From Flavobacteriales bacterium (GTDB lineage: Bacteria > Bacteroidota > Bacteroidia > Flavobacteriales > UBA7312), in assembly GCA_016779935.1 (NCBI GenBank), contig JADHMQ010000007.1, positions 1 through 64,000 on the forward strand: a DNA stretch of 64,000 bases. The letters run 5' to 3'. Shown piece after piece: positions 1-64,000 of this stretch. Numbering within the stretch: position 1 is the first letter of the stretch; the number at the start of each line of letters is the position of its first letter. Position numbers and translations under genes: made by a program. The notes beneath the pieces are model-generated. The model worked only from the letters and a program-made list of their open reading frames with translations, was not told the origin of the DNA and did not search any database.

Positions 1-128
1 CTCAAGTCTGCACCACCGAAAGAGAGTCTTAAATCATCCGGCAAAAACATAAGCCCTGCTACGGCTAATGGAATTATAACCGATATAGCCACAATAAGTG
101 GTATATAAAATTTATCGTTTTGATTCAT
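1..128 (-). CDS. DUF420-type membrane protein, N-terminal part (cut by window edge)
   Basis: Reading the minus strand from the ATG at 128 gives an open frame of 42 codons to the window edge. It starts MNQNDKFYIPLIVAIS, continues into a hydrophobic helix (about residues 8-27), then an LPDD turn. From memory this resembles the start of DUF420 (YozB-like) membrane proteins, which often follow SCO genes in Bacteroidota oxidase clusters. The start overlaps the end of the SCO gene by 17 bases, so the two are probably translated from one mRNA. Only the first transmembrane helix is visible. The family name is therefore likely but not proven, and a function in oxidase assembly is only inferred from position. 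Confidence 0.7.
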   Translation of the reverse strand, partial: MNQNDKFYIPLIVAISVIIPLAVAGLMFLPDDLRLSFGGADL

Positions 129-798
129 CTTTATCCTTCTTCGCCAAATTGTACTCAGCCATTAACACCTTAATATCGTCAATAAGTAAATCTACCTCGT
201 AATCGCTTGTTCCGTCATAGACTCCAATATTATTTCCATTATCGTCCTCTCGTGCTCTGATTCGACCCTCTTTATCAATAAGCACAAAATACTCTGAATG
301 CAAGAAACCGCCCTCTGCAGTGCTGTCTTCCATTGCACTTACGAAATAGCTTTTGGCAATGCCATAAATGTCTTCTCGATTACCGGTTACAAAATTCCAA
401 TTGGATAAATCGGCTTCCATCTTCTGAGCATATTCAAGCAATACTTCTGGGGTATCGTATTCTGGGAAGACAGAGTGAGAAATGATTTTAAAATCAGAAT
501 AGTTTTCCATCTTTTGCTGTATGCGACGCATATTGTAAGTCATCACTGGGCAAATAGTTGGACAGGTAGTAAAGACAAAATTCGCTAAGTAGATACTCCC
601 TTTGTAATCGTCTTGGCTTATAGCCTCTCCAAACTGATTGGTAAAACTAAATTCTGGGATATATTGGTGTTGTGATTCATCTTCTCCACCAACATAAGGC
701 AGATGGGCAAAGTTATGATTGCCATAACTAAAGAAAATATAAATAGCCGATGGCAGTATGAGAATTAGGGCTGCTAATAAGCCTTTATACTTCTTCAT
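112..798 (-). CDS. SCO1/SenC-family copper chaperone for cytochrome c oxidase
   Basis: This 228-residue protein has one N-terminal membrane anchor (about residues 5-24) and then a thioredoxin-like SCO domain exposed to the periplasm. The copper-binding motif is CPTIC with C79 and C83, and the third ligand is very likely H167 in FLHSEYFV. SCO proteins deliver copper to the CuA site of oxidase subunit II and help reduce its cysteines. The gene is the fifth of a minus-strand run that starts with heme O synthase and includes two oxidase subunit III genes, which fits that role. It is separated by 3 bases from the subunit IV gene upstream and overlaps the DUF420 gene downstream. All key residues are present. 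Confidence 0.93.
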   Translation of the reverse strand: MKKYKGLLAALILILPSAIYIFFSYGNHNFAHLPYVGGEDESQHQYIPEFSFTNQFGEAISQDDYKGSIYLANFVFTTCPTICPVMTYNMRRIQQKMENYSDFKIISHSVFPEYDTPEVLLEYAQKMEADLSNWNFVTGNREDIYGIAKSYFVSAMEDSTAEGGFLHSEYFVLIDKEGRIRAREDDNGNNIGVYDGTSDYEVDLLIDDIKVLMAEYNLAKKDKDESKR

Positions 799-801
799 TT
801 C

Positions 802-1119
802 TTATAAGGTTCCGAAGATGTAGTGACCTTCTGTTAGTAAAATAAATACTAGGTAAGGAATCAATACAACTGCAGGTAATAAGATGGAAAGTTTTAATCC
901 CTTCACCTCATGTCCTAAGTGCATGAATTCCATTACAATATAAGCTGCCTTAATGATAGTTAGAACAATAAAGATTAGGTTCAATAAGGTTGTTCCTAAA
1001 AATGAATTGTCAATCAATACTGCAGGCTTAATAATTCCTAAAATAACCTCAACAGCGGTAACGATAAGGAGTATCCAAAATACTCTCCAAATCCACCATG
1101 TTCCTGTTTGCTCTGACAT
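802..1119 (-). CDS. Cytochrome c oxidase subunit IV family protein
   Basis: The 105-residue product begins MSEQTGTWWIWRVFWILLIV. I chose this ATG at 1119 rather than the upstream in-frame one at 1194, because the longer form would overlap the subunit III gene and adds a stretch unlike the family. Three hydrophobic helices are visible (about residues 10-27, 36-60 and 72-98), with the motif MEFMHLG between the second and third, typical of bacterial COX4/CtaF-like small subunits. It lies 17 bases after the long subunit III gene and 3 bases before the SCO gene. Its role is structural within the terminal oxidase. Catalysis resides in subunits I and II, encoded at 39817-42636. Confidence 0.88.
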   Translation of the reverse strand: MSEQTGTWWIWRVFWILLIVTAVEVILGIIKPAVLIDNSFLGTTLLNLIFIVLTIIKAAYIVMEFMHLGHEVKGLKLSILLPAVVLIPYLVFILLTEGHYIFGTL

Positions 1120-1136
1120 AATATTATTTTTTATTG

Positions 1137-2060
1137 TTAGACTAAATAGAAGAATGTAAATACGAATACCCAAACTAAATCGACAAAGTGCCAATACAGT
1201 CCGACTTTTTCAATCATTTCATAATGTCCTCTTCTTTCGTATGTTCCTTTAATTACATTAACGAATATCACTATTAAAATTACCACTCCACTGAAAACGT
1301 GAAATCCGTGAAATCCAGTGATGAAGTAAAAGAAATTAGCGAATAACTGATGTCCATATTCATTACGGATTAAGTTTGCGCCTAATACTACTTCTGCATT
1401 ATTCAAATACGCTTGTGCTGCGGCATCGCTTACTACGGATTTATCAGTTAATCGTATTCCTAAATCTGGGCGTTGAGCTAACGCTTCTTTTACATCTTCA
1501 ATAGTAATGTTTACATCATCGGCATATGAGTCAACACCAACCAAATCGTAAATAGAGTAAAAGTGTTCGTCTTCATCTACTACATGAACTATCTCATGGT
1601 TTGGTAATTCTATTCCTCCTTTATCGCCGTGAATAAAGTGTCCCCACTCCCATGCTTGAGAGCCTAAAAAGGTAAATCCACCAATTATGGTTAGTAACAT
1701 CCAAAGGGTTACTCCTTTTTTATCGTTTTTGTTTCCTGCATTTACAGCCAATACCATTGTTACGGAACTCATAATAAGTATGAAAGTCATAAGGGCAACG
1801 AACAATAATGGATGGTCGCCGTGTAAGAATGGGAAATGTGTAAATACGTCTTCAGCTACTGGCCATAGATGCGAGTACTTGAATCGCATAAAACCATATG
1901 CTGATAAAAATCCAGAGAAAGTAAGTGCATCTGAAACTAGGAAGAACCACATCATTAGCTTGCCGTAGCTCGCTACAAATGGTTTTTCTCCACCAGACCA
2001 TGCTTCTTTTTCATTTTTAGTGATGTCTGTCATTTTTTCTAGGTTTGAAAAGTTTTGCAA
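1137..2060 (-). CDS. Cytochrome c oxidase subunit III, long form
   Basis: This 307-residue protein belongs to the heme-copper oxidase subunit III family. The membrane core is split. Helices span about residues 33-59, 84-106 and 117-135, followed by a hydrophilic insertion of roughly 95 residues (about 141-235), then the conserved block FITGFHGFHVFSG and YWHFVDLVWVFVF near the C terminus. The insertion is much longer than the loop of mitochondrial-type subunit III and probably faces the periplasm. The start at 2060 leaves a 2-base gap to the preceding gene; an alternative ATG at 2030 (MTDITKNEKEAW) is equally plausible. It forms a tandem pair with the shorter subunit III encoded just upstream. 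Confidence 0.92.
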   Translation of the reverse strand: MQNFSNLEKMTDITKNEKEAWSGGEKPFVASYGKLMMWFFLVSDALTFSGFLSAYGFMRFKYSHLWPVAEDVFTHFPFLHGDHPLLFVALMTFILIMSSVTMVLAVNAGNKNDKKGVTLWMLLTIIGGFTFLGSQAWEWGHFIHGDKGGIELPNHEIVHVVDEDEHFYSIYDLVGVDSYADDVNITIEDVKEALAQRPDLGIRLTDKSVVSDAAAQAYLNNAEVVLGANLIRNEYGHQLFANFFYFITGFHGFHVFSGVVILIVIFVNVIKGTYERRGHYEMIEKVGLYWHFVDLVWVFVFTFFYLV

Positions 2061-2062
2061 TA

Positions 2063-2629
2063 TTAATGATTATATAGTAAAAACAGGAATAAATAAAGCC
2101 ATAAAAAGTCAAGAAAGTGCCAAAAAATAGCACAAAGCTCAACTCCTAGATAATTATTGCTATTGTATGCTCCTTTTTTCGCTTTGTAAGTTGTTACTGC
2201 TAGGGCCAATAACCCGCCTCCTAAATGAAATAAATGCATAAGAGTAAGCACATATAAAAAAGAGCCTGACGCATTACTTCCTGGACCTGTAAAATATACA
2301 CCGTTGGTATATAAAACTTGCCATGTTATGTACTGTGATAATGCAAAGGCCAATCCTAATACAAGGGTGTAATTGAAGCCTTTTTGTGCTTTTTCTAGCT
2401 CATCATTTTTTATGCTCTTCTTAGCCCAATTCATAGTCAAGCTGGAAAGGATTATGAAGACTGTACTCAGGTAAAACCATATTGGGAATTCGAAATCCAA
2501 CCAATTACCTTCTGCTTTTCGCACTAAATAAGCACTGGTAAGACCGGCAAAAATCATTGCCATACTTATCATTGAAATCCATAATAACGGCTTAGCCGAT
2601 TTCTTTTTTTGCTCTTCAAATGTTGTCAT
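2063..2629 (-). CDS. Cytochrome c oxidase subunit III, short form
   Basis: This 188-residue membrane protein has five predicted helices and the subunit III signatures LMHLFHLGGG (about residues 130-139) and FWHFLDFLWLYLF near the C terminus. It is shorter than a classical seven-helix subunit III, as is common for caa3/aa3 oxidases of bacteria. The start codon overlaps the stop of the heme O synthase gene (ATGA, 4 bases), indicating translational coupling. The next gene encodes a second, longer subunit III. Whether both sit in the same enzyme, or serve alternative forms, cannot be told from the sequence. Confidence 0.92.
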   Translation of the reverse strand: MTTFEEQKKKSAKPLLWISMISMAMIFAGLTSAYLVRKAEGNWLDFEFPIWFYLSTVFIILSSLTMNWAKKSIKNDELEKAQKGFNYTLVLGLAFALSQYITWQVLYTNGVYFTGPGSNASGSFLYVLTLMHLFHLGGGLLALAVTTYKAKKGAYNSNNYLGVELCAIFWHFLDFLWLYLFLFLLYNH

Positions 2630-3480
2630 AATAGTTTATCAATAACATAGATTAATTGTAAAATAGGAAGGTAGAAGAATGAGGCAAACATCAGTTTTTT
2701 TGCGTCTTCGTCTTTTAAGGTTTTAAAAAGGATAAGGGATTTTGTAAAAAACCATAGTCCAAGCAATACCGCCAAAAGCAATGCCACAGTGGACATCTCT
2801 AATGCTCCTGTGAAACTGAATACTGGTAATATGGACAAGGGTATTAGAAAAAATGTATATATCATGGTTTTTGATGCTGTACCCTTATCTTTTCCACCAG
2901 GCAACATTTTGAATCCAGCTCTTGTATAGTCATCATCACAAACCCAAGCAATCGCCCAAAAGTGTGGAAATTGCCATATAAACTGTATGGCAAAAAGTAT
3001 TCCTGCTTCAATGGAAAAGTCATTTGTAACTGCTACCCAACCCAACATAAATGGTATTGCTCCCGGAAAGGCTCCAACAAATACCGAAAATGAAGTCGTT
3101 CTTTTTAAAGGAGTATACGCTAAAACATATAGCAATACTGATAAGGCTCCAAAAAACCCGCAATACAAGTTTATCATGAATAAGAGGAGTACTCCAAAAC
3201 CTCCCATAAAAACAGATAAGAAAAAAGCCTGATTGACTTTCATCCTACTTTTTGGTAACGGACGATCGGCAGTTCTCAGCATAAGCTTGTCCAAATCTTT
3301 TTCAATAATCTGATTGAAGCCGTTCGACGAAGCCACAACTAAAAAACCGCCAAGTATTAAACATAGCAAGTCGATAGAATTAAATGCTCCACCTGCTATA
3401 AAAAAGCCAGCAATGGCAGAAAAAACAACACTTGTTGTCAGTCTAATTTTTGAAAGTTGAAGAATGTCGCTTAAAGACAT
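2626..3480 (-). CDS. cyoE: Protoheme IX farnesyltransferase (heme O synthase)
   Basis: The 284-residue integral membrane protein belongs to the UbiA prenyltransferase superfamily and makes heme O from heme B and farnesyl diphosphate, the first step toward heme A for the aa3 oxidase. The first prenyl-diphosphate motif is visible as NGFNQIIEKDLDKLMLRT (around residues 53-70), the family-typical LAYTPLKRTT follows, and the second aspartate-rich region is WVCDDDYTRAGFKML (around residues 179-193). About nine hydrophobic helices are present. It is the first gene of the run 3480 to 1, coupled by a 4-base overlap to subunit III. The 129-base gap upstream (3481-3609) holds no clear promoter match. 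Confidence 0.95.
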   Translation of the reverse strand: MSLSDILQLSKIRLTTSVVFSAIAGFFIAGGAFNSIDLLCLILGGFLVVASSNGFNQIIEKDLDKLMLRTADRPLPKSRMKVNQAFFLSVFMGGFGVLLLFMINLYCGFFGALSVLLYVLAYTPLKRTTSFSVFVGAFPGAIPFMLGWVAVTNDFSIEAGILFAIQFIWQFPHFWAIAWVCDDDYTRAGFKMLPGGKDKGTASKTMIYTFFLIPLSILPVFSFTGALEMSTVALLLAVLLGLWFFTKSLILFKTLKDEDAKKLMFASFFYLPILQLIYVIDKLL

Positions 3481-3609
3481 TTTATAAGTGGTTGATTTAA
3501 TGTAACTTACGTATTATTTGAAAGGTTTTTTTCCAAAGTGTAAATTTACCACTTTTTCTATTTTCAAAGCCCTCTTAAAAGGATAAATATTATCAAATTT
3601 AGAAAAGGT

Positions 3610-5208
3610 CTAAAAATCGTAGTATATATTTCTTAAATCTGTTTTAAGTCCAAAAAATAAATATTGATTTTCCGTACTCATACTTAAATCTTCTGTATTT
3701 CTACTGGACACTCCTACCTCAAGCTTCAGATTGGTGATAGGGTTAATCAGATAACCCACTCTAAAATCTACAAATTGTAGGTCAGTAGTATTTCCTTGAG
3801 CCACTTCGTTTCCATAATCTTCTCTATTTTCATCATAAGAAACAAGAATATCACTTCCGTAGTTTCTGGAGTCACCATCAATTTGACCACCATGTTGAGC
3901 AACAACTACTTTTAAATCAGCAGTCCACCTATCCTTTCGGTACCTCAATATGCTTACATTCTCTATAAAGTTTGCTCCAAGAGGGTGAGCCAATGGCTGT
4001 GAATAATGTGCGTAGGATAAAATGGGACTTTTATGGCTAAATGTAAACGGTCTTGCTGAGTTTATCTCCGTTTGAAAACTTAAATTCTCATACCCAAATA
4101 AGTCAAAACATTTAAAGCCTATTTGCCCCCCAAATTTATTAGCCCAATAGCCATTTCTTGCTCTTAACTCAGACAAAGTGAATTCATCAAGAACTACTTG
4201 TCCATACAAATGAGATAAATCAGAAAGCTTGTATTTAAAGCCTAATCCCATAATAGCATTGCCTTGTCTAGAATAGGAAACCGAATATTCAACGGGTCTG
4301 TAGAATATTATTGGATTTAAGTAATTGATGTCAAAAACATTGCCTAAGCTATCTTCTCCCAATATGATAGACTCAAAGATATTTAATGTTAATCGACTGC
4401 CAATATTTGCACTCAAATAATGAGTCGCGTTAAATTTTTCACGACTGAGATCAGGGAAACCATTATGGGCGGTAGTCTCTGAATCCCAATCAATCTGTTG
4501 AAGGCTTGAAAAAAGGTTAACATACTTTACTTTCCAGATACTAGTAGTTATCTTAAAGTAAGGATAGTTGAAGGAGTTATCGGACAATAACATAGAGCGA
4601 TAACCGTCGCCGAAGAAATGTTTACCATGACCTATTTCAAAGTTAAAATAGTCATTCGCATCATAATTTACATAGGCTTGGGAAAAATAAAAATCTAAAT
4701 CGGAATTGGGAACAGAATTATTTTTTTTTGCCATTCCCTGGCCAGGAACCACCCTGTCGTGAGTCAGCATATAATCGTAGATATAATCAGATACATTCAT
4801 CTGATTTTCATAAAAAGAGGAGTTAAAACGTACTTTATCACCTATTCTACCTTTAAGCTCAATTCCTCGAGTATTCACATATCTGTTTTCATCATCAGCA
4901 CCAATTTCTAGATGTAAAAGGGGGTTTACATAAAAGTCGTAATTTTTTGATTTTACAAAAAATAAATTATCATTCAAAAAATTGTGGAGATAGGTTTTTT
5001 TTGTTTCAATAGGGAAAATTGAACTATAATACGAGGTATCATTCAAGGATAATTTAAAAGGTTTAATAGATGTATGTTCCGAAATTCCAATAGCATGCGA
5101 ATCTTTCTCAAAATTGGCATAATAGGCATGACTCAAAGGGGTATTAAACTGAGCAAATGAAGCCTTAAATATCAAGAGAAAAATAAATTGAAAGAGTATC
5201 CTTTTCAT
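3610..5208 (-). CDS. Outer-membrane beta-barrel protein, Wzi / RemB-like
   Basis: This 532-residue protein starts with a signal peptide (MKRILFQFIFLLIFKASFAQ) and then shows alternating aromatic and polar strands ending in a phenylalanine, typical of an outer-membrane beta-barrel. The motif GHGKHFFGDGYRSMLLSD around residues 193-210 and the following FNYPYFKITT resemble what I recall of Wzi-type capsule-assembly proteins and of proteins annotated RemB in Flavobacteria. It directly follows the polysaccharide cluster (25 bases after the glycosyltransferase gene) but has its own promoter-like element. A role in binding or displaying the glycan made by that cluster is the natural inference. Gliding involvement is possible but not shown by the sequence. 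Confidence 0.6.
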   Translation of the reverse strand: MKRILFQFIFLLIFKASFAQFNTPLSHAYYANFEKDSHAIGISEHTSIKPFKLSLNDTSYYSSIFPIETKKTYLHNFLNDNLFFVKSKNYDFYVNPLLHLEIGADDENRYVNTRGIELKGRIGDKVRFNSSFYENQMNVSDYIYDYMLTHDRVVPGQGMAKKNNSVPNSDLDFYFSQAYVNYDANDYFNFEIGHGKHFFGDGYRSMLLSDNSFNYPYFKITTSIWKVKYVNLFSSLQQIDWDSETTAHNGFPDLSREKFNATHYLSANIGSRLTLNIFESIILGEDSLGNVFDINYLNPIIFYRPVEYSVSYSRQGNAIMGLGFKYKLSDLSHLYGQVVLDEFTLSELRARNGYWANKFGGQIGFKCFDLFGYENLSFQTEINSARPFTFSHKSPILSYAHYSQPLAHPLGANFIENVSILRYRKDRWTADLKVVVAQHGGQIDGDSRNYGSDILVSYDENREDYGNEVAQGNTTDLQFVDFRVGYLINPITNLKLEVGVSSRNTEDLSMSTENQYLFFGLKTDLRNIYYDF

Positions 5209-5215
5209 ATTTAAA

Positions 5216-5245
5216 CAAAGGTAATTAAAAGATTAAGACAGTAAA
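5216..5245 (-). promoter_or_regulatory. Bacteroidota-type promoter for the Wzi/RemB-like gene
   Basis: On the minus strand TACCTTTG (5223-5216) matches the TAnnTTTG -7 element exactly. TTTA (5245-5242), 18 bases upstream, is one base off the -33 TTTG. The ATG at 5208 follows after 7 bases, so the transcript would have almost no leader. The element lies between the glycosyltransferase stop and the barrel gene and overlaps the former's 3' end. Confidence 0.45.
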
Positions 5246-6348
5246 CTTTTGTACGAGGCTGCTATTTGATTCCACGAAAAACTAGAGTTCATTGTTTCAA
5301 GCGCTGACTTTGAATAAGTATTTATTGACTTCTTGCCGTCGAAAAGACTATTAATCTTGTCGGCTAAATCGTCGATACTAAGTGATTCAAAAAGCAATCC
5401 ATTTTTATTATGCTCTACGACTTCTTCAAAAGGAGTAATGTTGGAGGCTACTACCGGTAACCCATAGGACATCGCCATAAGTAGAACTCCACTCTGAAAA
5501 ATTATTTCGTAGGGTAAAATCATAGCATCCACCGCTTTAAAATACAATTCTCTTCTAGCGTCAGAAATATAATTTATGTCCAAAATTAAGCGTTGGCTTA
5601 TATTAAGCTCATCAATGATTTTTTGATACTTTTCAAAATTTTCTTTTCCTGTATCGCCTGCAATTATCAAACGAACATTCGGATTAACTTTTGGAATAGC
5701 TCTTAACAAAACATCAAGTCGTTTAGTGGGTTTAAATCTACCAAAGAAAAGGATATATGGGGAATCAGCGTCTAGTTTTAATTCCTTTCGAGCAATCGTT
5801 TTGGTAATGTTAGAATCTGGTAAATCTGTAAATCCTCCATGTTTTATTATGCGAATTTTAGAATGCACTTTAGGAGATATTAAAGGGAGTAAATTTTTCC
5901 TAGAATAGTCGTTGTGTACTATTATATGCTCTGACCAATGGTTGTATATTAATCGGTGATACAGACTATTGTCTTGATTCGTGAAAGATGAAACATCATG
6001 AGAAATGGTAATGATTTTAAAACCAAAAAACTTACTTATCAAATACGTAAAAAAGGCCATATTATGCGTAGAAAACACATGTACTATAAGCTCTTTTACG
6101 CCTTGTCTTTTACAATCTAAACAAGACAAAACCATTCCCTTCAAGAAGTTAAATGTTTGATGAATTTTTGACGAAAAGAACGTTCCAAAAAACACTTTTG
6201 CAACTATAGATTTTGAACGGTACTCAAAGTTAGAGTAAATAAAAGTCTGAACATTTATATTGTCTAGGGCTTGGCATAAATATGTATCATAATGATTCAT
6301 GCCACTTTTTATCCCAACAGGATCTATTATGGCTACTCTTTTTTCCAT
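5233..6348 (-). CDS. Glycosyltransferase family 4-like (GT-B fold)
   Basis: The 371-residue cytoplasmic protein has the two-domain layout of GT4 retaining glycosyltransferases. The nucleotide-sugar binding half begins near residue 190 with YILFFGRFKPTKRLDVLL, followed by LIIAGD. The carboxylate motif region QSGVLLMAMSYGLPVVAS, with EEVVEHNKNGLLF after it, lies around residues 285-320. The N-terminal acceptor half contains YLISKFFGFKIITISHD. It should add one sugar to the growing repeat unit of the polysaccharide encoded here. Its start overlaps the end of the first sulfotransferase by 16 bases, so the genes are co-transcribed. The sugar donor cannot be read from the sequence. Confidence 0.9.
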   Translation of the reverse strand: MEKRVAIIDPVGIKSGMNHYDTYLCQALDNINVQTFIYSNFEYRSKSIVAKVFFGTFFSSKIHQTFNFLKGMVLSCLDCKRQGVKELIVHVFSTHNMAFFTYLISKFFGFKIITISHDVSSFTNQDNSLYHRLIYNHWSEHIIVHNDYSRKNLLPLISPKVHSKIRIIKHGGFTDLPDSNITKTIARKELKLDADSPYILFFGRFKPTKRLDVLLRAIPKVNPNVRLIIAGDTGKENFEKYQKIIDELNISQRLILDINYISDARRELYFKAVDAMILPYEIIFQSGVLLMAMSYGLPVVASNITPFEEVVEHNKNGLLFESLSIDDLADKINSLFDGKKSINTYSKSALETMNSSFSWNQIAASYKSLLS

Positions 6349-7181
6349 CTACTTAAATCTACTTCTAACATGGACTCTATTTTTTCAATGTCAGTTAGGT
6401 AATGTAATCTTATTTTTGATTTTAGTTCATCTGAAAATACAGGCTTGCTTTTTTTAAGAAAAACTGCTTTTCTCAGACGATCTAGGTTCTTTTTTGAAAG
6501 TAAAAACTTAACGGATTTTCTTACCCAATTGTACTTGTAAAGAAAAGAGATGATTGTAGACGATGGGGATAAGAAAGGGTTTTGAACAGTAAAGTCTGTA
6601 TCCAATTTTTCAATTTCTAAAAAGTCCACAAGCTCTTCCATAACTTGAGCAGTATTATTTTTAAAATCAGAATAAAAAATGATTTTCACTTTATCTTTTC
6701 CAAAAGTAGAAAGATAACGTTCAAGCTGAGCATGATATAAACCCAACTCTATGAACTGCTGAAAAAATTTTGGATATTTTTCTTTGTTTGAAATAATATC
6801 TTCAAAACTCACATTACAAAACCCTAACCGACAATCCATAAGGTAATGAGATAACGCCCTTTCGACTGGGCTTCTTAGCATAATGATGATTTTAGCATTC
6901 TTATTGTAATCATAAATACGCTTTGGAACATCTTCATAGAAAAGGTAAGACACACTGGCCTCACCCATTATCTTTTTATCTTCAGCAAATAGATTATGAT
7001 AGTTTTTTGTGCTTTCAATTGACTTAGAATTGTAATATAAGGAGGAGACTTCTTTTGATGAAAAAAAGTTAGGCTCTTTGACTGTACTCATGCTTACTTT
7101 AGCATGTTTACTTAAATAAAAATGAAGAGAGGTTGTTCCTGCTTTTGGAGCGCCAACTATAAATGTATTTACCTTCATCAT
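6333..7181 (-). CDS. PAPS-dependent carbohydrate sulfotransferase (first of two)
   Basis: The 282-residue protein shows both cofactor motifs of the sulfotransferase family. The 5'-phosphosulfate loop is VGAPKAGTTSLHFYL (residues 9-23) and the 3'-phosphate motif is LRSPVERALSHY (about residues 102-113, with R103 and S111). EPNFF near residue 36 is also typical. These enzymes move sulfate from PAPS to a hydroxyl of a sugar, here presumably a repeat unit assembled in the cytoplasm. The gene overlaps the GT4 gene downstream by 16 bases and the GT2 gene upstream by 1 base. A second sulfotransferase lies at 10987-11910, so the product glycan may carry two sulfates or sulfates on different sugars. 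Confidence 0.88.
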   Translation of the reverse strand: MMKVNTFIVGAPKAGTTSLHFYLSKHAKVSMSTVKEPNFFSSKEVSSLYYNSKSIESTKNYHNLFAEDKKIMGEASVSYLFYEDVPKRIYDYNKNAKIIIMLRSPVERALSHYLMDCRLGFCNVSFEDIISNKEKYPKFFQQFIELGLYHAQLERYLSTFGKDKVKIIFYSDFKNNTAQVMEELVDFLEIEKLDTDFTVQNPFLSPSSTIISFLYKYNWVRKSVKFLLSKKNLDRLRKAVFLKKSKPVFSDELKSKIRLHYLTDIEKIESMLEVDLSRWKKE

Positions 7182-8083
7182 TACATTTTTAATCCTTTAA
7201 AATATGAGGACTGAATTAATTTAAAGGTGCTCCATTTTTTTTCAAAATTAACGCTGAAAAAAAACCTTAAAGTCACATAAAACCATAATTGAATAAGGTA
7301 TATAATTGAAAAGCGTGATTCATTTTTTTTCAAAAAGTATACATGATTTTTGCAGTTTTGTTTAATGAAAAAATCACTGTAATAATTTGAGCCCTTTGAA
7401 CTTCTGGACTTTGTTAGGCTTCCAATTTTATGAAAAAACTCCACATTATGCATATATCTTATCTCATGTCTATCATCAAGCTTAAGTCTGTAAAAAAAGT
7501 CAGAGTCATCAAAATAAACGAAATATTTTTCATCCATATACCCAATATCCTCAAAGACTTTTTTGTGAATTAACACACAACATGAAGGTGCATAGTCAAC
7601 AATATCGTCTTCATTATACTGCTGAGTATCAACTTCTCCTTGACCTCTGTGATAATTCAATAAGGCTTTATTCTTATTATAAAATCCGCCCGCATACCAA
7701 ATTTTGTTGGGAGGGGAAAAATAATTCATCTTAGGAACCACTACACTTGAACCATACTTTCTTTGAGTGTTCAGTAATTTAGACAGTAAGCTAGATTCAA
7801 AGACTGTATCGTTATTAAGTAAAAGGACAAAATCACAATCGTTTTCAATAGCTAACTTTATGCCTTGATTATTACCTGTTGCTATACCTAAATTTTGCTT
7901 GTTTTCAACGAGTATTTTATTAGTAAAGTTCCATGAATTAATGTTGTCTACCGATTTGTCTGATGAAGCATTGTCAATAAAAAAAAGAAGAAAATTTTTA
8001 TATTCTTGTTGCTGAATTGAGTTGAAAAAATCGGCTAAGACATGTTCACTGTTATACGTAACGGTTACAATTCCTATTTTCAT
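7181..8083 (-). CDS. Glycosyltransferase family 2 (rhamnosyltransferase-like)
   Basis: The 300-residue protein has a GT-A fold start, MKIGIVTVTYNSEHVLADFF, then FFIDNASSDKSV and NLGIATGNNQGI, the pattern of WbbL-like and RfbF-like GT2 enzymes. The metal-binding region is LLLNNDTVFE (N91, D92, T93). The catalytic-base region is YFDDSDFFYRL near residue 195. A hydrophobic C-terminal stretch (about residues 262-278) may touch the membrane. It overlaps the epimerase gene by 4 bases and the sulfotransferase gene by 1 base. Given the adjacent dTDP-rhamnose-type epimerase, transfer of a deoxyhexose is plausible, but that is inference. Confidence 0.88.
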   Translation of the reverse strand: MKIGIVTVTYNSEHVLADFFNSIQQQEYKNFLLFFIDNASSDKSVDNINSWNFTNKILVENKQNLGIATGNNQGIKLAIENDCDFVLLLNNDTVFESSLLSKLLNTQRKYGSSVVVPKMNYFSPPNKIWYAGGFYNKNKALLNYHRGQGEVDTQQYNEDDIVDYAPSCCVLIHKKVFEDIGYMDEKYFVYFDDSDFFYRLKLDDRHEIRYMHNVEFFHKIGSLTKSRSSKGSNYYSDFFIKQNCKNHVYFLKKNESRFSIIYLIQLWFYVTLRFFFSVNFEKKWSTFKLIQSSYFKGLKM

Positions 8084-9213
8084 TTCATCAAGCCTTTTTT
8101 CTTCATTTCGTTGATAGATTTCTCATAATCATCAGATTGAACATCTTGTTGCTTTACCCAATCAACAAAGTTTCGCAGACCCACATCGAATGATGTTTTA
8201 GGAATGAAACCTAACACTTCTTCTACCTTTTCTATATTCGCTTTATTATGACGAATATCACCTATTCTATAATCTCCAGAAACATTGACCTCAACATCTG
8301 AGTCATAAAGCTTTTTCAGGCTGTCGGCTAGATGCTTTACTGTCGTTGAAACTCCAGAGCCAACATTTAATGCGATATTGTTTTTAATATCCATTTGAAT
8401 TGCTAATACAGTAGCGTTTATCACATCATCTATATACACGAAGTCCCTACTCTCATTACCGTCTTCAAAAACGTTAATTGGGTTATTATTAAGTATTCGA
8501 GTTGAAAAAATTGATAGTATGCCTGTATAGGGATTAGTTAACGATTGACCTGGACCATAAACATTCTGATACCTTAGAGCTACAGCCGAAATACTCAAAC
8601 TCTCACAGCTCATTAACACCATTTGCTCTTGGCTGCTTTTTGTTATGCCATAAATTGATTCAGGGTGAATTTTAGAGCTTTCATCAGTAGGGATAAGGTC
8701 TAATGGTCCACCACAAAAATTACAAAAACACTCAAATTTTCCGTTTTCTAAATGACCTTGACTTCTTTTTTCTGGAAAAACTTCTCCATGTTTTTCACAA
8801 CGGTATTTTCCTTCTCCATAGATAGCTCTTGATGAAGCAACTATCACTTTTTTTATGGTGTGTTGGGAGTTTGCCAAAACATCGAGCATTTTGGCTGTTC
8901 CACCACAATTGACCTCAACATATTTGTCTATTTGATACATAGACTGGCCTGTGCCTGTTTCGGCTGCCAAGTGTACTATGATGTCATTTCCATCAATGGC
9001 TTTTTGCCAATCATCAAGGCTGCGTACATCACCGTGAATAAAGTGGACTTTCCCTTTTATGGAGGTGTATAAAAAAGACTCTTCAGGTTTATCTGAATGA
9101 ATCTGTTTTGAAAGATTATCCATTACAGTTACTTCGTACCCTTGCTCAACCAAGTACAAACTTAGTCTTGAGCCAATAAAGCCTGCTCCTCCCGTAATTA
9201 ATATTCTTTCCAT
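8080..9213 (-). CDS. NAD-dependent sugar epimerase, dTDP-L-rhamnose 4-epimerase-like
   Basis: This 377-residue short-chain dehydrogenase-type enzyme has the Rossmann motif TGGAGFIGSRL (residues 7-17), the catalytic serine S128 in VIVASSRAIYG and the YxxxK pair Y188/K192. Between these lies an insertion of about 35 residues with four cysteines and a histidine (C139, H142, C162, C164, C167), which looks like a small zinc-ribbon. I recall the same insertion in dTDP-L-rhamnose 4-epimerases of the Tll/WbiB type, which make dTDP-6-deoxy-L-talose. The fold is certain; that specific substrate is a fair guess. It overlaps its neighbours on both sides (16 and 4 bases) inside the glycan operon. Confidence 0.85.
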   Translation of the reverse strand: MERILITGGAGFIGSRLSLYLVEQGYEVTVMDNLSKQIHSDKPEESFLYTSIKGKVHFIHGDVRSLDDWQKAIDGNDIIVHLAAETGTGQSMYQIDKYVEVNCGGTAKMLDVLANSQHTIKKVIVASSRAIYGEGKYRCEKHGEVFPEKRSQGHLENGKFECFCNFCGGPLDLIPTDESSKIHPESIYGITKSSQEQMVLMSCESLSISAVALRYQNVYGPGQSLTNPYTGILSIFSTRILNNNPINVFEDGNESRDFVYIDDVINATVLAIQMDIKNNIALNVGSGVSTTVKHLADSLKKLYDSDVEVNVSGDYRIGDIRHNKANIEKVEEVLGFIPKTSFDVGLRNFVDWVKQQDVQSDDYEKSINEMKKKGLMK

Positions 9214-10418
9214 CTAAATTGTTCAAAAAAATGTATCGTTCCAGACATCACAAAGGTTAAGAAAAATGGCCTAAGTAATAGTGGCTCTGACATCAAAGAA
9301 ATTACTATAAATATAAAAAACCATAATCGTTTTTCCAAAAATAACTGCTGATTGTAAAGCATATAGAACACCACAAAGAAAAATGGAATTCCTGCTGCAG
9401 CTAAAAAAAAGGTTACCGAATTTGTCGATCCTTTTTTTCTGTTCGTAAAATCAACAGCATCAAGGTTTAAAGAATATGATGTGCTTTGCCGGGTGCTAAC
9501 ATATTGCTCCTCATCTAATCCCACTCCAGTTAGCGGACTATCTGCTAGTATATATAAAGGTTGAACTAAATCAAATAATCTCGCTTGAAAAGAAACTTTT
9601 CCATCTCCAGATATTTTATTTTGCACATTTGCAGCAGTAATTAAATAGACCACGCCAATAAGTCCAAAAACAATAGCAGATATAAATATGTTTTGTTTGA
9701 AAGTGTTAAAGAAATATAAAATCAATTGAACCAACATCACTACAAAACCTGTAGTAGAAAAAGTGCTGACAATTGAAAATATAGAAAGCCAAAAAACTAA
9801 TCCTCTTTTTTTCATTATAAATGCCTCAATAAATAATAAAAGGTTCATAAAGATTTGCAATATGCCTGGCTCCCAAAAGATTCCTTGGTTTCGAGCCATT
9901 TCAAATGCAGAAAATTTGATAAGATGTGTTTCTCCTAAATAATAAAACAAGTAATTATAGGTCAGACAATCATACCTTTCATTACTAATTTCAGTCAAGT
10001 TAAGTTCAATGTATGGGTATATAAAGAAGTTGATTAGGCTATGAACTAACACAATCTTTAATAAGATACGTAAATGAGAAATGAATTTATTTTTATTTTC
10101 TTCTCTGGAATAATATAGTGCCGAAAAAATTGAAGTCGTAAATATTAAAATATTTGCTAATAATTTTTGGATAGACTGCTTTTCAACGGCAAAATAGTAG
10201 TTTACAGTTAGAAGTAGTGAAAATAGAGCAAACAACTGAAAAAATCTGACGAGCTCATTTTTATATAAACCTCTAATAAAAAATATAATTAAGAATAAAA
10301 AGAATATTACAAAAAGCAATTCTTTTCTAAAAAATACATAGCCAATAGTTCCTGCTGAAAATAAAAGTAATAGCATTGGGAACCAGTTGAAATTATATTT
10401 TTTTAAATCAATTTCCAT
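9198..10418 (-). CDS. Polysaccharide polymerase-like membrane protein (Wzy/O-antigen ligase type)
   Basis: The 406-residue protein is almost wholly hydrophobic, with roughly ten to twelve predicted helices and one larger extracytoplasmic loop (about residues 275-330, containing DSPLTGVGLDEEQYVS). The G-V-G-x-D pattern in that loop is typical of Wzy and O-antigen ligase proteins, which are otherwise poorly conserved. Its place between a flippase, glycosyltransferases and sulfotransferases supports a role in joining flipped repeat units at the periplasmic face. It overlaps the epimerase gene by 16 bases. Length and topology fit Wzy; ligase activity cannot be excluded. Confidence 0.75.
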   Translation of the reverse strand: MEIDLKKYNFNWFPMLLLLFSAGTIGYVFFRKELLFVIFFLFLIIFFIRGLYKNELVRFFQLFALFSLLLTVNYYFAVEKQSIQKLLANILIFTTSIFSALYYSREENKNKFISHLRILLKIVLVHSLINFFIYPYIELNLTEISNERYDCLTYNYLFYYLGETHLIKFSAFEMARNQGIFWEPGILQIFMNLLLFIEAFIMKKRGLVFWLSIFSIVSTFSTTGFVVMLVQLILYFFNTFKQNIFISAIVFGLIGVVYLITAANVQNKISGDGKVSFQARLFDLVQPLYILADSPLTGVGLDEEQYVSTRQSTSYSLNLDAVDFTNRKKGSTNSVTFFLAAAGIPFFFVVFYMLYNQQLFLEKRLWFFIFIVISLMSEPLLLRPFFLTFVMSGTIHFFEQFRWKEY

Positions 10419-10421
10419 TTG

Positions 10422-11003
10422 CTACACCTCAATCCAACAGTTAGTAGTGTAATCAAACTTCTTTATCACTTTTGCCGGAGTACCTACAGCCATTGAATAG
10501 TCAGGGATGTCTTTTGTAACCACTGAATTTGCTCCTATAATACACTGTTTGCCTATATGAGAAGACAGCACACATACATTTTCTCCTAACCAGGACCCTT
10601 GACCTATGAGCACTTCTTTTTTGAACCCAACACCTTGGTCTTTATAGGGTTTGTTTCCATTTTCAAAATGATGATAATTATCAGCCAAATAAACATTATC
10701 GCTTATCAATACATCGCTAGAAATATGAACTCCTTTTATTGCAACAATATGCACATTTCTTCCAATATAAGTTTTGGAGCCAATACTTAATTTTTCATTT
10801 GTTGAAGCGTCATCATCAAGAGCAAGAAGCCATGAGTTAGGCTTTATATAAACCTCCGATTCTATGGATATGTATTTAGCCCCATTAACACTAAATGGCA
10901 TACATAAAATCGATTTTCTACCCATTTTTTTAAACGAGCTTCGATAAAGCTCAGTAAATGCTTTATCATAAATCTTTTTTAAAAAATTATGAATCCTTTC
11001 CAT
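10422..11003 (-). CDS. Hexapeptide-repeat acyltransferase (LbH family)
   Basis: The 193-residue protein carries the left-handed beta-helix pattern of hexapeptide acetyltransferases. Examples are IGSKTYIGRNVHIVAIKG and VLISDNVYLADN in the middle and IGQGSWLGENVCVLSSHIG with CIIGANSVVTKDIPDYSMAVG near the C terminus. The last block closely matches WbbJ/maltose-acetyltransferase-like proteins. The expected role is O-acetylation of a sugar in the repeat unit. A histidine in NYHHFENG (about residue 110) is a candidate catalytic base. The start overlaps the second sulfotransferase gene by 17 bases, and 3 bases separate its stop from the polymerase-like gene. Confidence 0.88.
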   Translation of the reverse strand: MERIHNFLKKIYDKAFTELYRSSFKKMGRKSILCMPFSVNGAKYISIESEVYIKPNSWLLALDDDASTNEKLSIGSKTYIGRNVHIVAIKGVHISSDVLISDNVYLADNYHHFENGNKPYKDQGVGFKKEVLIGQGSWLGENVCVLSSHIGKQCIIGANSVVTKDIPDYSMAVGTPAKVIKKFDYTTNCWIEV

Positions 11004-11910
11004 TGTTCAGCCAGTTGACATTGTGTAAAGGTAATATCTCTTTTAATTTATTCATATCATCCAAGAAAAAAGATTCTAATTTCAATCTAATAGCATCATC
11101 CATTTCCTTCTTTGATTTTGTTAAGTTCTTTCGCATAATTAACTCTCTCATAAGTTTAGTCTTGTCTTGTCCAAAAAGGCTGTAAAACACTTTTTTAAGA
11201 ACTTTAACATTTGAAAAATACTGCAATAGAGAGTTTAGCCATTGCCTTTTAGGAACTCCTGTACTCTTCTTATTTACCATAAAATTAGAAGGCACAAAAG
11301 ACGGGTCTACTTCTAAAAACTCAAAGATATCTGAAAGTGTTCCGTTAATATCCTTTATGAAGTTTTCAAAAAATAAAACCTTAACCTCCTTGAATTCCTT
11401 TTGATATGCACCGACATGTTTGGAATACAAACTTAGGTGTTTATAGTACCAAAAGGAATTAAATTTTTTCTCTAAACGTTGCTCTTCTTCATCAATAGCC
11501 TTATCAAAACTTAAATTTTCAAATGTTGACAAATTGTGCTGATAATTCGAATACGATCTTTCGACAGGGTTTCTTAATAAGATTAATATTTTCGGCTCAT
11601 TCTGTAATGCTTTAATTTTTGGAATAACCTCGTCATGATGAAATAAATACTGAGTGCTTGAGTCGCATAAAATCTTTTCAGTCTTGCCTTTATATAAGTC
11701 AAAATATTCTTTTTCATCTAAAACAGAACTTCTAAGAAGGTAGGGTTTTATAGGATCCTCATCAGATACTTCGAGAATCGAGTCTTTAATAAAATAACGA
11801 GGCTCTTTCTCTGGAATACATATATCTGGGTGTTGCTTCAAATAATGGTAAAGGGAAGTTGTCCCAGACTTTGGAGCTCCAACAATAAAAAAATTAGGAC
11901 ACTTTATCAT
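10987..11910 (-). CDS. PAPS-dependent carbohydrate sulfotransferase (second of two)
   Basis: The 307-residue protein shows the 5'-phosphosulfate loop IVGAPKSGTTSLYHYL (about residues 9-24), EPRYF near residue 36, and the 3'-phosphate motif LLRNPVERSYSNY (R113, S121). It is recognisably related to the first sulfotransferase in this cluster, but the two differ through most of their length. They are therefore old paralogues or separate imports rather than a recent duplication. It overlaps the flippase gene by 4 bases and the acetyltransferase gene by 17 bases. Genes for PAPS synthesis are not in the window and must lie elsewhere if the enzyme is active. Confidence 0.88.
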   Translation of the reverse strand: MIKCPNFFIVGAPKSGTTSLYHYLKQHPDICIPEKEPRYFIKDSILEVSDEDPIKPYLLRSSVLDEKEYFDLYKGKTEKILCDSSTQYLFHHDEVIPKIKALQNEPKILILLRNPVERSYSNYQHNLSTFENLSFDKAIDEEEQRLEKKFNSFWYYKHLSLYSKHVGAYQKEFKEVKVLFFENFIKDINGTLSDIFEFLEVDPSFVPSNFMVNKKSTGVPKRQWLNSLLQYFSNVKVLKKVFYSLFGQDKTKLMRELIMRKNLTKSKKEMDDAIRLKLESFFLDDMNKLKEILPLHNVNWLNNGKDS

Positions 11911-13238
11911 CTAATCCAAGGTATATATATGGTGTAAAAACCAAATTTCTTTTTAATGTAAATTATCATTGATGCATTCCAAAATATTCCTGAAACTGCA
12001 CTTGCTATGGCTGCCCCACCAATACCATAAATGGGTATGAGCAAATAATTTAATACTACGTTAATTATTGCTGCTAAGATAAGTATGTTTTGAAATACTT
12101 TTTGCTTACCAACCATTTGAAGAAATGTACCTACAGAACCAGAAATAGCACTAAACATTTTGCCTATGGATAATATCACTAAAGTGTATGATGCTACTTT
12201 GAATTCATCGCCAAACATACTCAAAATGAATTCAGGAAAGAGCAATAATACAATTAGCACAGGTATGCTCAACCAAAAAATTGTTTTAGTTGATTGTTGG
12301 ACAATCTTTTTTAGCCCATCTATATCTCCAGAGGAATGAATTTCAGAAAATTTTGGTGCAGCAATACTATTAACTGCCATCAGTCCCATATAAGACAACA
12401 TCGATAATTTCAGGGCGACATTATATATGCCTACTTGTGCTGACCCACTCATATTTGCTAGCATAAACAAATCTACTTTTCCCATAATAATCATCATAGA
12501 TTGTCCTAGTAATAGTGGAAAAGAAGTAGTGAGTAATTCGTTAGTCGATAAGGCAGCTTCATTATCTGAATCTTCTACTTTAACTTTTGCCTTATGATTA
12601 AACCACAAAAAGTAAGAAAATAGGGTAAGAATGAATACACTTGAAACATAAGCGTAAATCGGCAACATATCCGATGCGCTAAATATTGAAAATATTACTA
12701 GAAAAATGAACACCCCTAAGGTTATGGCTACATTATTTAAAAATGAATACGATATCATTTTTTTCAATCCACGTATAGCCTGAACATTCATATAAAACAA
12801 AACCAAAGGAATAAAGGAAAACGAAACTATCAATAAATAATCCCTATTCAGATTCATAAAGTCTGCAATTTCGACTGAGAAAAACAATAAAAGTAGGGTG
12901 AAGAAAATAGCTGAAAAAGTTACTAAAGCAACCGATTTGAAATACAACTGATTAATTAATTTTAAAGAACCCTTTTTGGCATATTTTGAAACAAACCTAA
13001 CTAGAGATGTGTCGATTCCTAAACGGGAAATTATACTAAGTATTTCTACAACTAATAAAGCCGTTACATACTGACCAAAAACAAAGGCTCCATACTTATT
13101 AGAAATATAAATCGCAAAACCATAACCTACGATAAGGCCAAATAATTTTATTATCAAAGTACTAGAAGCCCCTTTCAGCAATTCCATAAGATGGATGTCA
13201 TCGTATAAATTTGTTAGATATGTTCTAATTTTATTCAA
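11907..13238 (-). CDS. Polysaccharide flippase (Wzx/MATE-like)
   Basis: The 443-residue membrane protein has about twelve to fourteen hydrophobic helices arranged as in Wzx/RfbX flippases, with FGLIVGYGFAIYISNKYG in the first helix region and SRLGIDTSLVRFVSKYAKKG soon after. These proteins turn lipid-linked repeat units from the inner to the outer leaflet of the cytoplasmic membrane. It is the first gene of the overlapping glycan block, and its stop overlaps the second sulfotransferase start by 4 bases. The gap to deoC upstream is only 17 bases, so transcription may begin at or before deoC. Confidence 0.9.
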   Translation of the reverse strand: MNKIRTYLTNLYDDIHLMELLKGASSTLIIKLFGLIVGYGFAIYISNKYGAFVFGQYVTALLVVEILSIISRLGIDTSLVRFVSKYAKKGSLKLINQLYFKSVALVTFSAIFFTLLLLFFSVEIADFMNLNRDYLLIVSFSFIPLVLFYMNVQAIRGLKKMISYSFLNNVAITLGVFIFLVIFSIFSASDMLPIYAYVSSVFILTLFSYFLWFNHKAKVKVEDSDNEAALSTNELLTTSFPLLLGQSMMIIMGKVDLFMLANMSGSAQVGIYNVALKLSMLSYMGLMAVNSIAAPKFSEIHSSGDIDGLKKIVQQSTKTIFWLSIPVLIVLLLFPEFILSMFGDEFKVASYTLVILSIGKMFSAISGSVGTFLQMVGKQKVFQNILILAAIINVVLNYLLIPIYGIGGAAIASAVSGIFWNASMIIYIKKKFGFYTIYIPWIR

Positions 13239-13255
13239 TGATAAAAGTTGAATTA

Positions 13256-14005
13256 CTAGTAGTCAGAATTGCTCTCTAAGCCTTTTAAAATCTTGAGTGC
13301 TGAAGAGGTCCCAAGTCGCTTAACCCCTAAGTTAATCATACGGATGGAATCTTCTATATTTCGTATTCCACCTGATGCTTTTACTGGCAAAGGGAAAGAA
13401 TTTTTTATCATAGTTTTAATTCCTTCAAGTGTTGCTCCACTTGGACTTCCGTCAGTAGTTTTAAAAAATCCAGTTGAAGATTTAACAAATACATCATTTG
13501 CTTTTTGGCTACCAAAATTTTCAATAACAGTATTCTTTATAAGAGTGCAAATTGATGATAATTCATCAATTGTAAGGGCTGCCGATTCAACAATCCATTT
13601 CGTAATTTTTCCATTTTCAAGACATAAAGAAGTACACTTTATAACCTCCTCAGTAACTTCAGAAATATTACTTTTTTTAAAACTGGAATAGTTGATGACT
13701 ATATCAATTTCATCTGCACCCAAATCAATGGCTGATTGTATCTCTTCAAGCTTTTGACGGCATGAAGAATTGCCGAACGGAAAATCAATGACTGTGCCTA
13801 CAAGTAATTTACTTTCGTTAGCTGATATCAACTTTCTAGCTAATGAAATATATTGCTGCCGTATCATAACAAGTTTGAATTTATACTCAATAGCTTCGTT
13901 AATTACAGAAGTGATATTGACTATATTTTCTTCTTCTGAAATCTGTTGTTGTTCGGAAGTTTTAAGATAGGTGGAATCGAAAAAATCGGTAATAGGTTCA
14001 GTCAT
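13256..14005 (-). CDS. deoC: Deoxyribose-phosphate aldolase
   Basis: The 249-residue TIM-barrel class I aldolase cleaves 2-deoxyribose 5-phosphate to glyceraldehyde 3-phosphate and acetaldehyde. The Schiff-base lysine is K175 in VFVKSSTGF. The supporting acid residues are D101 in DEIDIVIN and K209 in VKASGGIR. The normally cysteine-containing beta strand near residue 46 (VCV-type in most DeoC) reads VMIRQQY here, so that non-catalytic cysteine is absent. The family phosphate site is conserved (SGGIR and LGTSS). The gene follows the tonB terminator and precedes the flippase by 17 bases. It is a housekeeping gene sitting at the border of the glycan cluster. Confidence 0.93.
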   Translation of the reverse strand: MTEPITDFFDSTYLKTSEQQQISEEENIVNITSVINEAIEYKFKLVMIRQQYISLARKLISANESKLLVGTVIDFPFGNSSCRQKLEEIQSAIDLGADEIDIVINYSSFKKSNISEVTEEVIKCTSLCLENGKITKWIVESAALTIDELSSICTLIKNTVIENFGSQKANDVFVKSSTGFFKTTDGSPSGATLEGIKTMIKNSFPLPVKASGGIRNIEDSIRMINLGVKRLGTSSALKILKGLESNSDY

Positions 14006-14059
14006 AAATGCTCTGAATTGGTAAAGATTATAAAGGTACTTTTTTTTATGGGAACTAAA

Positions 14060-14086
14060 AAAGGCTTGTCGAAATTGACAAGCCTC
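14060..14086 (-). terminator. Rho-independent terminator after the tonB gene
   Basis: An inverted repeat with arms 14062-14070 and 14077-14085 (AGGCTTGTC / GACAAGCCT) encloses a 6-base loop. On the minus strand it is followed by TTTTTT. It lies 22 bases beyond the stop of the TonB gene and ends the maeB-to-tonB run. Confidence 0.85.
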
Positions 14087-14106
14087 TTTAAAATTATTAT
14101 TAAAAC

Positions 14107-14784
14107 TTAGTTTAGTCTAAAACTAATTGGAACATTATACTGCACCTTTACAGGTTTTCCTCTTTGCTTTCCTGGTCTAAACTTGGGCAGACTTTTAACA
14201 ACTCTTACTGCTTCAGCATCTAAGTATTTATCTACTCCTCTAAGTATTTTTACATTTGTTACTGAACCCGTTTTATCTACTACAAAACTAACAAATACTC
14301 TACCAGTGATATTGTTTTCCTTAGCAATTGGCGGGTATTTTGTTTTTCTAGCGATGAATTGCATTATTTTTGTTTGAGTACAGGTTTCATCCGAACATCC
14401 TTCAAAACGAGGCATATCCTCAACTACCATAAAGATTTCATCAGTAGTTTCTTCTTCTTCCTCAATAACCTCTAAATCTTCATCCGACTCTGTTTCGTCA
14501 ATTATCGTTTCTTCTATTTCCTCTTCGTTTTCAACGATAACGATTTCATCAGGTGGTGGTGGTGGTGGTGGTGGTGGTTTTTCTTCTCTAAAGGTGTTCT
14601 CGATTTCTTCTTCGAAATCAGCCTCTAAAATTAAATCTCCAAGAGAAGAAACTACTTTTTCATAAGTTCTGTATTCAAAAGCACCAAGAACTATCAAAAG
14701 AGAAAGAGCCAAGCCTATTTGCATAAATAAGCCTCTTTTTTTCTCTAAATCGACTTTAGGATTTTTCTTTGGGTCCATATTCAA
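14107..14784 (-). CDS. TonB-family energy transducer
   Basis: The 225-residue protein has a short cytoplasmic start, one membrane helix (about residues 20-37), an acidic periplasmic linker with nine consecutive prolines (P70-P78) and many glutamates, and a C-terminal TonB domain (about residues 145-225) with YPPIAKENNITGRVFVSF and KSLPKFRPGKQRGKPV. It would couple the proton-motive force, through ExbBD, to outer-membrane receptors. It is the last gene of the block that contains sprA and is followed by a good terminator. An ATG at 14778 (MDPKKNP) could also be the start. The gene is tonB-like by domain, but such paralogues are numerous in this phylum, so no specific symbol is given. Confidence 0.92.
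   Translation of the reverse strand: MNMDPKKNPKVDLEKKRGLFMQIGLALSLLIVLGAFEYRTYEKVVSSLGDLILEADFEEEIENTFREEKPPPPPPPPPDEIVIVENEEEIEETIIDETESDEDLEVIEEEEETTDEIFMVVEDMPRFEGCSDETCTQTKIMQFIARKTKYPPIAKENNITGRVFVSFVVDKTGSVTNVKILRGVDKYLDAEAVRVVKSLPKFRPGKQRGKPVKVQYNVPISFRLN
14552..14578 (-). repeat. Trinucleotide repeat (GGT)9 inside the tonB-like gene
   Basis: Nine perfect GGT units on the plus strand encode the nine-proline run on the minus strand, eight of the codons being identical. Such a tract can change length by slippage in steps of one proline without breaking the reading frame. Confidence 0.9.
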
Positions 14785-14803
14785 TAAATGTTACAAAACA
14801 AAT

Positions 14804-15181
14804 TTAAACTTTTTTACAAGAAGTGGTAGAGGATAAAAAAGGAATTTTACGAAAAAGTATAAGGCCTATCAAAATTCCACAAATATCAGCCAACCAATCA
14901 AAGACATCCATGCTTCTATTTTCAAAAAAATAGCCTTGAGAATATTCTAAGGCAAATCCATAGATGACTAAACCAACAATTATATAACGAAATGAAGGCG
15001 GTTCATATTGCCTTTTTTCTGCATTAGCTAATAAGACAAAAGCAAGAATAAACATTGTAGCATGAACTACTTTGTCAATATGTAATCCATCTAAAAAATC
15101 AAATTTTGAGATGTCGTCACCTGGAATTGCGTGTAGTATCGCTATTAACACTAACCATGATATAGCGAGAGTGTAACGCAT
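14804..15181 (-). CDS. VanZ-family membrane protein
   Basis: This 125-residue protein has four hydrophobic helices. It shows the VanZ-like pattern of a polar SKFDFLDGLHIDKVVHATMF segment between helices one and two, and FFENRSMDVFDWLADICGIL before the last helix. The HIDKVVH and D-x-x-D-x-x-A-N/D signatures are typical. VanZ-like proteins are widespread. Teicoplanin tolerance is known for one member, but the general function is not established. It starts at the base where gcvH ends and is followed after 22 bases by tonB. A -7-like TAAATTTG element (14806-14799) overlaps its stop and could drive tonB separately. Confidence 0.85.
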   Translation of the reverse strand: MRYTLAISWLVLIAILHAIPGDDISKFDFLDGLHIDKVVHATMFILAFVLLANAEKRQYEPPSFRYIIVGLVIYGFALEYSQGYFFENRSMDVFDWLADICGILIGLILFRKIPFLSSTTSCKKV

Positions 15182-15558
15182 TAATGAATCAGGTCCTTGT
15201 AATCTTCAGCAGATAATAAACCGTCTAATTCTGATGTGTCCGAAAGCTTTATTCGAATCATCCAGCCTTCACCATAAGGGTCTGAATTTACGGTTTCTGG
15301 AGCATCTTCCAAATCAGAATTGAAAGTCATTATTTCTCCAGAAAGTGGCATGAATAAATCTGATACGGTCTTTACGGCCTCTACTGTTCCAAAAACTTCT
15401 TCTTTATCAATAGTTTCGCCTTCAGTTTCAATTTCAACGAATACGATATCGCCCAATTCACTTTGAGCAAAATCCGTAATTCCTACCACTGCTTCATCGC
15501 CTTCGATTCTTACCCACTCGTGGTCTTTAGTATATTTTAATTCAGTTGGGATATTCAT
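15181..15558 (-). CDS. gcvH: Glycine cleavage system H protein
   Basis: The 125-residue protein is the lipoyl carrier that shuttles the aminomethyl group between the P, T and L proteins of glycine cleavage. The lipoylated lysine is K63 in [15 protein letters not shown]. The N-terminal [12 protein letters not shown] and the GDIVFVEIE segment are also canonical, and length is normal. The P, T and L genes are not in the window. The gene sits immediately after sprA. A -7 element and a palindrome lie upstream (15580-15602), so it may be expressed apart from sprA. Confidence 0.96.
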
Positions 15559-15579
15559 AATTAGTAAATTTTAATGGTG

Positions 15580-15602
15580 CAAAAGTACAACATTTGTTGT
15601 AC
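15580..15602 (-). promoter_or_regulatory. gcvH promoter -7 element overlapped by a palindrome
   Basis: Minus-strand TACTTTTG (15587-15580) fits the Bacteroidota -7 consensus TAnnTTTG, 21 bases before the gcvH ATG. It overlaps a perfect inverted repeat, GTACAACA-TT-TGTTGTAC (15585-15602). No good -33 TTTG is seen at the expected distance. The palindrome may be an operator, or a weak terminator hairpin for sprA, since TTTT follows on the minus strand. Confidence 0.45.
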
Positions 15603-15609
15603 AATAATT

Positions 15610-18600
15610 CTATTGTGCCAATGTAAATCTCACACTAAAACCTCCATTTGTAACAGCAGAGGGGAAGCTATTTGAAACATATGGATTAGTCATGACTTTA
15701 TCGAAGAATAGGCGCAAGTTAAATCGGCTACTTACCACATAATCAGCAGTAAATTTCAATGATAGCACGCTATTTCCGCCTGTTATTTCCTCTAAATTTT
15801 CTTCAAGTTTTCGGATGACTACTTTATTTGAACGTATTGAAAAATCTAACTTTAAATCCAGGTCAGAGCTAATCTTTTTAGACCTTCCTGCTGCCTTCAC
15901 ATTAAATGCTAGTTCTTTAATTCTATAGCCCGTTCCAATTATCAATTCGTTAGAAGCTCTTTCGGTAAGTTGGTTATTACTCAATCCAAGATTAAGCGTT
16001 CGTTCCTTTTTAATTTCAAAACGAGCCATCAAACTATTTTTAAAGGTCATGTCCACTTTAATTAGTGGATTTAGGCTTTCTCTTAGTGTAACTTGATTAA
16101 TCTCATACTTTTCGAAGTAATTCGAGGTCGCTTCATTCACTTTATTAGGCCAATCTTCAAATCCTTGCTCATAATCTAAACTTGTAACATAATTTCCAAC
16201 GCTATAAGTCGATTGATAGGAATGGCTGAGGATAATATTATTCAAACGTTTTTTAATCCAATTTACATTTCTTAATCCGTCAAAATTTATCCTCCAATTT
16301 GGTATTGGAATATTTGGAAATTTATTCAAGCTAACCGTAGATGGATTTTTGCCGGCATAAGCTGCTAAAAATGCAGGAATTAAAACCTCTTGAGAGGAAC
16401 TCTGATAACCCAACGGAAAACCAGTGCTATCAACAATTGAATTATCATAAGGGTTTTCATTTGCTAGCCTATTAGCAATAATAATTCTATTGTTTCTAAA
16501 GTCTTGGAAGGTCTGGTTAGAATGGTCTTCAGCATCACGAATAAAGGCTGTATTCCAACTTATGAATGAGATACTATGACTTCCATTTTCAACGGTGTTG
16601 AAAGATTGATAATCATTAGTCAAATCATCATATCTAAATATCTCTTGAGAGTTAATGGTTTTTGTTCTATTAGCAGTCAGCTCTATTCTAAAGCCTTTTG
16701 CCGGTTCGAGCGTTCCTCTTAAATTTACTGTTTCACTATTAGTAAGCCTAAAGAACTGGTTTAAATCCGTTCGGTTGGTCAACCAGCCTCCTTGAGTACT
16801 TAACTCCCTGATGTCTATGTCCTGACTGCCCAATGCAAATGGTATCCCTGGCGCCATTGCGTCCCAGTCTTGACCAAAGAAATGAGGTTTTTTGGTGAAA
16901 CCTGGCATTACTATTCCCTGATTTTGTCTATAGGAAACGGAGACATTTCTTACGAGCATAGTGGTTCTCAATAAGGTGTTTAATACATCTTTAATTGAGG
17001 TTTTTACCGTATCCTGAGCTTCATTTGGTAATTGTATAACGTTTGCAGAAGTTCGAGAGGTTCGACGGGGACTAGGCTTATTTAATTTTTTAAGGAAAGG
17101 TACTTTGTTGTATAACTGAGTGAAGTTAAAGGTTGTGTTAATCTGTTTATTATTGCTATTTTGTATGGTATTCCCTAAACTTTGAATACTCAAAGGTGCT
17201 GAAAGCCAATCATAGTTTGCTGTGTATTTAGCATTCATATTTATCCAAGATGTTAACGGAAACTTGGATAATGGCACATTGTATGTAGCATTTACAGAAT
17301 GATGGTACAATGTTGGACGACCAAAATTGAGGATGTTATTCCAAACTGAATCTCTTTTAACAGAGTAATATGGGTCGGACTTTGCTAAATCGCCAAGGGG
17401 CTCGTCTATACTAGCAGTATTTCTGACCTTAAACTCTGTTTTTAAAGTACGCGTTAAATCATATTTAATGCTATAATTTCTATTCCATACAAACGCTTTA
17501 TTATAGAATGGTGATAGGATAAAATCTGGATTGTTTAGATTTCTAAACTGTGTCTTATTGTAGTATCTGTCCAAATCTGTTTGGAAGCTTATTGATTTAG
17601 GCAAAGTGTAGAAGTTGAAATCTCTAATTAGAGCAAAGTATTTGTTTTTAAACAACTTCACTTTTTGGAAAGGCTTAATATTCTTTGGTTTCGAAGAATA
17701 GCTATAATTCAAAGCTAATTTTGAGGTTACCGTAGTACGTTCTTTAAGGCTGGAATTTCTTGAAAAGGTCTCATTTCTTGAATATGTAGTTGAGAAGTTT
17801 TCTAAATCATAAATTCTACTCTTTTTGGATGTGGAATTAGATTTATTTTTTCTGACGTTCGTAAAGTTTATTGACTTTCGCTTTGTAAGGTCTTGTGCAA
17901 TTTCTTTAAGCTCATCTTTTTCCTCTTTAGTTTCTAATTCATCCAAAGAAGCTTTTAGTGTTATGTCAGGGTCAAGAGGATTGTATTGAGGGTTTTGAAT
18001 AGACTCCGATACCCCAATATACATTGGCACTTTTATATTGGCTTTTTGCCCAAAGAAATTACCAAGTGCAAAGGATGATGAAAAGTCGTATTGGTAAGCA
18101 TCATACTTTTGTCGTGCAGTGAGACTTTGGTCAATTGTACCGAAGCCAATAGTACTCATGCTTCCGGTAAGATTCACATTTGCAAAGTCCGCTAATCGAG
18201 CATTAATACGTCCATTGGCCGCATAACCACCTCTTTCGTCAAAGTCAGTTAACCTTAACTCGTTCAGCCACACTTCACCACATTTTGTAGAGCCATCATC
18301 AAAACTTGAAGAGTTAGGCTGACCTTTTTTAGGGTTACGAATACCCAACATTATAGTTTTTACTTTACTCAAGTTTGGATTTCCTACAACGGTAATCTGT
18401 GAGCCAGCTCTAGAAAATGGGTCTGTAGTACTTGAATGGTCACCATCTCTTACGGCTTTATTTCGCAGTTTCTTCTCATCTAGTAATTCTTCAAAAGCAA
18501 TATTTAGCTCGTTTGCAGTAGGCCAAATTAACTCGTCATCCAGTTTTGAAACACCCCACGGGGTTACTTTTAAAGGAATCTCATATTCGTAATAGTTATC

Positions 18601-21600
18601 ATTAAAATCTGTTCCTAATCGAATGAATAATGATAAATCGTCGTCGGCTAAATCCAACTCATTTTCTCCAGAAGCTTCGGCATGAACATACATTTTTAGA
18701 CGTTTATACGTTCTGAAGTCGTTGTTAAATGTTTTGTAAGCTGCTCTAGAGTCTCCGTCCTCCAAATCACAAACTTTAAGTACTAATGACTGTTCGTTCT
18801 GCCTTCTTACATAAGTTGTAGTATTATCCACCTCTTGTTCAATTCCAGGAGGTAACACATATGGAATTGGAACTCTCTCTCCATTCTCCTCAATATTCAC
18901 TACTGACACATCAAATGAAGTGTTGGAAACATTATCATTTGGCACGTATTCCCCTTCAGTTTTAAGGTCAAAATTGTAACGCCTCCACTCCCCACGAACT
19001 AATTCTAAGGTAGCAAATCGTAATACAACAGGCTCTTCAAAATCTTTTAGCATCATTCGAATAAATCGAATGGATTTGAAATCTCTAATTGACCCAACAA
19101 CTTTATCTGCTTGTTGAACTGGAACTTTGAACTGATACCACTTTATCACTCTGTTGCCATTTGGTGTTTTGGCAACAGATTCTTGTATATCGGTAATGTA
19201 ACTTTCTCCTACTTGCATATTCGGAAAAATAGGAATGTTGTAGTGGTAATAGCTTTCTGACTCATTAAGCGTATTATCAAAATTTATGTCTTCCGTATTT
19301 GGTATTGTAGTTGACATTGTTGGCGTGGGATTTGGAATGGCAGAGTTTCCGTCAATTCCTGAAAAATACTTGTACCTATTTAATATGGAAGCTCTTTGAT
19401 CGTCTAAATCATCCCCTAAAAAGTAGTTGTAATTATCTGAAGAAGGGTCTTCTATTGCTAAATTGTAGGCTTGACTAGTTGTCCCATAAATATTGCCTAT
19501 TTTTTGAATGTATGCGGTATCAAAAAATGCTCGTTCATCCACATCTCTCAAACCGTCAAGACCAACATCTTGAAATTCTCTCGACTCTGCATCAACATCA
19601 AAAGAGTTGGTTAAAGCAAAAGTAGTTGGCATTCTTCCCCATACACTGCTAGTATCATCTACATTTAATAAGTCTGTTGAAGAAGGCAGTCCATTTTCAA
19701 AACTTTTAAATCCGTCTCTAAGTACATCTTCTGAAACATTACCTAAATTAAGCATAATTGTACCACCATTCTGATTATCAGAATCATCATTGAAAGGATC
19801 CATTAGCCAAAACTCAACAAACTCAATGTTTTGTGTTTCGAAGTCAGTAGTTTCAAGTTTTCTCATTATCCCTGCCCAACGTTGTTCTGGATTTAGCAAT
19901 AGACCTGAAGTCGTAATATTTTCAGTATCGTAATTGTATGGACCTCTTTCATTTGGATCAAAATAAAGATTCAGTACTGGTAAGTTTGAAACTTGGGTAG
20001 CATACTGTGGGTCTTTATTTGGAAAAACTTCCTTTTCTAAAACCTCTCTTACATTATGGTCAGATAATTGATTATCATCATTGGCAATATGAGAAGGTGT
20101 TGTGCTTGAGTTTCTATAAAAAGTAGGATCAATATTGTACCAAGAAAGTAAGGCTCTATTAGCTCCAGTATTGATATTTCCCAAACGTGGTGCTTGATTT
20201 TCAAGCATTGATTCTGGAAAAATATTTGGGTCATTTGGCAAACTCGCTAAAAACCAAGCGCCTGGATTTTTAATGTCAATGCCTGTGCTACTCGCTTCAA
20301 AATCATCAATGTAGGCTGTACCAGACTCTCCAATTGCTCTTTGATGTCCAGGAATAAGGTGAGCAAATTCACCTTGAGCTGTGAGTGTTGATTTCTCTTT
20401 GGTTTCTAGAATTGGCAAAAAGTCAACAATCTTTGTAAGAAGGCTTGACTCTCTTCTATATGTCCCGTCTAATCCCCAAATGGTATTTGAAATAGGCTCG
20501 TCTCCAGTATTTACTTTTTTAGAATACGGCTTTTCGGTAAGGTTCAAGATGGTTCCTCCCAACATAAAGTCGTCGGAAATGCGATAATCAACATGTGTTC
20601 CTACTAAGGTTTTTTGCTGAAGTCCAAGGGAATTGCTTTCAACCGCAATTCGTATAGGTGTCCCTGAAAGTAAAATACCTTCGTTAATAATATTGACTTT
20701 ACCCATTGAGTAATTTACGGTAAAGTCTATTCCTTCTTCAAGGCGAAGTCCGCCAGCAGTTACAACGACTGAGCCTTGCTCTATAGAAAATACACCCAAA
20801 TATATTTCAGCACCAGACTCGGACTGATAACTTCCTTTCAACCTAAATTTATTGTACTCTGGAAATTGCTGAGCGATGGTTAAAGTAGAATCATACAATT
20901 CATCATACACATACTGATTTGCTATATCGTTATTATCAAACTTATCTCTCAAATCATCTCCAAAAGGTTCTAGAATTGGAAATATAATCTTTCCGTTAGA
21001 AGTCAAAATAGTCGTGCCTGGTAAAAAATCAAAAATACCATCGGCACGCCTCTCTTGTTGGACGTCCAATTGATCCAGCGATAAAAGATTAATAAGCGGT
21101 TTGTTTTCTAAACCATCCTCAGGAATATAATTCGTAATCGTACCATTATCTCGAGTATTTTCAAATACAACATCCAAGTAAAATTCTTTTGCACTGATAT
21201 TATACGCCCCTAAGGAATAGATGTTTTTCATCATCAAATCCCAGTTGGGTAAGAGTGGAGAAAAGCTTAGGTTTTTTAACAATTTAACGTAAAGAGAACT
21301 AGGGGCAGATGGACCGTTTGAACTAAATTCACCAACTTGATAAATTTCATTACCAACTGTATATTGAAACGCTACTGCAAGTACTTCATCAGGACCTATA
21401 ACGCTATTGAGTGAGATGTATCCTAGTTGTGGGTGGAAGCTATATTCAGTTGGAGAAAGTAAGCGTGCTCTTTCCAATTTCTCATAATCTTGTGAACCCA
21501 AGAAATTAGGGTAATTAGTCGTATTGAAAATACTATTGACTTGATTAATATTTCTCAAATTGATGCCTTCAGACAACATTTGTTGATAAAGAGTATTGTT

Positions 21601-22815
21601 ATCATTATCTGGAAAAGACTGGTCAGCATTGTCAGAAAATAAAGTTGTATTGTACATTTCTGAAGCCGATTCTCCTAGATCTAAAAAGGCAAGTAAGTTT
21701 CTATTATTCTCTACTGTACCTGTTTTGTTGGTTACCCAAACTTCAATTTTTGTAATGTTTATGGGGGAGCTAATAAATGGTAAATTTGACATCGCCTCAT
21801 TATATTGTGACCTAAAATAATGCGATAAGAAAAAGTGTTTATTGGCTTCGTACTGATCGGCGTAGATATCAAACTCGGTAGTTTGAGCACCACCTTCAAC
21901 ATCAATAACTTTTGAATTACTTTTTTGTTGAGAAATAATGGTAGTAACTGTCGCTCTACCAAATTGTAACTGCGTTTTTAGCCCTAACAAACTTTGGCTT
22001 CCAGAAATTAATGTCCCATTAAGTGGAAGTCCAACATTTCCTATTTCTATCTTCTTGATTATTTCATCCTCTTCACCCTCGTATTCTAGCTTAATTTTAT
22101 TATCAAAATCAAATATGGCTTCTGTATTATAGTTGGTGTTTAGCTGGAGTTTATCGCCAATTTTACCAATCACATTCATTTGTATTTTCTGCTTGAAGTC
22201 AAAACTCGTGTTGCTTTGTCTATCCAGTGGCAAAGCGTTGTTTTGAGTCTTGTTGTGCTTTACAGAAAAGATGAGCTCGGCAGAACCTTGAGGTCGAATA
22301 TCGACTGTGCTATTTCCGAAAATTTTATCGAATATTTCACCGCCAATATCAATACTTAGCGGACCCTTATTCTGATTTTCACCGTTTAATTTTGGGCTTG
22401 ATGTTTTTTCCTTCCAATACTCTGAAATAGACTTTCTAATGTTATAATCATTATACTCATCAAAAGTCAAATATGAAGAATTGCTTAAACGTAAACCGTT
22501 ATTTTCATGCTCTATATTATAGAGTTTACTTTCAGGATCGTATTCTATTGTTGGTTGTAGAAAGGTGGGGTTCGAAAAATAAAAACCACTCGAGGGCTCA
22601 TCTAGTGGAGATTCCCATGGTTCAGATTCAGGCAAGTCAAATATAAGACTATCGCTTTGGCTCTGAGAAAAAAGGCTATTACTCTGTGCCAAAAACAACA
22701 AAAAGCACCAAAGTGCTCGCTTAAAAATAAGATGTCTATAAATCACTATCTGATTTCTTAATAAGGCACCAAAAATATTACATTTTTTTAAGTACTCTTT
22801 TAACCACTTCTTCAA
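15610..22815 (-). CDS. sprA: SprA (Sov), type IX secretion outer-membrane translocon
   Basis: This very large protein (up to 2401 residues) is SprA, the outer-membrane channel through which type IX cargo passes. Family features are the size, a signal peptide ending SLFSQ, the N-terminal segment rich in SprA_N-type motifs (for example GQLTFDVKHNK-like text around residues 180-200), the middle block FDVDAESREFQDVGLDGL, and a C terminus GGFSVRFTLAQ that closes a giant beta-barrel. The ATG at 22815 overlaps ruvA by 38 bases and gives an unusually long signal region. An in-frame GTG at 22746 would place the signal sequence (MIYRHLIFKRALWCFLLF) at the very start and avoid the overlap, so the true start is uncertain. 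It is flanked by ruvA and gcvH. The gene appears intact. Confidence 0.95.
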   Translation of the reverse strand: MKKWLKEYLKKCNIFGALLRNQIVIYRHLIFKRALWCFLLFLAQSNSLFSQSQSDSLIFDLPESEPWESPLDEPSSGFYFSNPTFLQPTIEYDPESKLYNIEHENNGLRLSNSSYLTFDEYNDYNIRKSISEYWKEKTSSPKLNGENQNKGPLSIDIGGEIFDKIFGNSTVDIRPQGSAELIFSVKHNKTQNNALPLDRQSNTSFDFKQKIQMNVIGKIGDKLQLNTNYNTEAIFDFDNKIKLEYEGEEDEIIKKIEIGNVGLPLNGTLISGSQSLLGLKTQLQFGRATVTTIISQQKSNSKVIDVEGGAQTTEFDIYADQYEANKHFFLSHYFRSQYNEAMSNLPFISSPINITKIEVWVTNKTGTVENNRNLLAFLDLGESASEMYNTTLFSDNADQSFPDNDNNTLYQQMLSEGINLRNINQVNSIFNTTNYPNFLGSQDYEKLERARLLSPTEYSFHPQLGYISLNSVIGPDEVLAVAFQYTVGNEIYQVGEFSSNGPSAPSSLYVKLLKNLSFSPLLPNWDLMMKNIYSLGAYNISAKEFYLDVVFENTRDNGTITNYIPEDGLENKPLINLLSLDQLDVQQERRADGIFDFLPGTTILTSNGKIIFPILEPFGDDLRDKFDNNDIANQYVYDELYDSTLTIAQQFPEYNKFRLKGSYQSESGAEIYLGVFSIEQGSVVVTAGGLRLEEGIDFTVNYSMGKVNIINEGILLSGTPIRIAVESNSLGLQQKTLVGTHVDYRISDDFMLGGTILNLTEKPYSKKVNTGDEPISNTIWGLDGTYRRESSLLTKIVDFLPILETKEKSTLTAQGEFAHLIPGHQRAIGESGTAYIDDFEASSTGIDIKNPGAWFLASLPNDPNIFPESMLENQAPRLGNINTGANRALLSWYNIDPTFYRNSSTTPSHIANDDNQLSDHNVREVLEKEVFPNKDPQYATQVSNLPVLNLYFDPNERGPYNYDTENITTSGLLLNPEQRWAGIMRKLETTDFETQNIEFVEFWLMDPFNDDSDNQNGGTIMLNLGNVSEDVLRDGFKSFENGLPSSTDLLNVDDTSSVWGRMPTTFALTNSFDVDAESREFQDVGLDGLRDVDERAFFDTAYIQKIGNIYGTTSQAYNLAIEDPSSDNYNYFLGDDLDDQRASILNRYKYFSGIDGNSAIPNPTPTMSTTIPNTEDINFDNTLNESESYYHYNIPIFPNMQVGESYITDIQESVAKTPNGNRVIKWYQFKVPVQQADKVVGSIRDFKSIRFIRMMLKDFEEPVVLRFATLELVRGEWRRYNFDLKTEGEYVPNDNVSNTSFDVSVVNIEENGERVPIPYVLPPGIEQEVDNTTTYVRRQNEQSLVLKVCDLEDGDSRAAYKTFNNDFRTYKRLKMYVHAEASGENELDLADDDLSLFIRLGTDFNDNYYEYEIPLKVTPWGVSKLDDELIWPTANELNIAFEELLDEKKLRNKAVRDGDHSSTTDPFSRAGSQITVVGNPNLSKVKTIMLGIRNPKKGQPNSSSFDDGSTKCGEVWLNELRLTDFDERGGYAANGRINARLADFANVNLTGSMSTIGFGTIDQSLTARQKYDAYQYDFSSSFALGNFFGQKANIKVPMYIGVSESIQNPQYNPLDPDITLKASLDELETKEEKDELKEIAQDLTKRKSINFTNVRKNKSNSTSKKSRIYDLENFSTTYSRNETFSRNSSLKERTTVTSKLALNYSYSSKPKNIKPFQKVKLFKNKYFALIRDFNFYTLPKSISFQTDLDRYYNKTQFRNLNNPDFILSPFYNKAFVWNRNYSIKYDLTRTLKTEFKVRNTASIDEPLGDLAKSDPYYSVKRDSVWNNILNFGRPTLYHHSVNATYNVPLSKFPLTSWINMNAKYTANYDWLSAPLSIQSLGNTIQNSNNKQINTTFNFTQLYNKVPFLKKLNKPSPRRTSRTSANVIQLPNEAQDTVKTSIKDVLNTLLRTTMLVRNVSVSYRQNQGIVMPGFTKKPHFFGQDWDAMAPGIPFALGSQDIDIRELSTQGGWLTNRTDLNQFFRLTNSETVNLRGTLEPAKGFRIELTANRTKTINSQEIFRYDDLTNDYQSFNTVENGSHSISFISWNTAFIRDAEDHSNQTFQDFRNNRIIIANRLANENPYDNSIVDSTGFPLGYQSSSQEVLIPAFLAAYAGKNPSTVSLNKFPNIPIPNWRINFDGLRNVNWIKKRLNNIILSHSYQSTYSVGNYVTSLDYEQGFEDWPNKVNEATSNYFEKYEINQVTLRESLNPLIKVDMTFKNSLMARFEIKKERTLNLGLSNNQLTERASNELIIGTGYRIKELAFNVKAAGRSKKISSDLDLKLDFSIRSNKVVIRKLEENLEEITGGNSVLSLKFTADYVVSSRFNLRLFFDKVMTNPYVSNSFPSAVTNGGFSVRFTLAQ

Positions 22816-23356
22816 CCCCTAAATCAGCAACTTCTTGCAGTTCTTTATCGATTACTTTTTCGATACTATTTTTATTAAACCCTAGCATAGTTAAAGCCGA
22901 TAACGCTTCATCCTTAACAGTATTGTGTGAAATCATAGAAGAATGGCCTAAATCTAACTTGATGACTTTGTCTTTTAAATCCAAAATTATACGCTGAGCT
23001 GTTTTGCCCCCTATACCTTTCACACTTTGTAGGGTTGTCACATTATTAGAAAGTATGGCTTGCTGAATTTCATTTGGATTCAATGACGAAAGAATCATTT
23101 GGGCAGTATTTGGCCCTACACCAGACACGGAAATGAGTTGTCTGAACAAGTCTCTTTCAGCATTATCAAAAAAACCATATAGGGTATGAGCATCTTCTTT
23201 TATGGACAGATGAGTAAACAGTTTGCAAAATTCATCATCTGATAATTTTGAAAACGTTTGCAATGAAATTCGTAATAAATACCCCACGCCATTACAGTCT
23301 ATTATAACATATGAAGGGTTTTTCTCTATTAATTTTCCTTGAATGTGTGTTATCAT
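22778..23356 (-). CDS. ruvA: Holliday junction branch migration protein RuvA
   Basis: I start this gene at 23356 (MITHIQGKLIEK), giving 192 residues. The longer frame upstream would lie inside maeB and lacks family similarity. RuvA binds four-way junctions and loads the RuvB motor. Visible features are the OB-fold N terminus with DCNGVGYLLRIS, two helix-hairpin-helix motifs (ISVSGVGPNTAQMILS and VKGIGGKTAQRIILDLKDK), and the C-terminal domain III (ALTMLGFNKNSIEKVI) that contacts RuvB. It overlaps maeB by 4 bases (ATGA). The partner ruvB is at 37203-38228 in a separate operon, so ruvAB is split as in many Bacteroidota. Confidence 0.95.
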   Translation of the reverse strand: MITHIQGKLIEKNPSYVIIDCNGVGYLLRISLQTFSKLSDDEFCKLFTHLSIKEDAHTLYGFFDNAERDLFRQLISVSGVGPNTAQMILSSLNPNEIQQAILSNNVTTLQSVKGIGGKTAQRIILDLKDKVIKLDLGHSSMISHNTVKDEALSALTMLGFNKNSIEKVIDKELQEVADLGVEEVVKRVLKKM

Positions 23357-25623
23357 TTTCTTTTTGCTTGAGCATCTATTACTGCTATGGTTACCATATT
23401 GACTATTTCTCGAACTGAGCACCCCAACTGTAGAATGTGAACAGGCTTTTTCATTCCAATAAGAATTGGTCCTATAGCCTCTACATCGTCAAATTCTTGG
23501 AGTAGTTTATACGCTATATTACCAGACTCTAAGTTAGGAAATATAAGTGTATTAGCATTTTCTTTTAAATCTGTAAAGGGGAAATTTTGTTCTCTTTTTT
23601 CTTTATTGAGTGCGAAGTCAGCTTGGATTTCTCCATCAACAATAAGGCTTGGATTGCTTTTCTTAATTAAATTTCTAGCCTCCATAATTTTGGAAACATT
23701 TGGACTTTGTGATGAGCCGTAATTTGAATACGATAGGAGAGCAATTTTTGGAGTAATATTAAATCGTCTAACTGCTTTGGCTGTAAGTTCAGCAATATTT
23801 GCCAATTCTTTAGCAGTAGGGTCTATATTAACTGTAGTATCTGCTAAAAACAAACTTCCTTTTTTTGTGTTCAAAATGAACATTCCAGCAACCTTTTCAA
23901 CACCTTCTTCAGTACCAATAATTTGTAGTGCTGGACGGACAGTATTGGGGTAGTTTCTGTTAATTCCTGAAATAAAAGCATCGGCTAAACCTTGATCAAC
24001 CATCATTGCACCGAAATAATTTCGCTCACGCATCAATTTTTGCGCCTCAAATAATGTAAGCCCTTTTCGTTGACGTTTTTCAAATAATATTTGACCAAAT
24101 TCATGGCGTCTACTTCGTTCGTGTTCACTTTTTGGATCTATAATCTGAACTCCTTCAAGTTCAAGCACATTATCTTCAATCAGCTGCTCAATGTTTTTTG
24201 TTCTTCCTAATAATATTGGGATAGCAATTCCTTCGTCTTTAACTTGCTGTGCTGCTTTTAAAATCTTGTAGTTTTCAGCTTCAGCAAATACAATTTTCTT
24301 TGGGCTTCTTTTGGCCTTGGTTGTAATTTGTCTTACTAATTTGTTATCAAGACCTAAGCGTTTCTCAAGCTCTTGAGCATATTTTTCAAAATCGGTTATT
24401 TTTTTACGTGCTACTCCAGATTCTATCGCTGCTTTTGCTACTGCTGGTGCTACTACAGAAATTAATCTACTATCAAGCGGCTTTGGAATAATGTACTCTG
24501 GACCAAACGTAATGACTTTTTCGCCGTAAGCAAGGTTAACGGTATCAGGAACTATTTCTTTAGTTAAATCAGCAATACTTTTAACAGCTGCAAGTTTCAT
24601 TTCTTCATTAATGCATGTAGCTCTTACATCCAAAGCACCCCTAAAAATGTATGGAAATCCTAATACGTTATTAACTTGATTAGGATGGTCGGAACGACCT
24701 GTTGCCATAATGATATCTTCCCTTGCTGACACAGCCTCATCGTAAGAAATTTCTGGGTCAGGATTAGCCAATGCGAAAACGATAGGTATTCTAGCCATAG
24801 ATTTAACCATTTCCTTAGACATAATGTTTCCAGAAGAAAGTCCAAGAAAAACATCAGCATCTTTTATAGCTTCGTCTAAAGTATTAATGTTTTTATCGGT
24901 TGCAAAAAACTGTTTTTCCGCAGTCAGATTTTCAGCGTCCTTTCTAATAACGCCTTTACTATCCAGCATTACTATATTTTCCTTTTTTGCACCTAAGGAC
25001 AGGTACAATTTAGCACACGACATTGCTGCTGCTCCAGCACCATTAATAATAATATTTACTGACTCTATTTTCTTTTCAGCAATTTCTAAAGCATTTATTA
25101 AAGCCGCTGCAGAAATAATCGCAGTTCCGTGTTGGTCATCGTGCATAATTGGAATAGACAACTCCTCTTTCAAACGCTTTTCAATTTCAAAGCATTCAGG
25201 AGCTTTAATGTCTTCTAAATTTATCCCTCCAAAAGTTGGGGCAATGGATTTCACTACCTCAACGAATTTATCAACATCAGAAGCATCTACCTCTATATCA
25301 AAAACATCGATATCTGCAAAAATCTTAAATAACAAACCCTTTCCTTCCATCACTGGTTTTGAAGCTTCAGGGCCGATATCTCCTAAACCCAATACTGCCG
25401 TTCCATTAGTGATAACGGCAACCAAATTGCTTTTTGCAGTGTATTTATAAACATCGTCTTTGTCTTCACTAATACGAATACATGGTTCTGCAACTCCAGG
25501 CGAATAAGCCAAGGCTAAATCCCGCTGTGAACTGTGTTTTTTAGTTGGTACAACTTCTATTTTTCCAGGTCTTCCAGACTGATGATAATCTAGAGCTTCT
25601 TGTTTTTTACGTGTAGTAGACAT
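23353..25623 (-). CDS. maeB: NADP-dependent malic enzyme with phosphotransacetylase-like C-terminal domain
   Basis: The 756-residue protein is the two-domain MaeB form. The N-terminal malic enzyme half (about residues 1-425) has LALAYSPGVAEPC, the metal-site region IPIMHDDQHGTAI and the nucleotide-binding IIINGAGAAAMSC. The C-terminal half (about 435-756) resembles phosphate acetyltransferase and is regulatory in studied members. It oxidatively decarboxylates malate to pyruvate and makes NADPH for biosynthesis. It is the first gene of the run ending at tonB, coupled by 4 bases to ruvA. Its ATG lies only about 17 bases from the terminator hairpin of the neighbouring minus-strand gene, leaving little room for a separate promoter. 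Confidence 0.95.
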   Translation of the reverse strand: MSTTRKKQEALDYHQSGRPGKIEVVPTKKHSSQRDLALAYSPGVAEPCIRISEDKDDVYKYTAKSNLVAVITNGTAVLGLGDIGPEASKPVMEGKGLLFKIFADIDVFDIEVDASDVDKFVEVVKSIAPTFGGINLEDIKAPECFEIEKRLKEELSIPIMHDDQHGTAIISAAALINALEIAEKKIESVNIIINGAGAAAMSCAKLYLSLGAKKENIVMLDSKGVIRKDAENLTAEKQFFATDKNINTLDEAIKDADVFLGLSSGNIMSKEMVKSMARIPIVFALANPDPEISYDEAVSAREDIIMATGRSDHPNQVNNVLGFPYIFRGALDVRATCINEEMKLAAVKSIADLTKEIVPDTVNLAYGEKVITFGPEYIIPKPLDSRLISVVAPAVAKAAIESGVARKKITDFEKYAQELEKRLGLDNKLVRQITTKAKRSPKKIVFAEAENYKILKAAQQVKDEGIAIPILLGRTKNIEQLIEDNVLELEGVQIIDPKSEHERSRRHEFGQILFEKRQRKGLTLFEAQKLMRERNYFGAMMVDQGLADAFISGINRNYPNTVRPALQIIGTEEGVEKVAGMFILNTKKGSLFLADTTVNIDPTAKELANIAELTAKAVRRFNITPKIALLSYSNYGSSQSPNVSKIMEARNLIKKSNPSLIVDGEIQADFALNKEKREQNFPFTDLKENANTLIFPNLESGNIAYKLLQEFDDVEAIGPILIGMKKPVHILQLGCSVREIVNMVTIAVIDAQAKRK

Positions 25624-25639
25624 GGCGTAAAAATATATA

Positions 25640-25662
25640 AAAAAACCGGCTTGAAGCCGGCA
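25640..25662 (-). terminator. Rho-independent terminator after the 237-residue sorting-domain gene
   Basis: CCGGCTT / AAGCCGG arms around 25646-25660, with a short loop, are followed on the minus strand by TTTTTTT. It lies 25 bases past the stop at 25685 and just ahead of maeB. Confidence 0.8.
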
Positions 25663-25684
25663 TTTTATTAATATGATAGTATTA

Positions 25685-26398
25685 TTATTTTCTGACTAGC
25701 AATCGCTTTATAGCGTCTAACTTTCCATCAACATATATGTTAGCAAAGTATAAGCCATTTGGCGTATTACTCACATCTAACCTTACAATACCCTGATTGT
25801 TTTTAATAATCTTATTCTCTACAATTGTACCTAGCATATCAGTTACTACCACTTCAGCAGACTGAGAAGGAAGAACTGAATAGTTTAAACTCGCATAAGA
25901 AGATGCTGGATTAGGGTGAAAGTCTGAAAAGTTACTTAAACTATTTTCGTCAATGGAGGTTCCTGTAATGACATAGTTAACAATAGTACAAGCAGAGTCA
26001 GGTTCATTATCAGCATTAAATGCACAATATTTGATTGAAGCCGAAGCGGGTAAAATTCCTTTATTGTCAAAATGAACTTGAAAGTTTGTTGGTAATTCTT
26101 GCCCTGGAGAGAAAGAGATAGTATGTGGGGAAACAGATGTAGAAGGCAAGTAACAAGACTGCCAACAAAAATAGTTTTCAGTTCCTGAAGTTGCTGAAAT
26201 AACTTCTCTAGAAACTTTAATATTAATAGAACTTGGTGAAATATTTTTCACTTTAATATCAGTTCCTAAATCTCCAAATAATGAGGTAGAGTTGGAAGTG
26301 TTAACATTGTTTTCATGCGGCTCAACAGTAATACTACTACTTTGTGAAAATACTTGAACTGTTGACACAACTAAAAAGAAAAGTATTGCTTTTTTCAT
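25685..26398 (-). CDS. Secreted protein with type IX sorting domain, unknown function
   Basis: The 237-residue protein has a signal peptide (MKKAILFFLVVSTVQVFSQ). A single beta-rich domain (about residues 22-150) looks immunoglobulin-like and carries cysteines in YFCWQSCY and in SIKYCAF. A type A sorting domain fills about residues 160-237, with FHPNPASSYASLNY at its start and NGLYFANIYVDGK and a basic KRLLVRK end. It should cross the outer membrane through the SprA system and be attached to the surface or released. The domain in front is not one I recognise. The gene stands alone, with its own promoter-like element and terminator, divergent from the plus-strand redox island. Confidence 0.85.
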   Translation of the reverse strand: MKKAILFFLVVSTVQVFSQSSSITVEPHENNVNTSNSTSLFGDLGTDIKVKNISPSSINIKVSREVISATSGTENYFCWQSCYLPSTSVSPHTISFSPGQELPTNFQVHFDNKGILPASASIKYCAFNADNEPDSACTIVNYVITGTSIDENSLSNFSDFHPNPASSYASLNYSVLPSQSAEVVVTDMLGTIVENKIIKNNQGIVRLDVSNTPNGLYFANIYVDGKLDAIKRLLVRK

Positions 26399-26415
26399 AA
26401 TAATATGGTTTTGTA

Positions 26416-26423
26416 CAAATATA
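26416..26423 (-). promoter_or_regulatory. -7 promoter element for the sorting-domain gene
   Basis: Minus-strand TATATTTG matches TAnnTTTG exactly, 17 bases upstream of the ATG at 26398. No TTTG is found at the -33 spacing. The 246-base divergent gap 26399-26644 otherwise holds only AT-rich DNA. On the plus side TTATTTTG (26537-26544) is one base off the -7 consensus. Confidence 0.45.
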
Positions 26424-26644
26424 CTAAGAAAAAAAATAAAATCATGTTTGATAAAAGTTTTTAAAAATAGCTTTGAAAGTGTAAGATTTGACTATATAGT
26501 TAAAAAAAAATCTTTAACTTATAAGAAAGATATGTATTATTTTGCAACCCCTTATTATAGCAATAAAATTTGTAAAGATGCTCGAAAATAGGTATCTTAT
26601 ATAATTTAACTAGAATAACTACAACTTAAAAACTTGAAATAATC

Positions 26645-27736
26645 ATGAAAAAACATCTACTATTATTTATCGGTATTGCCGCTAGTGTTTCCTCAATTGC
26701 GCAACAACTTGTTGACACTACACAAGCCGAAAACAAAAATGTTTTACTCGAGGAATATACGGGTAGAAACTGTCCCTACTGCCCCGATGGACATAAGATA
26801 GCAAACGATATAAAAGTAGCTAACCCCGGCGATGTTGTTCTAATTAGAATACATACTGGAGGTTATGCTCCTACAACCAATCCAAACCTAAATACTGCAT
26901 TTGGTCCAACTTTAGCTGATCAGTCTGGAATAACAGGATACCCTACTGGGACTATCAATAGGCATGTTTTTTCTGGCAGCTCAACGTCTATGGGTAGGAG
27001 TGCATGGAGTGCTGTTTCAGATCAAGTTTTAGCTGAAACAGCAGTGGTAAACATTGGAATGAATGCTGTTGTTGATACCGCTACAAGAAATTTATTTGTT
27101 GAAGTTGAAATGTATTATACTGGCTCTCAAACAGTTAGCTTTAATAAGCTGAACGTAGCAGTCTTACAAGACAATATTTTTGGCTCTCAATCCGGAGCTT
27201 CAAGTTATAATCCAGCAGATGGAAATGACAACAACTACAACCACAAACACATTCTTAGACACATGCCTTTAGGAGCATGGGGAGAAAAAATTGAAGATAT
27301 TGAACCTGGCACTTTTGTAAGAAAAACTATAAATTATACACTCCCTGGAAATATACAAGGTGTAGAATTGAAAGTTAAAGATTTAGATATTGCTGTTTTC
27401 ATAACAGAGGATAAGCAAGAAGTACTTAATGCTACACACATGAAGCCTATTTTGGGCTCTGCAACCAATATTGAAGAGTTTTCAATAAAACCGTTAGAAC
27501 TATACCCAAACCCTACAAACGACAAACTTAATGTAGAATTTGAAATCAGAAAAGCAAGTGATGTAAACATCAAGATTCATAATCTTCTTGGGCAAACTGT
27601 GTTTAATGAAAATATAACTTTTTCTTCAGGACAACGAAAATTTCAGGTTGATGTGAGTGCTTTAGAAACTGGGATATATATTCTTGAGTTGTCAAATGAA
27701 ATAAATTCAAGTACACAAAAAGTAATTATTAAATAG
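26645..27736 (+). CDS. Omp28-like thioredoxin-fold protein with type IX sorting domain
   Basis: The 363-residue protein starts with a signal peptide (MKKHLLLFIGIAASVSSIAQ). An Omp28-type domain follows with VLLEEYTGRNCPYCPDGH, whose CPYC pair is C43/C46, then IRIHTGGY and SGITGYPTGTINR, where a proline in GYPTG fits the cis-proline of a thioredoxin fold. About residues 285-363 form the sorting domain (LYPNPTNDKLNVEF to VIIK). It should be exported by type IX secretion. The active-site layout suggests a thiol-disulfide role, but Omp28-family function is not established. It is the first plus-strand gene of the redox island, 4 bases before the next gene. Confidence 0.87.
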   Translation: MKKHLLLFIGIAASVSSIAQQLVDTTQAENKNVLLEEYTGRNCPYCPDGHKIANDIKVANPGDVVLIRIHTGGYAPTTNPNLNTAFGPTLADQSGITGYPTGTINRHVFSGSSTSMGRSAWSAVSDQVLAETAVVNIGMNAVVDTATRNLFVEVEMYYTGSQTVSFNKLNVAVLQDNIFGSQSGASSYNPADGNDNNYNHKHILRHMPLGAWGEKIEDIEPGTFVRKTINYTLPGNIQGVELKVKDLDIAVFITEDKQEVLNATHMKPILGSATNIEEFSIKPLELYPNPTNDKLNVEFEIRKASDVNIKIHNLLGQTVFNENITFSSGQRKFQVDVSALETGIYILELSNEINSSTQKVIIK

Positions 27737-27740
27737 AAAA

Positions 27741-29240
27741 ATGAGCATGAAAAATTATTTAACAACACTATTAATTTGTTTATCTGTAGTTGGTGTAAAA
27801 GCACAACTTCCAGACGGAAGCGTTGGTCCTAATTTTACTGTGACAGACATTGAAGGCAACTCACATACTCTATATGATATTTTAGACAGTGGATATACGG
27901 TGGTTATGGATTTAAATGCAACATGGTGCGGTCCTTGTTGGTCGTACCACCAAGCTGGTCATTTAGAGACATTGTGGGAAGAGCATGGGCCTGCAGGTTG
28001 GCCTGGCGTAAGCGCAAATACAACAGATGATGTTTTTGTATTTATGATTGAGTCGTCATCAAATACTGGACTAGCGGACTTACAAGGTGAAACTTCAAAT
28101 TCTTATGGCGATTGGATTACTGGCACACATTTTCCAATAGTCAATGAAGAAACTGTGGCATCAAGTTATGAATTAGTATATTATCCGACCGTTTTTACCG
28201 TTTGTCCTAATAGGATTGTAACAGAATCTGGTGCAATATCAGCAGACGCCCATTATAGTGTAATTGGTGAGTGTGTAAATGCCCAAAACGGTAAAAACTT
28301 AGCAACTTTTGACTACACAGGAGAAAAAACAACCTGCGGAACAAATGTTGACGTTAAAGCTAGATTTCAAAATATGGGAACAGATAATGTAACTGCTTTT
28401 ACAGCAGAAGTATTTGATGGTAGCAACTCAATTGCAACTCAACAATACAGTGGAAACTCAATAAGCACCTACGGTTTTGTTGAATTAGACTTTGGAACCG
28501 TTCAAATTGATGGTCCGACGTCATTAGAAATCAAAATCACTAGTGAAGATGTTTTGCAAAGCGATAACAGTTTGAATCAGAACATTGTACTCGCCAAAGA
28601 AGGTTCTGGCAATATGACTTTACAAATTACAACTGATAATTTTGGAAATCAAGTAAGTTGGGAAATTAAGGACCTAAATGGCACTACTGTAGAAAGTGGA
28701 GGGCCATATTCAAATTCATCGAACACTACTGAGTATGACCCACAGCCACAAGATGATCAAAGTATAAGCTTAGAATCAGACGGCTGTTATTTCTTTGAGG
28801 TTTACGACAGTCAAAATAATGGTATGTATAACTATCCGACTCATGATGATGGTCCTTCATTCTTCAGATTATTAAGTGGAAGTCAGAACACAACAATTGT
28901 TGAGATATTTGGCGATGAGTATAAAGCCTCATTAAAACGTAAGTTCCTTTACAAAAAAGTTTCTGCCATTAAGGAAAATTCTATTGTGAAGAATTCTATC
29001 TACCCAAATCCGACAAACGGTCTTAGCACATTAGAAGTTGATATGAAAGAAAAAATCAACAATGTAGCGCTAAATGTGTTTAACATTTTGGGTGAAATGG
29101 TAATATCAAAGTCTGTCAATCTAAATGTTGGAGCTAATACAATACCACTAAAATTAGAGCATCTAGAAGCAGGAATATATACCGTCGAATTATTATCTCC
29201 ATCATTAAATATTTCTCAAAAGCTAATAAAAATAGACTAG
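27741..29240 (+). CDS. Secreted thioredoxin-like protein with type IX sorting domain (paralogue A)
   Basis: The 499-residue protein has a signal peptide ending VKAQ, then a redoxin domain with NATWCGPCWSYHQ (C63, C66) and a proline before the second half (VYYPTVFTVCPN). About residues 185-400 form beta-rich modules with FEVYDSQNNGMYN, and residues about 420-499 form the sorting domain (YPNPTNGLSTLEV to LIKID). The CGPC motif is that of a strong reductant-type thioredoxin, yet the protein is built for the cell surface. It shares the phrase LPDGS-x-x-P-F after the signal peptide, and the whole architecture, with the next gene, so the two are tandem paralogues. A terminator follows at 29270. Confidence 0.9.
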   Translation: MSMKNYLTTLLICLSVVGVKAQLPDGSVGPNFTVTDIEGNSHTLYDILDSGYTVVMDLNATWCGPCWSYHQAGHLETLWEEHGPAGWPGVSANTTDDVFVFMIESSSNTGLADLQGETSNSYGDWITGTHFPIVNEETVASSYELVYYPTVFTVCPNRIVTESGAISADAHYSVIGECVNAQNGKNLATFDYTGEKTTCGTNVDVKARFQNMGTDNVTAFTAEVFDGSNSIATQQYSGNSISTYGFVELDFGTVQIDGPTSLEIKITSEDVLQSDNSLNQNIVLAKEGSGNMTLQITTDNFGNQVSWEIKDLNGTTVESGGPYSNSSNTTEYDPQPQDDQSISLESDGCYFFEVYDSQNNGMYNYPTHDDGPSFFRLLSGSQNTTIVEIFGDEYKASLKRKFLYKKVSAIKENSIVKNSIYPNPTNGLSTLEVDMKEKINNVALNVFNILGEMVISKSVNLNVGANTIPLKLEHLEAGIYTVELLSPSLNISQKLIKID

Positions 29241-29269
29241 AAAGTTATTTTAATTATTAATAAATCATG

Positions 29270-29297
29270 AGAGCAGCCAATTTGGCTGCTCTTTTTT
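29270..29297 (+). terminator. Rho-independent terminator after thioredoxin paralogue A
   Basis: AGAGCAGCCA (29270-29279) pairs with TGGCTGCTCT (29283-29292) around a 3-base loop and is followed by a T-run. It lies 29 bases after the stop at 29240. Confidence 0.88.
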
Positions 29298-29343
29298 CGT
29301 AAGGATAATTGTCCTTATAAGCTGTATAATGGTCTTTTTTTAT

Positions 29344-29351
29344 TAATTTTG
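29344..29351 (+). promoter_or_regulatory. -7 promoter element for thioredoxin paralogue B
   Basis: TAATTTTG matches TAnnTTTG exactly, 30 bases before the ATG at 29382 and just after a terminator. This supports a separate transcript. No clear -33 TTTG is seen. Confidence 0.4.
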
Positions 29352-29381
29352 TGTCAAACTAAACTTAATTAATACAATTTT

Positions 29382-30929
29382 ATGAAAGCAATTTTAATAG
29401 TACTAGCGTTTTTATTGTCATTTACTTTTAATACTAGTGCGCAGTTACCAGATGGCTCCATTGCTCCTGACTTCACTACTACAGATATGAATGGAAACCA
29501 ACATAGACTTTATGATTATCTTGACCAGGGGTATACTGTAATTTTAGATATCAGTGCGACTTGGTGTGGTCCATGTTGGAACTACCACTCTGGTGGAACT
29601 TTTGAAGAAATTTGGGCTGCTCACGGTCCAGCTGGAGAACCTGGTGTAAATGCTAATACTACTGATGATGTAATGATTCTTTGGTTCGAAGGTGATGATG
29701 GCACACCAGAAAGTGAATTAGAAAACAGCGATTTAGGAAATTGGCTAGAACCAAATGGAGAAGAAGTTCATTTCCCAATTATTAATGACAACAATATAGC
29801 TGACTTGTATGCTCTTCCTTATTGGCCAATAATTTACACTATTTGCCCAAATAGAACACTCACTGAATCTGGTCAGGCTACGGCTGCAAATCATTACAGT
29901 AATTTAGACGACTGTATGGCAGCTTTTTCAGGCACAAATGCTGCTTTACTAGACATCAACACAACAATAATGCCTGTAGGCTGTGAAGCTAGTGCATCAG
30001 GTAATCTTTCTGTTATAGTTCAAAATATGGGAACAGAATTATTAAGTAACTTTTCAGTTGAATTGTCTGCTAATGGCCAAAGTATTGGTACAGAAGACTT
30101 TAGCGGTTCTTTAGAAACATATCAAACTACAACTATTGATTTTGGAAATGTAACGGTTGACAGCGAAACTATTGAAATAGAAATAACAACTCCAGACGAC
30201 AATAATGCTGACAATAATATGTCACATTCTATTAACTTTTCGAATGCTCAAACCACACAAAAAGTTACTGTTAATCTTTTAACAGATAATTATGGAAACG
30301 AAGTCTACATGGAGATTACTGATGAAAATGATAATGTGATTTGGTTTGAGGGTAATGAAGCTAACGCTGGAATTACTGGTACTGGACAGCTACCTTCAGA
30401 TGATGCAACAAATCCACTAGGAAATAATCAATCTTACGATTGGGATGTTAACCTTCCATCTACAGGTTGCTTTAAATTTACAATTTATGACTATTATGGC
30501 GATGGGCTTGCAGCATCAACAAATACTAATGGTGGTGTTGATGGCAATTGGTCAATTGAAAATAGTAACGGTATGGTAATTGCAGAACAAATGGTACAAA
30601 ATTTTGAAAATACTGATGACGCTTCTTTTGAAAATACTCAAGCAGCAGACCCATCAAGTATCAACGAAGAATCAAATATTGCTCTTTCTGTATTTCCTAA
30701 CCCAATTCAATCTGATGCAAAATTATCTTTTAGTTTAACAAAAACTTCAAACGTAAGATTAGATATATTAAACGTATTAGGTGAAACAATTTTGTCTAAT
30801 GATTATTCGCTTCAACCTGGCAATAATAACATAGACATTAACGTTGATAGAATGACTAACGGCATTTACTTTGCTCACCTAACAATTAATGGTGTAACTA
30901 ACACAGTAAAAATTACCGTTAGCAAGTAA
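29382..30929 (+). CDS. Secreted thioredoxin-like protein with type IX sorting domain (paralogue B)
   Basis: The 515-residue protein repeats the layout of its upstream neighbour: a signal peptide ending NTSAQ, a redoxin domain with ISATWCGPCWNYHS (C62, C65) and YWPIIYTICPN, middle beta-rich modules including FTIYDYYGDGLA, and a sorting domain from about residue 435 (VFPNPIQSDAKLSF to TVSK). The phrase HGPAG-x-PGV-x-ANTTDDV is shared by both paralogues and marks a common insertion after the active site. The two have diverged over the rest, so the duplication is not recent. Its own promoter-like element and a terminator bracket it. Confidence 0.9.
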   Translation: MKAILIVLAFLLSFTFNTSAQLPDGSIAPDFTTTDMNGNQHRLYDYLDQGYTVILDISATWCGPCWNYHSGGTFEEIWAAHGPAGEPGVNANTTDDVMILWFEGDDGTPESELENSDLGNWLEPNGEEVHFPIINDNNIADLYALPYWPIIYTICPNRTLTESGQATAANHYSNLDDCMAAFSGTNAALLDINTTIMPVGCEASASGNLSVIVQNMGTELLSNFSVELSANGQSIGTEDFSGSLETYQTTTIDFGNVTVDSETIEIEITTPDDNNADNNMSHSINFSNAQTTQKVTVNLLTDNYGNEVYMEITDENDNVIWFEGNEANAGITGTGQLPSDDATNPLGNNQSYDWDVNLPSTGCFKFTIYDYYGDGLAASTNTNGGVDGNWSIENSNGMVIAEQMVQNFENTDDASFENTQAADPSSINEESNIALSVFPNPIQSDAKLSFSLTKTSNVRLDILNVLGETILSNDYSLQPGNNNIDINVDRMTNGIYFAHLTINGVTNTVKITVSK

Positions 30930-30948
30930 GAGTTAATTTGCTAAAAAC

Positions 30949-30993
30949 AAAAAAGGTCAGTAGATTAACCAAAACTAATTGCTGACCTTTTTT
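30949..30993 (+). terminator. Terminator-like hairpin between paralogue B and the TlpA-like gene
   Basis: AAAAAAGGTCAG (30949-30960) pairs with CTGACCTTTTTT (30982-30993). An inner ATTA/TAAT can extend the stem. The T-run lies within the 3' arm, so it is a bidirectional-looking A/T-flanked terminator. The next start codon follows only 22 bases later. Confidence 0.75.
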
Positions 30994-31015
30994 AATGCTT
31001 AAAAAATAAAATACT

Positions 31016-31507
31016 ATGAAAAAATCCCTATTGATTATTGCTCTTATTAGCATCAATTTTATCGCCTTTTCTCAGAATAGGACATTACCAAAAGTTGATC
31101 TTAAAACACTAGAAAATACCATTTTAAACTCATCAGAGTTTGATAATGATGGTAATCCGATTGTTATCAGTTTTTGGGCAACATGGTGTAAGCCTTGCAT
31201 CAAAGAATTATCTACCATTGCCGAAGTATACGAAGATTGGCAAGACGAAACTGGTGTTAAAATTATTGCTATATCCATAGATGATGCAAGAAATATGTCA
31301 AAAGTAAAGCCAAAAGTAAATTCCGAAATGTGGGAATACGAAGTATATTGTGATCCAAACGGTGATTTCAAAAGAGCTATGGGCGTAGGTGGAGTGCCAC
31401 ATACATTCTTACTAAACTCGAAAAAAGAAATTGTTTGGCAACATACTGGCTACAAAGATGGTGATGAGTATGAATTATATGAGCAAATAGAAGCACTATC
31501 AAAATAG
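31016..31507 (+). CDS. Periplasmic TlpA/ResA-like thioredoxin
   Basis: The 163-residue protein has a signal peptide (MKKSLLIIALISINFIAFSQ) and one thioredoxin domain with SFWATWCKPCIKEL (C58, C61) and the cis-proline loop GVGGVPHTFLLN. There is no sorting domain, so it should stay in the periplasm. The CKPC motif is typical of TlpA/ResA-like reductases that act on cytochrome c or secreted proteins. Four bases after its stop begins the outer-membrane protein gene, and the run continues to ubiX. It could hand electrons to, or keep reduced, the exported CxxC proteins of this island, but that link is inference from position. Confidence 0.88.
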   Translation: MKKSLLIIALISINFIAFSQNRTLPKVDLKTLENTILNSSEFDNDGNPIVISFWATWCKPCIKELSTIAEVYEDWQDETGVKIIAISIDDARNMSKVKPKVNSEMWEYEVYCDPNGDFKRAMGVGGVPHTFLLNSKKEIVWQHTGYKDGDEYELYEQIEALSK

Positions 31508-31510
31508 ACA

Positions 31511-33166
31511 ATGAAAAGATTAAATCTCCTCCTATTAGGGCTATTGCCATTTATAATATTCGGACAAGAAAATTCCCCTGGAACTATTCAAGGGGATTTT
31601 AACTTCAATGCACAGACCTATTCAGAAGACCCTTCAATTAATGCCTCAAAAGTAGATGAGTTTATGCTCATGAATGGCTATGCAAACATCCTTTTCAATA
31701 AAGGAGATTTTACAGCAGGTATTCGTTACGAGAGCTATCTAAATGCTCTTCAAGACTTTGACTCAAGATTCAACGGAAATGGAATTCCTTACCGATTCGC
31801 TCAATACAATGTGTATGGACTAGACATTACTGTAGGTAATTTCTATGAGCAGTTTGGTAATGGCCTAATTTTTAGAAGTTATGAGGAAAAAACTTTAGGA
31901 ATAGACAATGCAATGGACGGAGTGCGATTAAAATATAATCCTGTCAAAGGTTTATCTCTAAAAGGTTTTGTAGCAAAACAAAGGTTGTTTTGGGAACAAG
32001 GACCTGGTATTATTCGAGGGATTGATGGCGAATTAAATATCAATGATGCCTTATCTCTTGAGAATAGCAAAACTCAGGCCATTGTGGGTGGCAGCTTTAT
32101 AAGTCGTTTTGAAGAAGATAATAACCCTGTTTATAACCTTCCAGAAAATGTAGCTGCATATGCTCTTAGAACAACCCTAAATAGAGGAAAGTTTTCGTTT
32201 AACTCTGAATATGCCTACAAGTACAACGACCCCGCTGGCTCAGTGACTTACAATAACTATGCTCCCGGCAACGCTTTAATGGCAAATTTGACATACTCTG
32301 AAAGAGGATTAGGGATTATTCTTGAAGCCCACAGAGTAGATAATATGGACTATCGTTCAAAACGAGGAGCAACTGGAAAAGAATTAACCTTAAATTTTAT
32401 TCCTGCAATTAGTAAGCAACACGTATATACATTAGCCGCCTTTTACCCTTTTGCTACACAGCCTTTAGGAGAATTAGGCTTTCAAGGGCAAGTAAATTAT
32501 ACCTTTAAGAAGAAAAGCACTCTTGGTGGTAAATACGGAACGCAGTTAAACATTAATTATTCCAGAATAAATGCTTTGAATGGAGGCCCTTCAGAATTAA
32601 CTATAAACAGAGAACATAGCCCTATGTTCTTTAGTCTTCTAGATGAAGAACTTTACTTTAGAGACATAAACTTCGACATTAAAAAGAAAATTAGCAAAAA
32701 GGTAAAACTAATGTTTAACTATCTCGACCTCATTTACAACAAGGATGTGATTGAAGGGAAAATCATTGGAAAAAACGTCCATGCTAGAATTGGAATTGCC
32801 GAAGTCAATTACAAACTTAAACCCAAACATACCATCAGAAGTGAGTTTCAATATCTCTCTATTGATAAAAGTGATGAGTACTACAAAGACCAAGGCGATT
32901 GGGTAATGGGCTTAGTAGAATACACCTTTTCGCCGCACTGGTTTTTTGCTTTTATAGACCAATACAATGGCGGCTACACAAGCCAAGATGGTGTAACTTA
33001 TGAAGCTGTTCATTACCTCAACATTAGTTGTGGTTATTCAAAAGGAACGAATAGATTTGAATTAGGATATGGTAAAAAACGTGAAGGGATATTTTGTGTA
33101 GGAGGAGTTTGTAAAAACGTGCCATCTTCTAATGGATTCACTTTAAGTATCACTTCAAGCTTTTAA
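31511..33166 (+). CDS. Outer-membrane beta-barrel protein of unknown function (DUF6029-like)
   Basis: The 551-residue protein has a signal peptide (MKRLNLLLLGLLPFIIFGQ) and a long series of amphipathic strands, ending in FTLSITSSF with the terminal phenylalanine of outer-membrane barrels. GNFYEQFGNGLIFRSYEEK near residue 108 and KGFVAKQRLFWEQGPGIIRG near residue 155 are distinctive. From memory I link them to the uncharacterised family DUF6029, which I could not verify. It sits between a periplasmic thioredoxin and an Omp28 lipoprotein with 3- and 2-base gaps, so the three are surely co-transcribed. A pore or docking role for the redox partners is possible but unproven. Confidence 0.75.
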   Translation: MKRLNLLLLGLLPFIIFGQENSPGTIQGDFNFNAQTYSEDPSINASKVDEFMLMNGYANILFNKGDFTAGIRYESYLNALQDFDSRFNGNGIPYRFAQYNVYGLDITVGNFYEQFGNGLIFRSYEEKTLGIDNAMDGVRLKYNPVKGLSLKGFVAKQRLFWEQGPGIIRGIDGELNINDALSLENSKTQAIVGGSFISRFEEDNNPVYNLPENVAAYALRTTLNRGKFSFNSEYAYKYNDPAGSVTYNNYAPGNALMANLTYSERGLGIILEAHRVDNMDYRSKRGATGKELTLNFIPAISKQHVYTLAAFYPFATQPLGELGFQGQVNYTFKKKSTLGGKYGTQLNINYSRINALNGGPSELTINREHSPMFFSLLDEELYFRDINFDIKKKISKKVKLMFNYLDLIYNKDVIEGKIIGKNVHARIGIAEVNYKLKPKHTIRSEFQYLSIDKSDEYYKDQGDWVMGLVEYTFSPHWFFAFIDQYNGGYTSQDGVTYEAVHYLNISCGYSKGTNRFELGYGKKREGIFCVGGVCKNVPSSNGFTLSITSSF

Positions 33167-33168
33167 TT

Positions 33169-33957
33169 ATGAAACAGTCTTATTATATTTTTCTAAGCGT
33201 ACTTGTACTAAGTTTAACTATCTCATGCGACACCATTGAGAAAGATAATTTCACAGACCCAAACGCAAATTTCCCTTGGCTAGGCAAAAAAATTCTTGTT
33301 GAAGACTTTACAGGATACAAATGTACTAACTGCCCAGCGGCATCATCTGAACTTCACACCATAGAAGAGTTATACCCTGATAAGGTCATTGGGATTGCCA
33401 TTCATGCTGGCTTTTTCGCAAGGCCTAGTGGCGATTTTGTTGAAGACTTTAGAACAGCTGAAGGTAATGAATTAGCTGAATTTTTTGGACCTGACGCCTT
33501 TCCAATTGGCATGGTAAATAGAGTAGGCTATCCAAACAATATACTCAAAGAATATACTGATTGGGCGACTGAAGTAAGTAGTCAATTACTTGAAATACCA
33601 ACTATTGAACTGTCAATTTCTGAAGAAAACAATACCATAAACGTAGAAGCCAGACGACTTTCAGATGATAATACCAGTTTGAAGTTAGTAGTTTGTATTA
33701 CTGAAGACGGTGTTATCTATAAGCAAATTGATGGTTCAAGCTTAATTGAAGATTATGAGCACAATCATGTGTTACGAAAAGTGCTGAATGGTACTTGGGG
33801 CAGTAATATTCAATTGGGTAATACAAACACTACCTTCAGCTATGACTACACTCTTGACGAATCTTGGGTAAGAAGTAACTGTAATGTCGTTGCATACGTA
33901 TACAACGACAGCAATAAAGAAGTATTACAAGCAGAAAAGATTCATCTAACCGATTAA
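33169..33957 (+). CDS. Omp28-like lipoprotein with CxxC motif
   Basis: The 262-residue protein has a lipoprotein signal with the lipobox LTISC (C20 as the modified cysteine). It then has an Omp28-type thioredoxin-like domain, KILVEDFTGYKCTNCPAASS with C52/C55, IAIHAGFFA, and DAFPIGMVNRVGY, where the proline corresponds to the thioredoxin cis-proline. A C-terminal beta domain follows (about residues 145-262). It lacks a sorting domain, unlike the Omp28 protein at 26645. The pair thus represents two ways to place the same fold: membrane-anchored here, secreted there. It is 2 bases after the barrel gene. Confidence 0.88.
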   Translation: MKQSYYIFLSVLVLSLTISCDTIEKDNFTDPNANFPWLGKKILVEDFTGYKCTNCPAASSELHTIEELYPDKVIGIAIHAGFFARPSGDFVEDFRTAEGNELAEFFGPDAFPIGMVNRVGYPNNILKEYTDWATEVSSQLLEIPTIELSISEENNTINVEARRLSDDNTSLKLVVCITEDGVIYKQIDGSSLIEDYEHNHVLRKVLNGTWGSNIQLGNTNTTFSYDYTLDESWVRSNCNVVAYVYNDSNKEVLQAEKIHLTD

Positions 33958-33969
33958 AGAAATTAGACT

Positions 33970-34929
33970 ATGAAAAACGTCTTAACCTTAATTTTTGCAT
34001 TTGTATTTCTTACATCTGGTGCTCAACAAAACAATATCGTTAATAGCGATGATGCAGAGGCATTCTTATCAGCCTATTTTTCACCCTTTTCAAATAGTAT
34101 AGGAGCAGGACTTAATAGCGGCTGGTACAATACTGCTAAACCTCATAAACTAGCTGGTTTTGATGTGAGCCTTACAATAAACATGATAACCCTTTCAGAT
34201 GAGCAAAAATCATTTAATCCAAATGATATTCCTAATTTTAGTAGCAGTGATAACTCTACTCCATCCATTCTTGGTGAAGGTATGGGAGCCGAAATTGATT
34301 ATACAAGCGATAATTTTTCGAGTACATTCACTATGCCTGAACAGAATATTTCTCTAACAGCTGTTCCAATACCAACCTTGAACGCAGGCATTGGACTCTT
34401 TAAAGGCACTGAAATAAATGTAAGATATATACCGGCTTATAATTACGACATTGGTTTCATAGGTGAGGGCTCTATCGAATTGTATGGCGCAGGCATTAAG
34501 CACGATATTCTACAATGGATACCGATAGTGAACAAATTACCTTTCGATTTGTCTTTTCAAGGGGCATTAACTAAGTTTAAAACCTCTTTTGAAGTCGAAA
34601 GTCAAAGCGTAAAACAAGATGTTAGCCTTAACATTGATGCAAGCACATATAATCTTATCGTATCCAAGAAATTTGCCCTCATTACGGCCTATGGAAGTAT
34701 GGGTTATAATTCCGTAAAAACCTCATTCAGTTCAAATACTAATTTTCAATTGGGAAGTACTAACGTTATCGAATTTAATGTCCCTTTGGATATGGAGTTC
34801 GAAAGTCAATCAGTATTTCAAGCAGCTGCAGGAGTTAGACTTCAATTTGCTATATTTACAGTCTATGCCAATCAAACTTTTTCAGACTACCCTATAACCT
34901 CGGCTGGTATTGGCGTAAGCTTTAGATGA
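33970..34929 (+). CDS. Predicted outer-membrane or periplasmic barrel protein (DUF6588-like)
   Basis: The 319-residue protein starts with a signal peptide ending TSGAQQ and shows barrel-like strands in its C-terminal two thirds, ending PITSAGIGVSFR. The conserved-looking parts are FLSAYFSPFSNSIGAGLNSGWYNTA near residues 33-57, and VPIPTLNAGIGLFKGTEINVRY near 140. I associate it with the uncharacterised family DUF6588 from memory only. Its stop overlaps the next start (ATGA). Nothing in the sequence shows an enzymatic role; it is probably an envelope component of the same transcription unit. Confidence 0.7.
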   Translation: MKNVLTLIFAFVFLTSGAQQNNIVNSDDAEAFLSAYFSPFSNSIGAGLNSGWYNTAKPHKLAGFDVSLTINMITLSDEQKSFNPNDIPNFSSSDNSTPSILGEGMGAEIDYTSDNFSSTFTMPEQNISLTAVPIPTLNAGIGLFKGTEINVRYIPAYNYDIGFIGEGSIELYGAGIKHDILQWIPIVNKLPFDLSFQGALTKFKTSFEVESQSVKQDVSLNIDASTYNLIVSKKFALITAYGSMGYNSVKTSFSSNTNFQLGSTNVIEFNVPLDMEFESQSVFQAAAGVRLQFAIFTVYANQTFSDYPITSAGIGVSFR

Positions 34930-35516
34930 TTCGACTAAAATTAATATTCATATTTATTTTCACTGCTAGCATTCTTTCGGCACAAAATTTTAAAGCTGGT
35001 GCTGTTGGTGGAATTAGTACCTCACAAGTTTCTGGTGATCAGTTAGGTGGTTTTAATAAAGTAGGACTAAAAATAGGTTCTTTTGTAAACCACCCTATAA
35101 ACTTAGCTACCAGAGGTGAACTAGCCATGTATTATATCGATAAAGGCAGCAATGACCTCAATAGTAATTTTCGCATAGACCTTTCATATATCGAAACATC
35201 TTGGTGTGTACAAAAATCATCAAAAGGTTTTATTTATGAGGGTGGATTACTTTTTTCTGTATTGGTAGATGGCAAAACCTATGACATTTATGGCTATGAA
35301 GACGTCACAAAAAGTGATTACTACAAATTCGATATCGGAGCAAAATTAGCAGCAGGGATAAAATTAAAACCAAGGCTATTTATGTTCTGGGAAATCACCA
35401 ATTCACTACCATTCACTCCTATTCAAGACCATCCTGGAGGAGCTACATACGGATTAAACAAAGGGAAATATAATTCCATATTAAGTTTTTCTTTCCGATA
35501 TTTGTACTCTGAATGA
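34926..35516 (+). CDS. Outer-membrane beta-barrel protein (PorT-like fold)
   Basis: The 196-residue protein has a signal peptide (MIRLKLIFIFIFTASILSAQ) followed by KAGAVGGISTSQVSGDQLGGFNK-type text and eight or so amphipathic strands ending in SILSFSFRYLYSE. This is the outer-membrane beta-barrel domain seen in PorT-like proteins across the phylum. It is too general to assign a function. The ATG overlaps the stop of the previous gene and its own stop overlaps the ubiX start, so the three are translationally coupled. Confidence 0.75.
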   Translation: MIRLKLIFIFIFTASILSAQNFKAGAVGGISTSQVSGDQLGGFNKVGLKIGSFVNHPINLATRGELAMYYIDKGSNDLNSNFRIDLSYIETSWCVQKSSKGFIYEGGLLFSVLVDGKTYDIYGYEDVTKSDYYKFDIGAKLAAGIKLKPRLFMFWEITNSLPFTPIQDHPGGATYGLNKGKYNSILSFSFRYLYSE

Positions 35517-36082
35517 GTAAGAAACAAAAAATAGTCGTTTCGGTGAGTGGTGCAAGTGGTGCCATCTATGCTAAAGTGTTGTTTGACAGACTACAACAAC
35601 TATCTGATCAAGTTGATGAGGTGGGAGTGCTTATGTCGGATAATGCTAAATATGTTTGGAAAACTGAACTTGGAAATACAGATTATAAGGATTTGCCTTT
35701 CAAATTTTATTCTCCACAAGATTTTACTGCTCCTTTTGCATCGGGTTCTGCACGCTTTGAAACAATGATTATTTGTCCATGCTCTATGGGTACTTTAGGA
35801 CGAATAGCGCAAGGCATTTCTAACGACCTAACGACTAGATCGGCTGATGTTATATTAAAAGAGAGAAGAAAACTAATTTTAGTTGCACGAGATTCCCCTT
35901 TGAATCTTATTCATATCAATAATATGAAGACTATTACTGAAGCGGGTGGTATAATTTGTCCAGCTACACCTTCTTTTTATAGCAATCCTACCACATTTGA
36001 AGAGCTTGCCTCGACCGTAGTGGATAGAGTAATTTCATTAAGTAGTTTAGAATTAGACTCTTATCAGTGGGGCAATAAATAG
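35513..36082 (+). CDS. ubiX: Flavin prenyltransferase UbiX
   Basis: The 189-residue flavoprotein makes prenylated FMN, the cofactor of UbiD-type decarboxylases used in quinone synthesis. Canonical segments are VVSVSGASGAIYAKVL at the N terminus (FMN binding), IICPCSMGTLGRIAQGISNDL (about residues 87-107), RKLILVARDSPLNLIHINNM (about 121-140) and ICPATPSFYSNP. The length is normal. It closes the plus-strand operon with a 4-base overlap to the barrel gene. Nothing ties it functionally to the upstream envelope genes, so this is likely a neighbourhood of convenience. Confidence 0.95.
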   Translation: MSKKQKIVVSVSGASGAIYAKVLFDRLQQLSDQVDEVGVLMSDNAKYVWKTELGNTDYKDLPFKFYSPQDFTAPFASGSARFETMIICPCSMGTLGRIAQGISNDLTTRSADVILKERRKLILVARDSPLNLIHINNMKTITEAGGIICPATPSFYSNPTTFEELASTVVDRVISLSSLELDSYQWGNK

Positions 36083-36117
36083 AGTCTTCTCTACGTTTTG
36101 GTAAAAACAATATTATT

Positions 36118-36303
36118 ATGCTCAAGTTTTGCCAAACTATCCTTCAAAAAGTTTCTTTTGACAAACAGTTATTTAAAAAAGAACTAAGAAAATCTGCTGG
36201 TCTTCTTAACAAGCACGAGCTTCTATTATTGAAAATCTGGTGTCTGACAACTTTTTCTAACTACAAAAGTGTAATTATTGAGGTTTTTGAAAGTACTATT
36301 TAA
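36118..36303 (+). CDS. Small conserved-looking protein of 61 residues
   Basis: The frame encodes a basic 61-residue protein starting [20 protein letters not shown] and ending [11 protein letters not shown]. It has no signal peptide and is predicted mostly helical, with a WCLTTF motif near residue 40. It starts 35 bases after ubiX, is on the same strand, and overlaps the end of queG (convergent) by 8 bases. I have a vague memory of similar short proteins in other Bacteroidota, which supports it being real. The function is unknown. Confidence 0.6.
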
Positions 36304-37219
36304 GAAAGTCTAAATTTCTCTTCAAACCAGAAAATTTTGTTCGTTTTACAGCCGATTTTTTAAATACTTTATTGAAGGTAAGCTCATTCATTTCATTCCA
36401 ATCGTCTTTTGTCATATCCAATAAATCTGGATGAGGTCTAAAACGTTCTTCGTTATGCTGAATGGAAAATCTATTCCAAGGGCAAACGTCTTGGCACACA
36501 TCACAACCAAACATCCAATCGTCCATTTTACCTTTCATTTCATTTGGAATAGACTCTTTTAACTCTATAGTGAAATAGGAAATACACTTGCTTCCATCAA
36601 TCTGGTAAGGTGCAATAATGGCTTGTGTTGGACAAGCATCAATGCAAGCGGTACATGTGCCACAATGGTCTAGTACAGCATTATCTGGCTCTAACTCTAA
36701 ATCAATGATCAACTCTGCAATAAAGAAAAAAGAACCTTTTGTCTTGTTTATGATATTGGTGTTTTTACCCATCCAACCTAAGCCCCCTTTTACTGCCCAT
36801 GCTTTATCCATTACGGGGGCGCTATCGACAAATACACGTCCATTGACCTCTCCTATTTCATCTTGAATAAAAGCAAGTAAGCTCTTTAGTTTATCTTTTA
36901 TTACAAAATGATAATCTTCTCCATAGGCATATTTAGATAGCTTTGGTGCGTCTGGATTTTGAGGCTCATCGGTGTAGTAATTTAGTAATAGTGAAACCAC
37001 TGTTTTGGCATTGTCAACCAATAGTCTGGGGTCTAATCTTATATCAAAATGATTCGCCATATAAGACATCTCACCGTGATAATTATCATTTAGCCATTTT
37101 TCTAAACGAGGGGCTTCTTCTTCTAAAAAGTCTGCTTTGGAAAAGCCACAATATGAAAAGCCCAAGCGAAGTGCTTCCTCAGAAATTATCTTTTTGTACG
37201 ATTTATTCGAAGAGTCCAC
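36296..37219 (-). CDS. queG: Epoxyqueuosine reductase QueG
   Basis: The 307-residue cobalamin-dependent iron-sulfur enzyme carries out the last step of queuosine synthesis in tRNA. The two ferredoxin-like cysteine clusters are [16 protein letters not shown] (about residues 186-201) and [11 protein letters not shown] (about 239-249). [21 protein letters not shown] (about residues 127-147) contains the catalytic-aspartate region. It lacks the C-terminal HEAT-like repeats of longer QueG proteins, as in many Bacteroidota. It overlaps ruvB by 17 bases and so is its operon partner. Confidence 0.94.
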
Positions 37220-38228
37220 CGATTTGTGAAGATGGATTTAAACCTAAGTGTTGATACGCTTTTTCGGTAGCTTGTCTACCTCTTGGGGTACGCATAAGAT
37301 AGCCTTCTTGAATTAGGAAAGGCTCATACACTTCTTCAATAGTACCGCTTTGTTCTCCAACTGCCGTAGCAATAGTAGTTAATCCAACTGGGCCTCCTTT
37401 AAACTTATCAATTATTGCTAATAGAATACGGTTATCCATTTCGTCGAGTCCATGAGCATCTACATTTAGGGCGTCTAAGGCAATATGAGTGATGTCAAGA
37501 GTTATGGTTCCGTCTCCTTTGACTTGAGCAAAATCTCTGACTCGACGCAACAAGGCGTTAGCAATACGTGGCGTTCCTCTGCTTCGCCCTGCAATTTCAT
37601 CAGCTGCGGATTTTGAAATGGAAATATCTAAAATACTAGACGAACGATTAACGATGTCTGAAAGTGTTTCAATTTTATAATACTCTAATCGTGAGTTGAT
37701 TCCGAATCGCGCTCTTAGAGGAGCCGTAAGCAAGCCTGAGCGTGTGGTAGCGCCGATTAATGTAAAGGGATTGAGCTCTATTTGAACGGCTCTGGCATTT
37801 GGCCCTGACTCAATCATAATATCAATCTTGAAATCTTCCATAGCGGAATATAAATACTCTTCTACAATTGGACTCAAACGGTGTATTTCGTCAATGAATA
37901 AAATATCCCCTTCTTCGAGATTAGTCAATAAACCTGCAAGGTCACCTGGTTTGTCTAGTACAGGCCCAGAACTGATTTTAATTCCTACACCCATCTCATT
38001 GGCAATAATATTTGAGAGGGTAGTCTTTCCTAATCCTGGAGGACCATGTAATAAAACGTGGTCAAGTGCTTCGCCTCTCATTTTTGCAGCACTAACAAAG
38101 ACTTTTAGGTTTTCAACTACTTTGGGTTGACCACTAAAATCATAAAACTGCTTGGGACGTAATGCCTTGTCAAGTTCTAAATCTACCTTAGAAAGGGATT
38201 CTCTTTCCGGATTTAAATTATCGTTCAT
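37203..38228 (-). CDS. ruvB: Holliday junction branch migration ATPase RuvB
   Basis: The 341-residue AAA+ motor drives branch migration with RuvA. The Walker A motif is [15 protein letters not shown] (about residues 59-73), Walker B with the RuvB-specific extension is [12 protein letters not shown] (about 109-120), and sensor 1 is [20 protein letters not shown]. The C-terminal winged-helix DNA-binding part contains [23 protein letters not shown]. Length and all motifs are normal. It is the first gene of ruvB-queG. Its -7 element sits only 6 bases from the ATG. Confidence 0.97.
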
Positions 38229-38234
38229 TTAGAA

Positions 38235-38242
38235 CAAAGATA
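38235..38242 (-). promoter_or_regulatory. -7 promoter element for ruvB-queG
   Basis: Minus-strand TATCTTTG fits TAnnTTTG exactly and is followed by 6 bases and then the ruvB ATG, so the mRNA should be leaderless or nearly so. A TTTG lies 14 bases upstream (38260-38257), closer than the usual 19. Confidence 0.45.
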
Positions 38243-38270
38243 AACTAAAATAGAAGCAAACGAAATAGCT

Positions 38271-39065
38271 TTAGACAGCTATTATTTCCACCTCTACTCG
38301 CCTATCATACTTAGGGCCTTTGCCAAGAGGGAATTGACCTTCAAAACCAATGTATGATAACCTAGACTCATCAATGCCTTTGAAGAGTAGGTAATCAAAA
38401 ATGCGTTTGGCTCTACGGGCCGATAGAGTCATTTCATTTGTTGACATTTCTTTAAAGGTAAAATCAGCATCATAAATATGCCCTTGAATTTGAATTATCA
38501 AATTAGGGTTCTTTATCAACTCATTATACAAGGTTTTGAGAGTAGGCATAGACTCTTCAAGTAAGATATCCTCGCCACCTTTAAAAAGAATACCGTTTAG
38601 AATAAATTTGTCGCCTTTTTGAATTGTAGCTGAAGCAGAGCCTTTGTATTCTTCAATATTGAAAACAATATCAATACGCCTGTACTTTGCCAAAAGGGAA
38701 TTTATTTGCTCAGTATCCATAGATTGCCAATCTAGCTTATGACACCAATTAATCTGTTTTAGTTCTTGCTTATCAAATACTTGTTTTAATTTTTTCTTGA
38801 TATAGTTAGAGCGTTTTTTAGATAAGTTCAATACTATGCTTTCATGTTCAATATCGTCACAGTACCCCAACACCTCTATTTTAATGACCTTGTTTTCTTT
38901 GGACACGTTTTGGATATAGCTTTCAAACTTCTTAAACTCCTCAGCACTCAAAATACTTTGATTAATATCAAAATAAACCGAATGGCTGAAGGAATTTAAG
39001 GCTTGAATTTCTAAACCAAAAAGAAGTAAAAAAATAAATGTCCAAATTTTAATTTTCATAGGCAC
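38271..39065 (-). CDS. OmpA-family protein with two OmpA-like segments
   Basis: The 264-residue protein has a signal peptide (from M3, KIKIWTFIFLLLFGLEIQA). It then has two successive OmpA-like peptidoglycan-binding segments: an N-terminal one (about residues 28-135, with SVYFDINQSILSAEEFKKFE and KKRSNYIKKKL) and a C-terminal one (about 150-264, with IQIQGHIYDADF, LSARRAKRIFDYLLFKGID and KYDRRVEVEI). The usual N-terminal barrel is missing, so it is probably a periplasmic protein that holds the cell wall. The first segment is the less conserved. It stands alone on the minus strand, with a 171-base AT-rich gap upstream (39066-39236) in which I see no clear promoter. The start may be 39065 or 39059. 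Confidence 0.83.
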   Translation of the reverse strand: MPMKIKIWTFIFLLLFGLEIQALNSFSHSVYFDINQSILSAEEFKKFESYIQNVSKENKVIKIEVLGYCDDIEHESIVLNLSKKRSNYIKKKLKQVFDKQELKQINWCHKLDWQSMDTEQINSLLAKYRRIDIVFNIEEYKGSASATIQKGDKFILNGILFKGGEDILLEESMPTLKTLYNELIKNPNLIIQIQGHIYDADFTFKEMSTNEMTLSARRAKRIFDYLLFKGIDESRLSYIGFEGQFPLGKGPKYDRRVEVEIIAV

Positions 39066-39236
39066 ACAAGTTTTATAAAGAAGGGTTAGTGTGCTTGATT
39101 GTACGAAAATTAATAACTGTAGGTTACATCAAAATGATTCCAAGAATGATTATATCTCTGTTTAAATTACTTTAGAGGCTATAGTTGTTGACAAAATTTG
39201 AAACAAAAAAAGATTTTTTTTTATGACTATTTAATT

Positions 39237-39773
39237 TTAATCGATGAATTTTTCAATCTTACTAGACTTAAAATCTTCAAGAGACTTATTCCAACTATCT
39301 ATATGTTCACCTTTATCTTTTTTCTTAACTAAGTCTTGAAGTAATTGAAGGTATTTTATGTAAATTTCATTAATGAATAACCTGTGATTTATAATTTGAA
39401 CTTCAAAAAATGGTGGTCTCAATGGTGAATATTCTTCTATAATTTTAAAATAGTAACGATTATCTTTGATATAAAACCATAATGAAGGCTCAAGACTTTC
39501 TGCATTATACCTTAAAAGTGTGTGCTTTGAACCTTTAACAATACGCTCTAACCACTTTCTCAATTAATTAGACCAATAATGAATTTCATAACCAGCAAAA
39601 TAAGTTTCAAAAGTTTCAGAATTTGAATTATTGGTTAGTTTAAAATAGATATCATGAAATTCATCAAAATAAAAATCAATACTAAAATTGGATTCTTTAG
39701 AAACATTGAGTTGTTTTTTCATAATAAAAGGTCTTCTGTAAGGATTAATTACATCATGATATAAAAACCCCAT
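39237..39773 (-). pseudogene. Small hypothetical gene split by an in-frame TAA (immunity-protein-like)
   Basis: A frame starting at 39773 reads 69 codons to a TAA at 39566-39564. The same frame continues at once for another 108 codons (from TTG at 39563) to a stop at 39237. The two halves read as one domain of about 177 residues: DFYFDEFHDIYFKLTN, then FETYFAGYEIHYWSN, [stop], LRKWLERIVKGSKHTLLRY and LWFYIKDNRYYFKI. That pattern resembles small immunity-like or DUF proteins in which a strand is followed by an L-x-x-W/L helix, but I cannot name a family. M18 (MKKQLNVS) is a likelier start than M1. The stop could be a real nonsense mutation, a sequencing error or readthrough. It sits just downstream of the oxidase operon. 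Confidence 0.6.
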
Positions 39774-39816
39774 CTTTCAATGAGGCTTCCTTATTAAATA
39801 TGTTTTAAGAAAACGG

Positions 39817-41580
39817 CTAATGTTCTTCTTCACCCTCTTTGAGCGGCACTATTTGAGATACAAAATCTTCATCAGCACCTGGCTTACTGTAGTCGTATGC
39901 CCAACGGTGAACGCTAGGTATTTCACCTGGCCAGTTACCGTGTATTCTGTCGTGTGTAGGTGTTGTCCATTCTAATGTATTCGAACGCCATGGGTTTTGT
40001 GGAGCGTCTTTTCCTCTGTAAATACTGTAGAAGAAATTGAAGAAGAAGAATACCTGAGCAACTGCTCCTAAAATAGCAAAGACCGTTATCAACTCATTGA
40101 TTTCTACTAATCCGTCAAACATTGGGAAAGCAGTGTTAGAGTAATATCGTCTTGGTACACCTGCCAAGCCTACAAAATGCATGGGGTAGAACACACCATA
40201 GGCAGAAATGAAGGTTAGCCAAAAGTGAACATAACCAAGGTTTTTATTCATCATCTTACCATACATTTTTGGGAACCAATGATATACTCCAGCAAACATC
40301 CCGAAGATAGCAGACAGTCCCATTACAATATGGAAGTGAGCCACTACAAAGTAAGTATCATGTACATTTATATCTAATGCACTATCTCCTAAGATAAGCC
40401 CTGTTAGTCCACCAGAAATAAAGGTAGAAACCAAACCTATTGAGAATAGCATTGCAGGAGTAAATTGTATGTTTCCTTTCCAAAGAGTAGTAAGGTAGTT
40501 AAACACCTTTACTGCCGAAGGAATAGCAATTAATAAAGTTGTGAATGTAAATACAGAACCTAAAAATGGGTTCATTCCTGTCATAAACATATGGTGACCC
40601 CATACTATAAAGGATAGGAAACCGATAGCTAAGATAGAGCCAACCATCGCTCTATAACCAAATATAGGCTTACGAGAACTGGTAGATACTACCTCTGACG
40701 TAATACCTAGTGCAGGTAGTAATACAATATATACCTCAGGGTGTCCTAAAAACCAGAATAAGTGTTGGAACAATACCGGAGAACCGCCCGTTTGTGTCAA
40801 CATTTCACCTTGAATCATGATGTCTGATAGGTAAAAGGCTGTACCAAACCCTCTATCGAAAATCAACAATAAAGCTGCTGATAATAATACTGGGAAAGAT
40901 AACACACCTAAAATTGCCGTTACTAAAAACGCCCACATTGTTAGAGGGAGTCTAGTCATTGACATTCCTTTAGTTCTCAAGTTCAGTATAGTTACAATAT
41001 AGTTTAGTCCACCTAATAATGCTGAAACAATAAATAAAGACATACTCACTAACCAAAGCGTCATTCCTAAACCAGAGCCAGGCATGGCTTGTGGCAAGGC
41101 ACTCAATGGCGGATAAATAGTCCAACCAGCAGCTGCGGGTCCAGAGGTCACAAATAAGGATATAACCATAACTACTGAAGATACAAAGAAGAACCAATAG
41201 GATAACATATTCAGGAATCCTGATGCCATATCTCTTGCTCCAATTTGCAGTGGAATAAGTAGGTTAAAAAATGTACCACTAAGTCCGCCAGTCAATACAA
41301 AGAACACCATGATTGTTCCGTGAATGGTTACTAATGCTAAATAGATATTTGGATCCATTACCCCATCAGGAGCCCACTTACCTAAAAATGTTTCAAGTAT
41401 AGGGTAGCCTTCTGCGGGCCATGCCAATTGCATTCTGAAAAATACAGACATTAAAATCGCAATGACACCCATTACCATCGCCGTAATAAGAAATTGCTTA
41501 GCAATCATCTTATGGTCAGTACTAAAAACGTACTTGGAAATGAATGTTTCTTCGTGGTGGTGTTCGTGATTATCTGACAT
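39817..41580 (-). CDS. coxA: Cytochrome c oxidase subunit I (aa3-type)
   Basis: The 587-residue protein is the catalytic heme-copper subunit with about twelve helices. The HPEVY motif (in FWFLGHPEVYIVLLPALG) provides the CuB histidine, the histidine-tyrosine crosslink and the D-channel glutamate. GHHMFMTGMNPF holds the other CuB histidines, and HDTYFVVAHFHIVMG contains the heme ligands. The protein reduces oxygen to water and pumps protons. It is the last gene of the act-cox operon, 24 bases after coxB. Subunits III and IV lie at 802-2629, so the oxidase is encoded at two sites in this window. Confidence 0.97.
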   Translation of the reverse strand: MSDNHEHHHEETFISKYVFSTDHKMIAKQFLITAMVMGVIAILMSVFFRMQLAWPAEGYPILETFLGKWAPDGVMDPNIYLALVTIHGTIMVFFVLTGGLSGTFFNLLIPLQIGARDMASGFLNMLSYWFFFVSSVVMVISLFVTSGPAAAGWTIYPPLSALPQAMPGSGLGMTLWLVSMSLFIVSALLGGLNYIVTILNLRTKGMSMTRLPLTMWAFLVTAILGVLSFPVLLSAALLLIFDRGFGTAFYLSDIMIQGEMLTQTGGSPVLFQHLFWFLGHPEVYIVLLPALGITSEVVSTSSRKPIFGYRAMVGSILAIGFLSFIVWGHHMFMTGMNPFLGSVFTFTTLLIAIPSAVKVFNYLTTLWKGNIQFTPAMLFSIGLVSTFISGGLTGLILGDSALDINVHDTYFVVAHFHIVMGLSAIFGMFAGVYHWFPKMYGKMMNKNLGYVHFWLTFISAYGVFYPMHFVGLAGVPRRYYSNTAFPMFDGLVEINELITVFAILGAVAQVFFFFNFFYSIYRGKDAPQNPWRSNTLEWTTPTHDRIHGNWPGEIPSVHRWAYDYSKPGADEDFVSQIVPLKEGEEEH

Positions 41581-41604
41581 AATTATTCTTCTTAATCTAT
41601 ATTT

Positions 41605-42636
41605 TTAGTTTGAACTTACTAGAGTCTTGAAAGTCTCTTGTTCCTTAAGCCAAGCATCATATTCTTCTTGGGTTTCAACAATTACTTTAATCTGCATATT
41701 GTAGTGGGCAGAACCACAAATTTTATTGCAAAGTAGAACATAATCAAATTCAACAGGAGAATCGCCTCGTTTTGCTCTTGCATCGTTAATATTTTCCATA
41801 CGCTCAATCATCTCAGGATCTTCCCTCATTTCTTTGGTTGTCTTGGTTGGCGTAAACGCAAATTGAGTATTCATACCTGGGACACAGTTCATCTGTACAT
41901 TAAAATGAGGAAGGTATGCTGAATGAATCACATCTTGAGACCTAAACTTCATCAGCACTTGCTGATTAACAGGAAGGTGAATCTCTCTAACAACTTTATC
42001 ATCAAATGAGGTTGAGTCGTTAATGTCAACACCCAAAGTGTTAACCCCACCAATCAAGGTATAATGAGCTCTACCTAACTGATTATCATCTCCAGCATAT
42101 CGAGCTGTCCAGTTAAATTGTTGAGCATATACCTCTACAATTTTTGCGTTAGTAGTATCAGGCACCATAGTATTGTTCCAAGTGCTTAATCCAAACAATA
42201 TTAAACCTGTTAAAACAAAAGCTGGAACAGATGTCCATAGTAACTCTAATTTATTATTGTGGGTTTGGAAAAGAGCTGTATTTCCTTCTCTACCTCTGTA
42301 TTTATATGTAAATACAAATAATAAAGTTTGTGTGATGAAAAAGGTAACAAGAATTAGAACCATAGTGGTATCCCACAATAGTTTTATCCCTTCACCGTGT
42401 ACACTTACAGGGTCAGGTAGTATTAAATGTCCCCATAACTTGAAAGAATAGGCAACAAAGGCCGTAAATCCTAAACCTACTATCAACATTGCAAGTGCAT
42501 TGTAGCGGTTATCTTGATCAGTAATTATCTTGTCTTGTGGACCTTTTAACTTTGTAGCCAACTCGATTATTCGAACAACTTGTACTAGTCCAATTACTGT
42601 TAGGGTTATGATTAAAAAGCTTAAAAAAGTAGTCAT
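41605..42636 (-). CDS. coxB: Cytochrome c oxidase subunit II
   Basis: The 343-residue protein has an N-terminal hydrophobic segment, two further helices (about residues 45-65 and 90-112) and a periplasmic cupredoxin domain. The CuA site is complete: a histidine in DVIHSAYLPHFN, then CNKICGSAHYNM supplying two cysteines, a histidine and a methionine. It receives electrons for subunit I. No fused cytochrome c domain is present, unlike caa3 enzymes. The electron donor must therefore be a separate heme protein, most likely a domain of ACIII encoded next to it. An extra hydrophilic loop lies between the copper-binding histidine and the C-C-H-M motif. Confidence 0.95.
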   Translation of the reverse strand: MTTFLSFLIITLTVIGLVQVVRIIELATKLKGPQDKIITDQDNRYNALAMLIVGLGFTAFVAYSFKLWGHLILPDPVSVHGEGIKLLWDTTMVLILVTFFITQTLLFVFTYKYRGREGNTALFQTHNNKLELLWTSVPAFVLTGLILFGLSTWNNTMVPDTTNAKIVEVYAQQFNWTARYAGDDNQLGRAHYTLIGGVNTLGVDINDSTSFDDKVVREIHLPVNQQVLMKFRSQDVIHSAYLPHFNVQMNCVPGMNTQFAFTPTKTTKEMREDPEMIERMENINDARAKRGDSPVEFDYVLLCNKICGSAHYNMQIKVIVETQEEYDAWLKEQETFKTLVSSN

Positions 42637-42675
42637 TTTCGCTTATTTGTTTTTTTGTTATCTAATAATATATAT

Positions 42676-43854
42676 CTATATGTGATGATGAACACTCTCA
42701 TCAGCAAAAGGGTGATTCTTTACAAATAATGGTGCCTTTGTTAAGGCTTTATTTACAATGAGTAGGAATAAGCCTAAAAATCCAGCAAACATACCTATTT
42801 CAGTGAACCCAATATGCCAGTGATCTTTCATTACACCAGGCTCAATCAACAAAAACACATTACACCAATGTCCAATTAAAACTATAACACCAACGGTCAT
42901 TACATAGCCAAAATTTCTTTTGCTGTCTCGACTCATTAAAATTAATAAAGGGAATATGAAGTTGATAACGGATGTAATCCAAAATAAAGCATTGTAGTTA
43001 TCCCAACGTGCCATGTAATATGTTACTTCTTCTGGGATATTAGAGTACCAAATTAGCATAAACTGAGAGAACCACATATACGTCCATAAAATGCTAAATG
43101 CAAAAATCCATTTACCTAAATCATGGATATGGTTTTCATTAACCTGCTCTAAATAACCTTTTCGTTTTAGGAATATCGCAATCATTGCAATCATCGTAAA
43201 GCCAGTTACTCCCATAGAGGAGAAAACAAACCATCCAAACAATGTACTAAACCAGTGAGTATCAATCGACATTATCCAATCCCAAGCCATCATAGAAGAG
43301 GTGTAACCAAAGAAAACTATGAATATTACTGATGTGGTTATGCTTGCTTTATAGCTTTTTAATCCTCCTTCAGCATCTTCTCTTCTTGACAATTCAATGA
43401 GTCGTTTAGCAGCATACCACCATCCTAAGATATAGGCTACAGCTCTTAGGAAGAAAAAAGGGAAATTAAGGTAGCCTTCTTTACCCGCAATAATGGCGTC
43501 ATAATGTTCGTCATTTGGATCCATAATACCATCTGCCATCCAGTGCCATATGTGATTCCAGTGCATCTTACCTGCAATAATTATGAATAACATAATGATA
43601 CCACCAACGATAAAGTAAGAAGTAATTCCTTCTGCTACACGCTTAAAAGGTGTTGCCCAAGCTGCCTCTGAAGCATACTGCAATGCGATAAAGAAAATAG
43701 CAAATGCAGAAATGGCTAAGAAAAAATAGTTATTAACCATCAAGCTAGGCCAAGCTCTATGAGCATCGTTAACAAAACCAAAGATAGTGGCTAATAAACC
43801 CACTAGCATTAAAGCGTAAGAGATTAATCTGGTATTTTTAGTTACTGTGTACAT
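42676..43854 (-). CDS. actF: Alternative complex III subunit ActF
   Basis: The 392-residue protein has about ten membrane helices and the pattern of ActF, a shorter relative of ActC/NrfD, in alternative complex III. Telling segments are MMAWDWIMSIDTHWFSTLFGWF (helix and loop near residue 195) and WTYMWFSQFMLIWYSNIPEE (near 255). ActF is a structural membrane subunit, probably shaping a proton path. It lies between the monoheme ActE gene and coxB with 27- and 39-base gaps, so ACIII and oxidase are expressed together. The C terminus ends in DESVHHHI. Confidence 0.93.
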   Translation of the reverse strand: MYTVTKNTRLISYALMLVGLLATIFGFVNDAHRAWPSLMVNNYFFLAISAFAIFFIALQYASEAAWATPFKRVAEGITSYFIVGGIIMLFIIIAGKMHWNHIWHWMADGIMDPNDEHYDAIIAGKEGYLNFPFFFLRAVAYILGWWYAAKRLIELSRREDAEGGLKSYKASITTSVIFIVFFGYTSSMMAWDWIMSIDTHWFSTLFGWFVFSSMGVTGFTMIAMIAIFLKRKGYLEQVNENHIHDLGKWIFAFSILWTYMWFSQFMLIWYSNIPEEVTYYMARWDNYNALFWITSVINFIFPLLILMSRDSKRNFGYVMTVGVIVLIGHWCNVFLLIEPGVMKDHWHIGFTEIGMFAGFLGLFLLIVNKALTKAPLFVKNHPFADESVHHHI

Positions 43855-43881
43855 ATAACAGTTGTTTTAATCTTTATAATT

Positions 43882-44478
43882 TTAGTTTCCTTTTTGTAAT
43901 TCTTTAACGTACATGGTAATTAGCCATCTTTCAGTATCGTTCAACTGAGTGTTATGCGGTCCCATAGCGTTTAATCCATAATAGATTGCATGGTAAATAT
44001 TACCATCTGCTAGAGTGTTCATATTTCCTCCAGTTCTTCGAATCATCACATCATCAGCATAACCAGGGATAGCACCATATACTGGATGTGTAATGCTTCC
44101 TTTACCGTCACCATTTTTTCCATGGCAATGGGTACAAAACATTTGATATAACTTTTTTCCTTTCTCTAAATTCTCTTCAGAGTTTTCAAAAGGGTTTTTC
44201 AATTCATTTCCCGCTAAAAGATAATCTTCTAGAGTATTATCGTAATCAAAGGCTACAAAACCACGTGGCATGGTTCCCTCAACAGGCTGACGTGCATTGA
44301 GACTGTCTTTGAAAAAGGTATTTGACGAATATATTTCTAAAGAAGGCGAACGGTACATATCTGGCATAAATTCATAACCAGGTCTTCCATCCTCATTATT
44401 AGAACAAGACGAGAAAAACAACGATATCGCTAAAAAAGGTACCGCTATTAGAAGGATTTTAGTAGATACTGTTTTCAT
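43882..44478 (-). CDS. actE: Alternative complex III monoheme cytochrome c ActE (lipoprotein)
   Basis: The 198-residue protein has a lipoprotein signal with the lipobox LFFSSC (C25) and one cytochrome c domain with the heme motif MFCTHCHGKNGDGKG. The methionine ligand candidate is in the C-terminal half (YGLNAMGPHNTQL). It sits on the periplasmic face of ACIII and relays electrons from ActA/ActB. The gene is directly adjacent to actD (no gap) and 27 bases before actF. Confidence 0.94.
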   Translation of the reverse strand: MKTVSTKILLIAVPFLAISLFFSSCSNNEDGRPGYEFMPDMYRSPSLEIYSSNTFFKDSLNARQPVEGTMPRGFVAFDYDNTLEDYLLAGNELKNPFENSEENLEKGKKLYQMFCTHCHGKNGDGKGSITHPVYGAIPGYADDVMIRRTGGNMNTLADGNIYHAIYYGLNAMGPHNTQLNDTERWLITMYVKELQKGN

Positions 44479-45000
44479 TTATGCAATGTCTTTAACGTTA
44501 ATTTCTGTTGCACCAGTCTTTTTTAATAAATCACTGATTTTCTTATCATCATCAGATTCAATTTCCATTAGGAATTTATCATCTGTTGTACGTGGGTCAG
44601 GGCTAGATGACTCCTGGCCAGGAAATAGTTTAGATTTAAACAAATAAGTTATTACCATTAAATGGGCTGAGAATAATACAGTCATTTCAAAGATAATAGG
44701 AACGAATGCCGGCATATTTAAATAGTATGCAAAACTTGGTTTACCACCAATATTTTGAGGCCAGTCTAAAATCATAATGTAGTAAGTCATCCATATTGCT
44801 AAAGCACAACCTATAGCTCCATAGATGAAGGCCGCTATTGCCAATCGAGTTCTTTCCAAGCCTAGGGCATGGTCAAGTCCGTGAATAGGAAATGGCGAAT
44901 AAACTTCTTTAATGGAAATATCTTTTGAACGAACTTCTTTTACACTTTTAAGAAGAACTTCTTCATCATCAAATATTCCGTAAATGACTTTTTTACTCAT
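44479..45000 (-). CDS. actD: Alternative complex III subunit ActD (DUF3341)
   Basis: I start the gene at the ATG at 45000 (MSKKVIYGIFDDEEVLLKS), giving 173 residues and a 4-base gap to actC. The upstream in-frame ATG at 45024 would overlap actC. The N-terminal half is soluble, beginning YGIFDDEEVLLKSVKEVR, and two membrane helices follow (about residues 48-70 and 92-116). This is DUF3341, the ActD subunit, which packs against ActC. The C-terminal tail is hydrophilic with TDDKFLMEIESDDD. The gene ends where actE begins. Confidence 0.93.
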   Translation of the reverse strand: MSKKVIYGIFDDEEVLLKSVKEVRSKDISIKEVYSPFPIHGLDHALGLERTRLAIAAFIYGAIGCALAIWMTYYIMILDWPQNIGGKPSFAYYLNMPAFVPIIFEMTVLFSAHLMVITYLFKSKLFPGQESSSPDPRTTDDKFLMEIESDDDKKISDLLKKTGATEINVKDIA

Positions 45001-45004
45001 GTCT

Positions 45005-46378
45005 TTACTTTTTATATTGTTCACTAGAAGATTTTACAATCGTTTTCAATTCGGCTTGTGCAATTACTGGGAATGTTCTTGAATACAATAGGAATAGTAC
45101 AAAGAAGAAACCAATTGACCCCACAAAAATACCTATGTCTACATAAGTCGGAGAGAACATACTCCAACTTGATGGTAAATAATCACGGTGAATAGATGTT
45201 ACAATAATTACAAATCGCTCAAACCACATACCTATGTTTACAAACAATGCTAATATAAATGTAAATACGATGTTGGTTCTTAATTTTTTGAACCACATTA
45301 ATTGAGGTGAGATAACGTTACACGTCATCATACTCCAATATGCCCACCAATAAGGGCCAGTAGCTCTATTTAAGAAAGCATATTGCTCAAATTCCACACC
45401 TGAATACCAAGCCATGAAAAGCTCAGTTAGGTAAGCAATGCCTACCAAGTTACCTGTTAACATGATAACTATATTCATGTACTCTACGTGCTTTATAGTA
45501 ATGTAAGCTTCAAGACCAACAACTTTTCTCATCACTAATAGTAGGGTTTGTACCATCGCAAAACCAGAGAATACTGCTCCAGCAACAAAGTACGGTGGGA
45601 ATATAGTAGTATGCCATCCAGGGATAACAGAGGTTGCGAAGTCAAAAGATACAATAGAGTGTACTGAGAATACAAGTGGAGTAGCTAAACCTGCTAATAC
45701 CAATGATACTTCCTCAAATCGCTGCCAATCTTTAGCTCTTCCGCTCCAGCCAAACGATAGAATACTGTATACCTTTTTACGTAAAGGCCAATACTTTTCA
45801 TTAACCTTATCTCTAATCATGGCAAAGTCAGGAATTAAACCAACATACCAGAATACAAAAGAAACAGAGAAATAGGTTGAAATTGCAAAAACGTCCCAAA
45901 GTAATGGTGAATTAAAGTTTACCCATAATGATCCAAATGTGTTTGGAATAGGGAACACAAAATAGCCTAACCAAGGACGTCCCATGTGAATCAATGGGAA
46001 CATTGCCGCCTGAACGACTGCGAAAATAGTCATCGCTTCTGCAGAACGGTTAATAGATAATCTCCACTTCTGTCTAAACAGTAATAGTACGGCTGAGATA
46101 AGCGTTCCAGCATGACCGATACCCACCCACCAAACGAAGTTAGTAATATCCCATGCCCATCCAACAGTTTTGTTCAATCCCCAAACACCAATTCCTATAC
46201 CTATTGTGTATCCAACAGATAAAATCCACCAAACAAATAAGACTAATGAGATTCCAAATACAATCCACCACATTTTGTTGGCTTTAGCCAATACGGGCTT
46301 AGCAACGTCAACAGTAATATCATGGTAACTTTTATTACCTAAAATTAGTGGCTCTCTTATAGGGCTTTCTTTTTGCAT
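45005..46378 (-). CDS. actC: Alternative complex III quinol-site subunit ActC (NrfD/PsrC-like)
   Basis: The 457-residue protein has ten predicted helices and belongs to the NrfD/PsrC family. In ACIII this subunit holds the menaquinol-oxidation site below the iron-sulfur protein. GIGHAGTLISAVLLLFRQKW (about residues 106-125) and MFPLIHMGRPWLGYFVFPIP (about 146-165) are family hallmarks. The histidine in GHAGT and those in the HMGRP region are candidates for quinol or proton handling. It is 10 bases after actB and 4 bases before actD. Confidence 0.95.
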   Translation of the reverse strand: MQKESPIREPLILGNKSYHDITVDVAKPVLAKANKMWWIVFGISLVLFVWWILSVGYTIGIGIGVWGLNKTVGWAWDITNFVWWVGIGHAGTLISAVLLLFRQKWRLSINRSAEAMTIFAVVQAAMFPLIHMGRPWLGYFVFPIPNTFGSLWVNFNSPLLWDVFAISTYFSVSFVFWYVGLIPDFAMIRDKVNEKYWPLRKKVYSILSFGWSGRAKDWQRFEEVSLVLAGLATPLVFSVHSIVSFDFATSVIPGWHTTIFPPYFVAGAVFSGFAMVQTLLLVMRKVVGLEAYITIKHVEYMNIVIMLTGNLVGIAYLTELFMAWYSGVEFEQYAFLNRATGPYWWAYWSMMTCNVISPQLMWFKKLRTNIVFTFILALFVNIGMWFERFVIIVTSIHRDYLPSSWSMFSPTYVDIGIFVGSIGFFFVLFLLYSRTFPVIAQAELKTIVKSSSEQYKK

Positions 46379-46388
46379 AATTTATAAA

Positions 46389-49370
46389 TTAAGCTTTTCT
46401 ATTTCTAATCTTTGTCTGATAAAACACAGAAGGAGCAGTGTTTATCTCTTCGAGTAAATAATACTGTCTTTCATCAGATTTTAGGGTTCTTACTTCACTT
46501 GATTCGTCATTAACGTCACCAAATACAAGTGCATTTGTTGGACATGCTGTTGAACAAGCGGTTTGTGCATCTTTATCTAAAACTTTTCTGCCATCTCGTT
46601 TAGCATCAAGTTTTGTTTTTTGAATCATTTGAACACACATACTACATTTTTCCATGACTCCTCTAATTCTTACGGTAACATCTGGATTTAATACCATTTT
46701 ACCTAGATCGTCATTCATATTATAATCAAAGGCATCGTTTTCGGCATAATTGAACCAATTGAAACGACGAACTTTATATGGGCAGTTGTTTGCACAATAA
46801 CGAGTACCTACACATCTGTTGTAGGCCATATGATTTTGTCCTTCTGCACTGTGAGATGTTGCTGCAACTGGACAAACCGTTTCACACGGAGCATGGTTAC
46901 AGTGCTGGCACATTACTGGTTGGTAAGCAACATCTGGATTTTCTGAAGGAACTTCCATTGCTTTGTATTTAGATACCGCTCCTAAATCTTGTTCTTCAGC
47001 GACTTCTTCAGTCATATCACTAGAGAAATATCTATCAATACGTAACCAATGCATATCTCTACTCTTTCTTACCTCTTCTTTACCAACAACAGGAACATTG
47101 TTTTCTGAATGACAAGCTACCACACATGCATTACAGCCAATACAAGAAGTTAGGTCAATGGATAAATTCCAGAAATGACCTGTTTCGTGGTCATGCTCTT
47201 TCCATAATGTAACCTCATCAGCAAACAACTTGCCTTTATGTGTTTCGAACATAATGTCAGGGTTACCAGATTTTGGATCGGCATTATATTCGTCTAGGGT
47301 AGTTTCTTTAATAAGACTTCTACCCATCATTGTGTGATGTAATTGTACAGAAGCAAAACCGTGTTCTCCTTCTACTTTCTCCATTTGAACTCCTGAAGCT
47401 ATGTAGTCGTTATTGGAAACTAAAGTATAAGCATTTACTCCTACACCGTTTCCTACTTTACCGGAGGCTGTACGCCCATAGCCTAAAGCTAAACCGATAG
47501 TGCCTATTGCTTGTCCAGGCTGAATTAATACAGGAACTTTCTCAATTACTTTATCGCCAACCGTAAGCTTTACAACGTCTCCGTCTAATGAACCGTCGGA
47601 ACCATTCCAATTCGATAATCCATTTTCTCGAGCTGTAGTCGCTGAAATTGTAATGTAATTATCCCAACATGCTCTTGAAATTGGATCAGGTAATTCTTGT
47701 AGCCAAGGGTTGTTGGCTTGTGAACCATCACCGATAGAATTAGACTGATACAATGCTAACTCTAACCCCTCAGAATTTTTAGTGATTGGTGTTATATTTG
47801 CTGAGAAAGAAGTTAATCTTAATGGCTCAGTTGATATACTTGCTACTCCATCATGAATTGATTTTGACCATGATGTTTTTCCTCTCCAATACTTCTTTGC
47901 AAAAGAGTAATAGTCTGAGTCTGATCCTGACCAAGACAATACAGAGTCTTGAAACTGACGACTATCAAATAGGGGTTGGATAGTAGGCTGTGTAAATGAT
48001 AGTTGACCGTGGAATGCTTCCGCATCTCCCCAGCTTTCTAAATAATGACGATCTGGACATACATATTCAACATTAGTTGATGTTTCATCCATACTTAAAG
48101 CTGTAGAAACTGTAAGCGATACTTTTTCTAAACCTGAGTTAAAATCAGCGGCGTTTGACAATGTGTAAGATGGGTTAACACCACTCATTATTAAAGCACC
48201 AACTTTTCCAGCATTCATATCTTCAACAAGTTGAGCTACTGAATTATCGTCTCCTGCATTCAGATATGATGGATTTGATAAATCAATAGTTGCTCCATAG
48301 TTAGAAAGCAAGTCATTAATAGCATTTACCATTATCTGAACCGCTTTATCGTTGCTGTCACATATTACTAAAGATCTTCCTTTTGCTGCTGACAACTCAC
48401 TTACCATGTCTTTTATTCTTGCATCGGCAGAGGAATTACCTTTTAAAGCGTCATATAAATTTTGAAGTAAACTTAATTTTTCAGACGGTTTTACCGGAAT
48501 TCTTACATCAGCATTTGAACCTGATAAAGACATATTTGTTTCAACCTGGAAATGACGAGACATTTTACCAGACTTTGGATTTCTATTGGAAGCGTACTGT
48601 TTTTCAAAACCTACATTCAACCAACTTCCTAAAAAGTCAGCGCCAAAAGACACTAGGACATCTGCCTTGTCTAATTTGTAGGTAGGAATTACTCTATGAC
48701 CAAAAGATTCAAGATTAGCATCGAGCATGCCTTGATATGAAATGGCATCGTATTGAATATGAGTTGCCTTGTGTTTGGAGCAGAATGAATCGATTACTGA
48801 CTGTGTTGTTGGGCTAATAATAGTGTTTGTTAAAACAACTACATTACCTTCTACATCAGCAAGTCTTTTAATGATATCATTATCAGCATCGGACCAAGAA
48901 ACTTCTTTACCATTTTGCATTGGTCCTTTCAATCTGTTTGAATCGTATAAGGATAATACAGAAGAAATAACTCTTGCGTTAGGTGCAGCGGATGTAAGGT
49001 CGTTAGACTTGATAAAGATTGGACGCCCTTCTCTAGTTTTTACTAAAACGTTTGCAAAGTCATTACCATCATAGAAGGTGGATGCATACCAATTGGCAAC
49101 ACCTGGTGTGATTTCTTCAGGTTTAACAACGTAAGGAATAGATTTTATAACTGGAGTTTCACATGCTGCCAATGTTGCTGCTGCAGTACTAAAACCTAAA
49201 AACTTCAAAAAGTCTCTACGAGATGTGTTTGAATTAGAAAGCGTTTCGCTATCGCCAAGAAAATCATCAACAGGAATCTTTTCAGCAAACTCATTGTGTT
49301 TTAAATTTTCAATAGCTGGATCATTAGCTAACTCTGCTAATCCTTTCCAGTATTTCTTTTGCTTAGTCAT
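46389..49370 (-). CDS. actB: Alternative complex III iron-sulfur subunit ActB (fused B1-B2)
   Basis: The 993-residue protein begins with a soluble leader and then a twin-arginine signal, SRRDFLKFLGF, with R51/R52. The N-terminal two thirds resemble a molybdopterin oxidoreductase that has lost its cofactor. The C-terminal third is a ferredoxin-type module with four cysteine clusters: CIGCNACVVACH, CQHCNHAPCETVCP, CVGTRYCANNCP, and CSMC with CSTACP. It passes electrons from the quinol site to the cytochromes. The motif order matches fused ActB proteins. The gene lies 25 bases after actA and 10 before actC. Confidence 0.96.
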   Translation of the reverse strand: MTKQKKYWKGLAELANDPAIENLKHNEFAEKIPVDDFLGDSETLSNSNTSRRDFLKFLGFSTAAATLAACETPVIKSIPYVVKPEEITPGVANWYASTFYDGNDFANVLVKTREGRPIFIKSNDLTSAAPNARVISSVLSLYDSNRLKGPMQNGKEVSWSDADNDIIKRLADVEGNVVVLTNTIISPTTQSVIDSFCSKHKATHIQYDAISYQGMLDANLESFGHRVIPTYKLDKADVLVSFGADFLGSWLNVGFEKQYASNRNPKSGKMSRHFQVETNMSLSGSNADVRIPVKPSEKLSLLQNLYDALKGNSSADARIKDMVSELSAAKGRSLVICDSNDKAVQIMVNAINDLLSNYGATIDLSNPSYLNAGDDNSVAQLVEDMNAGKVGALIMSGVNPSYTLSNAADFNSGLEKVSLTVSTALSMDETSTNVEYVCPDRHYLESWGDAEAFHGQLSFTQPTIQPLFDSRQFQDSVLSWSGSDSDYYSFAKKYWRGKTSWSKSIHDGVASISTEPLRLTSFSANITPITKNSEGLELALYQSNSIGDGSQANNPWLQELPDPISRACWDNYITISATTARENGLSNWNGSDGSLDGDVVKLTVGDKVIEKVPVLIQPGQAIGTIGLALGYGRTASGKVGNGVGVNAYTLVSNNDYIASGVQMEKVEGEHGFASVQLHHTMMGRSLIKETTLDEYNADPKSGNPDIMFETHKGKLFADEVTLWKEHDHETGHFWNLSIDLTSCIGCNACVVACHSENNVPVVGKEEVRKSRDMHWLRIDRYFSSDMTEEVAEEQDLGAVSKYKAMEVPSENPDVAYQPVMCQHCNHAPCETVCPVAATSHSAEGQNHMAYNRCVGTRYCANNCPYKVRRFNWFNYAENDAFDYNMNDDLGKMVLNPDVTVRIRGVMEKCSMCVQMIQKTKLDAKRDGRKVLDKDAQTACSTACPTNALVFGDVNDESSEVRTLKSDERQYYLLEEINTAPSVFYQTKIRNRKA

Positions 49371-49395
49371 ATCTTAAACTAATTAAATTTTTGAT

Positions 49396-50634
49396 TTAGT
49401 AGTGACACTTACCACATTCGAGACCACCAATTGCCTCAACATTAAACGCCTCATCGGGGTGGTTTTCCTTAAATTTAGCATGCATCTCTTCATAGTAGTC
49501 ATTGTCAGCAACGTTAACTTCTGTTTGTCTGTGACAATCAATACACCAGCCCATTGTCAATTCAGAATGCTGCTCTACAACTTCCATTTCTTCAATAGGT
49601 CCATGGCATTCTTGACATTCAATACCTCCAGCGACAACATGTTGTGAGTGGTTGAAGTATGCTAAATCTGGTAAATTATGAATCCTCACCCACTTAATAG
49701 GTTTTTGCTCATAATTCTCAATATATCTCCCTTTTTCAGGGTCAAAACCAACAGCATCATAGATTTTTTGAATTTCTTCTTTTCCGGAAGGGCCTTCGCT
49801 AATATATGTATGACAGTTCATACAAACATTTGCTGATGGTATTGCAGCGGACTTACCATGTCTGGCAGAGTGGTGACAGTAATTACAGTCAACACCGTTC
49901 ATTCCAGCATGTAGTTTGTGAGAAAATGCTATAGGTTGCTCTGGCTTATAGCCTTGAGTTACACCAACACCTATCATTAAATTCCAAGCTGAATTTAATC
50001 CAAAGACAGCTAGTACTAGAACAGTCAGCACAACTAAAGACTTTCTTTCTAAATAAGAATTAAGTAATGAAGCAGATGACGCAAAGAAATCTTGACTTTC
50101 TTCCCCTGAAGCTTCCTTTAAGGTGTTTTTTACTTTCCATAATCCTGCTACTACTAATAATAGAACTATAGAAATTGTAAGAATTATATAGTCTGCTGTT
50201 TTACTTTCATCAACTACTACACCGCCATCGGAGGTAGAGGCAACAGCTACTTTTTGTTTTGCAGGCGCCTCCTCAATATATGCAAGAATATTTACGACAT
50301 CCTCATCAGAAAAGTAAGGAAAGGCTGTCATTAGAGACTTATTGTACTCTTCGTAAATTGCAATTGCATCAGCATCCCCTGAAGCAATTAACTCAGCGGA
50401 ATTTTTAATCCATTTTATTAACCACTCTTCAGAGTATTTATCACTAACTCCTCGTAAAGCTGGACCAATCAGCTTACTGTCAATTTGATGACAAGCTGTA
50501 CAATTCGCCTGATAAAGCTTTTCCCCCTCTTCAATGCTCTGAGAATGAGAGGTAAAAGAGAAAAATGTGAACAGAAATGTTAATAAAAAAATTGAGAGGA
50601 AATGATGCTTATCTAATCTAATAAATTTAGCCAT
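49396..50634 (-). CDS. actA: Alternative complex III multiheme cytochrome c ActA with extra N-terminal heme domain
   Basis: I start at 50634 (MAKFIRLDKHHFLS), giving 412 residues. Two CxxCH regions are visible. An N-terminal monoheme cytochrome c domain (about residues 33-125, with YQANCTACHQID) is followed by a helix (about 143-162). A second anchor (about residues 200-220) and a pentaheme part follow, with CNYCH, CMNCH, CQECH, CIDCH and CGKCHY at the C terminus. The pentaheme part matches classical ActA. The extra heme domain may reach out to the oxidase, since coxB has no cytochrome domain and no free cytochrome c gene is nearby. It is the first gene of the operon. Confidence 0.94.
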   Translation of the reverse strand: MAKFIRLDKHHFLSIFLLTFLFTFFSFTSHSQSIEEGEKLYQANCTACHQIDSKLIGPALRGVSDKYSEEWLIKWIKNSAELIASGDADAIAIYEEYNKSLMTAFPYFSDEDVVNILAYIEEAPAKQKVAVASTSDGGVVVDESKTADYIILTISIVLLLVVAGLWKVKNTLKEASGEESQDFFASSASLLNSYLERKSLVVLTVLVLAVFGLNSAWNLMIGVGVTQGYKPEQPIAFSHKLHAGMNGVDCNYCHHSARHGKSAAIPSANVCMNCHTYISEGPSGKEEIQKIYDAVGFDPEKGRYIENYEQKPIKWVRIHNLPDLAYFNHSQHVVAGGIECQECHGPIEEMEVVEQHSELTMGWCIDCHRQTEVNVADNDYYEEMHAKFKENHPDEAFNVEAIGGLECGKCHY

Positions 50635-50682
50635 ATTTATAAAATAATATTCAGTATAGAATTGAGCCACTTTTTACGCCCA

Positions 50683-50706
50683 CAAATTTAGAACATTCCT
50701 AAATTT
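50683..50706 (-). promoter_or_regulatory. act operon -7 element embedded in an inverted repeat
   Basis: Minus-strand TAAATTTG (50690-50683) fits TAnnTTTG and lies 48 bases before the actA ATG. It overlaps one arm of an inverted repeat, AAATTTAG (50684-50691) and CTAAATTT (50699-50706), spaced by 7 bases. No -33 TTTG is seen. The repeat may bind a dimeric regulator. Confidence 0.4.
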
Positions 50707-50816
50707 TTAGTGCGTCCTACTTGATATTTTTACAACAATTTATACTCATTCTAAATAAAGCTTCGTTTATGTATTATATCAATCTCAAATTCATATACTT
50801 ACAGTAATAAATAAGT

Positions 50817-50824
50817 TATCTTTG
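50817..50824 (+). promoter_or_regulatory. -7 promoter element for the SPOR-domain gene
   Basis: TATCTTTG fits TAnnTTTG exactly and is followed by only 4 bases before the ATG at 50829, so the transcript would begin at or within a few bases of the start codon. No clear -33 motif is seen. Confidence 0.45.
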
Positions 50825-50828
50825 CCGT

Positions 50829-51236
50829 ATGAAAGCCCTATATTTTTTATGTTTTTGCTTAGTAAGTTCTACGATTTTGTCACAAAACACTTCAATTGAT
50901 GACAGAAACGAAAGTAGAATCGATAATTTGGTATCAAAACAAATTCAAATCAATAGCTTAAAGAAAGGCATTGATGGATTCAGGGTGCAAATCCATCATG
51001 ACAAAAGTCAAAGTCGAGAGGAGTCACAAAAAGTGAGGGCTAATTTCTCACAAGATTTTCCTGAACTTAAGACATATTTAGAGTTTAAATCTCCTTACTA
51101 CAAAATACAGGTAGGTGATTTTATTACTAGAATTGAAGCTTACAAAGTTCAGAAAGAAATAAGTAAAAAATACAGAGGAACGTACATTGTCCCTTCTATT
51201 GTGAATTTCGAATTAGATTTGGAATTGCAAGACTAG
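50829..51236 (+). CDS. Exported SPOR-domain-like protein
   Basis: The 135-residue protein has a signal peptide (MKALYFLCFCLVSSTILSQ), a short linker, and a domain from about residue 48 whose pattern fits SPOR: DGFRVQIHHDKSQSREESQK, PYYKIQVGDFITRIEAYKVQ and YRGTYIVPS. SPOR domains bind denuded peptidoglycan at division sites. Here the domain is almost the whole mature protein. It stands alone on the plus strand between two minus-strand operons. Its stop is 2 bases from the infB stop, a tight convergent pair with no room for a terminator. Confidence 0.8.
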   Translation: MKALYFLCFCLVSSTILSQNTSIDDRNESRIDNLVSKQIQINSLKKGIDGFRVQIHHDKSQSREESQKVRANFSQDFPELKTYLEFKSPYYKIQVGDFITRIEAYKVQKEISKKYRGTYIVPSIVNFELDLELQD

Positions 51237-51238
51237 TA

Positions 51239-53884
51239 TTATTGAAGAGTTTTCTTCACTTCAACTTCTTCAAAACCTTCGACAATATCTCCTACTTTTA
51301 TATCATTAAAGTTATTGATGCTTAATCCACACTCATAACCTGCTGATACTTCTTTAACATCGTCTTTAAAACGTTTTAAAGTTGCTAATTCTCCTGAATA
51401 GACTACAATACCATCGCGGATTAATCGAATCTTAGTGTTTCTGTTTATTTTTCCGTCAAGAACATAACATCCTGCGATTGTACCGATTTTAGATATCTTA
51501 AATGTTTCTCTAATTTCGATATTACAGACTACTTTCTCTTCGATATCTGGCGACAACATACCTTCCATCGCTTTCTCAAGTTCTTCAATGGCATTATAGA
51601 TTACTGAGTAAAGTCTAATATCGATTTGTTCTTTTTCAGCTAGCTTTCTTGCATTAACAGATGGTCGAACTTGGAAACCAATGATTACTGCATCAGATGC
51701 CGCTGCGAGCATAACATCTGATTCTGAAATCTGACCTACAGATTTATGAATAATATTTACAGCAATTTGATCGGTAGATAGTTTTTGCAGTGAGTCAGAA
51801 AGTGCTTCAATGGATCCGTCAACGTCACCTTTAATGATGATGTTTAATTCTTTAAAGTCTCCTAAGGCTAATCGTCTACCTATTTCATCAAGAGTGATGT
51901 GCTTCTGCGTTCTTACTCCTTGTTCTCTCTGGAGTTGCATTCTTTTGGCAGCGATATTCTTAGCTTCACGCTCATCATCCATCACGTTGAACTTATCTCC
52001 TGCCTGAGCTGCTCCGTTCAGTCCTAATAGAACCGCTGGAGTGGATGGGCCTGCATTCTCCATTTTATTTTCTCGCTCATCAAGTAAGGCTTTTACTTTA
52101 CCTGAGAAACATCCTGCTAAAACATAGTCTCCTACTTTAAGTGTTCCAGATTCAACCAGAATTGTTGTTAGGTATCCTTTTCCTTTATCTAATGAAGCTT
52201 CGATTACTGTACCGATAGCATTTTTCTCAGGGTTTGCTTTTAAGTCGAGTAATTCGGCTTCTAATAATACTTTTTCTAAAAGTTCAGGAATTCCAAGACC
52301 TGTTTTGGCAGATATTTCTTGTGATTGGAACTTTCCTCCCCAATCTTCCAACAACACATTTTCATTGGCTAATTGTTCTTTAATTTTATCAGGGTTTGCA
52401 GTTTCTCTATCAATTTTATTCAAAGCAAACACCATAGGTACGCCTGCTGCTTGAGCATGGCTTATCGCTTCTTTTGTTTGTGGCATGACTTTATCGTCTG
52501 CTGCCACAACAATAATTACCACATCGGTTACTTGGGCTCCACGAGCTCTCATCGCCGTAAAGGCTTCGTGACCTGGTGTATCTAAAAATGTAATTTTCTT
52601 TCCTTTTAGATTTACCTCATAAGCTCCAACGTGCTGGGTTATTCCCCCTGCCTCACCACTAATAACATTTGCGTCTCTAATGTAGTCAAGCAAAGATGTT
52701 TTACCATGATCTACGTGACCCATAACAGTAACTATTGGTGCTCTTGAAACCAGGTTCTCTTCGATATCTTCTTCTTGCTGTATAGACTCTTGTACTTCAG
52801 CACCGACAAATTCAACGGTAAATCCAAACTCTTCAGCTACAATTGAAAGTGTTTCGGCGTCAAGTCTTTGATTTTGAGTAACCATCATTCCTAATGAGAA
52901 ACATGCTGAAATAATTTGGGTTGGCTCCACACTCATTAGTTGTGCAAATTCGGCCGTAGTAACAAATTCTGTTACCTGAATTGTTTTGCTTTCTTCTTCT
53001 GATTTAATCAGATTAATTTCTTCTTGCTCTTTCCGAGCTTGTCTTTTTTCTCTTCTAAGTTTAGCTCCTTTGTTCTTTCCTCCACTTTGAAGTTTAGCAA
53101 GGTTTTCTCTTACTTGTTTTTGTATTTGTTCTGGTGTAAGTTCTACTCTTGGAGTTGTATTTTGCTTGCCTCTGTTAGGTCGTCTGTCTCTATTTCCTCC
53201 TGTTGAGACTCGCTTTCTTTTCTTCTTAGTTTCTACATTTGCTGAAGATGATGCAACCGGAGTTTTTTTCTTAGGTTTTTGAAACTTAGTTAAGTCAATT
53301 TTTTCAGAAGATACTAGGGTCGGTCCATCTAATTTCTTTGCTCTTCCACGAATAATTGAAGACTCATCTGTTTTCTTTTCTTCAGAAACTTTAGCTTCTT
53401 TTTTCTTTGTTGGTGGGACTGATTCTTTTGGCTCATCTTTAACCTCTTCGGCAACTTTTGGTTCCTCAGCCTTTAGGGGCTGCTCGGCTGCCACTTTTTC
53501 TACTACAGGAGCTTCAATTTTTTCTGGCTCAACCTCTTCTTCTTTGTCTTTTACTTCTAGCTCAACAGTTTTTGATGGATTGATATCAACTTTTGAAACA
53601 ATTTTAAGCCCTTCTATTTTAGGCGTTTCAACTCTAACCGTTTCTATTTCCTTTTTAACTTTTGGCTTTAGGTCATCTTCGGCCTTCTTTAATTCTTTAG
53701 CCTCTGCTTTGACTTTTTTGTCTGGCTGATACTCATCAACGAGCACTTCATATGTTTCAGGAGATATCTTTGAATTTCTATTCAAATTATCTATTCCCTT
53801 ACTTTCTAAAAAATCTAAAATAGTATCTACACCTACATTAAATTCTTTAGCAACTTTTGATAGTCTTTGTGACACTCCTGACAT
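51239..53884 (-). CDS. infB: Translation initiation factor IF-2
   Basis: The 881-residue GTPase positions initiator tRNA on the ribosome. Residues 1-50 form the N-terminal IF2_N domain ([20 protein letters not shown]). A long charged lysine and glutamate linker follows, up to about residue 300, then a second IF2_N-like part ([17 protein letters not shown]-type). The G domain has [18 protein letters not shown] (P loop), [17 protein letters not shown] and ALNKIDRE. The C-terminal domains complete the protein. It is the last gene of rimP-nusA-infB, 14 bases after nusA. The acidic and basic linker is typical in this phylum. Confidence 0.97.
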
Positions 53885-53898
53885 AATTTAATTTAAAG

Positions 53899-55134
53899 TT
53901 ATTCGAGCTCTGCTTTTAAAATACTTAGTATTTCATTCACTGTCTCTTCTTCTAAATCTGTACGCTTAACAAGATCAGTTTTATCTAATTTAATAACATC
54001 TCTTGCTGTATCGCATCCAATTGATTTCAACTCATCAATTATCCACCCTTCTATTTCGTCTGTAAATTCTGTTAATTCAACATCATCATCTGCTTCATCA
54101 ATGTTTCTATAAACATCTATTTCGTAGCCTGTAAGCATACTCGCTAATCTAATATTAAATCCGCCTTTACCAATAGCCAAAGAAACTTGATCTGGGTGCA
54201 AATATACATCTGCTTTAGTCGTTTCTTCATCGAGTTGAATTGACGATACTTTGGCTGGATTAAGTGCTCTAGTAATAAATAACTGAATGTTATCTGTGTA
54301 ATTTATAACATCAATATTCTCATTTCTAAGCTCTCTAACAATTCCATGAATACGTGCACCTTTCATACCTACACATGCTCCTACTGGATCTATTCTCTCG
54401 TCATAAGATTCTACAGCTACTTTAGCTCTTTCTCCAGGGACACGGACAATTTTCTTTATGGTAATCAATCCGTCAAAAACTTCTGGTACTTCTTGTTCAA
54501 AGAGACGTGCTAAAAATTCTGGAGCAGTTCTTGAAAGTACAATCAACGGATTGTGATTTCTCATTTCTACACTTTTCACTACGGCCCTAACGGTGTCTCC
54601 TTTTTTGAAAAAATCACTAGGAATTGCTTCAGACTTTGGTAATATTAATTCATTTTCTTCTCCATCTAAAATTAGGATTTCGTTTCTCCAAACTTGATAA
54701 ACTTCACCGTTAATGATTTCACCGATTCTATCTTCATATCTATCAAAAACTTCTTTTTTCTCTAGATCCAAAATTCGTGAAGTAAGTGTTTGACGAAGTG
54801 ATAATACTTGTCTTCTTCCGAAGTCTTCTAAGAAAACTTGTTCCGAAACTTCTTCTCCAATTTCAAAGTCTGGTTCAATCTTAATCGCATCGGTATATGC
54901 TATTTGAAGGTTAGAGTCTTCTAAATCGGCATCGCCTACAATTTCTCTATTTCTCCAGATTTCTAAATCGCCTTTGTCAATATTTATAATGACATCGATA
55001 TTTTCATCAGTGCCGTATTGTTTTATCATAACACCTCTAAAAACATCTTCAAGTACGTTCATCATGGTTTCACGATCGATGTTCTTAAACTCTTTAAACT
55101 CTGAAAATGACTCAATTAGATTTGTTGCATTCAT
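53899..55134 (-). CDS. nusA: Transcription termination/antitermination factor NusA
   Basis: The 411-residue protein binds RNA polymerase and nascent RNA. The N-terminal polymerase-binding domain (about residues 1-125) is followed by an S1 domain (GEIINGEVYQVWRNEILIL) and two KH domains (PVGACVGMKGARIHGIVREL with the GxxG loop, and VSLAIGKGGFNIRLAS). A short C-terminal helical part follows (residues about 355-411). The Escherichia-type second acidic repeat is absent, as is normal outside the gammaproteobacteria. It lies 14 bases after rimP and 14 before infB. Confidence 0.97.
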   Translation of the reverse strand: MNATNLIESFSEFKEFKNIDRETMMNVLEDVFRGVMIKQYGTDENIDVIINIDKGDLEIWRNREIVGDADLEDSNLQIAYTDAIKIEPDFEIGEEVSEQVFLEDFGRRQVLSLRQTLTSRILDLEKKEVFDRYEDRIGEIINGEVYQVWRNEILILDGEENELILPKSEAIPSDFFKKGDTVRAVVKSVEMRNHNPLIVLSRTAPEFLARLFEQEVPEVFDGLITIKKIVRVPGERAKVAVESYDERIDPVGACVGMKGARIHGIVRELRNENIDVINYTDNIQLFITRALNPAKVSSIQLDEETTKADVYLHPDQVSLAIGKGGFNIRLASMLTGYEIDVYRNIDEADDDVELTEFTDEIEGWIIDELKSIGCDTARDVIKLDKTDLVKRTDLEEETVNEILSILKAELE

Positions 55135-55148
55135 CTTTAATTACTTAT

Positions 55149-55613
55149 TTAAAATGAGATAACAATCTTAGTTTTATCTATCTGATCGAAACTAAAAGAA
55201 TGTTGTTCAATAATATTTGTTTTCTTTTTTCCTACTTTTTCTTTTCGTGTAGTCTCAAGTGTAATTCCTTTTCCTTCTTCGGCCTCAATCATTTTGCCAA
55301 ATAATTTCTTTCCTTCTTTGAGAAAAACATTAACATTTTTGCCAATGTTTTTTTTGTATTGTTTAAACACTTTAAAAGGCTCACTCAAGCCTGCACTTGA
55401 TACTAACAGTGAGAAGTCTACTTCTTCTCTATCAAAATTACCTTCAATATGTCTGCTCAGCTCAATACAGTTCTTGACACTAATTCCATCAATAGAGTCA
55501 ATTAGAACTTCGATTTGATTTGATGGGCTCATTTTAAATGACACCAAAAACACAGCCTCATTCGCTGATATGAACTCATCAATTAACTCTTGTACTTTTT
55601 CTTTACTTAGCAT
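55149..55613 (-). CDS. rimP: Ribosome maturation factor RimP
   Basis: I start the gene at 55613 (MLSKEKVQELIDEF), giving 154 residues. The longer frame upstream reads through a leader hairpin and lacks family similarity. RimP helps assemble the 30S subunit. Visible features are NQIEVLIDSIDGISVKNCIELSRHIE and FSLLVSSAGLSEPFKVFKQYKKNIGK, the classical core with the SxG-x-x-x-P turn. The C-terminal SH3-like domain is short. It is the first gene of the operon, after a consensus promoter and a hairpin. Confidence 0.95.
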   Translation of the reverse strand: MLSKEKVQELIDEFISANEAVFLVSFKMSPSNQIEVLIDSIDGISVKNCIELSRHIEGNFDREEVDFSLLVSSAGLSEPFKVFKQYKKNIGKNVNVFLKEGKKLFGKMIEAEEGKGITLETTRKEKVGKKKTNIIEQHSFSFDQIDKTKIVISF

Positions 55614-55627
55614 AACTAATAAAAGAA

Positions 55628-55642
55628 GGGGCTGCATGCCCC
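55628..55642 (-). promoter_or_regulatory. GC-rich hairpin in the rimP leader
   Basis: A stem GGGGC/GCCCC with a 5-base loop stands in the roughly 54-base leader between the promoter and the rimP ATG, followed on the minus strand by TTCTTTT. It is far more GC-rich than its surroundings. It may act as an attenuator, an mRNA stabiliser or a weak terminator. Confidence 0.5.
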
Positions 55643-55667
55643 CTCGTATATCAAATAATTTCTTGTG

Positions 55668-55698
55668 CAAATGTAATGCTTTTTAAAGAATATGCAAA
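55668..55698 (-). promoter_or_regulatory. Full-consensus Bacteroidota promoter for rimP-nusA-infB
   Basis: On the minus strand TTTG (55698-55695), then exactly 19 bases, then TACATTTG (55675-55668) matches both the -33 and -7 elements of the phylum's housekeeping promoter. It is the best promoter in the window. Confidence 0.75.
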
Positions 55699-55783
55699 AG
55701 ATGATTATTATATTATATCCTAGAACTGTGTTTAACCTACAATTCTCGCACTTATAGCAACATTCTTTAGCTACTAAATAGGA

Positions 55784-55810
55784 CAAAAAAAAGCCCCAAA
55801 ATTGGGGCTT
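55784..55810 (-). terminator. Rho-independent terminator after the repeat-protein gene
   Basis: AAGCCCCA (55791-55798) and TGGGGCTT (55803-55810) form a stem with a 4-base loop, followed on the minus strand by a T-run of at least six. It begins 8 bases after the stop at 55818. Confidence 0.88.
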
Positions 55811-55817
55811 TAAATTC

Positions 55818-58115
55818 TTACTGAATCACTACTATTTGTCGTGATTTATTTTTTCCGTCAAACTCAAGGAAATAGATTCCTTCTTTTAGATTTTCTTTTT
55901 TAATAATGAGTTGACTAGACTGCGTTGATGTATTCATTACTGTACGTCCTCTAGCATCCATAAGACTGATACGGTAAGTATCATTGTTAGGGTTGTTAAA
56001 CTCTACCGTTGTAAACTCTTTAAATGGGTTAGGGTAAACGTTTACTCCTAATAATGTGTTCTCAGTAATTCCTACTGTTTCTGAGATGGTAACGTCTAAG
56101 AAAGCTGTATCAGCTTTACATCCGTTTTCGTCTGTCAACAAAAACCATACTGATCCTGTTGAAGGCCCATCACCCCAAGTAATGTTTGCTGTAGCAGTAC
56201 CTTGACCAGAGTTGACTTCTCCGTTTACAACACCCCACTGTAAAGTAGATTCATCTTCTACATCAACATTATAATCGTAACTTTCATTTTCAGTTGCATT
56301 TGTTTCTCCAGAAATTGTTGGTGTAGCTACTACATCAAAGAAAGATAATGTAGTTGTTACTGTACTGTCACAACCTGATGCTAAAGCGTATACATTAACA
56401 TACTCGCCTGCTTCATCATAAGTGTTTTCTCCAATAGTTAAAGTTTCACCTGCACACAGTGTAAATGCTTCAGATACTTCAACATCTTCACATGGGCAAA
56501 CAACACTATATGCGCCATCAAATTCAGAAGAGTTATTTAATTCAGATGTGAAAGATCCATAAAATTCATAGTCACCTTCATTTGGATTTACAAATACGCC
56601 TGAAAGAGTTACTGCTGTACTATTACCAAGTGTTGTTGTATTATCATCACCAGGAGATGTAGTCGAAATTTGAACGCCTTCAGCTAAGTTTGTAATTGTA
56701 AATGAAGATGTTTGTGTTTCATCATCATCATTAACTGCTAATATTACTGCACCTGTAGCTGTTACCTCATCTACGTATAGACTTAAATTAAAAGTATTAT
56801 CTCCTCCGTAAAAACCTGAGCCAGTTCCTACTAGGTCACCAACTTCTGAAGATGAAAAATCAAAAGAACCACCAGTCATTGTTAGTATAGATGATGCCAT
56901 ATCAATTTCACCATTATCTTGTGAAATTGTAAATGTCATATCAGTAGCTGCATTACAGTCATTGTTAGCAAACACCACTTCAAGTTCAGGGCTAAAATCA
57001 ACCACTTCTTCCAATGTAACTTCAAAGGTATTTGTTTGACTAAGGTTTATTTCAGACACAAAATCAGCTGTCATTGTTAACATGTCAGAATCAGGTGTAA
57101 CGAAAATACCCTCTAGTGTAAAATCGTTGCTATTTCCAGCCGTTGTTGTATTATCATCACCTGGTGAAGTAGAAGAAATTTCAGCACCACCATCTTCATA
57201 ATTTACTATAGAAAAAGTTGCAATAACATTCTCGCCATCAACTGCATTCAACACAGCAGTTGTAGCTGTTACTTGGTCAACCACTATTGAGTAATCTCCA
57301 GAGGCAAAACCGCCGCCAAATGAACCACTACCATTACCAACTACGTCGCCTACTGTCATTGAAGAAATTGCAAATGAACCACCATCGAAAGCGTAAGTAA
57401 CACTAGCCATATCTTCTTCACCGGCATCTTGACTAACGCTAAATGTTAAGTCCGTGAAAGTTGAAGGTTCTGAGCTGCTAAGAGTAACTAATACTTCTGG
57501 GCTAAAATCAGCCATTAAATCCCATTGCGTTGAATAATCGGCAGAAGGACCATTAGGGTCAAGCTCAGAAAATATAGAAGAACTAAGAGTTACAAATGAA
57601 CTCATAGGATTGATAAATATTCCCGCTAATTCAACTTGTTGATTATTTCCAGCGGTTACATTATTGCCGTCTTCGTAAGTGTTTGAAGAATAAATTGAAA
57701 CACCATTATTTGAAGAGTTGGAAATGTTCATCATGCCAATTACTTCTGAATTGAAATCAACAACATTAAGGTCGGCACTATTTTCAGTGAGAGCATTAAC
57801 TACTAAGCTGAATTCTCCACTACTTGAACCACCACCAATAAATCCAGAGCCACTTCCTACAATGTCTCCAACAGTTAATGAAGCAATATCAAAAGAACCA
57901 CCATCAGTAGTTATTGTGCTGTTGGCAATATCAGTCTCGCCTTCAGATTGTGATATTTCAAAAGAGAAAGTTGTTGCTTCTCCCATTACAGAATTGTCTA
58001 AATTAAAGGAAACTTCAGGAGAAAAATCCTGTGCTGTTAAAGACAATGTGAAAAAAGAGAATATTAATGCTAAAGCTAGGTTAAGATTAGTATTTTTTTG
58101 TAGAATACTTTTCAT
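55818..58115 (-). CDS. Large secreted three-repeat protein with PKD-like and type IX sorting domains
   Basis: The 765-residue protein has a signal peptide (ending SLTAQ at about residue 29) and then three related modules starting at residues 31, 204 and 374, each opening FSPE. Each carries a G-x-GSG stretch of the type VGDIVGSGSGFIGGG. A cysteine-containing segment (about 540-590, FTLCAGETLTIG), a PKD-like domain (about 597-680) and the sorting domain (about 690-765, VYPNPFKEFTTVEF) follow. It should be exported by type IX secretion and may act as an adhesin or surface layer component. The repeats are diverged, not recent copies. It has its own promoter-like element and terminator. Confidence 0.87.
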   Translation of the reverse strand: MKSILQKNTNLNLALALIFSFFTLSLTAQDFSPEVSFNLDNSVMGEATTFSFEISQSEGETDIANSTITTDGGSFDIASLTVGDIVGSGSGFIGGGSSSGEFSLVVNALTENSADLNVVDFNSEVIGMMNISNSSNNGVSIYSSNTYEDGNNVTAGNNQQVELAGIFINPMSSFVTLSSSIFSELDPNGPSADYSTQWDLMADFSPEVLVTLSSSEPSTFTDLTFSVSQDAGEEDMASVTYAFDGGSFAISSMTVGDVVGNGSGSFGGGFASGDYSIVVDQVTATTAVLNAVDGENVIATFSIVNYEDGGAEISSTSPGDDNTTTAGNSNDFTLEGIFVTPDSDMLTMTADFVSEINLSQTNTFEVTLEEVVDFSPELEVVFANNDCNAATDMTFTISQDNGEIDMASSILTMTGGSFDFSSSEVGDLVGTGSGFYGGDNTFNLSLYVDEVTATGAVILAVNDDDETQTSSFTITNLAEGVQISTTSPGDDNTTTLGNSTAVTLSGVFVNPNEGDYEFYGSFTSELNNSSEFDGAYSVVCPCEDVEVSEAFTLCAGETLTIGENTYDEAGEYVNVYALASGCDSTVTTTLSFFDVVATPTISGETNATENESYDYNVDVEDESTLQWGVVNGEVNSGQGTATANITWGDGPSTGSVWFLLTDENGCKADTAFLDVTISETVGITENTLLGVNVYPNPFKEFTTVEFNNPNNDTYRISLMDARGRTVMNTSTQSSQLIIKKENLKEGIYFLEFDGKNKSRQIVVIQ
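56502..58025 (-). repeat. Three tandem protein-coding modules of about 160-170 residues each
   Basis: The modules are encoded at about 58025-57555, 57506-57018 and 56996-56502. They share FSPE-x-x-V starts, GSF-x-x-S, VGD-x-VG-x-GSG and, in two of them, SPGDDNTTT near the end. Boundaries were set by eye. Confidence 0.8.
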
Positions 58116-58159
58116 ATTAGTAACTTGTTAAAATTGGTTGTTAAGATTTATACGTATAG

Positions 58160-58167
58160 CAAATATA
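58160..58167 (-). promoter_or_regulatory. -7 promoter element for the repeat-protein gene
   Basis: Minus-strand TATATTTG matches TAnnTTTG exactly, 44 bases before the ATG at 58115 and downstream of tRNA-Gln. No -33 TTTG is found at the right distance. Confidence 0.42.
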
Positions 58168-58204
58168 CACTTATTTTTGAGCTTTTTATATATGCTGAAA
58201 AAAG

Positions 58205-58277
58205 TTACCCGACTAGGGCTCGAACCTAGACTCTTCTGGACCAAAACCAGACGTGTTGCCAGTTACACCATCGGGCA
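58205..58277 (-). tRNA. tRNA-Gln (anticodon UUG)
   Basis: Read on the minus strand, the 73 bases fold into a cloverleaf. The acceptor stem pairs TGCCCGA with TCGGGTA (one G-U pair). The anticodon stem CTGG/CCAG encloses the loop TTTTGGT with anticodon TTG. The T arm CTAGG-TTCGAGC-CCTAG is perfect. The discriminator base is A and CCA is not encoded. Confidence 0.95.
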
Positions 58278-58414
58278 ATTAAGGGCAGCAAAAATAACAA
58301 TTTAAAGTTCTTTTGCAAAGAATCAAATATTTTATTTTATATGTGTTAATTTACAAAGATTTTGATAAATTAATTTATTAAATTCGCCTACAAATCAAAA
58401 CTGCTTTAAACATT

Positions 58415-61400
58415 ATGACTTACTCTAAGCTGAATAATTTATTTGGATGGATAGCTTTCACCATAGCTTTTATTACATATTATGCTACTATTGAGCCCAC
58501 AGTTAGTTTTTGGGACTGTGGAGAATACATTAGTACCGCATACAAACTTGAAGTCGGACACCCACCTGGCGCGCCATTCTTTCAGCTCATTGGTAGATTT
58601 TTTAGTCTCTTTGCAAGTGATGTTACAAATATAGCATTCATGATAAACATCATGTCTGCATTGTGTAGCGCACTAACTATTTTGTTTTTGTTCTGGTCCA
58701 TTAGTGCTCTTGCCAAGAAAATTGTTAATTCTCAAGAAACAGCAACTCTAGCTAATAAAATTGCCATATTCGGAAGTGCTTTAGTTGGTGCATTAACATA
58801 TACCTTTTCTGATTCTTTCTGGTTTTCTGCAACTGAAGGAGAGGTTTATGCCATGTCTTCCTTTTTCACCGCTATAACATTTTGGGCAATTTTAAAGTGG
58901 GAGAGTGAAGCGGATGATAAATATGCATCGAGATGGATTATTTTTATTGCTTATCTAATAGGTTTATCAATTGGTGTTCACTTGCTTAATTTATTAGCTA
59001 TACCTGCTGTAATATTTATTTATTTCTTCAAGAAACATGAAGTAAATAAATTCGCATTATTGAAGGTGTTTCTTTTAGCTGTCATAGTTACTGGCGGATT
59101 ACAAGGGTTTATAATTCCTGGAATAGTAAATTTAGCTGGAAAATTTGAGTTATTTTTCATCAACACTGTAGGGCTACCTTTTAATACAGGAACTATCATA
59201 TATTTTATCCTTATAATCTCTGGAATTGTTTTTGGACTAATCTATGCCAAAAAGAACAATAAGGATGTTATGGGAATTTCACTGGTTAGTTTTGCCGCAA
59301 TTCTGATTGGATATTCAACATTTTTTATACTAGTAATTAGATCAAATGCAGATACTCCTATTGATGAAAACAATCCTGAGGATGCGGTAAGTTTACTAGC
59401 TTACTTAAACAGAGAGCAATACGGAGATTGGCCTATTTTAAATGGGCAATATTACAATGCAAAAATCATTGATTTAAAAGACGGCAATCCTGTTTACACT
59501 AAAGACGAAGATAAAGGAGAATATGTGATAACAAATGACCGAAAGAATTCAAAACCGGTTTATGATCCTAAGTTTTCAAGCTTTTTCCCAAGAATGTGGA
59601 GTTCATCTCAATCGGCTCATGCTAAAGCTTATCAGCAATGGAGTGGGCATAAGAATACCAAACGACCTCCAACATTTTCTCAGAACTTAAAATATTTCTT
59701 CAGCTATCAAATTGGGCATATGTATTGGCGATATTTCATGTGGAATTTTTCTGGTAGACAAAATGATATACAAGGTCATGGGGAAATTAATAAAGGTAAT
59801 TGGCTTAGCGGAATTCCTTTCATAGACAATAATTTAAGAGGTCTTGGACCTCAAGATATTATTCCAGATAATATGGCAAATAACAAAGGGAGAAACGTCT
59901 ATTTTATGCTGCCATTTTTACTTGGAGTTATTGGCATGCTTTACCAATTCAACAAAAACAACAAAGATGCTTTTGTGGTTTTACTGCTGTTTATATTTAC
60001 TGGACTTGCTATTGTGGTTTATCTAAATCAATACCCTTACCAGCCTAGAGAAAGAGATTATGCCTATGTTGGTTCATTTTACGCTTATTCTATTTGGGTG
60101 GGGCTTGGTGTTCTAGCGGTCATTAATTTTCTTTCTAAAAAGCTTTCTTCTCTAAACAGTTCTATAGTAGCTACAGCTTTGTGTTTACTATTAGTCCCTA
60201 CATTGATGGCTAAAGAGAACTGGGATGACCACGATCGTTCAGGCCGCTATACTGCAAGAGATGTTGCGGCTAACTATTTGAACTCCTGTGCACCCAATGC
60301 TATAATATTCACTAATGGGGATAATGATACTTTCCCATTATGGTATGCTCAAGAGGTGGAGGGGATTAGAACAGACATCAGAGTAGTTAACCTAAGTCTA
60401 TTTAATACGGATTGGTATATCGACCAAATGAAACGTGCCGCCTATGACGCTGCGCCAATTCCTAGTTCTATGGAATGGGATAAGTATAAGCAAGGAACTA
60501 GAGATTATGTTATCATTAAAGATAATGGAAAAGGTTATGTTGATGTAAAAGATGTCGTAAACTTCATTGCAAGCGACAATGATAAGACTAAAGGCTTAAC
60601 TCGTAATGGACAAAAAGCGGACTACTGCCCTACTAGTAAATTGAAAATTCCAATAAATAAAGCAGATATTTTACAAAAAGGAATTGTAGCCGCCAAAGAT
60701 TCAAACAGAATAGTAGATGAAATAAAATGGGAGCTTAAAGGCAGTAGCATCAATAAAAACGAAATGATGGTGCTCGATATTCTTGCCAATTTTAATTGGG
60801 ATAGACCTATCTATTTTGCTATTACAGTGGGGTCTGGCAATTTTATGGGTTTGGAAAAGTACTTCCAACTTGAAGGTTTAGCATATAGGTTTGTTCCATA
60901 TTTAGCTAAATCTGCTGATGGACAAACTGGTGAAGTTGCTACAGATATTATGTATGATAATCTTATCAACAAATTCAATTGGGGTAATATGCAGGATCCA
61001 AATGTTTACTTGGACGAGACTAATATGAGGATGACAATGAACTTCAGAAATAACTTTGTGAGATTAGCTGAAGCGTTAATCCGTGAAGGTGATTTTGAAA
61101 GAGCTGAAAACGTTATTGACAGATGCTTAGAGGTTATGCCCAATGAAGCTATCCCATTCAATTATTTTAACTTACCAATGGCAGAAGTGTATTATAAAAT
61201 TGGAAAAATGGAAAAAGCAAAAGATATTGTATCTATACTTACTGACTCCTACTTTAATGAGTTAGAATACTACAATTCAATTGATGATAAAATTCTAAGC
61301 AAATTGCAAAGAGAATATCAACTTGCTAACCAAATTGTTTCTAACTTATATAGTATTACTACCAAATATAAAGACAGCGAATCGCAAGAAAAAATTGTTG

Positions 61401-61423
61401 AGCTATATAATCAATATCAATAG
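58415..61423 (+). CDS. DUF2723 integral membrane protein (GT-C glycosyltransferase-like)
   Basis: The 1002-residue protein has an N-terminal membrane part of about ten to thirteen helices (to about residue 590) and a soluble C-terminal half. The early loop TVSFWDCGEYISTAYKLEVGHP (residues about 29-50) holds the acidic pair expected of a GT-C enzyme. The second half has ITNGDNDTFPLWYAQEVEGIR and a TPR-like region near the end. The family is conserved in Bacteroidota and is thought to transfer sugars from a lipid carrier, including in protein O-glycosylation. The exact role of this member is inferred from family only. A weak -7 element (TAAATTCG, 58379-58386) precedes it. Confidence 0.88.
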   Translation: MTYSKLNNLFGWIAFTIAFITYYATIEPTVSFWDCGEYISTAYKLEVGHPPGAPFFQLIGRFFSLFASDVTNIAFMINIMSALCSALTILFLFWSISALAKKIVNSQETATLANKIAIFGSALVGALTYTFSDSFWFSATEGEVYAMSSFFTAITFWAILKWESEADDKYASRWIIFIAYLIGLSIGVHLLNLLAIPAVIFIYFFKKHEVNKFALLKVFLLAVIVTGGLQGFIIPGIVNLAGKFELFFINTVGLPFNTGTIIYFILIISGIVFGLIYAKKNNKDVMGISLVSFAAILIGYSTFFILVIRSNADTPIDENNPEDAVSLLAYLNREQYGDWPILNGQYYNAKIIDLKDGNPVYTKDEDKGEYVITNDRKNSKPVYDPKFSSFFPRMWSSSQSAHAKAYQQWSGHKNTKRPPTFSQNLKYFFSYQIGHMYWRYFMWNFSGRQNDIQGHGEINKGNWLSGIPFIDNNLRGLGPQDIIPDNMANNKGRNVYFMLPFLLGVIGMLYQFNKNNKDAFVVLLLFIFTGLAIVVYLNQYPYQPRERDYAYVGSFYAYSIWVGLGVLAVINFLSKKLSSLNSSIVATALCLLLVPTLMAKENWDDHDRSGRYTARDVAANYLNSCAPNAIIFTNGDNDTFPLWYAQEVEGIRTDIRVVNLSLFNTDWYIDQMKRAAYDAAPIPSSMEWDKYKQGTRDYVIIKDNGKGYVDVKDVVNFIASDNDKTKGLTRNGQKADYCPTSKLKIPINKADILQKGIVAAKDSNRIVDEIKWELKGSSINKNEMMVLDILANFNWDRPIYFAITVGSGNFMGLEKYFQLEGLAYRFVPYLAKSADGQTGEVATDIMYDNLINKFNWGNMQDPNVYLDETNMRMTMNFRNNFVRLAEALIREGDFERAENVIDRCLEVMPNEAIPFNYFNLPMAEVYYKIGKMEKAKDIVSILTDSYFNELEYYNSIDDKILSKLQREYQLANQIVSNLYSITTKYKDSESQEKIVELYNQYQ

Positions 61424-61463
61424 ATTTGAATTTTACTACTAGAAATGTCATAAAAACAAATTG

Positions 61464-62063
61464 ATGAGGGGGATTCTTCAAATGTTATTCCCTTCATTAA
61501 TTTGGAATTTCTCTTCTGAAGAAAAAGTCATTTATATTACTTTTGATGATGGTCCTCACCCAGAACTCACCCCTTTTATACTACAAGAACTAGATAAGCA
61601 TAAGGCAAAAGCAACCTTTTTTCTATTGGGTAAAGAAGTGGATTTATACCCTTCATTATTAAACGACATTTTACAAAAAAATCATTCGGTAGGAAATCAT
61701 ACATATTCACATCTAAACGGGTGGAAGACTAAAAATAGAGAGTATTTTTCAGATACTGATAAGTGCCATGCTATTCTAAGTAGCAAACTATTTAGACCTC
61801 CATTCGGTAGGATTAAGCCTTCACAGATATGGCGACTAAGAAAAACATTTAAAATAATTATGTGGGATGTGTTAAGTTGGGATTTTCACAAAGCAATATC
61901 GCCTAAAAAGTGTTTTAAAATTATTAAGAAAAAAACAAAAAATGGCTCTATCATTGTGTTTCACGAAAATGATAAAGCCATTAGTAATGTAAAATATTGC
62001 TTGCCTAAAATACTAGACTACTACGCCAAGGAAGGTTACAAGTTTAGGGCTATTACTGATTAG
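61464..62063 (+). CDS. Polysaccharide deacetylase (NodB/CE4 family)
   Basis: I use the ATG at 61464 (199 residues) rather than the TTG 3 bases before. The protein has the CE4 motifs in order: TFDDGPHP (about residues 26-33, with D28 as base and D29 as metal ligand), VGNHTYSH with two metal histidines (about 75-82), RPPFGR (about 111-116), MWDVLSWDF (about 133-141) and IVFHEN with the catalytic histidine (about 168-173). There is a short hydrophobic N terminus but no clear signal peptide. It would deacetylate a cell-envelope polysaccharide or peptidoglycan. It starts 40 bases after the DUF2723 gene and converges with a decayed rhodanese gene. Confidence 0.92.
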   Translation: MRGILQMLFPSLIWNFSSEEKVIYITFDDGPHPELTPFILQELDKHKAKATFFLLGKEVDLYPSLLNDILQKNHSVGNHTYSHLNGWKTKNREYFSDTDKCHAILSSKLFRPPFGRIKPSQIWRLRKTFKIIMWDVLSWDFHKAISPKKCFKIIKKKTKNGSIIVFHENDKAISNVKYCLPKILDYYAKEGYKFRAITD

Positions 62064-62297
62064 AAGCATTAACTTCCATCCATCCACCTTCATTTTCAAC
62101 CTCAACTATTACTCTTTCAAGAACTCTAATATCTTTTGAGAACGAACGCCTGATTTATAGAACACAATCATTGGCTCTAAATCTCTAATCTATTCTAGTC
62201 GATTTGGTATATCATTCATCGGTATATTAATAGAGCCCTTAACATTACCAGAGTTAAACTCAAGTGGTGTTCTCACCAATCAACACAACTTTAGTTA
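62053..62297 (-). pseudogene. Decayed single-domain rhodanese gene
   Basis: The minus-strand translation keeps clear rhodanese text in one frame, RTPLEFNSGNVKGSINIP (62273-62220), then an in-frame TAG at 62192-62190. After that, IVFYKSGVRSQKILEFLKE leads to a TAA at 62111-62109, and VENEGGWMEVNAS appears in a shifted frame (from 62100). The catalytic cysteine of the usual VYCRSGxRS loop is a tyrosine here (FYKSGVRS). Upstream of RTPLEF the frame also breaks. At least four lesions are present, so it cannot make a full rhodanese. It lies directly behind the MBL/rhodanese gene. Confidence 0.8.
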
Positions 62298-63689
62298 TAT
62301 TTGACGTGAACAAGAACTACCATATGAAACGGGTAGCAATTTCTCATTTGATAATTTAGCATATCCGCCGTCAGAATTTATTAAAGAATTGAATCCATTA
62401 GACGCTAATAATGAGCAGGCAATCATCGAACGATAGCCTCCAGCACAATACACCACTAAAGGTTCTTCTTTGCTTAAAGAGGATATTTTTTTCGGCAATT
62501 CTTGAAGCCTAATATGAGTGGAACCTGCAACGAAACCATTTTCTAACTCGCCAGGTTTCCTCACGTCCAATACAGCAGTGCCTTCTTCTATTAATTTTAA
62601 AACATCCGACGCGCTTTTATTGTCTATTGTAGATAAATTGCCTTCAGCTGCATCTATTCCACCATCTAAAAATCCTTGAACCTTCTCATAGCCTACTCTA
62701 GCTAAACGAGTTAGGGCTTCTTTTTCAGAGTTTTTATCGGTAATCAAAATCAAAGTTGATTCTGGGTCAATTAAAGCACCTACCCAAGGGGCATACTGCC
62801 CTTTTAATCCAATATTAATAGAGCCTTTAATAAATCCTTTTGCAAAATCATTCGGTTGCCTTGTGTCTAAGAGATATACGCCTTTTGATTGTGCTTCTAT
62901 GACCTCTGAATAAGACATGGGGTTTAGATTTCGTTCTATTACATCATCGATATCTTCGTAACCATTTTTATTCATCATAACATCTGTAAAGAAATATGAT
63001 GGAGGAGCTAAGAGGCCATCTGTAACTTCTTTAATAAATTGCTCCTTACTAATATCTTGAAGAGCATAATTTGTTTGTTTTTGCTCGCCTATTGTCGATG
63101 AGGTTTCTGTTCCGATATTTTTTCCACAGGCAGAACCGGCTCCATGACCTGGAAATACAAGAACGTCATCTTCTAATGGTATTAATTTAGTGTGAAGGGA
63201 ATCGTATAAATAACCTGCTAAATCTTCCTTGGTGATTTCTCCTGACTTAACTGCTAAGTCTGGTCTTCCTACATCTCCTACAAACAAGGTGTCACCAGTA
63301 AAAACACTATGATTTTTTCCGTTTTCATCTTTTAACAAATAACAAGACGACTCCATAGTGTGACCTGGTGTATGCAATAATGTTATACTAGAATTCCCTA
63401 ATTGAAATATCTCACCGTCTTCAGCTTTATGAAAATCAAACTTCGCATCGGCATTTGGTCCATAAATAATTTTAGCTCCTGTTCTACGAGCTAAATCCAA
63501 GTGGCCAGAAACAAAATCAGCATGAAAGTGTGTTTCAAAAATATATTTTATTGTCCCGCCATCTTTTCTAGCCATATCAATATAAACATCAATGTCTCTT
63601 AATGGGTCAATGATAGCAATTTCTCGCTCAGACTCTATATAATAGGCTGCTTCTGATAGGCATTTAGTGTATAGTTGTTCTAGTTTCAT
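62295..63689 (-). CDS. MBL-fold hydrolase with two rhodanese domains (persulfide dioxygenase-like)
   Basis: The 464-residue protein has an N-terminal metallo-beta-lactamase domain (about residues 1-240) with the metal motif THFHADFVSGH, HTPGHTMESSCYLL and FTGDTLFVGDVGRPDL. This is the pattern of ETHE1/Blh-type persulfide dioxygenases, which oxidise glutathione persulfide to sulfite. Two rhodanese domains follow. The first (about 260-350, YLLDTRQPNDF and LILITDKNSEK) has no catalytic cysteine, while the second (about 365-450) keeps it in VVYCAGGYRSM. It lies 15 bases after the TauE-like gene, so sulfide oxidation and sulfite export may be linked. The C terminus SCSRQI is unusual for the family. 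Confidence 0.92.
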   Translation of the reverse strand: MKLEQLYTKCLSEAAYYIESEREIAIIDPLRDIDVYIDMARKDGGTIKYIFETHFHADFVSGHLDLARRTGAKIIYGPNADAKFDFHKAEDGEIFQLGNSSITLLHTPGHTMESSCYLLKDENGKNHSVFTGDTLFVGDVGRPDLAVKSGEITKEDLAGYLYDSLHTKLIPLEDDVLVFPGHGAGSACGKNIGTETSSTIGEQKQTNYALQDISKEQFIKEVTDGLLAPPSYFFTDVMMNKNGYEDIDDVIERNLNPMSYSEVIEAQSKGVYLLDTRQPNDFAKGFIKGSINIGLKGQYAPWVGALIDPESTLILITDKNSEKEALTRLARVGYEKVQGFLDGGIDAAEGNLSTIDNKSASDVLKLIEEGTAVLDVRKPGELENGFVAGSTHIRLQELPKKISSLSKEEPLVVYCAGGYRSMIACSLLASNGFNSLINSDGGYAKLSNEKLLPVSYGSSCSRQI

Positions 63690-63704
63690 AACTTTTTGTT
63701 TTAA

Positions 63705-64000
63705 TTAATTAAGAAGTTGATTAACTATGGTCTCATTTATTAATATTACAATGGCCATAAGTAGCACAAAAATACCAAATGATTTTTTTAATACCTGACT
63801 ATTTAAATGTTTTGATATAAATATTCCGATATTAATTCCGATAATGGATAAGAGCGTAAATAATAGCATTAAGTCCCAATCAATTGGATTTGAAAGTTCG
63901 CCAAGAAAACCAAATAAGGACTTAATCGAAATTATAATCAAAGATGTACCAATGGCTTCTTTCATATCAATATTGGTTAATAAAAGCAGAGCTGGGACTA
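63705..64000 (-). CDS. TauE/SafE-family sulfur-anion exporter, C-terminal part (cut by window edge)
   Basis: The frame is open from the window edge to the stop at 63705 (98 residues visible). It continues upstream of the internal methionine at 63965, where VPALLLLTNIDMKEAIGTSL gives the classic TauE/SafE block of a proline-containing helix followed by AIGTSL. Four helices are visible. Family members export sulfite, sulfoacetate or similar anions. The next gene downstream is a persulfide dioxygenase, whose product is sulfite, so export of sulfite is a reasonable inference. Confidence 0.9.
   Translation of the reverse strand, partial: VPALLLLTNIDMKEAIGTSLIIISIKSLFGFLGELSNPIDWDLMLLFTLLSIIGINIGIFISKHLNSQVLKKSFGIFVLLMAIVILINETIVNQLLN

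Follow-up and report, generated by a model that had tools for sequence, protein, structure and literature searches.

Our analysis points to a three-gene core of the Bacteroidota, tlpA-DUF6029-omp28, whose products may, in a tentative reading that we find plausible, constitute an outer-membrane thiol-disulfide relay leading from a DsbD-fed TlpA to surface thioredoxins, with the beta-barrel encoded by the middle gene as the outer-membrane step. Every component of this proposed relay carries a conserved cysteine pair. The core lies in a 64,000-nucleotide stretch of a Flavobacteriales genome (hereafter the window), in which five thioredoxin-fold CxxC proteins, identified from the open reading frame list with Pfam and NCBIfam, are encoded on the plus strand at 26645-33957. 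An earlier note on this DNA had described the five as lying in a row; all five open reading frames are present where it had placed them and on the strand it gave, but the gene for the DUF6029 barrel (31511-33166) separates the fourth from the fifth. The whole 1.68 Mb genome holds 13 AhpC-TSA-type and three Omp28 matches; assuming about 1,500 genes, approximately 1e-6 six-gene runs holding five such proteins would be expected by chance, or approximately 1e-4 when tandem duplicates are counted once.

The first of the five genes (26645-27736) encodes an Omp28-family protein with a CxxC motif at C43/C46 (nt 26771-26782) and a T9SS type A tail (PF11551, E 3.6e-23; PF18962, E 3e-18). This protein, which is no lipoprotein, scores 82.7 bits against PF11551, above the cut-off, and 103.5 bits against the 150 required by NF033782, and is, judging from its sequence, an accessory surface thioredoxin-like protein. 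The second gene (27741-29240), which starts 4 bp past the end of the first, and the third (29382-30929) encode paralogous AhpC-TSA/ResA-like thioredoxin-fold proteins with a mutual identity of 35%, each with a CGPC motif (C63/C66, nt 27927-27938, and C62/C65, nt 29565-29576, respectively) and a T9SS tail (PF00578, E 1.4e-6, and PF18962, E 6.7e-13, for the second; Pfam matches for the third). The type IX sorting domains that the earlier note had seen on three of the five proteins were borne out, PF18962/TIGR04183 being above cut-off in all three; such a tail is by itself a common feature, since approximately 57 are above cut-off in this genome, and the presence of SprA in the window (15610-22815) indicates that the genome has a T9SS.

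Intrinsic-terminator-like hairpins with T-runs were found on the plus strand after the second gene (29269-29293, -18.4 kcal/mol, z -5.1) and after the third (about 30950-30993, -17.9 kcal/mol, z -6.2), and because both hairpins are strong the region probably comprises three transcription units. Since the two hairpins divide the block, we consider tlpA-DUF6029-omp28 (31016-33957) to be the unit that matters. A single five-gene redox operon was ruled out by the two terminators together with the variation of the upstream genes between lineages. The core unit encodes a TlpA/ResA-like periplasmic thioredoxin with a WCKPC motif (31016-31507; C58/C61, nt 31187-31198; PF00578, E 2.9e-19), the DUF6029 outer-membrane beta-barrel (PF19494, E 2.6e-176) and an Omp28-family outer-membrane lipoprotein (33169-33957) with its lipobox cysteine at C20 (nt 33226-33228) and a CxxC motif at C52/C55 (nt 33322-33333). 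Downstream, also on the plus strand, are genes for a DUF6588 protein (33970-34929; PF20230, E 6e-76), which among labelled loci is found beside the core only in the source genome's own family and in one other (f11), a small beta-barrel outer-membrane protein (34926-35516; weak PF13568 match) and, overlapping the latter, a UbiX-family flavin prenyltransferase (35513-36082; TIGR00421). Judging from other neighbourhoods, these last two often lie downstream of the core; the function of the UbiX-family gene is probably unrelated to it.

Among 297 Bacteroidota genomes, clear DUF6029 was present in 59, Omp28 in 62 and both in 58 (Fisher p about 1e-55; genome-wide family counts from Pfam only), and frequent occurrence of either family without the other was not seen in complete genomes. 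The sole DUF6029 genome without a Pfam Omp28 (G228) encodes, according to a more sensitive profile, an Omp28-like T9SS protein directly downstream. Our in-house Omp28 profile drifted to general thioredoxins on iteration, and labels such as 'TlpA+CGPC+Omp28' on TlpA genes do not denote Omp28 membership. Across 120 loci, TlpA lies immediately upstream of DUF6029 in 92 and Omp28 immediately downstream in 106, with gaps between core genes that are mostly shorter than 50 bp, and in one genome (locus L138) TlpA is fused to DUF6029 in a single gene. Carriers of the core include culturable strains, such as Hymenobacter duratus (L071) and Salibacter halophilus (L108). A minority of loci have no TlpA adjoining the barrel, which counts against a relay. 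The earlier note had proposed gene order in other Bacteroidota as a check, and the core order is indeed kept across the phylum; the three T9SS proteins encoded upstream of it (26645-30929) differ between lineages. That the core genes adjoin by descent only would agree with the synteny of the wider region in Flavobacteriales (ruvA, malic enzyme, ubiX, queG, ruvB), but across the phylum the flanks vary while the three-gene core persists and its families are gained and lost together, which makes this explanation extremely improbable.

The core is almost confined to T9SS genomes, as 57 of the 58 encode SprA. This restriction, the T9SS-tailed redoxins that occupy the upstream slot and the surface location and in vitro redox activity of HBP35 from Porphyromonas gingivalis (PMC2907840) would all suit a station at the outer membrane that isomerises the disulfides of T9SS cargo and of surface lipoproteins, in which the barrel would be a docking platform and no electrons would pass through it. 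We regard such a station as distinctly unlikely, given that 172 of 229 T9SS genomes lack the core, which therefore cannot serve a general need of cargo folding, and that such a station leaves the invariant cysteines of the barrel itself without a role.

The barrel protein matches DUF6029 (PF19494) with 587.9 bits against a cut-off of 27 (residues 1-538 of 538), and its AlphaFold2 model (pLDDT 91.5, pTM 0.86) has about 24 strands. A PDB sequence search with it found nothing relevant, and structure gave no lead to its function, every Foldseek match being a generic barrel of the outer membrane (TM about 0.3-0.4). As these include cobalamin and copper transporters, and as HBP35, the nearest solved fold of Omp28, is a hemin binder that sustains growth when hemin is depleted (PMC2907840), the exported thioredoxin-like proteins could be imagined to bind or release heme or metal at the surface for import by the barrel. 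We find this improbable, because the barrel matches in question are generic (TM-score about 0.4), DUF6029 matches no TonB-dependent-receptor family in Pfam and the cluster in the window has no metal genes. An HHpred link reported between DUF6029 and some Wzi barrels near OPX genes (PMC9603273) would instead make DUF6029 a Wzi-like porin for polysaccharide export; this is very improbable, as its constant neighbours are thioredoxins and the cluster in the window holds no polysaccharide genes (beyond the window, gene labels cover only the families profiled).

The barrel has a cysteine pair of its own, in a CxGGxC motif, which the earlier note had overlooked. In the source genome it is the CVGGVC hairpin (C529/C534, plus strand, 33095-33112), in a predicted loop preceding the last barrel strand; in the AlphaFold2 model, strands 526-530 and 533-537 come ahead of the last strand at 540-550. 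Both cysteines are present in 130 of 130 aligned DUF6029 sequences, down to 18% identity, and in 19 of 19 more distant relatives. They are the only two conserved cysteines of the barrel, and 95 of the 130 sequences lack any further cysteine beyond residue 30. Distant members of the DUF6029 family that lack Omp28 were taken as a negative control, but they retained the cysteines and had Omp28 substituted: in 13 distant loci without Pfam-level Omp28, the cysteine-bearing barrel still follows TlpA (CKPC, in one case CGPC), and is otherwise accompanied by exported thioredoxins with a CxxC motif, in most cases one lipoprotein and one protein with a T9SS tail.

A conserved cysteine pair would also fit a structural disulfide. 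TlpA and Omp28 could form or correct this disulfide during barrel assembly, as for the disulfides of LptD, and the role of the barrel would then be non-redox. Adjacency, fusion and invariance are likewise compatible with a barrel that has two cysteines and is served by dedicated thioredoxins, and the tight beta-hairpin in which the pair is predicted to lie is a plausible spot for a stabilising disulfide. We nevertheless consider this unlikely, as it leaves unexplained both the T9SS-exported surface thioredoxins that frequently accompany the core and the substitution of Omp28 by a lipoprotein together with a T9SS thioredoxin, and as WCxPC proteins of the TlpA type are typically reductants.

The thioredoxin-fold partners are conserved at their cysteines as well. 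TlpA is above the PF00578/PF08534 cut-offs and, with its WCKPC motif and its ResA/DsbE relatives in the PDB (closest 2m72, E 5e-46), fits the TlpA/ResA/DsbE thiol-disulfide reductases, an assignment that goes no finer because the NCBIfam subfamily cut-offs (ResA, DsbE) were not reached; its signal peptide was judged by eye. The Omp28 lipoprotein exceeds the cut-offs of PF11551 (110.9 against 34.9 bits) and NF033782 (183.7 against 150 bits), and the nearest solved fold to its AlphaFold2 model (pLDDT 93.1) is HBP35 (5y1a). On the basis of this model, Omp28 would share both fold and CxxC motif with HBP35-like surface thioredoxins and is a putative thioredoxin. The earlier note had given the cysteine positions C43/C46 and C52/C55 correctly, and had made its proposal depend on conservation of the redox cysteines, which we found in 108 of 108 TlpA sequences, 119 of 120 Omp28 lipoproteins (the remaining sequence has an X at the site; the lipobox cysteine is kept in 118 of 120) and 44 of 44 T9SS-tailed Omp28 relatives.

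We infer electron transfer, its direction, its crossing of the membrane and its substrates as follows. Periplasmic TlpA would be reduced, presumably by the single DsbD of the cell, and would dock at the periplasmic face of the barrel, whose CxGGxC pair would be the middle redox centre and would exchange electrons with the Omp28 lipoprotein at its CxxC motif. Electrons would reach the T9SS-exported CxxC surface proteins via this lipoprotein or directly from the barrel, so that surface thioredoxin-fold proteins would stay reduced and could reduce disulfides in T9SS cargo or external proteins, or rearrange them. We favour this relay because DUF6029 and Omp28 co-occur (58 of 59); because of the gene adjacency across the 120 loci and the TlpA-DUF6029 fusion; because the barrel pair is invariant and the partner CxxC motifs essentially so; because the 13 distant loci swap Omp28 for other exported CxxC thioredoxins; because the Omp28 model best matches a surface protein with thioredoxin activity in vitro; and because DsbD is present and the core nearly restricted to T9SS genomes. 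DsbD, single-copy in the source genome, is found in 296 of 297 Bacteroidota genomes; its presence is thus not specific support, and its co-occurrence with the core was set aside as uninformative. Also against the relay, the CxGGxC pair seems to be located either at the outer face of the barrel or inside the lumen, whereas TlpA is periplasmic, and the route by which they would meet is unexplained. The relay reaching the outer membrane that the earlier note had envisaged therefore survives in part: core order, partner cysteines and the barrel's own pair fit it, but the five proteins do not form a single conserved unit, the upstream three being lineage-variable and behind terminators.

Known systems resemble parts of this arrangement. 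HBP35 is exported to the surface by the T9SS and has an N-terminal thioredoxin domain, the in vitro activity of which depends on C48/C51 of its CxxC motif, but the available part of PMC2907840 describes it as a single hemin-binding protein and reports no barrel partner or electron donor; its sequence similarity to Omp28 is remote (profile E 2.8e-6). Omp28 of P. gingivalis (PF11551), of the same family as the 33169-33957 and 26645-27736 products, has been described as a surface adhesin/receptor (Slakeski 2002, as cited in PMC7290125), but its solved part (2r2c) lacks the CxxC domain. Our literature search found no redox role for Omp28, no paper on Omp28 and selenoproteins or on TlpA and the outer membrane or disulfides in Bacteroidetes/Flavobacterium, and only unrelated papers for Omp28 with TlpA. 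The DsbD-fed periplasmic reductases (TlpA, ResA, CcmG/DsbE, ScsB-ScsC) share the WCxPC donor, and DsbD occurs in the source genome, but their relays end in the periplasm, whereas the donor in this module is paired with an outer-membrane barrel and with surface proteins. By analogy only, the MtrCAB porin-cytochrome conduit also combines a periplasmic donor, an outer-membrane barrel and a terminal surface lipoprotein; it uses hemes, not thiols, and MtrB was one of many generic barrel matches (TM 0.40), from which we claim no homology. PROKKA_00502 of Paraprevotella, annotated as 'Omp28-related', is a T9SS-dependent surface protein that has been investigated in connection with the recruitment and autolysis of trypsin (PMC9477747), but no redox mechanism has been proposed for it.

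We found no description of an electron donor for surface thioredoxin-like proteins of Bacteroidota such as HBP35, and a barrel that has its own invariant cysteine pair, and whose gene is linked to those of a periplasmic reductase and of surface thioredoxins, is a candidate for that donor. The module occurs in much of this phylum, among whose members are bacteria of the gut, the mouth and the sea, and it offers a specific role, open to experimental test, for a family (DUF6029) that had no assigned function. A further proposal, which we consider possible but somewhat doubtful, is that DUF6029 is a thiol-redox conduit across the outer membrane and that Bacteroidota actively export reducing power to their surface and surroundings; such a conduit would, if real, do with thiols what MtrCAB does with cytochromes. 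More speculatively, effects already ascribed to surface proteins related to Omp28, trypsin autolysis among them, may be worth examining for a redox step.

The source genome (1.68 Mb, Bacteroidota), of which the window is contig C7, has its closest relatives in the named collection mainly among metagenome assemblies labelled Flavobacteriales. ORF calls and profile matches place six plus-strand genes within 26645–33957, encoding in order an Omp28-family protein with a type IX secretion (T9SS) tail (26645–27736), two CGPC proteins of thioredoxin fold that are paralogues of each other and carry T9SS tails (27741–29240 and 29382–30929), a TlpA/ResA-like CKPC protein (31016–31507), a DUF6029 barrel (31511–33166) and an Omp28-family lipoprotein (33169–33957). 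A strong hairpin with a T-run lies 3′ of the second gene (29269–29293), another hairpin and T-run follow the third (about 30950–30993), and the last three genes are spaced by 2–3 bp; judging from the sequence, the likely transcription units are genes one and two, gene three, and gene four onward. Genes for DUF6588, a small barrel and UbiX lie close behind the block or overlap, and the small barrel gene, which overlaps ubiX (34926–36082), is located 3′ of the core (tlpA, barrel and Omp28 lipoprotein genes) in many Flavobacteriales and some Bacteroidales. Upstream, the minus strand (15610–26398) carries sprA, which belongs to the T9SS translocon, as well as ruvA, a malic enzyme gene and the gene of a small protein with a T9SS tail. 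In many Flavobacteriales loci the module keeps synteny with ruvA, malic enzyme and this T9SS protein and, on the downstream side, with ubiX/queG/ruvB.

Among 297 genomes spread over the phylum, DUF6029 (clear at E below 1e-14) was found in 59, Omp28 in 62 and both in 58 (p about 1e-55, a significance inflated by shared ancestry), an agreement that holds over many families; in the sole apparent exception, G228, an Omp28-like T9SS protein adjoins the barrel. When gene order was compared in 120 loci, some genomes being counted twice, TlpA lay directly 5′ of the barrel in 92 (the contig ending there in 9) and Omp28 directly 3′ in 106 (the contig ending there in 1). The labels of these loci include Bacteroidales, Flavobacteriales, Cytophagales and Hymenobacter, besides Chlorobiota and Ignavibacteria for some assemblies, and the genes flanking the core vary among them, Flavobacteriales excepted. 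The module, whole or in part, also occurs in L094 and L076, whose assemblies bear the labels Ignavibacteria and Candidatus Delongbacteria; this suggests either spread beyond Bacteroidota or binning contamination. In a few genomes DUF6029 appears to be broken into two frames or duplicated (L037/L119, 752–2405; G081:C10; G070:C1), which could be assembly error or pseudogenes.

The main new finding is the barrel's invariant CxGGxC pair, C529 and C534, kept in 130/130 sequences of an alignment reaching down to 18% identity with the window protein. The barrel has no other conserved cysteines, the pair accounts for two of just seven invariant columns, and it was retained in all 19 additional DUF6029 proteins chosen as distant cases. 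CxxC is likewise present in TlpA (108/108, mostly as WCKPC), in the T9SS-tailed Omp28 (44/44) and in the Omp28 lipoprotein (119/120, the remaining residue being an unresolved X), whose lipobox cysteine is kept in 118/120. From that cysteine onward, conservation is strong in the window lipoprotein (33226–33249) and 120 relatives, with the pattern C-D-x-[IV]-[ED]-x-P (D in 103/118, P in 98/118). It does not resemble the acidic signal typical of export and may serve in sorting or docking. A further match of the lipoprotein (33169–33957), at E 8e-16 and thus under the model's cut-off, is to 'Omp28-related selenoprotein' of NCBIfam; if the family has a form with selenocysteine, this would support a redox role for the CxxC. 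A third Omp28 protein of this genome (G000:C10:43196–44041, 686 aa frame) has a T9SS tail, and several relatives have similarly long ones.

Independent linkage comes first from L138, where TlpA and DUF6029 are fused in one protein of 667 residues (thioredoxin domain 21–152, barrel 158–667) and an Omp28 gene adjoins on the opposite strand. Secondly, in 13 distant loci without Pfam-level Omp28, the cysteine-bearing barrel still lies 3′ of TlpA, followed in most by a CPHC-type lipoprotein thioredoxin and a T9SS-tailed thioredoxin; three have only the T9SS-tailed thioredoxin 3′ of the barrel, and in L160 a lipoprotein thioredoxin is upstream. The surface partner switches family yet stays an exported CxxC thioredoxin, the strongest argument that redox chemistry is conserved rather than Omp28 as such. 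A large share of loci have, immediately 5′ of TlpA, a gene for an Omp28 or a CGPC thioredoxin with a T9SS tail; in others the product of this gene has such a tail and no redox domain that was recognised. Of the close relatives, just L115 (genome G022) shows the complete window order, and in L118/L034 the T9SS Omp28 and one of the CGPC paralogues are missing. Because of this variation, the upstream trio is regarded as an accessory layer outside the fixed core.

We favour, tentatively, a thiol relay, in which DsbD (single copy, C2:192337) would pass electrons to TlpA, TlpA would hand them to the barrel's cysteine pair, and the barrel to Omp28 and the T9SS thioredoxins; the reducing direction is suggested by the WCxPC and CGPC motifs and by DsbD. 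In the AlphaFold2 model of the barrel (pLDDT 91.5) the cysteines lie in a hairpin (526–530/533–537) before the last strand (540–550). Outer-membrane barrels usually have a periplasmic C-terminus, and with this topology the predicted hairpin begins on the outer side, although it might be folded into the lumen. One step is a difficulty for the relay: how TlpA, which is periplasmic, would reach a pair that seems to be on the outer or lumenal side. The main rival, which we consider rather unlikely, reads CxGGxC as a structural disulfide, with TlpA and Omp28 serving to mature it.

The Omp28 lipoprotein model (pLDDT 93.1) places the CxxC in a thioredoxin-like N-terminal domain followed by a beta domain, and its PDB matches are, in order, HBP35 (5y1a), 2axo and the P. 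gingivalis Omp28 domain 2r2c; TlpA best matches 2m72, an uncharacterised thioredoxin-like protein. We take 2m72 and 2r2c to be PG_2175 and PG_2173, P. gingivalis proteins with neighbouring locus numbers, so the core would occur in that species. Trypsin contains disulfides, and a reductive contribution to its autolysis is therefore conceivable. This autolysis is promoted by a Paraprevotella Omp28-related T9SS protein in a study that does not mention redox and whose model shows other domains (PMC9477747). HBP35 is a T9SS surface protein that, in recombinant form, reduces insulin with DTT, an activity removed by C48S/C51S, and the authors of that study state the physiological role of its thioredoxin domain as unknown (PMC2907840). 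P. gingivalis Omp28 is cited as a surface adhesin/receptor (PMC7290125), and DUF6029 figures in a single one of the open-access papers searched, as a possible polysaccharide porin (PMC9603273). Although every protein family here has been described before, as has this kind of relay chemistry, we found no account in the open-access papers searched of an outer-membrane barrel in thiol exchange, nor of this module. Transfer across the membrane, if true, would be categorically new.
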